DNA of 41,520 nucleotides from K189A clade bacterium (lineage in GTDB: Bacteria > Pseudomonadota > Gammaproteobacteria > Pseudomonadales > Azotimanducaceae). Location of the stretch: positions 1-41,520 of the forward strand of contig CACFGV010000017.1 in NCBI GenBank assembly GCA_902565895.1. Direction: 5' to 3'. A program made the position numbers and the translations under genes. Each line of letters begins with the position of its first letter. The stretch's first letter is position 1. Positions 1 to 41,520 of the stretch are shown here, one piece after another. The notes under the pieces were generated by a model. The model saw only the letters and a list, made by a program, of their open reading frames with translations. It made no database searches and was not told where the DNA came from.

Positions 1-529
1 TTGCCGATGGGTCGCCAGCATCGGCCAACAACGTCAACAAATTCTCGCCAAGCGCTATGTTTTGGGGTGCGCCACGACCGTGCAAGTGTCCAAGCGCCAA
101 AAATAACGCCGCGTCGCTATGGCCCAGCTCATCTGCCTGTGCAAATAGGCTCAGCGCTAGAGCCTCATCCTGATCTGCGCCTCGGCCATCCCAATACAAA
201 CGCGCCAGCGCAAACAGCACCGCTGGGTTGGCCGGATTGAACTCAAGTGCTCGATTAAAGTCGCGCAACGCCGAAACGGGCAGATCTTGCGCTGCAAAAG
301 AAAAGCCTCGCAAATAGTAAGCTCTGGACCTCTGACCGGAGGGAAGGCGCGGATCAATAAGCGCGGGCGCTAGGTAGCTGCGAGCGAGGCTGTAGCGGTC
401 ATCTTCAATCAGCTGCACGGCCTTTTCGATAAGTTCACCGGCGTTGGCAACCGCCAAAGAAGGACATAGGGCTTGGCAAATCAAGCCGATCATCAGCATT
501 AGGCGTGGCATGCACATGGCGCTCATCAT
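1..529 (-). CDS. Secreted Sel1/TPR-like repeat protein, 5' part only
   Basis: The gene runs off the left edge of the window, so only about 176 N-terminal residues are visible. The start is the ATG at 529, with an in-frame stop shortly upstream; later in-frame ATGs at 526 and 517 are possible. Residues 1-28 look like a signal peptide, with a hydrophobic stretch ending in SLAVANA. After it come helical repeats: YYLRGFSFAAQDLPVSALRD and ALEFNPANPAVLFALARLY resemble TPR units, and WDGRGADQDEALALSLF followed by ALGHLHGRGAPQNIALGENL resembles Sel1-like units. Such proteins are usually periplasmic or outer-membrane scaffolds for protein contacts. No enzymatic motif is seen. It is divergent from the His-rich gene at 621, with about 90 bases between them. 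Confidence 0.7.
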   Translation of the reverse strand, partial: MMSAMCMPRLMLMIGLICQALCPSLAVANAGELIEKAVQLIEDDRYSLARSYLAPALIDPRLPSGQRSRAYYLRGFSFAAQDLPVSALRDFNRALEFNPANPAVLFALARLYWDGRGADQDEALALSLFAQADELGHSDAALFLALGHLHGRGAPQNIALGENLLTLLADAGDPSA

Positions 530-620
530 AGCACCGCAGCAACTTCACTACGGGCCGTTTTATCTTTACAGGACCCCTGAGGTCAGTTAGTTTCCCGCCG
601 CTTTAATAAGGTGATGCTCA

Positions 621-977
621 GTGATCTCACGGAATCGGCACAACTCTGGCGCGCGCAGATGGCTATGCGGCACTCTGTTGCTGGCTTTTTTGTGCCAACA
701 GAGCGTGGCAATCAGTCACGACCATAATCACGATCACGACCCCCGCCTCAAGTACGCCTTTGCAGAACATCTGCATGGCGAGTCTGTAGACGTTGGAAAA
801 TCATGCGGACCTTGCACCGCGACTGATCATTCCCCCGCAACGGGATTTATAGACACCGTATTTGCAACCCAAGGACTGGCTGGGATCGCCAAGAGCGCGG
901 TTTTTAGATCGCCGTGGACGAATGTCGACGAGCATAACTACCCTAGAGCACCACCCACGAACCAACTGACTATTTGA
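621..977 (+). CDS. Small exported His-rich protein with a CGPC motif, probably metal-linked
   Basis: This 118-residue protein starts at GTG 621; a stop at 612 rules out a longer form, and AATAAGG at 604-610 could serve as ribosome binding site. A basic start and the hydrophobic stretch WLCGTLLLAFLCQQSVA form a signal peptide. The mature protein opens with HDHNHDHD, has HLHGE and a CGPC motif, and ends in PRAPP. A His-rich start, a Cys pair and an R(A/G)PP end recall small DUF2946-type exported proteins found beside metal transport genes; that assignment is my inference, not a firm match. It lies 73 bases upstream of a TonB receptor with His/Asp-rich segments, probably in the same transcript, which suggests periplasmic binding or handing over of zinc or another divalent metal. 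Confidence 0.65.
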   Translation: MISRNRHNSGARRWLCGTLLLAFLCQQSVAISHDHNHDHDPRLKYAFAEHLHGESVDVGKSCGPCTATDHSPATGFIDTVFATQGLAGIAKSAVFRSPWTNVDEHNYPRAPPTNQLTI

Positions 978-989
978 TTTCCTTTATGA

Positions 990-1030
990 GGGCGACAGAC
1001 GCCCGCATTTAGTCGCCGCTGTATTGCGGC
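990..1030 (+). promoter_or_regulatory. Two short hairpins ahead of the metal receptor gene
   Basis: Two inverted repeats stand between the His-rich gene and the receptor: GGGCG/CGCCC (990-994 and 1000-1004, loop 5) and GCCGC/GCGGC (1015-1019 and 1026-1030, loop 6). They could tune readthrough or stabilise the receptor message. No T-tract follows, so they are not standard terminators. No clear Zur or Fur box was recognised. Confidence 0.25.
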
Positions 1031-1050
1031 AGTTAACAGTTGGTAGAACT

Positions 1051-3429
1051 ATGAAAAAACATAATCCTTATGCGCTAGCGACATTGTCGTTGTGCATTTC
1101 TTCCCTACCGATCGTCGCACACAGCGACGATCACGCGGAAATTGTTGATGAAGTAATCGTTACTTCGTCCTACGTCCGATCTACTCAGATTGAAAAGCAT
1201 TCCTTGGTAATTGATGGCGATGCAATTAACCAGGGCGCGACCCAAAGCCTTGGAGAGACGCTAGACGACTTTGTCGGCATTTCAACAAGCGACTACGGTG
1301 CAGCGGTAGGACATCCCGTAATCAGAGGTATGTCTGGTGATCGCGTTAAAATAATGGCCAACGGAGTACCCGTAAGGGATGTCTCTGGAATCGGAGCCGA
1401 TCACCTTAATGAGGTCGATCTATCTAACGTACAGCAAATAGAGATCGCTAAAGGACCCTCGTCCCTCATGTATGCCAGCGGCACAGCCGGCGGCATCATT
1501 AATATCGTTGATGGCGCAATTGCAAGGTCGGACATCACCGAAAGCAATCTCCGTATCAGTGCAGAGACTCAGACCGTGAATGACGGCTCCTCTGGATCGC
1601 TTTCCTATAGCGGAAACATTAGCGGCCTGAACATCACCTACAGTTTTAAGGATGAGCGTTTCGGCGACTACAAGGTTCCAAGCGGTGCCGTTGTTCACTC
1701 CGAAGAAGAGCATGATGACGAGGATGAACATCACGACGAAGATGAACATCACGATGAAGATGATACCGGAATCCTGCCGAACACAGATCTTGCATCAAGA
1801 AGCCACAAGTTGGGCTTATCCAAGACCGGAGACTGGGGCCATTTTGGCGTTTCTTACTCAGAAATCGAAAGCACCTTTGGCGTGCCTTTCCATGGTGATG
1901 ATCACAGTGACCATGACGACGATCATGATGACGAGCATGGTAACGATCATGACGACGACCACGGTGATGATCATGATGACGATCACGGCGATGACCATGA
2001 CGACGATCACGGCGATGACCACGATGATGACCATGGCGATGATCATGACGAGCACGAAGGCGAAAGAATTTTCTCGAATACGGATTCAAAGACCATTGAT
2101 CTAGATGGTTCTTTCAACCTAAACCTCGGGATGCTGAATAAGCTGTCCTTTACCTATCGCGACTCTGACTACTCACATACGGAGCAACATGCCGAAGAGG
2201 AAGAGCACGGTGATGATCACGGCGACGACCATGACGATCATGGGGACGATCACGATGATCATGGTGATGAACATGCCCACGCTGGCCCAACTACCTTCAC
2301 CAATGACTCAAGTGAGTTGCGTGTGGTACTCAATCTAGACACCGCAAGCCTTAACCAGAGTTTGGTGCTGAACCTCGTTGATGAGGACACAGCGATCGTC
2401 GGCGATGAAGCATTCATGAATCCGGTGGACTCTTCCGAGACCTCGTTCGGTTATTACATGTCCAAAGATTTCGATGCTTTCGAATTCGACTTTGGAGCCC
2501 GAATCGACAGCGTGGAACGGAACGGGTCGATTACCATGCACCATGAAGATGAAGATGACCACGAGGAGCATGAGGAAGAGCACGAGGAGGAGCACGAGGA
2601 GGAGCACGAGGAAGAGGTAACAAGCCACTCGTACGATACCGATATGACCAGCTTGGCCGCGTCCATCAGCAGAGATCTGAGCGATTCACTGACGCTGAGT
2701 GCGGGTGGTGCTTTCGTCAGCAGAGCGCCTTCCTCGTCCGAGCTGTTCATGAATGGCCCACACCTGGCTACTGGTCGATACGAAGTTGGAAATCCAAACC
2801 TGGATAACGAGACACACCGAAACTTCGATCTATCTCTGAACTATGCCGCCAATGGCTTTTTCGGATCGTTCACGTTCTTCAGCAACTCAGTAGATAACTA
2901 CATTTATCTACAAGACGAGACTGAAGAAGAGCACGAGGAGCATGAAGAGCACGATGACCACGGTGGCCTAATCAAAGCTGAGTTTTTGCAGAACGATGCG
3001 GACTTCAACGGCTATGAGCTGGAAATCGGCAAGACATTCGATCTAAGCGCGGGTTCGCTGACACTCGCTTTTGCAAGAGACTCGGTCGTTGGCGAGCTGA
3101 GCGACGGCAGCGATGTGCCGAGAATGGTTCCCGCTAGGAATATCTACTCGGTCTCGTATAACGGATCAACAATAGGTGCCGAGCTGCGCTTTAAGGATGT
3201 TGAAGAGCAAACTCGGGTAGCCACAGGCGGAACCGCAACCGACGGCTATCAGATGTTAGATTTTTCCATGACCAAGGCGTTCAGGATGGACGGCGCGCCA
3301 ACCCTAAACGTTTCAATATTTGGCAAGAATCTGCTGAATGAGGTTGCTCGGAACCACACATCTTTTGTGAAGAACGAGGTACCTCTACCAGGTAGGAACT
3401 ACGGTCTGAAATTTAACGTAGAGATTTAA
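1051..3429 (+). CDS. TonB-dependent outer-membrane receptor, ZnuD-like, with His/Asp-rich loops
   Basis: I place the start at ATG 1051 (MKKHNPYALATLSLC), giving 792 residues; a TTG at 1024 would add nine residues ahead of the signal peptide. The plug domain begins after the signal (EIVDEVIVTSSYVRS), followed by PVIRGMSGDRVKIMANGVPV and IEIAKGPSSLMYASGTAGGIIN, typical of TonB receptors. The barrel ends with KFNVEI, a usual C-terminal strand. Five acidic/His segments interrupt the barrel at about residues 217-238, 281-336, 381-411, 496-522 and 625-638; the second is a chain of HDDDHGDD units. ZnuD-type receptors, which take up zinc under TonB control, carry similar His-rich loops, so zinc import is the likely job, though copper or nickel cannot be excluded. 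The His-rich exported protein just upstream fits this. Confidence 0.85.
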   Translation: MKKHNPYALATLSLCISSLPIVAHSDDHAEIVDEVIVTSSYVRSTQIEKHSLVIDGDAINQGATQSLGETLDDFVGISTSDYGAAVGHPVIRGMSGDRVKIMANGVPVRDVSGIGADHLNEVDLSNVQQIEIAKGPSSLMYASGTAGGIINIVDGAIARSDITESNLRISAETQTVNDGSSGSLSYSGNISGLNITYSFKDERFGDYKVPSGAVVHSEEEHDDEDEHHDEDEHHDEDDTGILPNTDLASRSHKLGLSKTGDWGHFGVSYSEIESTFGVPFHGDDHSDHDDDHDDEHGNDHDDDHGDDHDDDHGDDHDDDHGDDHDDDHGDDHDEHEGERIFSNTDSKTIDLDGSFNLNLGMLNKLSFTYRDSDYSHTEQHAEEEEHGDDHGDDHDDHGDDHDDHGDEHAHAGPTTFTNDSSELRVVLNLDTASLNQSLVLNLVDEDTAIVGDEAFMNPVDSSETSFGYYMSKDFDAFEFDFGARIDSVERNGSITMHHEDEDDHEEHEEEHEEEHEEEHEEEVTSHSYDTDMTSLAASISRDLSDSLTLSAGGAFVSRAPSSSELFMNGPHLATGRYEVGNPNLDNETHRNFDLSLNYAANGFFGSFTFFSNSVDNYIYLQDETEEEHEEHEEHDDHGGLIKAEFLQNDADFNGYELEIGKTFDLSAGSLTLAFARDSVVGELSDGSDVPRMVPARNIYSVSYNGSTIGAELRFKDVEEQTRVATGGTATDGYQMLDFSMTKAFRMDGAPTLNVSIFGKNLLNEVARNHTSFVKNEVPLPGRNYGLKFNVEI
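1891..2060 (+). repeat. In-gene tandem repeat coding HDDDHGDD units
   Basis: Within the receptor gene, 24-base units built from GATGAC, CATGAC and GATCAC variants repeat in frame and code for an almost uninterrupted His/Asp run. The units differ mainly at synonymous positions, so the peptide is better kept than the DNA. Such repeats can expand or shrink by slippage in whole-codon steps. Confidence 0.8.
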
Positions 3430-3441
3430 TCCGCTGATAAC

Positions 3442-3475
3442 AAAGTGGCGTGCTATCATGCCGCCACTTTGTTTT
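3442..3475 (+). terminator. Rho-independent terminator after the metal receptor gene
   Basis: A perfect 9-bp stem AAAGTGGCG (3442-3450) / CGCCACTTT (3462-3470) with an 11-base loop is followed by GTTTT. It lies 12 bases after the receptor stop codon and separates that gene from ssrA. Confidence 0.7.
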
Positions 3476-3627
3476 GACGGAGCCATAGAACAGCAAGTCA
3501 AAAACGCGCTCAAAAGTAGCGCCTCAAACCTTGGGGGCGACATGGTTTCGACGCGGATATCAAAACTTGCGGTGCATGCCGAGAGGGTAGTGACTCTCGT
3601 AAAACAATCGCTGTAACTTTTATAGTT

Positions 3628-3660
3628 GCCAACGACGAAAACTACGCACTAGCGGCCTAA
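3628..3660 (+). other. tmRNA tag reading frame (ANDENYALAA)
   Basis: The resume codon GCC is followed by codons for NDENYALAA and TAA. The tag is nearly identical to the E. coli tag, with the C-terminal LAA degron recognised by ClpXP, and supports placement in Gammaproteobacteria. Confidence 0.95.
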
Positions 3661-3866
3661 AAAACCCGCTTACGTCCATGATTCGTTTCTTGCTAGGAGA
3701 AATGGACGGCAAAGCAGCAAGATCGCGCGGATGTCTCGCCCGGGGCTGAACCGTTAAAACCAATCGGGATCGCTGAAAGCACCCTGACCGTCGGGTCGCT
3801 GGACGCTAAATCAATAGACGGACTCTAAGCATGTAGAGCCAATAGCGGCGAATCAGCGGACGCGGG

Positions 3867-3889
3867 TTCAACTCCCGCCGCCTCCACCA
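3867..3889 (+). repeat. Attachment site copy at the ssrA 3' end
   Basis: The last 23 bases of ssrA, from the T-loop through CCA (starting TTCAACTCCC and ending CCTCCACCA), are repeated without mismatch at 13,102-13,124 in the same direction. Identity stops at once on both sides. That is the pattern left by site-specific insertion that rebuilds the RNA 3' end. Confidence 0.85.
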
Positions 3890-4085
3890 AATTCCTTAGT
3901 CTTGAGCCAACTTATTGACCGTGATTTGGTCTGTTTTTGGCTTTATTGAGCTTGCTTAGTCAGCAATTGGTCAGCCTTTTCGAGTCAAACAAACAGACTT
4001 AATTTTTCGAGAACAGAAGAAGTACAGCACCGCGAAACGGTCGGATTACCTACATCGTCGGTTTACGATCCCATGCTCGAGATAA

Positions 4086-6062
4086 CTAGATCTCGAAGTG
4101 TTTCTGGAGGAACAGATTGACCACCTCCATAAAAAGATCGCGATTCTCCTTCTTGCGTAATCCATGCCCCTCGTTTAATGCATTCATAAACCAAACCTCC
4201 TGGCCGGTATCTCGAACTGCAGAAACGATTTGACGAGACTCTGAAGCTGGTACCCGCGGATCATTCTCGCCTTGCACTACTAACAACGGTGCCGTGATTT
4301 TCTCTGGCTGGTTACTGGGGCTAATCGACTCAAGATGTGCGCGCATTTCCGCATCACGCTCATCACCGTATTCCACACGCCGCAAGTCACGTCGATAGTC
4401 TTCAGTGTTCTCGAGAAAGGTGACAAAGTTAGAAATCCCTACAATATCTATCCCTGCAGCTAAGCGATCACTGTAGTGCACCATGCTGGCGAGGACCATA
4501 TAGCCTCCGTAGCTACCTCCGTAAACCGCTACCCGATCTTTATCCAGGTCAGGTTGAGTTTCAATCCAATCGAGTAATGCACCGATATCACGCACGGAAT
4601 CCTCACGTTTAAACCCATTATCGAGTTGCACATAGTCTCGACCATAACCAGCTGAGCCTCTTACATTAGGGGCAATGACAGCGGCACCCAAATCAGCTAC
4701 CCACTGCTGAAATGTGCTCGAAAATCCAGGCCTAAACTGACCTTCAGGCCCGCCGTGAATTGAGATGATTACAGGATAGGGCGCTTCGGATTTGGGCTTG
4801 TAAACCCAGGCAGGGATCTGACGGGGCTCTCCGTCGACTGAGTCAAATGTGGGATATTGGATCAACATTGGCTCCACAAATTTACTCCCATCTAGCCCGG
4901 CAACCTCGGACGCAGTCCAACGAGTCGCAACACCATGGTCTAGTCCATCTGCGGAGACCGGCAGCGTGTAAATATCGCTGGGTGAGGTAGCCGTATTAAG
5001 TGTCATCGCAAGCTGAGTGTTATCCGGGCTAAAAGCACCCAGAGACGCTCGCCCTATAGGTATGCCGCCAACACTTTCATATTGATGGCTGCTGGGGTCA
5101 AACAAGTAGACCTGATCTCGTCCGCCTGCATTCACCGAAAAAGCGCCACGACTGCGATCATCAGACATCAGCAATCCCGAGACATCCCAGTCAATTCCTT
5201 CCGTCAGTATGGTTACGTCACCACTGTCGATTCTGTAATACGCAAGGCGACGAAAATCAGCATCAGCGTCGGTCGTGAAATAGAAACCTTTCCCATCAGC
5301 TGCAAATCCAGAGGGCAAGTTAACCGAGGGTTCGTCAACCTTACCTAACACTAGGTCATACTCCTTTGACCTTAGATCAAGCAGGTAAATTCGGCTGTCT
5401 GTGACGCTGACGTATTGAGAAATTAGGAGCTTACTTCCATCAGGACTGAAATCCACTGCACCCCAAGAAGATCCATCGGGAGACGCTAACACTAAATCAG
5501 CAGACTCTGGTTTTTCGGGCACCATAACCCACACATCGTTGGAACGACCGTTCCGTCTAGTACTGCGAAATGCCATTAACTGGCCATCATCGCTCCAGAC
5601 AATTCCCCCATTCCGTGATTCACCATCGGTAAGACGCGTTGCATTACCATTTCTTGGATCCAACAAAAAAATCTGCGCAAACTCGTTACCGCCCTCGTCC
5701 ATGGTCAAAGCAATAGATCTATCTTTTGGGCGTGGAGTCGCTTGCCCCACCGGCTCTTTGGAAAATGTCAGCTGGTTGCGGGCGCCCAGAGGCATGTCGA
5801 CTCTATGCAATTGGCTGACTTCGCCGAAACGAGTGCTGATGTAAATACCCATGCCATCCTGGGTCCAGCCGCGAAAGGCTGCTCCCCGTACATTTTGATA
5901 CCGAGTCAGGCGCTGGCCAATTTCTGGTGGAATCTCAGGTATGCCACTCAGTACGACGTTACCGTTGTTGGCAGTACGCGTGCTTATTTCAGTATTAGCT
6001 AAAACAGAGATTGAATTTGCTAATGCAGCGCTGAGGAATGCGATGATAAGGCGATCTCTCAT
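4086..6062 (-). CDS. Exported S9-family prolyl oligopeptidase-like peptidase
   Basis: The 658-residue protein starts with a signal peptide (RLIIAFLSAALANSISVLA), so it acts in the periplasm or outside. Residues about 50-390 are a beta-propeller of WD40-like/PD40 repeats (FSPDGSKLL, FSPDNTQLA). Residues about 420-655 are the alpha/beta hydrolase domain, with an oxyanion region HGGPEGQ, nucleophile Ser517 in GGSYGGYM, Asp601 in GENDPRVP and His633 in NEGHG. This order matches dipeptidyl-peptidase IV and acylaminoacyl-peptidase relatives, which cut short peptides. Length and catalytic triad are complete. It stands alone on the minus strand between ssrA and the DUF2237 gene, with no sign of an operon. 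The exact peptide preference cannot be read from sequence. Confidence 0.9.
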   Translation of the reverse strand: MRDRLIIAFLSAALANSISVLANTEISTRTANNGNVVLSGIPEIPPEIGQRLTRYQNVRGAAFRGWTQDGMGIYISTRFGEVSQLHRVDMPLGARNQLTFSKEPVGQATPRPKDRSIALTMDEGGNEFAQIFLLDPRNGNATRLTDGESRNGGIVWSDDGQLMAFRSTRRNGRSNDVWVMVPEKPESADLVLASPDGSSWGAVDFSPDGSKLLISQYVSVTDSRIYLLDLRSKEYDLVLGKVDEPSVNLPSGFAADGKGFYFTTDADADFRRLAYYRIDSGDVTILTEGIDWDVSGLLMSDDRSRGAFSVNAGGRDQVYLFDPSSHQYESVGGIPIGRASLGAFSPDNTQLAMTLNTATSPSDIYTLPVSADGLDHGVATRWTASEVAGLDGSKFVEPMLIQYPTFDSVDGEPRQIPAWVYKPKSEAPYPVIISIHGGPEGQFRPGFSSTFQQWVADLGAAVIAPNVRGSAGYGRDYVQLDNGFKREDSVRDIGALLDWIETQPDLDKDRVAVYGGSYGGYMVLASMVHYSDRLAAGIDIVGISNFVTFLENTEDYRRDLRRVEYGDERDAEMRAHLESISPSNQPEKITAPLLVVQGENDPRVPASESRQIVSAVRDTGQEVWFMNALNEGHGLRKKENRDLFMEVVNLFLQKHFEI

Positions 6063-6235
6063 AATCGAGAATCCATAAGGTGCTATGAGGGTAAGAATGC
6101 CATAGCAACTTGCTATGCAGGAATTAGATTGAACTTAACTTGATAACGGTAAAAGAGATCAATCGCTTAAACTAAACCGCTGATAGCTTAGGGCGACGCC
6201 GCATCAATCGCAGCAGAAAAAATGGGAAAAGAGCA

Positions 6236-6616
6236 ATGAAACTGTTAGAAAATCAAACCAACGTATTTGGTGATCCTCTTCAGTCTTGTTCTACGGATCC
6301 AATCACTGGTTTTTTCCGAACGGGGTGTTGCGATGCGGATTCTGAAGACATCGGTAAACACTTTGTCAGTGTCCGCGTGGATGACGATTTTCTACAATAT
6401 TCGCTAAGTCAGGGTAATAACCTCATAACAGCACGACCGGAGTTTGGTTTCACTGGACTAAAATCAGGTAATCAATGGTGCGTTTGTGCGAATCGATGGT
6501 TAGAGGCACTCGACGCCGAATGTGCGTCACCGGTGGTGTTAACCTCCACCAACGCAAAGGTTCTGGAACTTATTGACCTTGCGACACTCAAATCTCGCGC
6601 AGTCGATATTAATTGA
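6236..6616 (+). CDS. DUF2237 family protein
   Basis: This 126-residue cytosolic protein starts at ATG 6236 behind GGGAAAAGAG. The whole chain follows the DUF2237 pattern: NVFGDPLQSCSTDPITGF, then TGCCDADSEDIGKHFV, ARPEFGFTGLKSGNQWCVCA and PVVLTSTNAKVLELI. Several conserved cysteines (the CC pair and CVC) suggest metal binding or redox chemistry, but the family has no proven function that I know. It is divergent from the S9 peptidase with 173 bases between them and is followed by two small hairpins. It is complete and seems intact, although it lies inside the repeat-bounded island. Confidence 0.85.
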   Translation: MKLLENQTNVFGDPLQSCSTDPITGFFRTGCCDADSEDIGKHFVSVRVDDDFLQYSLSQGNNLITARPEFGFTGLKSGNQWCVCANRWLEALDAECASPVVLTSTNAKVLELIDLATLKSRAVDIN

Positions 6617-6668
6617 CCCAAGGGGTCACCAAGAGAAGGCACTGAAGGGGCGCCACGTAGGCGCCTCT
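6614..6668 (+). terminator. Two hairpins after the DUF2237 gene
   Basis: TGACCC/GGGTCA (6614-6619 and 6623-6628) overlaps the stop codon. A stronger stem, AGGGGCGCC with GGCGCCTCT (6646-6654 and 6660-6668, loop ACGTA, one G-U pair), follows. Neither is followed by a T-run, so termination here is a guess; the second could serve both converging strands. Confidence 0.4.
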
Positions 6669-6678
6669 AGATACCACC

Positions 6679-6807
6679 CTACTCGAACATCTTCATGAAC
6701 TCGTCCATGTCAAACTGAGTCCCGAACAACATCGAACTATTGAGTGCTACGTCTGCCGCGATGGCAACAGCAGTTTTAATCTCTTCTTCCGTTGCTCCTG
6801 CGGCAAC
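6679..6807 (-). pseudogene. C-terminal fragment resembling a carboxymuconolactone decarboxylase-type protein
   Basis: An open stretch on the minus strand reads VAAGATEEEIKTAVAIAADV, then about 20 more residues ending in MDEFMKMFE and stop. The AGATEEEI...A pattern is typical of the C-terminal half of carboxymuconolactone decarboxylase/AhpD-like proteins. It has no start of its own: just upstream, in the same direction, the integrase remnant breaks off. It therefore seems to be the tail of a gene whose front half was lost in a deletion or recombination that joined it to the integrase. The family call rests on a short stretch. Confidence 0.45.
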
Positions 6808-7442
6808 GCCTTATGGTGGGTCACTGGCGGCTTTTTGAAATATGGGTTGTCCGCCATACCCTTTGCAGGATTGAACTTGCAAAAGTGAAATGCTCTGCCG
6901 TGCGAAAAGATTTGAGCTGCCACCGCCCTTGTCCTTCGTGCCAATTCTTTGGTGCCAGAGTCGTAAACCTTTTTGAGAACACCAAAGAGATAGGATTCAT
7001 CAATTGAATCGATAGGAAGCTTGCCAATGGAAGGCAACAAATAGCGGCGGATTAGGCCCGAGTTGCGTTCATAGTGGTGGGTACTCCATGTTTCTCGGTT
7101 ATGTCTTAGCCAAGCAGCTGCGACTGATTCAAATAACTCTTGAGATGCTGCCGCGTTCTTGGTTTTGGCAACGCGCCGCACCACGACAGGATCCTTACCG
7201 GCAGCAACTATCGTCCTAATAGCCAACGCCTTTTGGCAAGCTTATTTTAGCGAAACTTGGGGATACGCCCCAAGGCTCGTGCTTTTTTCGTTGCCGAGTA
7301 CTCGATATCGGAAGAGCCAATGACGGCTTCCGTTCGGACGTATGCGCAGACTAAGTCCGTCACCATCGTTTAAGTAGTAGAGAGCTTCTTTCGATTTGGC
7401 AGCTTTGCACTGCGCTTCGCTCAACAATTTTTCGCCTGACAT
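6808..7442 (-). pseudogene. Broken P4-type tyrosine integrase
   Basis: Reading begins at 7442 with MSGEKLLSEAQCKAAKSKEA, the N-terminal DUF4102 arm-binding domain, and continues through GDGLSLRIRPNGSRHWLFRY to LGAYPQVSLK, where a stop occurs. The homologous text resumes in another frame near 7237 (ACQKALAIRTIVAAGKDPV), so a frameshift has split the gene. The second part carries the core-binding domain (VAAAWLRHNRETWS ... RYLLPSIGKLPIDSI) up to NPYFKKPPVTHHKAL. It then ends without any of the catalytic domain: the R, H-x-x-R and Tyr active-site segment is absent. About 190 residues remain of the usual 400. The family inserts into tRNA and tmRNA 3' ends, agreeing with the repeat at ssrA. Confidence 0.85.
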
Positions 7443-7810
7443 CGATTACTCTTGGTACCCGCACTGGTACCCAGTTTTAACCAGGACTTGGGTGGACGCT
7501 AGTGAATCGCTATGAATAAAAGTACCCGTTTTTATTGATTTAATGGGGTATTTTTTTAATTCCGGTAGACGTCTATAGTCGTCCCTTTGGCGGACTCTCT
7601 CTCCGCCACCTACACCCCTTTGTAATCAATGATTAAGCGACTAGGGTTTCGAACCTGATTTACGATAGACCCGAAAAAAGCTTCCGAACCCAGTGAGAAT
7701 TCACCAAGGTTCGAATCCCTCTTAGATTCGTTACCCTCAGCCACAGCATAGCGATGTTTTACAGATAAAAACCGTGTATCTTGTATAACAATTGCCGTGG
7801 CTAACCTTCT
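7443..7810. other. Gene-free stretch between integrase remnant and carbamoyltransferase cassette
   Basis: No convincing gene is seen in these 368 bases. At 7597-7613 the text CTCTCCGCCACCTACACC resembles the ssrA end repeat imperfectly (about 12 of 19 positions) and may be a decayed attachment site. Two T-arm-like strings, GGTTTCGAACC near 7645 and GGTTCGAATCCC near 7709, occur but do not form full tRNA folds. A weak promoter for the next gene may be TTTACA at 7758 and TATAAC at 7784, with an over-long spacer. Confidence 0.4.
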
Positions 7811-8212
7811 ATGGATCGAGAAATTACCAACCTGCCGTCAAACACAAATTTTGGGTTCTCTTTTTCTGCTCTGGTTGTGATACTAGCTGGCGTCTTTTTT
7901 TTGGTTGGTATGTCGCACGTCGCGGCCCTTTTATTGCTTATTGCGACGATCCTCTGTGTTGTTACAGCGCTCGCGCCAACTAAATTATCTCTTTTAAATA
8001 ACATTTGGATGCGATTTGGTCTATTTCTAGGGAAACTATTTACACCAGTTATGACCGGCGCGATATTTTTCGTATTGATTAGTCCGATAGCTTTGGTGAC
8101 AAGGCTTTTTGGCCGGGACGAACTAGCGATTAAACGCTTTCGCACCAAGTCGTATTGGAAGCCGCCGATATCTGTTACTGACGAAAGCGATCTATTTAGA
8201 AATCAGTTTTAA
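7811..8212 (+). CDS. SxtJ-like membrane protein of a carbamoyltransferase cassette
   Basis: The 133-residue protein starts at ATG 7811. It has a helical hairpin at about residues 17-53 (FSALVVILAGVFFLVG then ALLLLIATILCVVTAL) and another hydrophobic segment at about 75-97 (LFTPVMTGAIFFVLISPIAL). It ends in a polar tail with RFRTKSYWKPP, a pattern typical of the SxtJ family. SxtJ-like proteins are of unknown function and are often encoded next to NodU/CmcH-type carbamoyltransferases, as in the saxitoxin cluster where the name arose. Here the DUF5989 gene follows after 13 bases and the carbamoyltransferase after that, so the three are probably co-transcribed. A role in anchoring the transferase to the inner membrane is inference. 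Confidence 0.8.
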   Translation: MDREITNLPSNTNFGFSFSALVVILAGVFFLVGMSHVAALLLLIATILCVVTALAPTKLSLLNNIWMRFGLFLGKLFTPVMTGAIFFVLISPIALVTRLFGRDELAIKRFRTKSYWKPPISVTDESDLFRNQF

Positions 8213-8225
8213 AGGGCAAAACCTC

Positions 8226-8375
8226 ATGGAAGAGTTCAAGGAGCTGTTGAGGTTCCTACGTTTGCGAAAAAAGCTCTGGCTTACACCAATAGTAGTGGTA
8301 CTTTTTGTCATCGGATCACTATTAGTTATCGCACAAGGATCGGCTTTCGCTCCGCTAATTTACACGATCTTTTAG
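8226..8375 (+). CDS. DUF5989 (SxtK-like) single-helix membrane protein
   Basis: This 49-residue gene is easily missed because of its size. It starts at ATG 8226 (MEEFKELLRFLRLRKKLWLT), has one transmembrane helix at about residues 21-37 (IVVVLFVIGSLLVIAQG) and ends SAFAPLIYTIF. The FLRLRKKLW...AQGSAFAPLIYT pattern is characteristic of DUF5989, a family found beside carbamoyltransferases; the small SxtK protein of saxitoxin clusters has the same size and position. It sits between the SxtJ-like gene and the carbamoyltransferase, whose start is 9 bases after its stop. The basic N-terminal segment probably faces the cytosol. The function is unknown. Confidence 0.88.
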   Translation: MEEFKELLRFLRLRKKLWLTPIVVVLFVIGSLLVIAQGSAFAPLIYTIF

Positions 8376-8384
8376 CGAGGGCGC

Positions 8385-10178
8385 ATGCATATTCTCGGAA
8401 TTTCTGCATTCTATCACGACAGCGCAGCATGCCTCATCGAGGATGGTGAGATAATCGCTGCTGCTCAAGAAGAACGTTTTACTCGAAAAAAAAATGACGC
8501 CAGCTTCCCGAAATATTCGATTCAATTCTGCGTTAAACAGAGTGGCATTGACCCGGCAGAGATACGAAGCGTCGTTTTTTATGAAAAACCTATACTGAAA
8601 TTTGAGCGCATTTTAGAAACGTACTTTTCATTCGCACCAAAAGGCTTTTCCAGCTTCGCAAAATCGATGCCGATCTGGGCGAAAGAAAAATTCTTCCAAA
8701 AAACGCTCCTAGCAAACGAACTAGCTGGCACGTTGGGATCATACATCGACTGGAGGTCCAAGTTACTGTTTTCCAGTCATCATTTGTCGCACGGCGCAAG
8801 CGCCTTTTTCCCTTCGCCCTACGACGATGCTGCAATACTGACATTGGACGGTGTCGGTGAGTGGGCCACTACGTCATTAGCGATGGGCAACAAAAATAGG
8901 ATAACGACTTTAAAAGAGATACATTTTCCGCATTCTCTGGGGCTTCTTTATTCTGCTTTTACCTATTACACAGGGTTCAAGGTGAATTCCGGTGAATATA
9001 AGCTGATGGGGTTAGCGCCCTATGGGAGACCAAAATACAAAGCTCTCATAGAAGAAAATCTAATAAACGTGGCGGGAGATGGGTCATTCCATATCAACAT
9101 GGAGTACTTTGACTTCGCGACCGGTTTGAAAATGACCAACCGTAAATTTGAGCGCCTATTCGGAGGACCTGCACGTCCCTATGATTTCCCGCCAACTCAA
9201 AGAGAAATGGACATAGCTGCATCCGTTCAGACGGTGATTGAGGATGTCATACTCAAACTTGCACAGGACGCGAGGAGTACGACCGGATCTAAAAATTTGT
9301 GTCTAGCGGGGGGTGTTGCGCTTAATTGTGTTGCTAACGGACGGATCTTGCGCGAAAAAATATTCGATAACGTGTGGGTACAGCCAGCAGCTGGAGATGC
9401 GGGAGGCGCGCTGGGCGCCGCGCTAGCGGTCTGGCACATGCACTTCAAAGGCGAAAGGTCCAGTGACAACAAATCAGACAGAATGCAAGGATCACTGTTG
9501 GGGCCTGCATTTTCCGATCTAGAAATTGAGGAGGAATTAAGAGCTTTGGGTGCTCGTTATGAGAGGTTAAATGATGCAGCTCTTTTTGACAGGGTGGCGT
9601 CAGCTTTAGCCGAGGGCAAAGTAGTGGGATGGCATCAAGGAAGAATGGAATTCGGGCCTAGAGCATTGGGCAATAGAAGTATTCTCGCCGATCCTCGGGA
9701 CCCCGATATGCAAAGCCAACTCAATATGAAAATAAAGTATAGGGAGAGCTTTAGACCATTCGCGCCGAGCGTTCTGGAAGAGGATGCCGGAGAGTGGTTC
9801 GATACTGTGAGGGATAGTCCGTATATGGGTCTGGTGGACACCGTTGCCGAGAATAAGCGTTGCAGAGTCGCCGACGAACCCGGACAGAGAGTCAAAGATC
9901 TAACGGAGATTGGTTCGGAAATTCCGGCTGTTACGCATGTTGACTTTACGTCACGCCTACAGACCGTAAGTGCAGATCACAATCCGCGTTTTCATGCTCT
10001 GATTTCAGCATTCAAGAGCAAGACGGAGGTTGGCCTGATAGTAAACACATCCTTTAATGTTCGTGGCGAGCCGATTGTCTGCACGCCTAAAGAAGCGTTC
10101 AATTGTTTTATGAGTACAGATATGGACTTGCTTGCGATTAACAATTTTCTAGTCATGAAGCAAAACCGTACTGCCTGA
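8385..10178 (+). CDS. O-carbamoyltransferase, NodU/CmcH family
   Basis: The enzyme moves a carbamoyl group from carbamoyl phosphate, through a carbamoyl-adenylate made with ATP, to a hydroxyl of a small molecule or sugar. The 597-residue chain is full length, starting at ATG 8385 behind GCGAGGG. The N-terminal Kae1-like domain shows ILGISAFYHDSAACLI, AAQEERFTRKK, HHLSHGASAFF, LTLDGVGEW and GEYKLMGLAPYG. The C-terminal YrdC-like domain shows GWHQGRMEFGPRALGNRSIL, ESFRPFAPSV and NTSFNVRGEPIV. All the usual motifs are present. The neighbours (SxtJ-like, DUF5989, SGNH hydrolase, methyltransferase) suggest decoration of a glycan or secreted metabolite. The acceptor cannot be read from sequence. 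Confidence 0.95.
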   Translation: MHILGISAFYHDSAACLIEDGEIIAAAQEERFTRKKNDASFPKYSIQFCVKQSGIDPAEIRSVVFYEKPILKFERILETYFSFAPKGFSSFAKSMPIWAKEKFFQKTLLANELAGTLGSYIDWRSKLLFSSHHLSHGASAFFPSPYDDAAILTLDGVGEWATTSLAMGNKNRITTLKEIHFPHSLGLLYSAFTYYTGFKVNSGEYKLMGLAPYGRPKYKALIEENLINVAGDGSFHINMEYFDFATGLKMTNRKFERLFGGPARPYDFPPTQREMDIAASVQTVIEDVILKLAQDARSTTGSKNLCLAGGVALNCVANGRILREKIFDNVWVQPAAGDAGGALGAALAVWHMHFKGERSSDNKSDRMQGSLLGPAFSDLEIEEELRALGARYERLNDAALFDRVASALAEGKVVGWHQGRMEFGPRALGNRSILADPRDPDMQSQLNMKIKYRESFRPFAPSVLEEDAGEWFDTVRDSPYMGLVDTVAENKRCRVADEPGQRVKDLTEIGSEIPAVTHVDFTSRLQTVSADHNPRFHALISAFKSKTEVGLIVNTSFNVRGEPIVCTPKEAFNCFMSTDMDLLAINNFLVMKQNRTA

Positions 10179-10227
10179 CCATGACAGGTAATCGGAAGTC
10201 TTTGTCGTCGCTGAACCCTTTGATCCT

Positions 10228-11310
10228 GTGAAAAATTTACTGATTAGCATCGTCTTGGGCGCCCTAACACTGTGGACCGTTGATAGGGTATTTTTTTCTA
10301 ATGATATGTCCGTTGATGAGCAAGGGTCGCCCAGATCCATCAATCTGAGAGAGTACCCTCCCAAATTCGAAGCTACTATCACACCAAATCAATCGTATTT
10401 GGAAACGACGGATTCCTTGGAGATCAAACCCTATTCCCTCTCACTGGATGAGATGGGTTTCATATCAAACGGAAATCAAAACTCAGGCACCTTTGGTCCA
10501 GCGACGAAGATCCTTTTCTTTGGAGGTAGTACTACAGAGTCTTTGTTTGTTCCGGAAGACATGAGGTTTGTAAGCCAACTCGAAAGAAATTTACGGGAGA
10601 GGACTGGCGAGCATTTCGTTACATTAAACGGCGGGCGCTCCGGCAATCACTCGATGCACTCCTGGCTTAACCTGGCTGCAAAAGGGATCCCCGTTGAAGC
10701 TGATTATGCTGTGCTAATGAACAATGTTAATGATTTATCGCTCTTGAGGAAGACCGGATCTTACTGGTTAGCTCCTCCAGGGCGCTCTGTCGTAGTCGAC
10801 AATAAAGATAAGATCGCTTTTTACGCCTTAGCAAAAGGCCTCAAGGACTTGCTGGCTCCGAACCTGTACCGATATCTCAGGCCTAGACTGGTTCCTGATG
10901 GACAGGATGAATTTGCTAATTACAGAGGAACTACTTTCGAAATCGAGCAATATGCGCCCCTGTATGAATCGTCTCTCCGAACTTTTATTGGCATCTCTAG
11001 AGCCTGGGGAATAGAACCAATATTGATGACCCAGTTTAGTCGCTTTCGCGCATCAGATACTCTATTTCAAAGGAACTACGAAAGTGTTGATCCCAAGGGA
11101 TACATCAAATTTGCGGAAGAATTTCGAGCGATGAATGAAATAGTGCGCGCAGTTGCTAAAAGCGAAGAATGTTCGCTTATCGATCTTGAGTCCAAGGTGC
11201 CGCCCACCAGCGAATACATATACGATGCGATCCACCTCAACGAAAGAGGAAGTACCTTAGTCGCTGATGTCTTAACCGATTTTTTTATGGAAAAAAATGC
11301 GAGAAATTGA
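10228..11310 (+). CDS. Membrane-anchored SGNH/GDSL hydrolase
   Basis: The 360-residue protein begins at GTG 10228 with a single N-terminal helix (LLISIVLGALTLWTVDRVFF), so it is probably anchored with its domain in the periplasm. SGNH blocks are seen in order: FFGGSTTES with the likely nucleophile Ser101, NGGRSGNHS at 134-142, MNNVNDL at 164-170 with the oxyanion Asn, and the Asp/His pair in YDAIHLNERG (Asp333, His336). The family removes or transfers acyl or similar ester groups on carbohydrates or lipids. It follows the carbamoyltransferase after 49 bases. Saxitoxin clusters also pair a GDSL hydrolase (SxtL) with SxtI-K. An esterase acting on the same carbamoylated product is plausible but unproven. 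Confidence 0.85.
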   Translation: MKNLLISIVLGALTLWTVDRVFFSNDMSVDEQGSPRSINLREYPPKFEATITPNQSYLETTDSLEIKPYSLSLDEMGFISNGNQNSGTFGPATKILFFGGSTTESLFVPEDMRFVSQLERNLRERTGEHFVTLNGGRSGNHSMHSWLNLAAKGIPVEADYAVLMNNVNDLSLLRKTGSYWLAPPGRSVVVDNKDKIAFYALAKGLKDLLAPNLYRYLRPRLVPDGQDEFANYRGTTFEIEQYAPLYESSLRTFIGISRAWGIEPILMTQFSRFRASDTLFQRNYESVDPKGYIKFAEEFRAMNEIVRAVAKSEECSLIDLESKVPPTSEYIYDAIHLNERGSTLVADVLTDFFMEKNARN

Positions 11311-11412
11311 ATACAACAGAAAGAAAAGGTACGAACGTATTAGTTAATTCTTTTTTAAGGCTCCTTTAACTTTTCGACCGCAAAGGGCACTTACAGTCTT
11401 AATGGATTAAGT

Positions 11413-12282
11413 TTGCCGTGGATAGAGGATAAGATTCCCGATTTCACTCCAGAATTTATGGATCCAACGAGCCTAAAAATGGCTTCTTTCTACGACGAAA
11501 TAAAGTTTCCAAATTTCGATGGTCTAGAGAATTACAGCCCAATATATAGTAAGGGACGCTCTAATACTTTTACCAGTCGTCTCGATGACGAGATCAGGTG
11601 GAATGCAAAAATTCTGGGGGTCGGTTGCGGAACAGGCCCTTTGTCCCTTTTTCTCGGCAGAGGCGACAGAGAGGTACATGGTATTGATATTTCCGCTGGT
11701 TCTCTTTTGATGGCCGATGAATTTCGAGAACTTAATAAATTAGAAAACAACTTTTTCTTGGCAAGCGATGTTTTTAATATGCCCTACTCGAAAGAAACCT
11801 TTGACCTCGTTATCAGTAATGGGGTTCTGCACCACACGATGAATCCTAAAAAAGCTTTTGAGGCTATCGTTAATGTCCTTAAGCCAGGCGGCTTCATCGC
11901 CCTTGGTCTCTACCATAAATACGGAAGAGCAGTTACTTTTTTAAAGCAAAGGTTAGCCACTATTCTCGACCAGAAAATCGGATTATTAGACTATCATACA
12001 GGGAACTTAAAATCGGAGGGGAAAAGAGAGGCATGGGTAAGAGACCAGTTTTTTAATCCCCACGAGTCATCACATACACCTCAGGAGGTCTTCCGTTGGT
12101 TCACTGATGCCAACATAGAATTTGTAAACCTTCTTCCTCATTTTGACCAACCGGGTTTTCTGCTTTCTGAGACACGCCATAAATTCGATGTATCTCGTCT
12201 TGCAGATTTATGTCTTGCGCTTGACTTGCAACAAATACGTGAAGGCGGATTTTTTATCACGCTAGGAAAAAAGCCGCTATAA
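11413..12282 (+). CDS. Class I SAM-dependent methyltransferase
   Basis: I keep the TTG at 11413 (289 residues) because N-terminal residues such as PWIEDKIPDFTPEFMDP look coding; an ATG at 11458 is the first alternative. The Rossmann fold shows motif I as ILGVGCGTGPLSLFLG, where the usual acidic residue before GCGTG is replaced, an acidic strand end in VHGIDISAGSLLMADEF, ASDVFNMPYSKETFDLVISN, and VLHHTMNPKKAFEAIVNVLKPGG. The C-terminal part (HESSHTPQEVFRWF) is shared with methyltransferases near glycan or secondary metabolite genes. The target is unknown. It lies 102 bases after the SGNH gene and probably closes the cassette. Confidence 0.85.
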   Translation: MPWIEDKIPDFTPEFMDPTSLKMASFYDEIKFPNFDGLENYSPIYSKGRSNTFTSRLDDEIRWNAKILGVGCGTGPLSLFLGRGDREVHGIDISAGSLLMADEFRELNKLENNFFLASDVFNMPYSKETFDLVISNGVLHHTMNPKKAFEAIVNVLKPGGFIALGLYHKYGRAVTFLKQRLATILDQKIGLLDYHTGNLKSEGKREAWVRDQFFNPHESSHTPQEVFRWFTDANIEFVNLLPHFDQPGFLLSETRHKFDVSRLADLCLALDLQQIREGGFFITLGKKPL

Positions 12283-12488
12283 AAAAAGTATTAGTTTTCC
12301 TGATAGTTTACATCGCCGTATTTATCAGATACGCAGTCTTTTTATATCTCCACCGGTTTCTAGCCAAAAATTTCACTAAGATAGAACTTCCTACTAGATC
12401 CCTAATGTCCAAACGGATTTTGAAGAAGTTGGCTCCACACCTACCTTTAACTAAAAACGCTGGTTTTGTGCGCCTAGTAAGTCCGTAA
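12279..12488 (+). pseudogene. Open hydrophobic stretch after the methyltransferase, no normal start
   Basis: In the frame beginning at 12279 a 69-codon stretch reads KKVLVFLIVYIAVFIRYAVF and then a basic tail with LMSKRILKKLAPHLPLT, ending in TAA at 12488. It looks like a short inner-membrane protein with one helix. Between the previous in-frame stop (12240) and the helix the only candidate starts are ATT at 12249 and ATA at 12279; the first ATG is at codon 43. It may use a rare start, may be expressed by coupling to the methyltransferase stop it overlaps, or may be a fragment of a longer gene cut by the island rearrangement. I do not recognise its family. Confidence 0.35.
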
Positions 12489-12577
12489 AGGTCTTCGAAA
12501 ACCTAACTCAAGCGGGTAAGCACTATAAGGTGGCTTCTGGGCAAATCGGCAAGTGTGCCGCATGAGAAGCGAAGAGC

Positions 12578-12832
12578 GTGCGATGCGAGGGCAAAAGGTT
12601 GCGTTTTGCGTTTACTGATGAAAACGGGCGTCCGATCCTCACTGAAAAGCACCAAGAAAGTCTTGATACGCGGGGCAGTTATCGTCTTTATCTCGTGAGT
12701 AGTGGCGGGGTCTTCAACTCCCTTAATGCTTTTTGTCGGGCCACCAAGGTTCCCAAAAAGCGCGCAAAAAGGGCACTAAATGGAGAGCAGGTTGATTTGA
12801 TGGGGAATGAATTCGTCGTGCTCGAGGACTAG
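12578..12832 (+). CDS. Small hypothetical protein near the right end of the island
   Basis: The 84-residue frame starts at GTG 12578; an in-frame stop at 12563 bars a longer form, and GAAGCGAAGAG ahead of it gives only a fair binding site. The chain is highly charged and soluble, with FTDENGRPILTEKHQESLDT, YLVSSGGVFNSLNAFCRA and TKVPKKRAKRALNGEQVDLM. The basic helix KVPKKRAKRAL could bind nucleic acid. I do not recognise a family. About 270 bases separate it from the right attachment repeat, and no neighbour on the same strand supports a role. Composition looks protein-like, so I keep it with modest confidence. Confidence 0.45.
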   Translation: MRCEGKRLRFAFTDENGRPILTEKHQESLDTRGSYRLYLVSSGGVFNSLNAFCRATKVPKKRAKRALNGEQVDLMGNEFVVLED

Positions 12833-12950
12833 GGTACCTTGTGGGAATAGTCCTCAGTTTTGTATAAGAAAGCAGGTACTCAAACGAGAATGGCGGTAGA
12901 AAGTCCCGCAATAAAATGATCAATCTGTTGAGAACAGTTGGTTATCTTAC

Positions 12951-13089
12951 TTATTTGCACAGTGTAGCCCCGCAGCCCGGTCTCCACGGCCTGTCGCCGG
13001 CGTCGTTAATCGCTTTGCGCCAATAACCGCCACCACATTTGGGGCAGCTGATCTACACCGTAGCGCTTTAATCCATATTTATTAGACAT
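12951..13089 (-). pseudogene. Frameshifted fragment of a small zinc-ribbon-like protein
   Basis: From ATG 13089 the minus strand reads MSNKYGLKRYGVD. A one-base shift then gives CPKCGGGYWRKAINDAGDR, followed by WRPGCGATLCK and TAA at 12951. The combined text holds a CPKC knuckle and a second CGATLC cysteine pair, as in a small zinc ribbon. In the unshifted frame the cysteines are lost and a stop follows soon. This suggests a recently broken small gene just inside the right repeat. The reading depends on assuming the shift, so confidence is low. Confidence 0.35.
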
Positions 13090-13101
13090 TTACCTTGAAT
13101 A

Positions 13102-13124
13102 TTCAACTCCCGCCGCCTCCACCA
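13102..13124 (+). repeat. Attachment site copy at the right island end
   Basis: This is a perfect 23-base copy of the ssrA 3' end (3867-3889), beginning TTCAACTCCC and ending CTCCACCA, with no ssrA sequence upstream. It marks the distal end of the inserted DNA; sequence on its right would be the original neighbour of ssrA. Confidence 0.85.
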
Positions 13125-13321
13125 TTTCATGAGGGTCTGTACCGGTCAGATGGTTTACAGATCTTATTCGTAATGATTTTTCCGTGGCTTCGCTACGAAA
13201 ATAGCCGCAAAAAAATCGCAAAGAAAAAGAAATTCTGCTTTGCAGCACGAACTCAAAGAAACACTCGAAGTAGCGTCTTACTAACGACCGTTAGCTATTG
13301 ACCAGTATCCTCATCAGCAAT

Positions 13322-13828
13322 CTAACGTTTTGCCTCTTCCAACTGATTCCATACGTCCCAGGGTATTTTTTTCCCGGGAAAAGCAGGCTTTAAAAAAGGC
13401 CACTCTTGAGCGACCCAATTCTCCACAGTGGTCATTAGTTGCTCATCGGTCAGATCTGTCTTGTGCTCTGAAGTTCTGGCCCATAAATAAACTTCAGCAT
13501 CGTGATCTTTTTTAATTGTTGGATTGATATAGACGCAGCCCAGCACTTTCGTTTCGTCTAGCGCTACCACGGTGTAGGCAAATGATCTGCGTTTAGTAAA
13601 TTCTCGTTGATGCCAACCCAGATCAATTAAATTCTCTTCAAGCGTTAGGCCTGAAGGCCAAGTCGAATCTGGCCAAATCTCCTTTAACTTTTCTGAACTT
13701 GAGATCACCGCATCGAAATCTTTAACGAGATCGTTAATGGTGAGCATTCGCAGACGATAGCTTTCAGTTTCAAGTACGCTCGGAATCTCGAAATCAGCAG
13801 GCACGAAGGGATAGGTTGAGGACCCCAT
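13322..13828 (-). CDS. GNAT-family N-acetyltransferase
   Basis: The 168-residue protein starts at ATG 13828. It shows GNAT features: an N-terminal strand ESYRLRMLTINDLVKDF, a middle strand pair FAYTVVALDETKVLGCVYI (substrate and cofactor side) and HDAEVYLWARTSE before the C-terminal helix. The P-loop (Q/RxxGxG/A) is not clear, so the acetyl-CoA site is degenerate or divergent. The substrate is unknown. It is the first gene right of the island and lies 85 bases downstream of the pilin-like gene on the same strand. The family call rests on the pattern PTIKKDHDAEVYLW, common in uncharacterised GNAT proteins. Confidence 0.75.
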   Translation of the reverse strand: MGSSTYPFVPADFEIPSVLETESYRLRMLTINDLVKDFDAVISSSEKLKEIWPDSTWPSGLTLEENLIDLGWHQREFTKRRSFAYTVVALDETKVLGCVYINPTIKKDHDAEVYLWARTSEHKTDLTDEQLMTTVENWVAQEWPFLKPAFPGKKIPWDVWNQLEEAKR

Positions 13829-13913
13829 CTCTTAAACGACCAACATCAAAAGAACTGGGCCTGTCGTAAATCTGAACCCAGCAGACGATGATTCCTTTCT
13901 ATACAACCAGCTC

Positions 13914-14471
13914 TTAGCCATCATCTCTTTCTTCCTCTTTATCTTTCTTATCCGCATCTTCATCATCATCGCCTTTGCAGCTCTCCGGCAAATAGCGTTT
14001 GTCTAAAGCGTCCACTGTTACCTCGTCTGCAATACAAGCCCATTTGACGGTGTCGTCATCCTGAGCTCGCGCAATGAGCAGAAAGCCGGATTCAATCTCT
14101 TCAAACCGTGTACCAAACTCTGTCATATCCACGAGGGCCCGGAGCGTTCCAGTACGCAATTTATCGGCCGCGGGTACTCCAAGTTCACCTGCCCGATAGT
14201 CCATGCTGGTTAATATGCCTTCAGCGGTGAAGGCGTTCAGATTGAGGTCCGCTTCAGACTGCGGCATCGCGCCGGTCGTTTTGAAATAGTCCTCGACAAC
14301 TACCCTCTGCTCCAGCCCCAAACTCACGGCGGCGGATACTGCGTCCTCAATTTTCGAGTTGTGGTAAAAACCAAACGTAACGCCTATCAGTATTACTACC
14401 AACATCGGATACACCACCATCTCAGAAGTTTTGAGCCTTCTGTACTGCTTACCTGTTTGCGGTTTAGTCAT
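13914..14471 (-). CDS. Pilin-like protein with a plain membrane anchor
   Basis: I choose ATG 14471 (185 residues); a TTG at 14486 would add five residues. There is one N-terminal transmembrane helix (EMVVYPMLVVILIGVTFGFY), but no prepilin peptidase motif (no short basic leader with Gly-Phe and Glu at +5). The rest resembles the globular part of type IV pilins: an amphipathic helix with AVSLGLEQRVVVEDYFKTTG, MPQSEADLNL, and the end VKWACIADEVTVDALDKRYL followed by PESCKG, where two Cys could form the usual C-terminal disulphide. A very acidic/Lys tail (DDDEDADKKDKEEERDDG) is added. Its start overlaps a small upstream frame, and a second pilin-like protein is encoded divergently. Minor-pilin or pseudopilin relative is a guess. 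Confidence 0.55.
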   Translation of the reverse strand: MTKPQTGKQYRRLKTSEMVVYPMLVVILIGVTFGFYHNSKIEDAVSAAVSLGLEQRVVVEDYFKTTGAMPQSEADLNLNAFTAEGILTSMDYRAGELGVPAADKLRTGTLRALVDMTEFGTRFEEIESGFLLIARAQDDDTVKWACIADEVTVDALDKRYLPESCKGDDDEDADKKDKEEERDDG

Positions 14472-14655
14472 CGAGCTGAATTCCAATCTTAGAGATCGTA
14501 GTGCCCTGAACGAATCCGGACCATGTCACCATGCAACTTTCGCGCCCTTGCGCCGTCTTCTTTTCGTTCGCGCGTTCTGTTGCAAAACAAAATTCATCTT
14601 CAGAAGAACTCCAAACCCATACGCCGCCACTCAGCGGTTGCTGTAGGGAAAGCAT
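14464..14655 (-). CDS. Possible small protein translationally coupled to the pilin-like gene
   Basis: This 63-residue frame (start ATG 14655) ends in TAA at 14464, and its last codons overlap the ATG of the pilin-like gene by 8 bases, a common coupling arrangement. Residues include VWVWSSSEDEFCFATERANE and ESCMVTWSGFVQGTTISKIG, with two Cys, as in a small secreted domain. The frame stays open upstream and would add a hydrophobic stretch (LSWWCFTLTLMLSLQQPLSG) like a signal peptide, but no usual start codon is found there. Either a short form is made or the true start is unusual. I do not recognise a family. Confidence 0.4.
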   Translation of the reverse strand: MLSLQQPLSGGVWVWSSSEDEFCFATERANEKKTAQGRESCMVTWSGFVQGTTISKIGIQLDD

Positions 14656-14804
14656 CAAGGTGAGGGTGAAGCACCACCAGGAAAGGTAGGCACACTAATT
14701 GCTTGACCCAAGTATATATCTGCGAGAGCGGCCGTCAGCCGCAGAAAAGCGCACGCAACCAGTGCGCACTTTATATTTGTGTCTCAAAAAGAGGCGTGGT
14801 TGAC

Positions 14805-15116
14805 ATGGAAACCTGGAACAATCTCATCGACAAATTTGATCTCCTATTAAAGAAGATCAAGCTCGACAGCACCGTCCAAATTGCTGGAAAGACAGTTTCT
14901 CCGGTGATCATGGGCTTTGCATTGATCGTCGTATGTATTCCCATCTGGGGCTATCTGGAATTCGAAGGTAAGAACAAACTCGTAGGAGCGCTGGTCGTAC
15001 TCTTAATGGCGTGGGCCGTTAGCCAGTTGAGCGCTTTGGGATTGGGAGACGCCGTCGGCGAGAAGCCAGGGAGTTCCTCAGGCGATGGATCGGACACATC
15101 TAATGGACATGAGTGA
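14805..15116 (+). CDS. Small two-helix membrane protein in the pilin-like group
   Basis: I place the start at ATG 14805 behind GAGGCG, giving 103 residues; the longer open frame from 14703 has no plausible signal. The N-terminal 45 residues are polar (METWNNLIDKFDLLLKKIKL). Two helices follow: SPVIMGFALIVVCIPIWGYL and KLVGALVVLLMAWAVSQLSA, then a Gly/Ser/Asp-rich tail. It overlaps the next gene, a pilin-like protein, so the two are probably translated together. No family is recognised. Its place beside two pilin-like genes suggests a membrane partner, but that is only position. Confidence 0.6.
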   Translation: METWNNLIDKFDLLLKKIKLDSTVQIAGKTVSPVIMGFALIVVCIPIWGYLEFEGKNKLVGALVVLLMAWAVSQLSALGLGDAVGEKPGSSSGDGSDTSNGHE

Positions 15117-15537
15117 GACCTCGCCTGATTCACAACAACGGTTGGCCCGACTCGCTTTCGTGGGTGTTATCGTTTTACTCGTGGTGATTTATCTGGTCAG
15201 AAATGTTGACCGTTACAAGGATTTGAATACTGAGTTTCGCTACGGCGAACTCGTGGAGATGGTGGAACCCATTCAAGAAACCGTGGAAGCCGCCATGCTG
15301 TCAGGGAACTTCAACAACCTAACTTTTCTCGATAGCGGTAACGCAGGGTTGCCCGCCGAGGTGCTTGCCTCTGAACAGACTCACGGTATTTCTGTCATTG
15401 ACGGCAGGATCATCGCGACCTGGATGAGAGACAACTCTGACCTGGACAACGTGACCTATATTTTAACGCCAGAGGTAGAGGACGGAGACGTTAAATGGTC
15501 GACCACAGGTACATGTGGCAGAAAGAAGGCTTGTTAA
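15103..15537 (+). CDS. Second pilin-like protein with a single N-terminal helix
   Basis: Starts at ATG 15103 or 15109 are likeliest; both overlap the end of the preceding gene, and an ATG at 15085 is also open. The roughly 145-residue product has one helix (LAFVGVIVLLVVIYLV) near the N-terminus without a canonical prepilin cleavage site. An amphipathic stretch ELVEMVEPIQETVEAAMLSG follows, then strands HGISVIDGRIIATWMRDNSD, NVTYILTPEVEDGDVKWSTT and GTCGRKKAC, which ends in a Cys pair as many type IV pilins do. It is not closely similar to the protein at 13,914, but both share the pilin-like layout. Function unknown. Confidence 0.55.
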   Translation: MDMSETSPDSQQRLARLAFVGVIVLLVVIYLVRNVDRYKDLNTEFRYGELVEMVEPIQETVEAAMLSGNFNNLTFLDSGNAGLPAEVLASEQTHGISVIDGRIIATWMRDNSDLDNVTYILTPEVEDGDVKWSTTGTCGRKKAC

Positions 15538-15606
15538 ACCAAGACAGATACGACTCGCAATTAATCGATCAATACCAACCAGCAGCCCAAATATTCAGGA
15601 GCATCA

Positions 15607-16644
15607 GTGACTGATACAAATCTAAACTCTCTCGATATGGTTAACCAGCTTGATTCTGCGACTGGCTCATCCCCAGAGATAGGCCCCTCCGGACATCCAA
15701 TCGTCCGCACAGAGGACGGGATCATCACCGAAGGAAGCAAAGTGACCTGGGACAAAAAGGCTATTCTTTGGGCGCTGCCCCAGCCGATCCTCGTCGCCAG
15801 CTCCGTACTCCTTGTGGCCGCCATGTTAGTGAACGAATGGGGCGGGGAATACTACCGAGTATGGACACTCATTGTCGCAGTCTCTGCAACGCCATTGCTG
15901 CTGATCGCCGAACGATTTTGGGCCAAAAAACAGTCGTGGCTGCTCAAGCCCGACGAAATGGCAGAAGACGTATTTTGGATGGCATCGGGGGCCTTGCTCT
16001 GGGGCCCCATCGTGTCAGATCTCTACAGTACTCCGGTTTCGGAAGGGTTCCTCGCTCTGCGTGATATATCCCCGTTGCAGATTCAGTTCGAACCTACCAC
16101 CGTACTTGGGCTCATAGGGGCTATGCTGGTAATACGCTTCACCTCCAGCTTCTTTTACTACTGGCTGCACCGGATTCAACATGAATCGCTGTTCTGGTGG
16201 CGCATGCACGCGACGCATCATCACTTAACAAAAATGAGCGCCATGCGCGGCAACCGAACGCACCCATTTGAACATCTAACCCTAGGCCTCGGCACTCCAA
16301 TGGCTTTAGCTCTAATGGGCGCCAGCGATGAAGTATTCATCGTGTCAGCAGCCTTTGGTATGTGGAACGGCAAATTCAACCATGCCAACCTTCCCATGGT
16401 TTCGATGCCTGTGTGGGACTGGTTCTTTGCAACCGCGCAACAGCACCATTGCCATCACTCTTTAGAGCGGCGCCAGGCCGACTCCAACTACGGCTGTGAC
16501 ATCATTTTCTGGGACCGCGTCTTTGGTACTTACTGTGGCGATGCTGAGGTAGGGCCTGCTGGCGCCGGCAAGGGCGTTCGACTTTCTATAAAGGACCAAC
16601 TCATGTTGGCCTTTTATTCAGATAAACGACTAACGAATTTGTAA
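15607..16644 (+). CDS. Sterol desaturase / fatty acid hydroxylase family protein
   Basis: The 345-residue enzyme starts at GTG 15607 behind CAGGAG. It has several hydrophobic helices (about 58-78, 85-102, 125-140, 170-195, 225-250) and the di-iron histidine clusters of the family: HRIQH, HATHHH and QQHHCHH, with the added NHAN after FGMWNGKF. Such membrane proteins use a di-iron centre and O2 to hydroxylate or desaturate lipids, sterols, carotenoids or other apolar substrates. All His boxes are intact. It stands alone, 69 bases after the pilin-like gene, and no lipid-synthesis neighbour points to the substrate. A long polar N-terminus of about 50 residues precedes the first helix. Confidence 0.88.
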   Translation: MTDTNLNSLDMVNQLDSATGSSPEIGPSGHPIVRTEDGIITEGSKVTWDKKAILWALPQPILVASSVLLVAAMLVNEWGGEYYRVWTLIVAVSATPLLLIAERFWAKKQSWLLKPDEMAEDVFWMASGALLWGPIVSDLYSTPVSEGFLALRDISPLQIQFEPTTVLGLIGAMLVIRFTSSFFYYWLHRIQHESLFWWRMHATHHHLTKMSAMRGNRTHPFEHLTLGLGTPMALALMGASDEVFIVSAAFGMWNGKFNHANLPMVSMPVWDWFFATAQQHHCHHSLERRQADSNYGCDIIFWDRVFGTYCGDAEVGPAGAGKGVRLSIKDQLMLAFYSDKRLTNL

Positions 16645-16675
16645 TTGATTCGCTAACGCTTTTCTTAGGCGGTTT

Positions 16676-16698
16676 CGCAAAAGGATCTGCCTTTTGCG
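16676..16698 (+). terminator. Hairpin between convergent hydroxylase and ABC permease genes
   Basis: A perfect 9-bp stem CGCAAAAGG/CCTTTTGCG with loop ATCTG lies between two genes that face each other. No T-run follows the stem on either strand, so it may stop transcription poorly or protect 3' ends. Confidence 0.4.
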
Positions 16699-16786
16699 GC
16701 GCCTGCGTCCATGCGCTTGCTCGACCGATTCCATTCGCTCGCTGTTTCGTTAGCTAGAATGCTAGCGCCCACTGTCTGCTAATCCG

Positions 16787-17575
16787 TCATTCCAAATGTT
16801 TCATCCCTAATAGACTCCACAATTTCCCGGTTGTGGCTATATAAGATAGAACGACTAACGAGAAGCCAATATAGATTATTGTCCCTACCGACAACGTGGG
16901 CTCGAACCCATACCGCTGAGAGTTATAGATTTTTATCGGCAACGTCTCTACTGAAAAGCCACTCAGCAGGAAAGCCACCACATATTCGTTCATCGATATG
17001 ATCAGTGCGAACAAGCCCCCCGTTATCACGTATGGCCTCACTATTGGCAACACCAGTCCGAATAGCATCTCCCTTTCGGACAGACCCATGAGCGTCGCCG
17101 CATCGACGTGTTCACTATCAACCTGAGATAGGCCCAATTGAGTTGTTACAAGAGGGATGGCGACTAAGAGTGCTACGTGTCCCAATATAATCCCCACCTC
17201 TGTACCCAGAAGCCCAAACATTGACGCGACTAACGAGATCGACACGGCGAAGACAATCCCAGGAATTAGAAACGGTAAACTGATTCCGGCAATCAGAAAG
17301 CGGCTGAACTTCGTATTTCGACGCCAGGCCTCCGTGGCGACCAAAACAGCCAAAGCCATCGCCAATATCGAAGAAATACAAGCGATCACGACACTGTTGA
17401 TCAAAGCACCCGTCCAACTTGGATCAGAAAAAAAAGCTTGATACCAAAGCATGGAAGGATCGGACGGCGGGAAAACCATCTGCCTGGAGCTATTCAGAGA
17501 CGATCCGAACACGATCAAAATGGGTGCATAGAGAAACACCCCAAGGCCGGACAGTGCAAGAATTCTATACATCAC
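16787..17575 (-). CDS. ABC importer permease, PotC-like
   Basis: This 262-residue inner-membrane protein has six predicted helices, the first being ILALSGLGVFLYAPILIVFG. The cytoplasmic coupling motif that docks on the ATPase reads AATLMGLSEREMLFGLVLPI, matching the EAA-loop consensus. It belongs to the spermidine/putrescine and iron(III) importer class. Its start overlaps the end of the PotB-like gene by 11 bases, and that gene overlaps the ATPase gene, so three transporter genes form one minus-strand operon. The substrate is not readable from the permease alone. Confidence 0.9.
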   Translation of the reverse strand: MMYRILALSGLGVFLYAPILIVFGSSLNSSRQMVFPPSDPSMLWYQAFFSDPSWTGALINSVVIACISSILAMALAVLVATEAWRRNTKFSRFLIAGISLPFLIPGIVFAVSISLVASMFGLLGTEVGIILGHVALLVAIPLVTTQLGLSQVDSEHVDAATLMGLSEREMLFGLVLPIVRPYVITGGLFALIISMNEYVVAFLLSGFSVETLPIKIYNSQRYGFEPTLSVGTIIYIGFSLVVLSYIATTGKLWSLLGMKHLE

Positions 17576-18428
17576 GGGAATTTGCGCCCTCCCTGCCGAA
17601 CGCCAGATAAGTCACCCCAACTAAAACGACAACCGTCAATAAAAGACACAGTGCTAGCGCCACCGCGAAGGGCACATTAAAACTGCGCATGAAATCGGCA
17701 ATAAAGACCGAAAACATCCAGTCCGAAGGACGGCCTAGTTGTTGAGAGATGACAAACCCTCCACTGTTCAAGAGAAACAAGAGCAGCCCTGTTTGAAATA
17801 TCGGTCTGCGCAGAACTGGTAACGTAACTCTCCAAAACACCTCTATTTTCGAGAACCCCATCATGCGAGCGGTATCGGAAAGAGACCCATCCATACGGCT
17901 GAGAGGCGGCAGCAGCATGACCATTGCAATGGGAATCGAGAAATAGACCAGGACAAGCAACATAGCTGGGAAACCCGGCCACCAAGAGTTTGCGTCAGTG
18001 AGCAGACCTAACCCTTCCAACCAGCCTGGCAGGCCGCTGCTCTTGGAGAGAATGATTTGCCAGGCATAAGCGGTTAAAACCTCGGACAGCGCAAGACTGG
18101 TCAGTAGCAAAACGACCCAAGTGCTGCGCCAGAAATTCTTCAGACGGGCAATTATGACGGTCAAGGGCATGGCCAACATCAGGGTCAATATAGAGACGAG
18201 TACAACGAGCGCCACCGTATACAACATTCGTCCGACGTAATACGAGTCGTAGAATATTTCTCGAAAATTCTCGAGGCTCCAGCCACCACCTTGGTCGAGG
18301 GCCGTGCCGCTTTCGCTAAAAGCATTACTCAACAAGAAACAGATCGGCAAAACAGAGGTCAAAAGGACAAATAACAACACTGGTAAAGTGGTTAGAAGGG
18401 TCGCCCTTGTCGAATTAGTCCTCGTCAT
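17565..18428 (-). CDS. ABC importer permease, PotB-like
   Basis: This is a 287-residue inner-membrane protein with six predicted helices. The first is LLTTLPVLLFVLLTSVLPIC; a long periplasmic stretch follows (FSESGTALDQGGGWSLENFR), as usual for PotB-type subunits. The EAA-type coupling loop reads DTARMMGFSKIEVFWRVTLP. Start ATG 18428 overlaps the end of the ATPase gene by 14 bases. It pairs with the PotC-like permease and the PotA-like ATPase to form the membrane pore of an importer of the polyamine/iron class. Confidence 0.9.
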   Translation of the reverse strand: MTRTNSTRATLLTTLPVLLFVLLTSVLPICFLLSNAFSESGTALDQGGGWSLENFREIFYDSYYVGRMLYTVALVVLVSILTLMLAMPLTVIIARLKNFWRSTWVVLLLTSLALSEVLTAYAWQIILSKSSGLPGWLEGLGLLTDANSWWPGFPAMLLVLVYFSIPIAMVMLLPPLSRMDGSLSDTARMMGFSKIEVFWRVTLPVLRRPIFQTGLLLFLLNSGGFVISQQLGRPSDWMFSVFIADFMRSFNVPFAVALALCLLLTVVVLVGVTYLAFGREGANSRDV

Positions 18429-19470
18429 TTGCTCTAAAGATAAAAGATTCTGACAAGTCGACGCCGAAAGACACTCGATGAGGCTGGCCGCTCCATAAGT
18501 TATCGATCCAGATAGTTTGCCCTTTATACCTGGCGCATATCTCGTTTCGTCCCCCTAAGTTTCGATAATAGAGGGCCTCCGCCTCTATCTGCCCTGAGGT
18601 AGTTATGGCTTCCGATGAATAATAAAGATCATATTTAGTGTAGGGGGATAAATTCAACGAAGAACATGCAGGGCTCACTAAATTGTTTGTACCCGCCTCG
18701 TAAAGCCCATCCGCTCTATAAAAACAGCTGATGTGATTCCTTTGGCCCACAAACTTCGCGACAAAACTAGAAGTCGGTTTACTCATCAAATCGTCTGGAG
18801 TCCCGACCTGCTCCATCTTCCCGTTGTTCATAACTCCTACCACGTCACTCACGGTGAATGCTTCGTTTTGATCGTGAGTTACCATTACGACACTGATACC
18901 AAGCTTTCTTTGTATGACACGTATTTCGGTACGTAATTCTTCACGTAACTCTGCATCTAGAGCCGAAAACGGCTCATCCAATAATAATAACTTGGGCTCT
19001 TGTGCTAAGGCTCTGGCGATCGCTACTCGCTGGGCTTGCCCTCCAGATATTCTCGACATCGGCCTGTCGCGAAATTCAACCATATGAACCATTTCTAAGA
19101 GGCTTAAAGCTCGGTCGAGTCGTTCGGACTTTGTAAGGTCGAGCTTCTTCAGCGGAAACATAACGTTTTCGACCACGTTGAGATGTGGGAAAAGCGCTAG
19201 GCTCTGGAAAACCATCCCACAATTACGCTCGGCAGGTTTTGCGGACGTGATATTTTTTCCCTCGAAAAACACAGCGCCATTAGAAACTTCCTGCAAACCG
19301 GCAAGTACTCGCAGTAACGTTGTTTTCCCGCATCCTGATGGGCCCAACAAAGCTATGAACTTTCCTGGTGCAATATCCAGATCTACGCCCTTTAATATAG
19401 CAGTCTGCCCCATGGTGACGAACACATCTCGCGCCTCCAGCCCCATGTAGCTGCTCGTTTCAAGTGTCAA
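18415..19470 (-). CDS. ABC importer ATP-binding protein, PotA-like
   Basis: The ATPase drives the importer formed with the two permeases downstream. TTG 19470 gives 351 residues; ATG 19446 (MGLEARDVFV) gives 343 and fits the usual domain start better. The Walker A motif is GPSGCGKTT, the Q-loop MVFQSLALFP, the signature SGGQAQR, the Walker B LLLLDEP and the H-loop VTHD; all are intact. After about residue 235 a C-terminal regulatory (TOBE-like) domain follows, with less typical sequence. A 104-base gap separates it from the divergently transcribed binding-protein gene, so a shared control region lies at 19,471-19,574. Confidence 0.93.
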   Translation of the reverse strand: MTLETSSYMGLEARDVFVTMGQTAILKGVDLDIAPGKFIALLGPSGCGKTTLLRVLAGLQEVSNGAVFFEGKNITSAKPAERNCGMVFQSLALFPHLNVVENVMFPLKKLDLTKSERLDRALSLLEMVHMVEFRDRPMSRISGGQAQRVAIARALAQEPKLLLLDEPFSALDAELREELRTEIRVIQRKLGISVVMVTHDQNEAFTVSDVVGVMNNGKMEQVGTPDDLMSKPTSSFVAKFVGQRNHISCFYRADGLYEAGTNNLVSPACSSLNLSPYTKYDLYYSSEAITTSGQIEAEALYYRNLGGRNEICARYKGQTIWIDNLWSGQPHRVSFGVDLSESFIFRANDED

Positions 19471-19574
19471 TGCCCAAGGAATCCTAAGTGTGTTTAATGC
19501 CAGGCCTTACGCTATGCAAAAAAAATGCCCAGAGGCATACATATTGCAGTCCTTTGAAGGCACGAGGAACAACT

Positions 19575-20642
19575 ATGATAAAACGACGCGTATTGCTAAA
19601 AGGCGCATTACTGTCAGGACTTTTTCCGGCATCACTGGCCAATGCATTCTCACCAAAAGAGCCGCTTAAGGTCTCGGCATTTGGTGGTTTTTTTCAGAAG
19701 GCCTTCGAATCGAGTATCTGTCAAAAGTTCACCGAAGAAACCGGCATACCGGTCACTACGTTCAGTCAAGGACAAGGGGACGATTGGCTCTTCCCATTGA
19801 TAAGGGCCGTTAGAGGCGGCCTTGCCCCAATGGACGTCACCATCCTTGATGAAGTAGGGCTGATAAAGCTAATGGGCATGGGAGACATCGTTCGGTCGCT
19901 GGACCTGGACAAAATGACTAATGCGGGGGCACTCGCAGATCGATACCTGTTCCAGCACAAAGGCGGCACCTTCGGCGTTGGTGTAATGGAATGGTACCAA
20001 AACATCGTGACGAACCCCGAAGCCTTAGTCTCACCGCCTACCTCTTGGCGACAACTATTCGAAGACGATCTCTATAGGGGCAAGATAGGCCTGATAGGTC
20101 TCTACGACGGAGGCATGATAGAGGTCATCGCAAAAACCTATTTCGACGGCAACGAAACCCTAAATACTCGTGCAGGGATCCGAGCAGTCATCGAAAAAGT
20201 TGGAGCGTTAAAAGAACAAGTCGGCTTTTGGTGGACCGCTGAGAGCCAAATGGAACAAGCTATCAGAAGTCAAAACGTAATCGCTGGCTCGTTTTTCCAT
20301 GATGTTGCGCTCTTGCTCAAGGAAGATAACTTTCCGATCGCCTCTACTTTTCCTCTTGAGGGTAGTTTTACCGGCATAAACAAGCTCTGTATTCCGTCCA
20401 CATCAAAGCGAGTTCAAGACGCAGAGATGTTCATCGACTTTTGCGCTAGACCGGATAATCAAGCCAGATTTGCTAGAGAAATGCGCCTTGCTCCGGTCAT
20501 CTCTCAAGAGAGAGCTGGTTTGAACGACATCGAATTCAGTGAGGTAAGCACGACGATTGAGCCTATACCGCAAGCTGCAAATACAATGGTTAAGGACGCA
20601 GATTACCTGCAGCGGCTCTGGCAAAGAATGATCACAAGCTAG
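19575..20642 (+). CDS. ABC importer substrate-binding protein, copy 1
   Basis: I choose ATG 19575 (355 residues) behind CACGAGGAAC; the frame open from 19488 only adds non-signal sequence. The N-terminus MIKRRVLLKGALLSGLFPAS has a twin-Arg motif and hydrophobic core, so export may be by Tat. The mature protein begins near KEPLKVSAFGGFFQKAFESS and follows the PotD/iron(III)-type binding fold (TEETGIPVTTFSQGQGDDW, then APMDVTILDE). It is followed after 49 bases by a clear paralogue, and both are divergent from the permease-ATPase operon. The ligand is unknown; polyamine-like or small amide compounds are possible. Confidence 0.85.
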   Translation: MIKRRVLLKGALLSGLFPASLANAFSPKEPLKVSAFGGFFQKAFESSICQKFTEETGIPVTTFSQGQGDDWLFPLIRAVRGGLAPMDVTILDEVGLIKLMGMGDIVRSLDLDKMTNAGALADRYLFQHKGGTFGVGVMEWYQNIVTNPEALVSPPTSWRQLFEDDLYRGKIGLIGLYDGGMIEVIAKTYFDGNETLNTRAGIRAVIEKVGALKEQVGFWWTAESQMEQAIRSQNVIAGSFFHDVALLLKEDNFPIASTFPLEGSFTGINKLCIPSTSKRVQDAEMFIDFCARPDNQARFAREMRLAPVISQERAGLNDIEFSEVSTTIEPIPQAANTMVKDADYLQRLWQRMITS

Positions 20643-20691
20643 AGCGCACATATGCACATCGTCCGGGGTTATTTGGAAAGGAAGCGATGAA

Positions 20692-21759
20692 ATGAAAAGA
20701 AGATCGTTTATTGCAATGGCTGCATCCACGATTCCAGCGCTTGCATCGCGTGCCTTTGCCTCCTCTGTTCAGAGGCCGTTCACTGTGTCTGCCTATGGGG
20801 GGCTTTTTGAAAAGGCATTCCAACAATACGTCGCCAAGAAATTTACCGCCGAAACAAACATTCCCGTAAGAGTTGTGAGCCAAAGTGGTGACGATGCTTG
20901 GGTATTCGGCCTCGTCAATGCGATCAAGAACGGACTCGCACCGGTGGATTTGACCATACTTAAAGAAGTTGATCTGCTTCGAATTGAAAAGATCGGTAAC
21001 TTACTGGCAAATCTGGAGGTCAACCAGCTCAATAACTTACAGAGCCTGCCCTCACAATATCACTTTGCAAGCAGCGGAGTTCTTCAAGCGGTGGGATTCA
21101 TCGGCTGGTACATCAACCTGGCCAGCAATATAAACCGGCTAGACGGTTCTGCGGTGGAGTCCTGGATAGATGCCTTTGAGAACCCAGACTTCAAAGATGT
21201 GCTGGCGCTGGCAGGATTTTATAATGGGGGCGTCGTCGAGGTTGTTGCGCAGGTCTATTTCGACGGTGAGTCAACACTTATGTCACCAACTGGCCGAAGA
21301 GCGGTGTTCGACAAAATAAAGTCCTTCAAGCCGCAGGTTAAACTCTGGTGGACCGGAGAAAGCCAGATGGAACAGGGACTTCGCAGCGGCAACGTCGCGA
21401 CTGGTATGTATCCTCACGATGTGGCTCTACTTCTGGGTGAGGAAGGGTTTCCAGTTGTATCTAAGTTTCCCAAGGAGTGTGCTTTTATGAATGTAGGGTA
21501 CTACGCGTGCCCCTCGACCTCGCCCTTTTCGGAGCTGGCCGCAAAGTTTATTGACTTTAGCCTACGCCCCGACATTCAACGGACTTTTGCACAAAAGATG
21601 AAGCTCTCCCCCTTGATCGGACGGGAAAATGCTGGCCTGGCAAGTGAGGATTTCAATCTGGTCGCAACCCAGGGCCCCATAGTGAGGCCGGCATCAAGAG
21701 CAATGGTAGAGAACGCCAGCGCGCTCCAGAGGATGTGGCAAAGAACCCTTAGCGGTTAG
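20692..21759 (+). CDS. ABC importer substrate-binding protein, copy 2
   Basis: The 355-residue paralogue of the preceding gene starts at ATG 20692 (MKRRSFIAMAASTIPALASR), again with a twin-Arg type signal. Shared blocks run the whole length: SAYGGLFEKAFQQYVAKKFT against the first copy's SAFGGFFQKAFESS, GFYNGGVVEVVAQVYFDGES against GLYDGGMIEVIAKTYFDGNE, and WWTGESQMEQGLRSGNV against WWTAESQMEQAIRSQNV. The two diverge enough that they probably bind related but different ligands, or one serves as a receptor. The C-terminal ALQRMWQR is also kept in copy 1. It converges on the HRI1-like gene with an 11-base overlap of the ends. Confidence 0.85.
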   Translation: MKRRSFIAMAASTIPALASRAFASSVQRPFTVSAYGGLFEKAFQQYVAKKFTAETNIPVRVVSQSGDDAWVFGLVNAIKNGLAPVDLTILKEVDLLRIEKIGNLLANLEVNQLNNLQSLPSQYHFASSGVLQAVGFIGWYINLASNINRLDGSAVESWIDAFENPDFKDVLALAGFYNGGVVEVVAQVYFDGESTLMSPTGRRAVFDKIKSFKPQVKLWWTGESQMEQGLRSGNVATGMYPHDVALLLGEEGFPVVSKFPKECAFMNVGYYACPSTSPFSELAAKFIDFSLRPDIQRTFAQKMKLSPLIGRENAGLASEDFNLVATQGPIVRPASRAMVENASALQRMWQRTLSG

Positions 21760-22402
21760 TGCCGCTCTCTTCCACAACCTCCCAATGAGGATCGGATAAG
21801 CTTTCTAACAAACCGTGCACGCAAGCTCCTCTACCGACAGAAGATATTAGTTTTAGGCCGCCTGAGGACATACTCACGTGAATAGCACAGGCCCCTTCTA
21901 CAGCGATGGATTCGGTTCCCTGGTCAACCCTCACAGACCTTATTTTCGAGCCGTTGTGTCGCACGGATGCCTTACATGGGGCGCTGATTTTCTCGATAGA
22001 CCAAGTCTCCTCAAAGTCCTTTCTAACACCATCAATCAGTATGTAACCCCTCTCGATACAAAAAGAATTTTTGAACTCAAAGTCTGCATTGTCATTTTCA
22101 TCAATACCTTGTGTATTTAGCAGGTGATGAAAACAAAGCCTGGGGTTGCCCCAATCGACTGTCCCAGCGAAAGCATAGCTTTCCAGACCAGAGCAGCGCG
22201 GAAAAGTCCTTATATCTGCAAACCATTTTTCCGCCTGCAGCCAAACGACCGTAGCGTTTTCTTCTACTATTTCCCCAGCTATCCGCATCCCGGTGCGCGT
22301 GTTCTTCGTATTCAGAAGTTGAGGGCAGCCCTTGGGGAATGAATCACTCACGATCCGTCGTACTCCCCACAAAGACTCTTTGAGCTGCTGTGTGCCGACC
22401 AA
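21749..22402 (-). CDS. HRI1-like (lipocalin-like) domain protein of unknown function
   Basis: The frame is given from TTG 22402; CTG 22405 and an internal ATG at 22288 are alternatives, and no start has a strong binding site. The chain follows a pattern I associate with the HRI1-like family: SLWGVRRIVSD, then VVWLQAEKWFADIRTFPRCS, AFAGTVDWGNPRLCFHHLLN and KDFEETWSIEKI, with beta strands throughout and no signal or membrane helix. These proteins are thought to be lipocalin-like beta barrels and have no proven biochemistry in bacteria. It lies 60 bases downstream of the oxygenase gene on the same strand, which suggests that it serves the same pathway, perhaps binding a substrate or product. Confidence 0.55.
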   Translation of the reverse strand: MVGTQQLKESLWGVRRIVSDSFPKGCPQLLNTKNTRTGMRIAGEIVEENATVVWLQAEKWFADIRTFPRCSGLESYAFAGTVDWGNPRLCFHHLLNTQGIDENDNADFEFKNSFCIERGYILIDGVRKDFEETWSIEKISAPCKASVRHNGSKIRSVRVDQGTESIAVEGACAIHVSMSSGGLKLISSVGRGACVHGLLESLSDPHWEVVEESGTNR

Positions 22403-22462
22403 CAGCCAACGTACTCGCGATTTTGTTCTTTACAAACAATTGCGGTTGGTTTGTCGAGATTT

Positions 22463-23572
22463 TTAAGTAGCGGATCTCTGTTCGAGTAACGCCTCTTCCT
22501 CCTTGGAGATGCGTTTGAAGGGGTTTTCGTCAGCAATTTCAAAATCAACCTTGAGTTCGCCCGAATCTATTAAGTTTCTCAAATACGGGAAAACTTTTAT
22601 TGTCCTTCCCCAAAGGTGTTCTCCAGCGACAAAGCTGGGATATCGTTCCCGAGCGCTCTGGGTATCAAAAGGTTTCTCGGGACGAACCACACAATCAAAA
22701 TCAGCCCCAAAAAAGAATGGTAGCGAGCATCTGCTCGCTCCTCTATTTACAACCCTATGCTGGGTAGCCGTCAATTTTCCGCCGCTCCAGGCTTCTAACA
22801 CATCGCCAATCAATACAATAAAGTGATTATCGACCGGTGGCGTTTCCACCCAATGGCCTTGTGATGATAGCAGCTGAAGACCTGGCCCCGTCGCATGTAA
22901 GATCGTAAAACACTCAAAATCAGAGTGAGCGTCTATCCCGTGATGAAATTCATCTGCCGGTGCATCGTTTTCCAAATAATTGAGCAGGCGGAGCTGAGAC
23001 GTTGGGGCATTGATGTGCCGTAACAGTTGGCCCTGCGCCATCCCTAGCCCGAGCTCAAAAATCCCAAGTAGATCCCGTCCCAAAGAGTACACAGAATCGT
23101 AATAGCTTTTCACGTTAGATCGAAAATTCGGTAGGTCAGGCCATATATTAGGGCCTACCAGGCCGTAACCGTTTTGAGTTCTTTCGTCGCCAGGATCTAG
23201 ATCGTAAGACAGATCATAGGACTCATAAAAAACCTGATGCGACTCATTGTCTTTTTCAAACTGTCCAATTTCTGAAAACGGCACCCACCCACGATGATGC
23301 TTGCTGTGTTTTATGTGGTACTGCTCTTTATATGTTGCGGGCTGGTGGTGGAAGGCCTTGCTCGCGGCATATACGTCGTCTATTTTGCTTTGCTTTATCC
23401 CGTGCCCTGAGAGATAAAAGAACCCTTTAGTCGTAACAATATCAATAACGTTTAACGCCGCCGCGATTTTTTCTTCATCGCTCTTTGCAGCCCAGCCTGA
23501 AATGTCCACGGTGGGCAGACTTTCCCAAGACTGAGCTCCAGTAAAAACATCCGTCGCAGTCATTTGTGACAC
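22463..23572 (-). CDS. 2-oxoglutarate/Fe(II) oxygenase, isopenicillin N synthase-like family
   Basis: The 369-residue enzyme has the DIOX_N start (LPTVDISGWAAKSDEEK, TTKGFFYLSGHGI) and the 2OG-Fe(II) core. Iron ligands are His216 and Asp218 in DAHSDFECFTILH and His272 in ATQHRVVN; Arg281-x-Ser283 in SRCSLPFFFG binds 2-oxoglutarate. All are present, so it should be active. Members hydroxylate, demethylate or cyclise small molecules. The TauD-type xanthine dioxygenase of fungi is a different branch, so xanthine use cannot be claimed. The hydrolase gene lies 23 bases upstream and the HRI1-like gene 60 bases downstream on the same strand. With the ABC importer nearby, the likely role is oxidative attack on an imported N-containing compound. 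Confidence 0.9.
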   Translation of the reverse strand: MSQMTATDVFTGAQSWESLPTVDISGWAAKSDEEKIAAALNVIDIVTTKGFFYLSGHGIKQSKIDDVYAASKAFHHQPATYKEQYHIKHSKHHRGWVPFSEIGQFEKDNESHQVFYESYDLSYDLDPGDERTQNGYGLVGPNIWPDLPNFRSNVKSYYDSVYSLGRDLLGIFELGLGMAQGQLLRHINAPTSQLRLLNYLENDAPADEFHHGIDAHSDFECFTILHATGPGLQLLSSQGHWVETPPVDNHFIVLIGDVLEAWSGGKLTATQHRVVNRGASRCSLPFFFGADFDCVVRPEKPFDTQSARERYPSFVAGEHLWGRTIKVFPYLRNLIDSGELKVDFEIADENPFKRISKEEEALLEQRSAT

Positions 23573-23595
23573 AAAAGGTCTCCTATTCCAGATCG

Positions 23596-24225
23596 TTAGA
23601 GACTCGCCAGGGTGCTCTTCCCTGAAAGCGCATCTAACTCTTTGATCACTTTCACAGAGCTACATCTCGCTCCTGTCTGCAAATACTCCATTGCATTAAG
23701 CGACGCCTCATGAGCCTCTAAGGAAGATCCGATTACAGCATCTTCTACCACTCGACAATAATAATCATGCTGATGTCCATCAACGAAAGAGTAGTGGACG
23801 CACACATCGGTCAAGCCGCCAACGAGAATTAGCGTATCCGCCTTGAGCCCCTTCATAAGAATCTCAAAGTCAGTACCAAAAAAGCAGGAGTATCGGCGCT
23901 TTCGAATGAAATAATCGTCCTCTTTCATCCCGATCTCGCTCCGAATCTCGGTGCCAAAATCCCCTTCAAGAAGATGCACATCCTCTTGACCATCTAGCTC
24001 TCTACCGAAATCAACCAAGTCACGGCGATGCGCCTCCTGTATGAAAACGATTGGCACGTTCACTTCTCGGCATTTGCCTATCAGCGCTGCCGCCCTGGCT
24101 ACCCAGCTGCCGTCGCTTTCCATATGCGGGATTGTTTGATCCCCATCAGGAGAAGGTGGGTCCCCGTTTTGAATATCGACCACCACCAGGACCGGGTTGC
24201 CCACGATAAACGGTTGTACTGCCAT
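23596..24225 (-). CDS. Isochorismatase-fold cysteine hydrolase
   Basis: The 209-residue enzyme starts at ATG 24225 (MAVQPFIVGNPVLVVVDIQN). The catalytic triad is complete: Asp17 in VVVDIQ, Lys109 in RKRRYSCFFGT and Cys142 in GLTDVCVHYS, with the usual cis-peptide region just before. The family splits amides such as nicotinamide, N-carbamoylsarcosine, ureidoacrylate, biuret and triuret. The long insert GRELDGQEDVHLLEGDFGTE is shared by a subgroup whose substrate I do not know. It comes first in the transcript with the 2OG oxygenase and HRI1-like genes. An amide or ureide released by the oxygenase is the likely substrate, by context only. Confidence 0.9.
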   Translation of the reverse strand: MAVQPFIVGNPVLVVVDIQNGDPPSPDGDQTIPHMESDGSWVARAAALIGKCREVNVPIVFIQEAHRRDLVDFGRELDGQEDVHLLEGDFGTEIRSEIGMKEDDYFIRKRRYSCFFGTDFEILMKGLKADTLILVGGLTDVCVHYSFVDGHQHDYYCRVVEDAVIGSSLEAHEASLNAMEYLQTGARCSSVKVIKELDALSGKSTLASL

Positions 24226-24391
24226 AGAACTGTCTCTTTTTTATAGGTCGGTACAAAAAGCGACGTCGATCTGCGTTTTTTCAGGTCGGAATCTAGCCTC
24301 CTTTCTGAATCAGCTAGATATGGTGTTCACTTTTTGAGGAACAGCAGCGTATCGTTGCCGAAACGCTGCGCATGCCACCTGCTCGAACCCT

Positions 24392-26938
24392 TCAGAATTT
24401 GTAGCTCAAAATCACAGAAACTGTTCGGCCCTCAGATGGCTTAACCACTACCGAATCGAACAGATCAGCAGACGTGTAGTACTTTTCGTCCGTGAGATTG
24501 TTGACAGTTGCCATAATTTCGTACCTTCCAGACAGGTAGCTCATAGACGCGGTCCAAACTGAGTAGGATGGAAGTAAAACGGATTCCATTACGTCCATGT
24601 AAGTTTCATCTGCGTATGTGAAACCCAGGCTGGCAATAGCTTTGGCGTCGCCGATCGCCATAGAGTAGCTGGCATACGCACTAGCTACCGTATCCGGTAA
24701 ACCGCCTCGGTCCACTTCCACTTGACTGCCGATAAAGGTGCCGCGGTAGCCCCCAACCCTGCCGCCATATAAGTCGGTTACTTCTAGACCGTTTTGCTGC
24801 GCGAATTGCTCAGCGTTTATTATCGCTAAAGCGCCATCGCTGATCTCTGTCGTTTCGCTTTTTGTGAAAGTAGCCGCGAGAGAGAACGACTCGCTGAGGA
24901 CTAATCGAAGTTCGCCCTCGTAGCCCTTACCAAATACAGCAACAAGCGCTTGAGTTTGAGCGTCTCGGTATGATTTCTCCTGGTCATAGTAGGCAAGAGC
25001 CGCATAAAGTCCGCCGCCCATCGCGTTAAACTTTATCCCCGCCTCTTTTATTTCTGAGCCCTGTACGAAACTGCCGTCATCAACGGTCCCTGGAAGAATG
25101 CCTCCCAGTTGGTTTGTGCTAAGGCTATTGGATTCTGCGACAGTAACATATGGAATGACGCTGTTGCCCGCATCATACGACACGCTGAGGTTATAGCTTG
25201 TCGCACCCTTATCACCTCTATGAATTCCAGAAGAATCGAATGGAATACCGAGCAAAGACAATGCGTCTTCTCTAGAGGTGGCACTGAACTTGTCATACCG
25301 TGCCCCTGCAAGAACTTTAATAGGGCCGATTTTTGTGTCAGTGAAGAAGAACGCACCTGCGTTGTATAGGACGCTTTTTTGTTCACCGTTGAAGTTTCTT
25401 CTAACGGTTCCATCAAGTCCCGATATATTTCCGTCCTCATCGTAAAGGATAGTTGCATCTGCCCACGGGTTAACCACTGCCCAATCGATTCTGTCGTCCG
25501 GGGTCGGCCCTACCAACATGTCTCTACGATCGAAGAACTCATCAAACCAGGCCTCTTTATGGTCCTTGTCCTCTTTCCGAATACTGGCCCCTATTACGGT
25601 AGTAGACGAGCCAACATCCGTCTCGATGGTTCGAGTGAAGCTTGATCTAAATTCCATTACCTCCGCACCTGGGTACAAAGCTGTGAACCCCCAGCTTTGG
25701 TGCTTAGTGTGATCCAAGTAGTCGTAGAAAAATTGGTTTTTCCATACGGTGCCGCTGTCGAAATTCGTGACGATATCAAAATAAGCAGTGGTTGCTGTTG
25801 TGTCAGCAAAGTCCAACGAGTCGATAAACGTCGTTCGGTGGTCGATCTTAGCCGTTCCAACGTTCGTAATAGGATTAATCGGGTTGAAGGCACAAACGTC
25901 TTGCGTTTGTCCTTTGAATGTGAACGTGAGGCCCTGAGCAGTACTGTTACCGCAAAAAGTCGTTACGCCACTGAACGAACTATTGATAAAAAATGGGGCA
26001 TTAGGCGTGACAAAACCCGACTCTTGAGGGGTTAGCCGGTCTGAGCCGATAGAGTTGGATGCATCATTTCGCGAATCCGGAGATCCGGTGATGTAAGTGC
26101 CGTTATCCACCAAATCCTGCGTGACTCTAGTCCAGCCCGGAACCTGGATACTATCCGTGGTTTGGTGCTGTATGCCGAACTCAATGGAGGTCGATTCACT
26201 GTAGTCTACGTCGAAGGCAACCTGTACTAGTTCGCTGGTAGGCGCATAGCCATGGTAAAACGATTCCGAGTCCTCGACTTCTGCGAAAATGTACAAACCG
26301 GCCTGTTTGCCCCCAACATTGAAGGGCATCCCGTATTCTCCTGACAATATTCTTTGGTTGTAAGAACCCAGCGTGAGGTCGACTCTACCCGTCGGTGCGC
26401 TGATGTACTTTGCGGTGTCACTCTTTGCTGACTTTGGCGAGTAATTAAGCTGTCCGCCAACACTGCCGCTGCCATAGAGAGGAGATACTGGGCCGCGCAG
26501 GATCTCGAGCGAATGCGCTCCTCTTACTATCGTGTTGAAAGCTCCGGGGTTATTTATGCGACGAAAGCCACGAAAATAGTTATCAGCGGCCTCACCTCTT
26601 ATGTCCATAGCGCCTCGGATACCAAAAAAGGAGCTAGTAAACGCGCCAGGGGTTAAACGAACCAAGTCGTCTACGCTCCGCAACGCATAAGTTTTTATTA
26701 AGTCCGAGCTCACCTCAGTGACCGACCTTGGCGTTTCTAGAAGCGAGAGACTTAGACCGAATGCGCCTTCAGAGGGTTCACTTGGCAGTATCGACAAGTC
26801 GTCAACGATTTCGGAAACAACGAAATCCTCAAGCTCTGCGACGTCCCCCTCTTCGTCGGCGTACGCTTGGACAGGAAGCAACGAAGCGGCAGTAAAAGCT
26901 GTTATAGCGGTGATTAGGGAAATAATTCTCGTGTACAT
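24392..26938 (-). CDS. TonB-dependent receptor at the purine locus
   Basis: The 848-residue receptor starts at ATG 26938 behind GGAGG, with signal peptide LITAITAFTAASLLPVQAYA. The plug region carries LLETPRSVTEVSSDLI, ALRSVDDLVRLTPGAF, DIRGEAADNYFRGFRRINNP and EILRGPVSPLYGSGSVGGQL. The barrel ends in GRTVSVILSYKF, with the terminal Phe usual for insertion. It imports a scarce compound across the outer membrane with TonB energy. By sequence it resembles siderophore-type receptors (ETPRSV start), but neighbours are the NCS2 permease, 256 bases upstream on the same strand, and the cysteine hydrolase gene 166 bases downstream. A purine or a ureide is therefore as likely a ligand as iron complexes. 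No His-rich loops are present. Confidence 0.85.
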   Translation of the reverse strand: MYTRIISLITAITAFTAASLLPVQAYADEEGDVAELEDFVVSEIVDDLSILPSEPSEGAFGLSLSLLETPRSVTEVSSDLIKTYALRSVDDLVRLTPGAFTSSFFGIRGAMDIRGEAADNYFRGFRRINNPGAFNTIVRGAHSLEILRGPVSPLYGSGSVGGQLNYSPKSAKSDTAKYISAPTGRVDLTLGSYNQRILSGEYGMPFNVGGKQAGLYIFAEVEDSESFYHGYAPTSELVQVAFDVDYSESTSIEFGIQHQTTDSIQVPGWTRVTQDLVDNGTYITGSPDSRNDASNSIGSDRLTPQESGFVTPNAPFFINSSFSGVTTFCGNSTAQGLTFTFKGQTQDVCAFNPINPITNVGTAKIDHRTTFIDSLDFADTTATTAYFDIVTNFDSGTVWKNQFFYDYLDHTKHQSWGFTALYPGAEVMEFRSSFTRTIETDVGSSTTVIGASIRKEDKDHKEAWFDEFFDRRDMLVGPTPDDRIDWAVVNPWADATILYDEDGNISGLDGTVRRNFNGEQKSVLYNAGAFFFTDTKIGPIKVLAGARYDKFSATSREDALSLLGIPFDSSGIHRGDKGATSYNLSVSYDAGNSVIPYVTVAESNSLSTNQLGGILPGTVDDGSFVQGSEIKEAGIKFNAMGGGLYAALAYYDQEKSYRDAQTQALVAVFGKGYEGELRLVLSESFSLAATFTKSETTEISDGALAIINAEQFAQQNGLEVTDLYGGRVGGYRGTFIGSQVEVDRGGLPDTVASAYASYSMAIGDAKAIASLGFTYADETYMDVMESVLLPSYSVWTASMSYLSGRYEIMATVNNLTDEKYYTSADLFDSVVVKPSEGRTVSVILSYKF

Positions 26939-27194
26939 TTGACCTCCAGTAATCCTCTGTCACGAATATTCGTAAAAAAGTCATCAAACAGCATGCAAGG
27001 TTAATACCAATACATTGGCCAAGATGCTCAAAGAAAATCAGTCCGGAACTTAGGGAATTAAACGCCTTTTATGCCGTTTAAAAATAACCGCACTTATTGG
27101 TCGCCTTTAATCGGCATCGTAATAGTGCATTTCTCTGATCGTTTATATCGAGCGCCCTTTTATGAGGCACAGCAGTGCTCGAGGCGTTACTGGG

Positions 27195-28544
27195 CTAGCT
27201 TCTAATTACTCTCGTTAAAATGATCGCTATTAGGATTCCGGTTGCTACGGGAAAACCCATTATTATCGCTGCGTATTGAGGTAGTTCGATAGAAAGGACG
27301 TTCAGCAATTGGGGCAATCCGGTGAGCATAAAGGCGCACAAGGTCGAACCGATTAGCACCTTATATCCAGATACAGGGTCGGCCTTGACAGCAAGTCCGA
27401 ACCCAGTGACGGCAATCATGCCAAATAGAAAGAGAGTCGCTCCGTTGATTACTGATCCCGGTATTTGCAAAAACCCGGCGCTAATTAAGGGTATGCTGCC
27501 CATTATTGTCAGCAATACCGCTAGCACCAAACCGACTCGCCTGCTTGCTACGCCGGTAATGCGGATCACCGCATTGTTTTGACTAAAAGTCGTATTTGGG
27601 AATGAACCGAATAAGGCGGCAAGCACTGTGTTGAGTCCGTCAGCAACGATCCCGCCGCGCAATCTCTGCACATATTCCTCTCCCTCAATAGGACGCTGCG
27701 ATACAGAGCTCGTCGCCGTTAGGTCTCCGATACTCTCTGTCAGTGACACCAAAAAAATCGGCATCAGAATTGCGAGCATTAAAAGGTCAATGTTAAGCGG
27801 AAATCGAAAAAACTGCGGAACAAACCAGATTTCTGACGTATCTCCTACGTTCCACTCGAGATTGCCAGCTAGAAGGGCTGCAACACAACCTACGACTATG
27901 CCGATCGGAATGCTAAGCAAGCGCAGCCAGGGTTGCTTGGCTCTAGAAAGAAACAATATGACCAAAAAGGTGAGAGCTATCTCTGTGCAGATGATGTACA
28001 GCTCTGTGGAAGCCGCTGCTCCTAGAATTCGATTTAAGTTGGTGACAGCAGATATGACCAGCGAAAGCCCCAACAAAAAGACTACGGTCCCCGCCACTAC
28101 TGGCGTGATGATTTTTTGTACTTGGTTCAAAAACGTGCCTGCTATCGCCACCGCGACCCCTCCTGCGGCGCAGGAGCCGAGAAGTATTCCTGCTATTTCT
28201 TCGCTAGAAGTCCCTTCTGGAAAGGTAGCAGCAGCGTAGGCCATGGGTCCGATAAAGGCGAAGCTGGTGCCTTGAACAGATAATAACCCCGATCCTACCC
28301 ACCCAAATCGGTAGACTTGCACAAAAGTCGCGATGCCTGAAATGAATAGTGAAGCGCTAACCACGTAGCGCGTTGAAGCTTCGCTCAAGCCGATAACTCC
28401 TGCCAGTAGCAAAGGCGCTGCCATGATGCTTGCAACAATCGCAGAAAGATGAGCAACTGCGGCTAACACCGAACGCAGGGGTGGAGGTCGGTCCTCAAGA
28501 GCAAATAATAAAGGGTCTGAACTTGCTCGGTTATGATGTCTCAT
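27195..28544 (-). CDS. NCS2 family purine/pyrimidine permease (xanthine or urate type)
   Basis: The 449-residue inner-membrane symporter starts at ATG 28544 and has about 12-14 helices, typical in length. The NCS2 signature appears as TFSQNNAVIRITGVASRRVG (compare QNxGxxxxTGVxSR, with Ala replacing the usual Gly). Conserved acidic residues occur in FLVSLTESIGDLTATSSVS and RGGIVADGLNTVLAALFGSF. Members import uracil, xanthine or uric acid with a proton or sodium. The surrounding urate-producing and urate-using genes favour xanthine or urate. It is divergent from the AtzG-like gene with 280 bases between; no operator was recognised there. Confidence 0.9.
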   Translation of the reverse strand: MRHHNRASSDPLLFALEDRPPPLRSVLAAVAHLSAIVASIMAAPLLLAGVIGLSEASTRYVVSASLFISGIATFVQVYRFGWVGSGLLSVQGTSFAFIGPMAYAAATFPEGTSSEEIAGILLGSCAAGGVAVAIAGTFLNQVQKIITPVVAGTVVFLLGLSLVISAVTNLNRILGAAASTELYIICTEIALTFLVILFLSRAKQPWLRLLSIPIGIVVGCVAALLAGNLEWNVGDTSEIWFVPQFFRFPLNIDLLMLAILMPIFLVSLTESIGDLTATSSVSQRPIEGEEYVQRLRGGIVADGLNTVLAALFGSFPNTTFSQNNAVIRITGVASRRVGLVLAVLLTIMGSIPLISAGFLQIPGSVINGATLFLFGMIAVTGFGLAVKADPVSGYKVLIGSTLCAFMLTGLPQLLNVLSIELPQYAAIIMGFPVATGILIAIILTRVIRS

Positions 28545-28824
28545 CAGTAATTAGCGATCTTATTGTTCTTTTGATAGTTGTTCATAAGTAGCCAAACCTA
28601 TTTTCAGTCGGCGGGAAGAGTATATTGGGCCAGGCACTGCCCATGCTTTCCCACGCGAGAGAGCTGAAAGATGCCATGTCCTTTTTCGCACTTATCGCAA
28701 TTCCGCCCTATCACTTTCCATGGCCGCGCGCTGGTCATCTTCCGCTTATTGTATAGCTTTTGATAATAGACGCTTGCCCTTACGATGTACCGTCGAGGCG
28801 TAACATCAAACCCACGGAGGTAAC

Positions 28825-29055
28825 TTGGAACAAAGGGAAGATCGACAAACTAATCTTGAACATTTCGACTGCGATCAGTTTACAGATATCGCGGCCAAAG
28901 CCTTGGGCGTGAACATCAAGGACGAACACCGTCAAGGCGTGATCGACAATGTAGAAATTGCCAAATCGATGGCGATAAAGGTATTTTCGGCTTCAATGGA
29001 TTCTAACTGCTCAAGTATTGCGCCTACGTTCTCGCCAAAGGCCAGAGATCTTTAG
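28825..29055 (+). CDS. AtzG-like (DUF4089, HpxX-like) amidase partner subunit
   Basis: This 76-residue protein starts at TTG 28825 right after CGGAGG. Its pattern ALGVNIKDEHRQGVIDNVEI followed by AKSMAIKVFSASM matches DUF4089, the GatC-like small subunit of AtzE amidases (compare LGLPI..E.R.GV..N). In the AtzG/AtzE complex the small subunit stabilises the amidase; in Klebsiella the matching pair is HpxX/HpxY in the purine-degradation cluster. The amidase gene follows after 32 bases on the same strand. The last residues (FSPKARDL) differ from the usual short PVFRP end but remain similar. Confidence 0.85.
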   Translation: MEQREDRQTNLEHFDCDQFTDIAAKALGVNIKDEHRQGVIDNVEIAKSMAIKVFSASMDSNCSSIAPTFSPKARDL

Positions 29056-29087
29056 TACTACTTACCGATTGGGTCACACAAATAACG

Positions 29088-30506
29088 ATGTCAAAAAGTG
29101 TTTCTGATCAAGTCAACCAGCCCTGGTCGGGAATTCGAGATCATCTCGAAAAGTTAGAAAGTGGAGTTCTCACGATTGAAGAGGTCGTTGACACCGTTTT
29201 TGAAAAGATTGAGCAACTAGACAACGGTATCAACGCATTTACCTCGGTTTTACACGAGAGGGCGCGAGCGCGGGCCAGTTTTTTGGATCAAGCTGATTTG
29301 AAGAAGGATTCCGTGCCATTGCTAGGAGTGCCATTTGGCGTGAAAAACCTTTTCGACATCAAAAACCACGTTACGTTAGCGGGCAGCAAAATTAACAAAC
29401 GAAATGTTGCAGCCCTCCAAGACGCGCTGTTAATCAGACGTCTGGAAAATTGCGGCGCGATCCTAGTAGGTGCCTTGAACATGGGTGAATATGCCTACGA
29501 CTTTACTGGCGAAAACGTGCACTTCGGCAATTGCAGAAATCCCTGGGACCCGACAAGAATGGCCGGTGGCTCATCTTCTGGGAGTGCTGCCGCAGTAGCC
29601 TCCAATATGCTGCCGATAACTCTGGGCAGCGACACAAACGGCAGCATAAGGGTCCCAGCCTCGCTTTGCGGCATTTTTGGTCTTAAGCCCACTTACGGGC
29701 GCCTACCTCGATCCGGAACATATCCATTTTGCGACAGCTTGGATCACGTTGGTCCCTTGGCCCAATCTTGCGAAGATTTAGCCGTGGTTTATGACTGTTT
29801 GCAGGGATTTGATAAGGCTGACCATGCTTGCGTCTCACGGAATCTAGAGTTTGTGGCAAAAACGGCCGCCGGAACTGACAAGTCATTGCGCATCGGAATA
29901 TTAGAAGGTTATTTTGCAAACCCTCAATTCGTGGATGCGAACAAAGCAGTCAGCTTTGTTGCTGATGCGTTAGTAGATGATGGCTTTTCGGTTGAGCGCT
30001 GCAACCTCGAGTTTGCAGAGGCTGGCCGTAGCGCAGCATTCTTGATAACCAACGTAGAAGGCGCAGCACTGCACGAATCGAGGTTGCGAAGCCAACCCGA
30101 AGATTTTGATCCTGATACTCGCGACCGCTTCATTGCGGGAAGCCTGTTGCCCGCCAGCTGGTATATCAAAGCACAGAAAGTACGCAAACTCTTTGCTGAG
30201 GAGGCAGCCGCCCTATTTCAATCCTTTGACGTGCTGATAGCCCCGTCAACGCCAATTCGGGCGCCGAAAATTGGTCAAAAAACGATGGCTATTAATGGTG
30301 AAGAAGTCAATGTTCGTGCCAACCTGGGGTATTTCACGCAGCCGATCTCCTGTATCGGCCTACCAAGCCTGAGCGTTCCTATATCGTCACGGGATCGGCT
30401 CCCAATCGGGGTTCAATTGGTTGCGGCCCCGTGGCTGGAGCGTCACTGTTTTGAGGTAGGTTTTCGTTTGCAATCGTTGGGACTGGCAGTCTCAAAACGG
30501 GCTTGA
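29088..30506 (+). CDS. AtzE-type amidase (HpxY-like), amidase signature family
   Basis: The 472-residue hydrolase starts at ATG 29088. The Ser-cisSer-Lys triad is present: Lys86 in VPFGVKNLFDI, the cis-Ser in AGGSSSGSAAAV (about 162) and nucleophile Ser186 in GSDTNGSIRVPASLCG. The TNGSIRVP form, where most amidases have TGGSIR, marks AtzE relatives. AtzE with AtzG hydrolyses 1-carboxybiuret in cyanuric acid breakdown; HpxY of the Klebsiella purine pathway is a relative. Beside purine genes the likely substrate is a small ureide, for example a product of allantoate or of oxidised urate. It converges with the 8-oxoguanine deaminase gene (10-base gap). Confidence 0.88.
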   Translation: MSKSVSDQVNQPWSGIRDHLEKLESGVLTIEEVVDTVFEKIEQLDNGINAFTSVLHERARARASFLDQADLKKDSVPLLGVPFGVKNLFDIKNHVTLAGSKINKRNVAALQDALLIRRLENCGAILVGALNMGEYAYDFTGENVHFGNCRNPWDPTRMAGGSSSGSAAAVASNMLPITLGSDTNGSIRVPASLCGIFGLKPTYGRLPRSGTYPFCDSLDHVGPLAQSCEDLAVVYDCLQGFDKADHACVSRNLEFVAKTAAGTDKSLRIGILEGYFANPQFVDANKAVSFVADALVDDGFSVERCNLEFAEAGRSAAFLITNVEGAALHESRLRSQPEDFDPDTRDRFIAGSLLPASWYIKAQKVRKLFAEEAAALFQSFDVLIAPSTPIRAPKIGQKTMAINGEEVNVRANLGYFTQPISCIGLPSLSVPISSRDRLPIGVQLVAAPWLERHCFEVGFRLQSLGLAVSKRA

Positions 30507-30516
30507 CTAGCAATGC

Positions 30517-31896
30517 TCAACTTAAGCCCGCACGCTGCCACAATTTTTGGGCTTGAGAATGGTGTTTCTTGACAAGATTAGCTGTGTCGATGTTCATAAG
30601 GCGACCTTCCTTTACCTTCCAAACCCCGTTTATTAGCACGTGGTGAGCTCTATGAGCGCCGCTAGACAGCAGCGCCGCAAGCGGGTCCTGGGCACCTGAG
30701 AACTGAATTTCCTGCAAATCGAACATAGCTAAATCTGCGGCGGCGCCCTCATTTAGATGACCCAGCTCGGGTCGTGACAACACTTCTGAGCCCCCAAGCG
30801 TTGCCATACGCAGCGCGTCTAAATGCGTAAAGTCCGAATTAAACAATCTTTGCAGAAGAAACGCCTGCCGTGCTTCTTGAATCAAATTGCTGTGATCGTT
30901 AGAAGCGGAGCCGTCTACGGCCAACCCTACAGCGACGCCTGCTGTAGTGAGTTCTTTTACCTTACATACGCCCGAACTCAGGACCATATTTGAAGACGGG
31001 CAGTGAGACACGCCGCACTGGCGAGACCCCAGAAGCGAGATCTCTTGCTGTGTCAGATGCACGCTATGAGCGAACCATGCGCGCGGGTTAAGCCAGTCAC
31101 AGTCGTCCAAAAATTCTATTGGCCTGACGCCGTACTTTGCTATGCAGAACGCTTCTTCATCTTCGGTTTCGGCAAGATGAGTATGCAGCGCTACACCGGT
31201 TTTGTTAGCCATCTCAGCGGTAGCACGCATGAGTTCAGGGGTTACTGAAAAGGGCGAGCAAGGCGCCAATGCTATCTGGCAGAGAGAATAATCCTTTTCG
31301 CTATGCCATTTTTTTATGAGGCGTTCGCTCTCGGACAGAATGGTGTCTTCGTTTTCGACCACGGAGGCGGGCGGAAGCCCACCTGACGATTGGTCTAAAC
31401 TCATGGATCCGCGCGTGAGGATTGCACGCATACCCATTTCGGTTGCAACTTGCATCTGTACGTCGATCGCATTCTTACAACTTTCGGTAAAAAGATAGTG
31501 GTGATCGACAGTAGTTGTGCAACCAGACAACATTAGCTCTGCCATCGCGAGCCGTGTAGCGATTTCCACATCGGCCTCTGTCAGATTAGCCCATAGGGGA
31601 TATAGCGCTTCAAGCCATTGAAAGAGCGGTTTGTTCAACGCAATCCGCATCGCTCGTGTTAACGTCTGATAAAAATGATGATGCGTATTTATTAGTCCTG
31701 GAAGAACCACCAAGCGGCTTGCATCGATTATTTCGTCGTAATCGCCTTCCCAATCCTCACCCTGGAGGAGTACGCACTCGATTCGGCCATTGCTCACTAT
31801 TATCCCGCTGACGTTTTGCGCGGGTCGCCCAGAGTTGGTATCGATTCCGTAAGTTGCTAGCGGGTTGCGAATCCAGATCACGTTGCCTTGCGTCAA
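30517..31896 (-). CDS. 8-oxoguanine deaminase
   Basis: This 459-residue amidohydrolase makes urate and ammonia from 8-oxoguanine. It starts at TTG 31896 behind AGAGGG. The metal site residues are in PGLINTHHHFYQTLTR (HxH), VALHTHLAETEDEEAF, WFAHSVHLT and GLAVDGSASND. The stretch LFQWLEALYPLWANL after the HxH motif is typical of 8-oxoguanine deaminases of the Pseudomonas type and separates them from AtzA and TrzN. It lies next to the XDH operon, divergently transcribed, and its product urate enters the same pathway. A less likely alternative is another aminohydrolase of the same cluster, such as isoxanthopterin deaminase. Confidence 0.87.
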   Translation of the reverse strand: MTQGNVIWIRNPLATYGIDTNSGRPAQNVSGIIVSNGRIECVLLQGEDWEGDYDEIIDASRLVVLPGLINTHHHFYQTLTRAMRIALNKPLFQWLEALYPLWANLTEADVEIATRLAMAELMLSGCTTTVDHHYLFTESCKNAIDVQMQVATEMGMRAILTRGSMSLDQSSGGLPPASVVENEDTILSESERLIKKWHSEKDYSLCQIALAPCSPFSVTPELMRATAEMANKTGVALHTHLAETEDEEAFCIAKYGVRPIEFLDDCDWLNPRAWFAHSVHLTQQEISLLGSRQCGVSHCPSSNMVLSSGVCKVKELTTAGVAVGLAVDGSASNDHSNLIQEARQAFLLQRLFNSDFTHLDALRMATLGGSEVLSRPELGHLNEGAAADLAMFDLQEIQFSGAQDPLAALLSSGAHRAHHVLINGVWKVKEGRLMNIDTANLVKKHHSQAQKLWQRAGLS

Positions 31897-32029
31897 AACT
31901 TCCCTCTAGCTGAAGGTTTACAGATCACCATACCACGACCCTTTAATTCGCCGGATGTCGATTCCGTTTCCGTTTCATTGGTGTGTTCGTTACTGACAAA
32001 CGATAACGAAATCGTCGAAAAATTAGTCT

Positions 32030-32046
32030 TTGTCGAACGTTGACAA
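32030..32046 (+). promoter_or_regulatory. Candidate operator between 8-oxoguanine deaminase and xdhA
   Basis: TTGTC GAACGTT GACAA is a 17-base inverted repeat (arms 5 bases, centre nearly symmetric) in the divergent control region. A second weak one, CGAT/ATCG, lies near 32,001-32,014. The location suits a repressor controlling both transcripts, but no regulator gene is present in the window and the arms are short. Confidence 0.35.
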
Positions 32047-32094
32047 GAGTGTTTGGCAGTAAGACTGTAGTAACTTACAAAATGACGCTAACAA

Positions 32095-33588
32095 ATGAGA
32101 AAAATTATCGCTAGTAGAAACTCGGAGATAGCACTTTTGACTCCGGACTCTGAGGTAAATAAACCAGTGATAATCAAAGTTAACGCCCATATTTACGGGC
32201 TGGACACAGTTGATCCTCATCTGACCTTGCTGGAGTTTCTTAGGGAATCGCTTCACTTGCGCGGCACAAAACAGGGCTGTGGGACCGGAGACTGCGGTGC
32301 CTGTACTGTGATCGTTGCGACTGGTGAAGCGCCCAACGAATCACGACATGCCATTAACTCGTGTATCACCCCAGCCTTAGCTGTTGCAGGAAAACAAGTC
32401 ATAACGGTAGAAGGCATTGCTTCGGATCAGGGCTTACACCCCGTTCAGCAGGCGATGGTTGATTCAAATGCGAGCCAATGTGGATTCTGCACGCCCGGAT
32501 TTGTGATGTCTCTGGTTGATTTTACTGCTAGTAACAAGGTCTCGGAGACGAGCTCCCGAAGCGATGTCATCGCTACAATAGGCGGTAACTTATGTCGATG
32601 CACCGGTTACAGACCGATCGTAGAAGCAGGGCTTATCGCTTGTTCAACATCAAGCGACACTGACCTTGCACACTTACGGATCAGCCAAGAAGAAAGTCGA
32701 TTATTAGCCAAATCTGAGAGCATTGAGGGGTATATCAAAGTAGATTCAGAGTCAGCATTCCTGGACGAATTGAATACCTCAGAACCAGGCAGTCGTTTGA
32801 TCCTATCTGGAGGCACCGACGCGTGGATTGAAGTTACCAGTAGACTCCTCAAATATGACAAGATCATTGATATATCTGACGTGGCAACTCTCAAACATAT
32901 CGGTGTACAGGATGGCATCTTGTCCGTAGGAGCATGCACAACGCTTTCCCGACTTTTATCGTTTTTCAGCGCAGGTGCCTGCCGCTCAGAAGCAATGGTA
33001 AACCTACTTAAGCGATTCGGTTCTAAACAGATCCGTAACAGAGCCACAATCGGCGGAAATCTGTGCAGTGCGTCTCCGATTGGTGATTTGATACCTGCGT
33101 TGCTGGTGCTCGAAGCCACAGCTGTCCTCACCAGAGCAAATGGCTCCCGAATTCTAGATCTAGAGGAATTTATTGAAGGTTATCGAAAAACGGCCCTGGC
33201 TAAAGACGAATACTTATCGAAAATATCGCTTTCCATACCGGAAAGTTGGAGCTCGTTTGCATTTCGTAAACTTTCCAAGCGCTATGAAGACGATATTTCT
33301 AGTGTATCGATAGCCGTTTTCCTTTTGCACGATAACGTCCGCATAAACGAGATAAGAATTGCTCTCGGGGGCGCAGGTGATAGGGCACTGCGCCTTTTTG
33401 AAGTAGAAAAAATAATACTGGGCAGGCGCTTAATTGATATTGATTGGAAAGCAGTCTCGGACACGCTCGATAGGACAATTTTCCCAATATCCGATGTTCG
33501 GGCCTCCGCGGACTACCGTCAAAGTATGGCCATTGCTTCGATAAAAGAAATGGTAGACCAATTCTTCCTGTCCTCGAGTGGGTCATAA
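32095..33588 (+). CDS. xdhA: Xanthine dehydrogenase small subunit (2Fe-2S and FAD)
   Basis: XDH oxidises hypoxanthine and xanthine to urate; this subunit carries electrons to NAD. The frame from ATG 32095 has 497 residues, but GTG 32167 (VIIKVNAHIYGL) has a GAGG ahead and gives the usual start, so the first 24 residues may not be made. Cys62, 67, 70 and 90 (GCGTGDCGACTV) bind the plant-type 2Fe-2S cluster and Cys129, 132, 167 and 169 (QCGFCTPGF, NLCRCTGY) the second one. From about residue 210 the FAD domain follows (LSGGTDAW, NRATIGGNLCSASPIGD) and a C-terminal CO-dehydrogenase flavoprotein domain. The stop lies at the next gene's start, so it is the first gene of the xdh operon. Confidence 0.93.
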   Translation: MRKIIASRNSEIALLTPDSEVNKPVIIKVNAHIYGLDTVDPHLTLLEFLRESLHLRGTKQGCGTGDCGACTVIVATGEAPNESRHAINSCITPALAVAGKQVITVEGIASDQGLHPVQQAMVDSNASQCGFCTPGFVMSLVDFTASNKVSETSSRSDVIATIGGNLCRCTGYRPIVEAGLIACSTSSDTDLAHLRISQEESRLLAKSESIEGYIKVDSESAFLDELNTSEPGSRLILSGGTDAWIEVTSRLLKYDKIIDISDVATLKHIGVQDGILSVGACTTLSRLLSFFSAGACRSEAMVNLLKRFGSKQIRNRATIGGNLCSASPIGDLIPALLVLEATAVLTRANGSRILDLEEFIEGYRKTALAKDEYLSKISLSIPESWSSFAFRKLSKRYEDDISSVSIAVFLLHDNVRINEIRIALGGAGDRALRLFEVEKIILGRRLIDIDWKAVSDTLDRTIFPISDVRASADYRQSMAIASIKEMVDQFFLSSSGS

Positions 33589-33589
33589 A

Positions 33590-35902
33590 ATGACTTCTAA
33601 CGAGAGGCATGAATCGTCTGTTGCTCACGTCACTGGACAAGCTCTATTTGTCGACGATGTAGTTCTTCCCGAGGGCGCTCTTCATATCGCAGTGGGCGTT
33701 GCAGAGGACCCCAGAGCGGAGTTAACGAAAATCGACTTGGGAAACGTCATCACGAGCCACGGTGTGGTCGACGTGATAACGGCTTGGGACATACCAGGAG
33801 CGAATCAGGTTGGTCCCGTAGTTGAAGACGAGCCATTACTCGTCAAGTCAGATGTTCAATACACAGGTCAGCGTATTTTTGCCGTAGCTGCTACTAGCCA
33901 AGAGCTCGCTCGACGTGCAGTTGCGAAGGCTGACATCGACTGCTCGACAAAGCCAGCAGTTCTCACGATTCATGATGCATTAAAAGTCGATTCGACAGTT
34001 ACCCCTACTCGCTATTGGGGTGAAGAGGACCCAGATGCGCTCTTTGATAATGCCGCAACAGTTGTAGATGAGAGTATTTATATACGCGGTCAAGAGCATT
34101 TTTACTTAGAACCGCAAACGGCTTTGGCTCTGCCAAATGAGGATGGCATCTACGTACTAATTTCGTCGCAGCACCCAGGTGACGTGCAGCGTCTGGTTGC
34201 CAATGTGCTCGGCTGGCCTATGAATCGAGTTACGGTTGAGTGCCGGAGAATGGGCGGGGCGTTCGGCGGCAAAGAAACTCAAGCAGCGCCGCTGGCTTGT
34301 TTGTGCGCGATTTTTGCGGTGCGTCAGCAGAGAGCAGTTAAGTACACCATGACGCGGAACGCAGATATGACCCAAACGGGAAAACGCCATGATTTTTCCA
34401 TAGATTATCGAATAAGTTGCGACGACCAGGGCTATCTCGAAGCTGCGTATTTTCGCTTAGCGGCAAAGTGTGGTTATTCAGCAGATCTCTCGGATGGGAT
34501 TGTCGATAGGGCGATGTTTCACGTTGATAACAGCTACTACCTCCCCAGGTCTAAGATTGTCGGGCATCGCAGTAAAACCAACACCGTATCTAATACTGCT
34601 TTTCGTGGGTTCGGCGGCCCCCAGGGGATGCTCGCGATGGAATGCGCTATGGACGAACTCGCTTACAAAGCTGGGTTGGAGCCTTTAAGTTTTCGTCAAA
34701 AAAACCTGTATCGACCAGGCTTCGCCACAACACCTTATGGGCAGAACGTCGAGTCCTTCATCTTGCCAGAACTCATCGATGAATTGGCGAAACAGGCGAG
34801 CTATTGGGAGAGACGAGGTGAAATTAAGCGCGTTAACTCGCGTGGGCAACGCTGGATAAAAGGCATTTCTTTGAATCCGGTCAAATTCGGGATTTCTTTT
34901 ACAACCACGCACTTGAATCAGGCTGGGGCTATGATCAACATTTTCGAGGATGGAAGCATAGAGGTAAATCATGGCGGTACCGAGATGGGACAAGGTCTTT
35001 ACACCAAAATGAAAGGCATTGTAGCCAGAGAATTCGGCGTTGACGTCGGAGTAATTCGCAACACTTCGACTCGAACAGATAAAGTTCCCAACGCGTCGCC
35101 CACAGCCGCTTCCTCGGGTGCAGATTTGAACGGAATGGCTGTGCTTGAGGCTTGCCGCTCGATAAAGGCAAATCTTTGTGCGTTCGCGCGCGATAAGCTC
35201 GGATGGTCCAGCGAGCCCGTTTTTTTAAGTAATAGAGTTTCGCCATCAGATGATAAAAGCGGAGCCGACGCGATAAGTTTTCCCGCGTTCATAAAGAAGG
35301 CTTATCTGGCTCGTATAGCGCTTTCTGCGAAAGGTTTCTACAAAACGCCTAACATATTTATCGATAAAGACGCAGGAATCGGCAGCCCTTTCTACTATTT
35401 TGCTAACTGCGCGGCAGTCTCGGAAGTTGCAGTAGATAGGCTGACCGGCAACTATTTCGTTAGCAGGGTGGATATCTTGCACGATGCCGGTAATTCCTTG
35501 AACCAAACTATTGATCTTGGACAAATTGAAGGAGGTTTTGTGCAAGGACTTGGTTGGTTGACTACGGAAGAATTGAAATGGAGTGAGAACGGAACCGTTC
35601 TTACAGATGGCCCAGCGAACTACAAAATTCCTACCGCTCACGACGTCCCGGAAATCTTCAATGTTAGGTTTTTCAAACGCGAGAACTCCGTCCCAACGGT
35701 CAGTAGGTCAAAGGCGGTTGGGGAGCCACCGCTAATGCTCGCCATATCGGTTTGGTGTGCATTGCGAGATGCGTGCGCGAGCGTTGCGAATTACAAGTTG
35801 ATGCCGAAGCTGTCAGTACCGGCTACATCAGAGCAAGTTTATTACTGTATCGAAGATGCGGCGAGAGCTGCGAGTAGATTGGACACGCATGAGGCTTGTT
35901 GA
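33590..35902 (+). CDS. xdhB: Xanthine dehydrogenase molybdenum-binding large subunit
   Basis: The frame opens at GTG 33578, but ATG 33590 (MTSNERHESSVAHVTGQALF), one base after the xdhA stop, is the natural start and gives 770 residues. Molybdopterin-binding signatures are complete: RRMGGAFGGKETQ, NTAFRGFGGPQG, NHGGTEMGQGLYTKMK and, near the end, SKAVGEPPLMLAIS, whose Glu is the base that activates water at molybdenum. The overall order is that of the XDH family rather than aldehyde or CO dehydrogenase. It forms a heterotetramer with XdhA and needs the XdhC chaperone encoded next. Its end overlaps the start region of xdhC. Confidence 0.95.
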   Translation: MTSNERHESSVAHVTGQALFVDDVVLPEGALHIAVGVAEDPRAELTKIDLGNVITSHGVVDVITAWDIPGANQVGPVVEDEPLLVKSDVQYTGQRIFAVAATSQELARRAVAKADIDCSTKPAVLTIHDALKVDSTVTPTRYWGEEDPDALFDNAATVVDESIYIRGQEHFYLEPQTALALPNEDGIYVLISSQHPGDVQRLVANVLGWPMNRVTVECRRMGGAFGGKETQAAPLACLCAIFAVRQQRAVKYTMTRNADMTQTGKRHDFSIDYRISCDDQGYLEAAYFRLAAKCGYSADLSDGIVDRAMFHVDNSYYLPRSKIVGHRSKTNTVSNTAFRGFGGPQGMLAMECAMDELAYKAGLEPLSFRQKNLYRPGFATTPYGQNVESFILPELIDELAKQASYWERRGEIKRVNSRGQRWIKGISLNPVKFGISFTTTHLNQAGAMINIFEDGSIEVNHGGTEMGQGLYTKMKGIVAREFGVDVGVIRNTSTRTDKVPNASPTAASSGADLNGMAVLEACRSIKANLCAFARDKLGWSSEPVFLSNRVSPSDDKSGADAISFPAFIKKAYLARIALSAKGFYKTPNIFIDKDAGIGSPFYYFANCAAVSEVAVDRLTGNYFVSRVDILHDAGNSLNQTIDLGQIEGGFVQGLGWLTTEELKWSENGTVLTDGPANYKIPTAHDVPEIFNVRFFKRENSVPTVSRSKAVGEPPLMLAISVWCALRDACASVANYKLMPKLSVPATSEQVYYCIEDAARAASRLDTHEAC

Positions 35903-36737
35903 ATTGGACCAGACGTCAGATTTGAGTTGGATTGATGCGTTATCACACTGCAGCCTTGTTGGTAATGACGCTGTGCTTGTTACTGTACTCTCTACAAGTG
36001 GATCAACACCGAGAAACAGGGCCGCAAAAATGGTGGTGAGCGCCGACTCGGTTTACGACTCAATTGGGGGTGGTCAACTTGAATATTTGGCAATCAGCCA
36101 CGCACGAGAACGATTGGTCGCTAGGGAAAATGAGTCTGAGATAAAAAAATTTCCACTTGCGGCCGCAGCACTTCAATGTTGCGGCGGCAGTATGACGTTG
36201 TTATTTGAATCGATATTCAGTGGTGGATATCGCTTGATCATTTTTGGTGCTGGACATGTGGGATCAAGAATTGCATCGATGCTTCGCGGCACGCCGATTC
36301 GAACTACATTGGTCGATTCGCGACCTGAATGGCTAGCAAAATCGGTCGCCGACGCAAAATTTGCACTCGCTGAAAAAGTCCTTGTTTCGGAGGTAGTCCC
36401 TCAGCTGTTAAGGAAAGGGGATTTGGCGTTGGTCATGACACATGACCATATCCAAGATTATGAGATTATTAGTGCAGCCTTAAACGTTAAAGGTCTTAGC
36501 TATCTTGGCTTAATTGGTTCTAATACGAAGTGGAAAAATTTTTCGAGTCGTCTAAGGCGAGATGGTTTTGCAAGCGGCGATTTAGAACAGGTAACGTGCC
36601 CCATAGGACATAAGTTAAAAGAGTTGAAGGAACCATCCGCGGTCGCGACCGTCATCGCTGCTGAAATTTTTGCTGAGGTTGACGAATTAATGTCGCCGGC
36701 TAAGGCGAAAAGCAAGGACATGTCCTTTGATTCGTAA
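35889..36737 (+). CDS. xdhC: XdhC, molybdenum cofactor insertion chaperone of xanthine dehydrogenase
   Basis: XdhC binds molybdenum cofactor, helps its sulfuration and hands it to XdhB. I choose ATG 35889 (MRLVELDQTSDLSWIDAL), giving 282 residues; ATG 35856 would add 11 residues reaching deeper into xdhB. Motifs are VLSTSGSTPRNRAAKMVV and SIGGGQLEY in the N-terminal domain, CCGGSMTLLFE with its Cys pair, and a Rossmann domain (LIIFGAGHVGSRIA, VDSRPEW, VMTHDHIQDYEII, YLGLIGS). Length and motifs are normal. It overlaps the xdhB end by 14 bases and uraD follows after 44 bases. Confidence 0.92.
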   Translation: MRLVELDQTSDLSWIDALSHCSLVGNDAVLVTVLSTSGSTPRNRAAKMVVSADSVYDSIGGGQLEYLAISHARERLVARENESEIKKFPLAAAALQCCGGSMTLLFESIFSGGYRLIIFGAGHVGSRIASMLRGTPIRTTLVDSRPEWLAKSVADAKFALAEKVLVSEVVPQLLRKGDLALVMTHDHIQDYEIISAALNVKGLSYLGLIGSNTKWKNFSSRLRRDGFASGDLEQVTCPIGHKLKELKEPSAVATVIAAEIFAEVDELMSPAKAKSKDMSFDS

Positions 36738-36781
36738 CCCCTCCCTGAAAACTAGTAAGGCAACCACTGCTCGAGAGACCG

Positions 36782-37297
36782 GTGAATATCTGTAGTTTTA
36801 ACGCACTCGAGAAAAAGGAAGCTCTAGAGTTTTTGATTCCATGCGGTCAATCCGCGGTGTGGGCGAGGAATCTAGTGGCATTGAGGCCCTTTACTAGTTT
36901 CGACGAACTTCGAACAAACGCGGCTTCGGAATGGCAGGCATTACCAGAAGAAGAGCAGAGCAAGGCACTGGCTTTGCACCCACTGATTGGTGACGTCGAG
37001 ATGTTGAAAGAGAAATTCTCGGATGATCATAAAAATCGTTTAGCAAAAAGCGAACAAGGACAGGTACTGTCATCAAGCGAAGCAGTCATAGAAGAACTAG
37101 CCCGACAAAATGAAGCTTATTACCAGCGTCATGGCTTTATTTTCATCGTCTATGCGAAAGGGAAAAGCGCCGATGAAATGCTGCAAATTCTTAACGTTCG
37201 CATAAACAACGCCACTGCCGACGAATTCGCGAACGCTGCGGCAGAGCACCAGCGGATTACTCAATCTCGATTACAAGATATTTTCGATGAGAGCTGA
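36782..37297 (+). CDS. uraD: 2-oxo-4-hydroxy-4-carboxy-5-ureidoimidazoline (OHCU) decarboxylase
   Basis: The enzyme removes CO2 from OHCU and yields (S)-allantoin, the third step after urate oxidation. The 171-residue protein starts at GTG 36782 (MNICSFNALEKKEALEFL). Conserved segments are HPLIGDVEML (with the catalytic His), AKSEQGQV (usually SxxEQxG), RHGFIFIVYAKGKSADEMLQ and NNATADEFANAAAEHQRIT. Length is typical. It lies directly before the HIU hydrolase gene, five bases away, so the two steps that follow urate oxidase are coupled in one transcript. Confidence 0.93.
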   Translation: MNICSFNALEKKEALEFLIPCGQSAVWARNLVALRPFTSFDELRTNAASEWQALPEEEQSKALALHPLIGDVEMLKEKFSDDHKNRLAKSEQGQVLSSSEAVIEELARQNEAYYQRHGFIFIVYAKGKSADEMLQILNVRINNATADEFANAAAEHQRITQSRLQDIFDES

Positions 37298-37302
37298 TCG
37301 TC

Positions 37303-37659
37303 ATGTCTGAATCGATAGAGCGACAAAAGAGCGAGCATGTGACTCTAAGTACGCATGTGCTCAATTTAGGCACTGGTATGCCGCAACGAGGGTTGGCGGT
37401 TTCTTTACTGAATGAAGACGGTGATTTTTTGGCAAAAGGAATAACGGATAGATCGGGCCGGATATCCGAATGGGGGGACATAACAAGATTACTGCCTGGC
37501 ACATATCGTCTACGTTTTCTTGTTGGTAACGAATCCAGCATCGCAAATCATTTTTACCCTTATATTGACATCGTCTTCCAGTTGAGCGGAGAGCAACCTC
37601 ACTACCATCTGCCACTACTTTTGAATGAATTCGGGTATACGACGTACAGAGGCAGTTAG
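37303..37659 (+). CDS. uraH: 5-hydroxyisourate hydrolase (transthyretin-like)
   Basis: HIU hydrolase opens 5-hydroxyisourate, made by urate oxidase, to OHCU. The 118-residue protein starts at ATG 37303. It shows LSTHVLNLGTGMPQRGLAVS (first His of the active site), GRISEWGD, GTYRLRFLV, FYPYIDIVFQ and the final YTTYRGS, the C-terminal YRGS end specific for the enzyme and not for transthyretin carriers. HYHLPLLLNEFGY holds the third His. The stop codon is directly followed by the TTG start of the guanine deaminase gene, so the two are translated together. It is complete and of typical length. Confidence 0.95.
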   Translation: MSESIERQKSEHVTLSTHVLNLGTGMPQRGLAVSLLNEDGDFLAKGITDRSGRISEWGDITRLLPGTYRLRFLVGNESSIANHFYPYIDIVFQLSGEQPHYHLPLLLNEFGYTTYRGS

Positions 37660-38958
37660 TTGAGCGACCGTATAAACCTTCGAGCGAGACTTTTGAGCCT
37701 AGATAAAGATTTAGAAGGCAAAATCGTGCTGGAGTACTACGAAGACGGCTTTGTGGTTTGTGAAGAAGGTTTAATTGTTGAGGTGCTCTCGGCGGATGAT
37801 TATTTCGCAAAGATGCCTAGCGGAGTCTCCTATGAGGATTTACGACCACATTTGTTGGTTCCCGGTTTTATTGATAACCACGTGCATATGCCGCAGCAAG
37901 ACATTATTGCTGGACGGTCCGGCGAGCTTCTCGATTGGTTGGATCGACATGCGTTCCCTGCAGAATTGCGCTACGCAGACCACGACTTTGCACGAATTAA
38001 AGCCGAAACTTTTATCAATGAATTATTTTCCGCAGGCACCACGTGTGCTCAAGTTTTTTCCACCGTTCATAGACACGCATGCGAGTCTCTATTCGTTGCT
38101 GCTAGCGCAAAAAAGATGTGCTTAGTGGCCGGTAAAGTAATGATGGACCGAAACGCGCCGGTGGATCTTTTGCAAAATGCAGCCGATTGCCGAGAAGACA
38201 CCGAGAGCCTGATTGAAGAATGGCACGGGCGAGGTCGATTGAGGTACGCACTAACGCCGCGTTTCGCTGTTACCTCCAGTGAGGAACAGCTTTCGTATTG
38301 TAGTGACTTGCTTAGCCATCATTCGGATTTATACGTGCAGACCCATATTTCAGAGAACTTGGAGGAGATCGACGCGGTACGCTCACTTTTCCCCCAGCAA
38401 AAAGATTACCTGGAGGTTTATGAGCAAGCAGGTTTAGCAACGACAAAAAGCACCTTCGCACACGGGATTCACCTTAGTAAAGACGAGCGACAGCGGTTAT
38501 TCCTAGCTGGTAGTAAAATTGCGTTCTGCCCCAGCTCAAACTTGTTTTTAGGTAGCGGTCTTTTAGACATTGAATCGATCCCAGATGCTAATCTTTCAAT
38601 AGGTAGTGATGTTGGCGGGGGCACCGGGCTATCTATGCTCCATACTTGTGCCGAAGGGTTCAAAGTAGCTCACTTGGCTGGATATGATTGGCATCCGTTT
38701 GAAGCGCTGTGGTCAATCACAAAAGGTAACGCCGATGCACTGGGATTGGGGAACAGCATCGGTCAACTGCGCCCAGGTTTTTTTGCAGATATGGTGCTTT
38801 TGGATCTTGATCAACCCCGTGCATTAAAGAATCGGTTGGAGCATTGCGAAAACTTACCTGATGAATTATTCGCGCTCATGTTTCTTGGCGATGATCGCAG
38901 CATTGCCCGAACGTACGTGGCTGGGGAAGTGGTGTTTGATCGTATGGAGCTGAGCTAA
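37660..38958 (+). CDS. guaD: Guanine deaminase
   Basis: Guanine deaminase converts guanine to xanthine, which XDH then oxidises. The 432-residue enzyme starts at TTG 37660, touching the uraH stop codon. The zinc site is made by PGFIDNHVHMPQ (HxH), YVQTHISENLEE, TFAHGIHLS and IGSDVGGGTGLSML. CPSSNLFLGSG and FAHGIHLSKDER are typical of the GuaD group, and RSGELLDWLDRHAFPAE is the guanine deaminase segment after the HxH motif. Size and motifs are complete. The stop is followed one base later by the TTG start of puuD. Confidence 0.93.
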   Translation: MSDRINLRARLLSLDKDLEGKIVLEYYEDGFVVCEEGLIVEVLSADDYFAKMPSGVSYEDLRPHLLVPGFIDNHVHMPQQDIIAGRSGELLDWLDRHAFPAELRYADHDFARIKAETFINELFSAGTTCAQVFSTVHRHACESLFVAASAKKMCLVAGKVMMDRNAPVDLLQNAADCREDTESLIEEWHGRGRLRYALTPRFAVTSSEEQLSYCSDLLSHHSDLYVQTHISENLEEIDAVRSLFPQQKDYLEVYEQAGLATTKSTFAHGIHLSKDERQRLFLAGSKIAFCPSSNLFLGSGLLDIESIPDANLSIGSDVGGGTGLSMLHTCAEGFKVAHLAGYDWHPFEALWSITKGNADALGLGNSIGQLRPGFFADMVLLDLDQPRALKNRLEHCENLPDELFALMFLGDDRSIARTYVAGEVVFDRMELS

Positions 38959-38959
38959 T

Positions 38960-40171
38960 TTGGACACCTTATTGTTCGAATGGATAACCTTGCTGGTCCG
39001 GTGGGCACATATCATCACTGCCATCGCCTGGATTGGCGCCTCTTTTTATTTTGTTTGGTTAGATATGAGCCTGGAAGAGGCTTCCCCTAACAAAAAAAAC
39101 TTGCGCCTTCAGGGAGAGCTCTGGGCCATTCACGGTGGCGGTATCTATGAGGTGCAGAAATACGAACTCGCTCCTCCAGTCATGCCTAAAAAGCTCCATT
39201 GGTTCAAATGGGAGGCATACAGCACATGGTTAACTGGTACTGCATTGCTCGTACTCGTCTACTATGGTCGGGCGCAAACATATCTGGTTGACGACGGTAG
39301 TTTTATCCGTGACCCGACGACAGCTGTATTAGCGTCCATAGGCTTCCTGATTTCAGGAGTACTTGGTTATGAGTTGATTGTTAGAAGACTCAATTTATCT
39401 AACCAAAATCTTTCGACTTTAGTGACCCTTTGGCTCGCTTTTCTATGTTGGGTGGCGTTCCAACTTTTTAGTGACCGGGCTGCGACGATCCATACCGGTG
39501 CGGTTATTGCCAGCATTATGGCAGCCAACGTATTTCTTGGAATTATTCCAGGGCAGAGAGCGCTCGTAGCAGCAATAACAAGCGGTGAAGCAGTCGACCC
39601 AGGTCCTGCCCTCCTGGCGCGCAAGCGATCCCTTCACAACAACTATCTGACGCTACCCGTAGTTTTATGCATGCTGGCTAATCACTTTGCTTTCGCGTTG
39701 GGCCACAGTTGGTCGTGGCTTGTAGTACTCACCCTGTGTCTTAGCGCCGCCTATGCCCGTCACTTCTTCAATCTCAAACACACAGGGAGAATCCGTCCAA
39801 GTGTGTTGATTATAAGCGCAGCATCTTTTCTGTTGGTGGTTGCAGCAACAACGTGGCAAATAATAGAAGACAAGAAGGCGCGAGCGAATAGCATTATCGC
39901 CAGTAACGATTCCTTGTCCTCGAGGCAGTTTCAACAACTCTTGGAAAAGCACTGCACCACTTGCCATGCCAAGAACCCGAGTTTTCCCGGCTATGCGGCA
40001 GCGCCTGGCGGAATTATTTTTGAAAATTTCGAGTCCCTAACGGCTTACCGACATAGAGCCATTACATCAATGGTATCTGGGTATATGCCTCTAGCGAACC
40101 TTACTGAACTGACAGAGACGGAGCGTGCCGCGATGATTATCTATTTAGAATCTGTGGGCAGTGCTCGCTAA
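38960..40171 (+). CDS. puuD: Membrane urate oxidase/hydroxylase PuuD with cytochrome c domain
   Basis: PuuD oxidises urate to 5-hydroxyisourate and passes electrons to the respiratory chain through cytochrome c instead of making H2O2, replacing soluble uricase. The 403-residue protein starts at TTG 38960, one base after the guaD stop. About eight helices cover residues 8-300 (WAHIITAIAWIGASFYFVWL, then NLSTLVTLWLAFLCWVAF and HTGAVIASIMAANVFLGIIP), with the DUF989 signature WAIHGGGIYEVQKYEL. The periplasmic C-terminus holds a haem c motif Cys332-T-T-Cys-His336. A single terminal domain and no uricase gene make PuuD the only urate-oxidising enzyme visible. It ends two bases from the convergent allantoinase gene. 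Confidence 0.92.
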   Translation: MDTLLFEWITLLVRWAHIITAIAWIGASFYFVWLDMSLEEASPNKKNLRLQGELWAIHGGGIYEVQKYELAPPVMPKKLHWFKWEAYSTWLTGTALLVLVYYGRAQTYLVDDGSFIRDPTTAVLASIGFLISGVLGYELIVRRLNLSNQNLSTLVTLWLAFLCWVAFQLFSDRAATIHTGAVIASIMAANVFLGIIPGQRALVAAITSGEAVDPGPALLARKRSLHNNYLTLPVVLCMLANHFAFALGHSWSWLVVLTLCLSAAYARHFFNLKHTGRIRPSVLIISAASFLLVVAATTWQIIEDKKARANSIIASNDSLSSRQFQQLLEKHCTTCHAKNPSFPGYAAAPGGIIFENFESLTAYRHRAITSMVSGYMPLANLTELTETERAAMIIYLESVGSAR

Positions 40172-40173
40172 AT

Positions 40174-41088
40174 CTAAGCTGGGCCTGTTTTATGATGCTT
40201 GTACCAATGTTTGGCAATATCAATCCGCCGACAGAGCCACACGTCCTCGTGCTGCAAAACGTACTCTAAAAATCGACGCAGTGAACGCGTCCTACCAGGT
40301 CGACCTGCAAGCCTGCAGTGGAGTCCTACGCTGAGCATTTTTGGACAAGTTTGGCCCTCGTCATAGAGCTCGTCGAACGCGTCTTTTAGATAAGTGAAAA
40401 ATTGGTCCCCTGAGTTAAAACCCTGGTTGGTGGCAAATCGCATGTCGTTGGTGTCCAGAGTGTAGGGTATGACCAAGTGCGGACTGTCGCCCTCATGGTG
40501 CCAGTAAGGAAGATCGTCAGCATATGAATCTGAGTCATACAAGAAACCACCGTGATCTATGACCAGTTTGCGCGTATTCGGGCTGTCTCTCCCTGTGTAC
40601 CAACCTTGCGGGGCTACGCCAGTAACCTTTTTATGGATTTCAGCGGCCAATTGTATTTGCACTCGCTCCTCATCCTCGGACATGTGCTGATGATCAATCC
40701 ATCGGTAGGCGTGGCTCGCGATCTCCCAATCTGCTTCTTTCATTGCGGCTACCGCCGCAGGATTCCTCTCGAGCGCCATACCAACACCAAATACAGTGAT
40801 GGGTATTTTGAGCTCTGTCATTAGGCGGTATAGACGCCAAAATCCTGATCTGCTCCCGTATTCGTATAAAGACTCCATACTCATGTGCCTATCTGCGTAG
40901 GATTGCGCGCCAATTATTTCTGACAAAAATGTTTCTGACCCAGCATCGCCATGAAGTACATTGTTCTCCCCACCCTCCTCGTAGTTTATGACAATTTGGA
41001 CAGCCAATCGTGCATCACCCGGCCATCTCGGGTTGGGAGGTGTCCGGCCATAGCCAACCATATCCCGCGGATAAAATGTGGTCGTCAT
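40174..41088 (-). CDS. puuE: Allantoinase PuuE (polysaccharide deacetylase-type)
   Basis: The enzyme opens allantoin to allantoate. Although the frame is open from 41235, the real start is ATG 41088 (MTTTFYPRDMVGYGRTPPNP), giving 304 residues; the extra N-terminal 49 residues have no family match and include the upstream region. Features are WPGDARLAVQIVINYEEGGE, SRSGFWRLYRLMTELKIPIT, WEIASHAYRWIDHQHMSEDE and HPLVIPYTLDTND-like text (SPHLVIPYTLDTNDMRF), as in NodB-type PuuE proteins, unrelated to dihydroorotase-like allantoinases. It is convergent with puuD. Complete, with allantoate as product, for which no consuming enzyme is seen in the window. Confidence 0.92.
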   Translation of the reverse strand: MTTTFYPRDMVGYGRTPPNPRWPGDARLAVQIVINYEEGGENNVLHGDAGSETFLSEIIGAQSYADRHMSMESLYEYGSRSGFWRLYRLMTELKIPITVFGVGMALERNPAAVAAMKEADWEIASHAYRWIDHQHMSEDEERVQIQLAAEIHKKVTGVAPQGWYTGRDSPNTRKLVIDHGGFLYDSDSYADDLPYWHHEGDSPHLVIPYTLDTNDMRFATNQGFNSGDQFFTYLKDAFDELYDEGQTCPKMLSVGLHCRLAGRPGRTRSLRRFLEYVLQHEDVWLCRRIDIAKHWYKHHKTGPA

Positions 41089-41477
41089 GAAACTATCTCC
41101 GGTCGTTAAGCCAGTTACCAACAGAAACGATAAAGATTGCTGAAACCGTTGGTGTGTCGTCGCTGCGACTTCAAAAGATACTTTGAATATAAGTAAAGCG
41201 GCAACATCTAACAGTTCAGTTTTAGTATGGAGCACGACCTGGAATGTAACGCACCAATATAGTGCGCTAAGACCTTAGCCGCGGCCCTAATGCGGGCATT
41301 GCGAACCCCTATCAAACAGTTCGGAAAAAGCAGATCACCTTGGGCGCTCGGCCGAACGCGCCATAGGTAGAGCGCTGCGCCGATGGTTTCCTCACCGTAT
41401 GCTGTGGCATGTGTTTTGCAAAAATATAGGGATTCCAGCGGCGATAATTGTTTTTTCGTAAAGAGAGGATTACACGG

Positions 41478-41520
41478 ATGAGAGCCCAGGAAACCTTTGC
41501 GCCGCTAGACAGTTTTATGC
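41478..41520 (+). CDS. Start of an unidentified gene at the right edge
   Basis: ATG 41478 lies nine bases after AGAGAGGA, a good ribosome binding site, and reads MRAQETFAPLDSFM before the window ends. Fourteen residues are not enough to name a family. The 242 bases upstream up to the puuE frame contain no other gene and probably hold both divergent promoters; by position the gene may belong to the purine or allantoate pathway or be its regulator. Confidence 0.4.
   Translation, partial: MRAQETFAPLDSFM

Follow-up and report, generated by a model that had tools for sequence, protein, structure and literature searches.

A conserved gene module resembling a two-enzyme guanidine-splitting system in a K189A clade gammaproteobacterium

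Described systems and the layout of the module

According to PMC12186494 few guanidine-producing pathways are known, and PMC12508155 describes the natural sources of methylguanidine as elusive. The latter report (Nat Commun 2025, published in October 2025) introduced MgdL as an N-(hydroxymethyl)guanidine lyase, for which both D49 and R51 are required, and its partner MgdH as a methylguanidine hydroxylase. In Vreelandella boliviensis the 2-oxoglutarate (2OG) oxygenase and lyase genes adjoin, an ABC importer is part of the cluster and a carboxylase is encoded in the same genome. Guanylurea hydrolase of Pseudomonas mendocina MET is an isochorismatase-family hydrolase in a guanidine-yielding pathway (PMC9800807).

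The window analysed here is a stretch of 41,520 nucleotides (contig CACFGV010000017.1) and harbors eight uninterrupted open reading frames between 16787 and 24225 (Table 1), which confirms the intact gene set of the original prediction with its Pfam families except HRI1. All the features listed above for V. boliviensis, including the residues corresponding to D49 and R51, are shared. In contrast to the V. boliviensis cluster, the importer is of the PotABC type with two binding proteins, an isochorismatase-type hydrolase (ISO) is present, the carboxylase lies on another contig and a guanidine riboswitch was not found in the window (E 5). In the comparisons the locus L064 served as stand-in for the V. 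boliviensis proteins; in L064 the oxygenase and lyase genes lie between a carboxylase and an allophanate hydrolase gene together with both riboswitches, resembling the published operon.

Table 1. Coordinates of the module genes and of two possible companions in the window
Feature	Position	Strand	Evidence
GNAT-like protein, possible companion	13322..13828	-	GNAT family match only E 0.085
FA_hydroxylase-family membrane protein, possible companion	15607..16644	+	PF04116, 89 bits
PotC-type permease	16787..17575	-	BPD_transp_1; top NCBIfam PotC, under cut-off
PotB-type permease	17565..18428	-	BPD_transp_1; top NCBIfam PotB, under cut-off
PotA-type ATPase	18415..19470	-	ABC_tran; top NCBIfam PhnT2 and PotA, under their cut-offs
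First solute-binding protein	19488..20642	+	SBP_bac_8, 79 bits
Second solute-binding protein, PotD-like	20692..21759	+	SBP_bac_8, 53.6 bits
MgdL-like lyase (earlier HRI1-like)	21749..22402	-	Profile match to MgdL-type proteins
MgdH-like Fe(II)/2OG oxygenase	22463..23572	-	PF14226 (DIOX_N) and PF03171 (2OG-FeII_Oxy)
Isochorismatase-family cysteine hydrolase (ISO)	23596..24225	-	PF00857 (Isochorismatase), 122 bits; first gene of the operon

By gene content the importer is of the PotABC type and would function like PotABC. It has the same types of permease, ATPase and binding protein as the spermidine/putrescine importer PotABCD, from which it differs by its two binding proteins encoded on the opposite strand and by NCBIfam scores under every cut-off. 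The reading frames of the three importer genes (16787–19470) overlap, and the ATPase gene possibly starts at 19446. For the first binding protein, which has a signal-like sequence from residue 30 onward, the ATG at 19575 is the more likely start as judged from the sequence. Its matches among solved chains include polyamine, GABA-sensor and mannopine binding proteins, and those of the second, which is 42% identical to the first, are topped by spermidine/putrescine binding proteins. An importer of this type, again with a binding protein, is also encoded next to another MgdH/MgdL-like pair (L121) and next to an ISO homologue (L118).

The oxygenase, the lyase and the hydrolase

The original prediction had labelled the product of 21749–22402 an HRI1-like protein. 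This identity was rejected, as the protein scores 23.7 bits against the HRI1 family (PF16815; Pfam gathering cut-off 27) and only one of 15 aligned homologues matches it at E ≤ 1. Instead, an alignment of the window-type lyases (A3) matches that of the MgdL-type proteins (A5) in hhalign with a probability of 95.1% and E 3.2e-8. The 20 aligned MgdL-like proteins share eight residues without exception (R36, V52, W54, Q56, D63, R65, E132, and W134 in window numbering). Two of these, D63 and R65, fall at the positions of D49 and R51 in the L064 protein, to which the window lyase is only 19% identical. The profile and these two residues mark the putative window lyase as a distant homologue of MgdL. 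A search for it on plasmids gave no match at E 0.01.

The oxygenase conserves H216, D218, H272, and R281, which we take to be the Fe/2OG-binding residues. With 38% identity to the oxygenase of L064 it is, judged by sequence, a homologue of MgdH. The phylogenetic tree included 11 of 17 distant loci (L007–L023; six were excluded) as outgroups, and L034, a distant locus that like L035 stems from a contig search with a single protein, was also excluded. In this tree, for which the program warns of long outgroup branches, the window clade (100/100) joins oxygenases linked to PAS and LysE genes (99/95) and lies outside the clade (96/89) of the L064 and other gca-linked oxygenases. The window oxygenase retains 66 of the 114 positions that are nearly invariant in the gca-linked group. 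Because the oxygenase is outside the gca clade, no riboswitch was found and one genome with the module lacks a carboxylase match (see below), the substrate may be a compound other than methylguanidine.

In the hydrolase D17, K109, and C142, presumably the catalytic triad, are invariant among four aligned module copies. The gene is separated by 23 bases from the oxygenase gene in the window and overlaps it in L030. Homologues with 51–60% identity occur on plasmids, and the tree comparison revealed no characterised enzyme close to it. Guanylurea hydrolase (GuuH), whose gene in CP098607 was picked by inference from its neighbour gene, is only 26% identical and lies in a different part of the tree, so that this assignment was rejected. 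Near MgdL-like genes another isochorismatase-type gene, related to guanylurea hydrolase, is found in all four loci without MgdH, and both of these loci that were scanned contain guanidine-I riboswitches.

Conservation of the module and its guanidine context

Among 97 genomes, the window's own included, the oxygenase has five copies with more than 60% identity in four other genomes, all of the same genus: G014 (two copies), G023, G025, and G034, which together with the window's genome we call the module genomes. Around each copy the neighbouring genes and their order are retained up to the end of the contig (46 kb in G025, 49 kb in G034, 5 and 12.7 kb in G014, 12 kb in G023). As gene order is kept in these five copies of one genus, the eight-gene set exceeds a chance neighbourhood; orthologous clusters lacking one of the genes were not seen among them. 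In the window and in all five copies the oxygenase gene adjoins the MgdL-type gene, except that in three of the four relatives (G014, G025, and G034) an additional Rieske oxygenase gene lies between the two. The window and G023 lack this gene in their modules, and its homologues elsewhere in these two genomes reach only 35% and 30% identity, the window's genome being 69% complete. A more distant oxygenase homologue (52%) in G152 has no hydrolase, lyase, or importer gene on its 13 kb contig, and an order-wide search at E 1e-90 in 390 genomes recovered the window's own as the only window-type oxygenase.

Of the possible companions, the GNAT-like gene has homologues that adjoin potC in G014, G025, and G034 (55–59%), and less similar ones (36–37%) in G152 as well as at two gca loci. 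Homologues of the membrane protein gene with 43% identity occur at the gca loci of G025 and G034, and in G152 the contig with the oxygenase gene also encodes a homologue, with 63% identity. The TonB receptor gene (24392–26938) was dropped from the module because its position in G023 is taken by an M14 peptidase gene.

Elsewhere in Pseudomonadota, MgdH/MgdL-like pairs are often part of guanidine-carboxylase clusters, and some of these clusters contain guanidine riboswitches. Of 20 regions retrieved around distant oxygenase homologues, 10 encode an MgdL-like protein; its gene adjoins the oxygenase gene in nine and is two genes off in L070, and eight of these 10 regions contain a urea/guanidine carboxylase gene. 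In the window's genome a carboxylase above the family cut-off is encoded at the end of contig 51; a single riboswitch-controlled cluster of gca, cgdA/B, and atzF is not found at the window. Four of the five module genomes have a carboxylase above the cut-off, in three cases with adjoining CgdA/B-type genes and in two with allophanate hydrolase, compared with 12 of 40 genomes of the genus (one-sided Fisher p 0.022, kinship and incompleteness ignored). G023 (93% complete) gave no such match, and the carboxylase gene of G014 is broken into two reading frames. At the gathering cut-off no guanidine riboswitch was detected in the module loci L025, L027, L029, and L030 or in the carboxylase loci of the genus (L094–L097). 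A guanidinase route was rejected, as the five module genomes gave no arginase-family match.

Proposed pathway and other readings

We consider it probable that the module takes up a guanidinium-type compound, from which the hydrolase, the oxygenase, and the lyase together free guanidine, and that the carboxylase pathway uses the guanidine as nitrogen source. The two binding proteins would deliver the compound to the importer, and the hydrolase would trim off an amide or ureide part. With O2 and 2-oxoglutarate the oxygenase would then hydroxylate the carbon bonded to a guanidine nitrogen, and the lyase would split the hemiaminal into guanidine and an aldehyde, which would be formaldehyde if the substrate were a methylguanidine. 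Finally, the carboxylase pathway, whose genes lie outside the module, would turn guanidine into a nitrogen source. Whereas gene content, synteny, homology, key residues, and the carboxylase in the same genome are observed, we infer the substrate, the order of the steps, the role of the hydrolase, and the action of the carboxylase on guanidine. This reading draws on the MgdL profile match and shared residues, the MgdL-like and carboxylase genes around distant oxygenase homologues, the carboxylase counts in the module genomes, the similar importers at L121 and L118, and the MgdL-like loci with another isochorismatase-type gene. Against it stand the separate oxygenase clade, the low identity of the lyase to that of L064, the negative riboswitch scans, the carboxylase results for G023 and G014, the lack of arginase-family matches, and the distance of ISO from characterised enzymes. 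An earlier reading of import, oxidation, and cleavage is supported for the conserved module with its importer, oxygenase, and hydrolase and not supported for the purine or ureide substrate. That reading knew of no described pathway with this gene set, but an oxygenase–lyase pair was described in 2025 (PMC12508155).

This purine version, in which the neighbouring pathway would break down an imported purine, methylated base, or ureide, is now very improbable. Genes for the conversion of purine to allantoate with their own NCS2 permease do adjoin the module in the window, but beside the module in G025 (46 kb) and G034 (49 kb) they are unmatched apart from a 29% AtzE-type amidase far from the module (L033), and the oxygenase–lyase pair indicates guanidine. 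On the module contigs of G014 and G023 the purine genes are unmatched as well, but these stretches are short and say little here. Since the link is not conserved where enough contig is visible, the purine/ureide pathway was rejected, and the module is probably unrelated to the purine genes alongside.

The same chemistry might act on an omega-guanidino acid, for example 4-guanidinobutyrate, giving guanidine and succinate semialdehyde, which a neighbouring SSADH would oxidise to succinate; the hydrolase would then yield the acid from its amide or carbamoylated form. We regard this as rather unlikely. An SSADH-like gene (617 bits, slightly under the cut-off of 646) lies upstream of ISO in G025 and G034 and, as a fragment judged by eye, in one G014 copy, yet it is more than 600 bases from ISO and absent beside the module in the window and beside the other G014 copy. 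At many positions kept by the gca-linked group the window oxygenase has other residues, which fits such a substrate, as does the release of guanidine from arginine and homoarginine by other 2OG enzymes (PMC12186494). Of the compounds tested on published MgdH, however, methylguanidine and N,N-dimethylguanidine were the only substrates, and MgdL was narrow (PMC12508155). A substrate that is N-methylated without being a guanidine, such as a betaine, with the pair acting as demethylase and the relatives' Rieske enzyme as a betaine-type demethylase, is less probable still. This enzyme shares the Rieske and Ring_hydroxyl_A domains of GbcA and CntA and has glycine betaine monooxygenase GbcA as top NCBIfam match, with 124 bits, far under the cut-off of 670; no adjoining reductase gene was recognised by eye. 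One G014 copy also has a GFA-family gene nearby. Against such a substrate, the modules of the window and G023 have no Rieske gene, and most of the examined loci with MgdL-like genes also contain guanidine genes or guanidine riboswitches. Homarine-type degradation, considered given the Rieske gene and SSADH, found no support in the literature searched.

Release of guanidine from an imported guanidinium-type compound remains our preferred reading, and the module looks like an uncharacterised variant of the recent two-enzyme guanidine-splitting system that comes together with a dedicated importer and an additional hydrolase. The core chemistry is already known; what differs is the gene assembly, and in the literature searched we found no combination of this isochorismatase-type hydrolase, this PotABC-type importer, and the Rieske oxygenase of three relatives. 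As a tentative and somewhat doubtful extension, the hydrolase, the distinct MgdH-related oxygenase, and the lyase may convert an imported conjugated guanidino compound, either an N-acylated guanidine or an omega-guanidino acid, to guanidine and a semialdehyde, and so constitute a dedicated guanidine source for guanidine-carboxylase bacteria. Guanidine riboswitches and guanidine-degrading operons are widespread, and the importer–hydrolase–oxygenase–lyase cassette would offer a concrete and testable path from a conjugated compound to guanidine. It would also widen the MgdL lyase family by more distant members, and a gene set so far without assignment would become the basis of a defined substrate screen.

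Composition and conservation of the module

All eight genes of the module, namely a PotABC-type importer, two solute-binding proteins, a lyase, a 2-oxoglutarate (2OG) oxygenase and the isochorismatase-type hydrolase ISO, could be confirmed at the positions of the original prediction with every reading frame open, and the module is a real, conserved set. Pfam names the importer genes, the oxygenase and the hydrolase. The best models for the transporter are PotC, PotB and PhnT2/PotA, each scoring under its cut-off. The binding proteins are 42% identical to one another; their matches among solved chains are polyamine, GABA-sensor, opine and similar binders (E ~1e-3 to 6e-9).

When 97 genomes were searched with the oxygenase (E 1e-20; 22 matches including the window's own), copies of more than 60% identity were found outside the window in four genomes only, all of the same genus: G023 (87%), G014 (two copies), G034 and G025. 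Around each close copy the gene order is the same as far as the contig extends: ISO, oxygenase and lyase, then two binding-protein genes pointing towards these three, and PotABC beyond. A Rieske oxygenase gene stands between oxygenase and lyase in G014, G034 and G025; it is absent from the module of the window and of G023, and elsewhere in these two genomes only homologues of 35% and 30% identity were found. At family level (E 1e-60), six of 206 genomes match, the window's included; the sixth, G152, has a 52% identical oxygenase on a 13 kb contig without ISO, lyase and importer.

The adjacent purine-to-allantoate cluster had been read as a hint to a modified purine, methylated base or ureide as substrate. 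This link was not borne out, as on the other module contigs, long enough for this comparison only in G025 (46 kb) and G034 (49 kb), the purine genes are unmatched save for a 29% identical AtzE-type amidase (L033). Elsewhere in the window, a phage-integrase fragment lies 3 kb beyond a tmRNA gene, resembling the scar of an integrated island. Inspection by eye also showed a TonB-receptor-like gene, whose long repeats are rich in His, Asp and Glu, beside a small His-rich protein; this pair looks metal-related.

Coordinates of features in the window and at lyase loci
Feature	Location	Positions	Content
Module	window	16787-24225	eight genes
Purine-to-allantoate cluster	window	27195-41235	8-oxoguanine and guanine deaminases, xanthine dehydrogenase, urate oxidase with cytochrome-like tail, HIU hydrolase, OHCU decarboxylase, allantoinase, NCS2 permease
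Metal-related pair (putative)	window	621-3429
tmRNA gene	window	3533-3889
Phage-integrase fragment	window	6747-7226
GNAT-like protein	window	13322-13828
FA_hydroxylase-family protein	window	15607-16644
Second G603 MgdH/MgdL-like locus	L121	2096-14457
Lyase loci without MgdH	L122	7010-9077	creatininase-family gene, guanylurea-hydrolase-like isochorismatase, MgdL-like lyase
	L123	6703-8776	same set
	L124	8003-10777	same set
	L125	7906-10879	same set

Lyase and oxygenase compared with MgdL and MgdH

The name HRI1-like for the window lyase is to be dropped, because its Pfam score is below threshold and only one of 15 family members matches HRI1. The lyase instead resembles MgdL, the N-(hydroxymethyl)guanidine lyase of Vreelandella boliviensis, for which PMC12508155 gives residues D49 and R51 as required; the partner oxygenase MgdH is a methylguanidine hydroxylase. 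The distant locus L064 served as stand-in for the V. boliviensis sequences: its lyase has D at 49 and R at 51, both riboswitches are common to L064 and the V. boliviensis operon, and in both the oxygenase and lyase lie between carboxylase and allophanate hydrolase, with additional genes preceding the latter in L064. Profile comparison of window-type lyases (five rows) with MgdL-type proteins (ten rows) gave a match at 95.1% (E 3.2e-8). Eight columns, D63 and R65 of the window among them, are fully identical across the 20-protein alignment; E117, a ninth invariant column in the first alignment, is variable there.

Oxygenase matches were obtained in five of 369 genomes class-wide and 16 of 398 phylum-wide, each sample including the window genome and both sharing G603; 20 fetched regions cover all 21 distant matches. 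An MgdL-like protein occurs in ten of these regions, adjacent to the oxygenase in nine and two genes off in L070, and eight of the ten hold a urea/guanidine carboxylase. In L064 the representative urea carboxylase, allophanate hydrolase and both UAAP proteins, which we take to be the carboxyguanidine deiminase pair, score above cut-off. Guanidine-I and guanidine-II riboswitches are each present in L064 and L080; in another scan, of seven regions, L073 showed a guanidine-I. The remaining ten regions have a TIM-barrel gene (seven), a PAS and a LysE-like gene (two) or none of these (one). In the seven (L065, L068, L069, L074, L075, L077, L081) an MgdH-like oxygenase adjoins a xylose-isomerase-like TIM-barrel protein; six have an arginine-type binding protein and two a ureohydrolase. 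These form another unassigned cluster, perhaps of guanidino type.

In the oxygenase tree (40 rows; the program warned of long outgroup branches), window-type proteins and G152 form a single clade (100/100). Its sister is the PAS/LysE-linked pair (99/95), and the clade that contains L064 (96/89) does not include it. The MgdL-linked group has 114 nearly invariant columns. In 66 of them the window type shows the same residue without exception, the presumed Fe/2OG ligands included; many of the others are kept in the TIM-linked group and altered in the window type. This pattern fits the same type of reaction on a different substrate. A succinate semialdehyde dehydrogenase-like gene upstream of ISO in G025 and G034, and a fragment identified by eye at one G014 copy, favour a semialdehyde product, whereas the presence of a GFA-family gene close to one of the two copies in G014 would suit formaldehyde instead.

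Related lyase and hydrolase loci

Among 398 genomes of the phylum the lyase profile A4 matched in 14, at 15 loci if that of the window is counted. Nine of the 14 other loci had contributed to A4, so that only L121–L125 are new; ten of the 14 have an MgdH-like gene and seven a carboxylase. At L121, a second locus of G603, a short MgdH-like frame and an MgdL-like gene are accompanied by a PhyH-type oxygenase, a ureohydrolase and a PotABC-type importer that has its binding protein. L122–L125 (16–17 kb each) gave no MgdH match, and all four contain creatininase-family and isochorismatase-type genes. The latter are 56–63% identical in L122, L123 and L125 to a guanylurea hydrolase, whose published gene we infer in CP098607 from its deaminase neighbour, and that of L124 groups with it in a tree. 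L122 and L123, the two scanned, carry a guanidine-I riboswitch. This gene set may convert a creatinine-like compound enzymatically into guanidine. L071 and L081 contain creatininase-family genes, too.

ISO homologues (51–60% identical, best in Rhodobacterales and Rhizobium) are found on plasmids. In Paracoccus, Sulfitobacter, Roseovarius and Yoonia, ABC importer genes precede and a DMT transporter follows; ornithine cyclodeaminase occurs in three of these four loci, RidA in two, a SugE-type SMR in one, and CtlX, a Rieske gene and SpeB in one. Annotation is patchy in Ruegeria, and the Streptomyces setting is different. Rhizobium WYJ-E13 has a PotABC-type importer and a gene like that of the first binding protein, then the homologue. 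We infer an amide or ureide as the substrate class of ISO.

Putative guanidine metabolism in the module genomes

A carboxylase over the TIGR02712 cut-off is encoded at the end of contig 51 of the window's genome (69% complete) and in G014 (reading frame split), G025 and G034; none over this cut-off was found in G023 and G152. Among these four, UAAP genes neighbour it in three and allophanate hydrolase in two, the window genome's contig ending there. Of 40 genus genomes, 12 have the carboxylase (E 1e-200; 11 over cut-off): four of five with the module versus eight of 35 without (one-sided Fisher p 0.022, uncorrected for kinship). An arginase-family enzyme was unmatched in all five module genomes. 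Scans for guanidine riboswitches were negative in the window (E 5) and, at the gathering cut-off, in the module loci L025, L027, L029 and L030 and the carboxylase loci L094–L097; control by these RNAs is therefore unsupported. The GNAT-like and FA_hydroxylase-family proteins of the window recur at the G025 and G034 carboxylase loci and on the G152 oxygenase contig (L096, L097, L042).

Searches of open-licence PMC papers yielded no recognisable description of a window-type assembly; in one of them, methylguanidine is mentioned in none of the 14 papers listed. Guanidine-releasing chemistry is likely, on a substrate that may not be methylguanidine. The module is a variant, so far uncharacterised, of the MgdH/MgdL system for guanidine release, to which an importer and a further hydrolase have been added.
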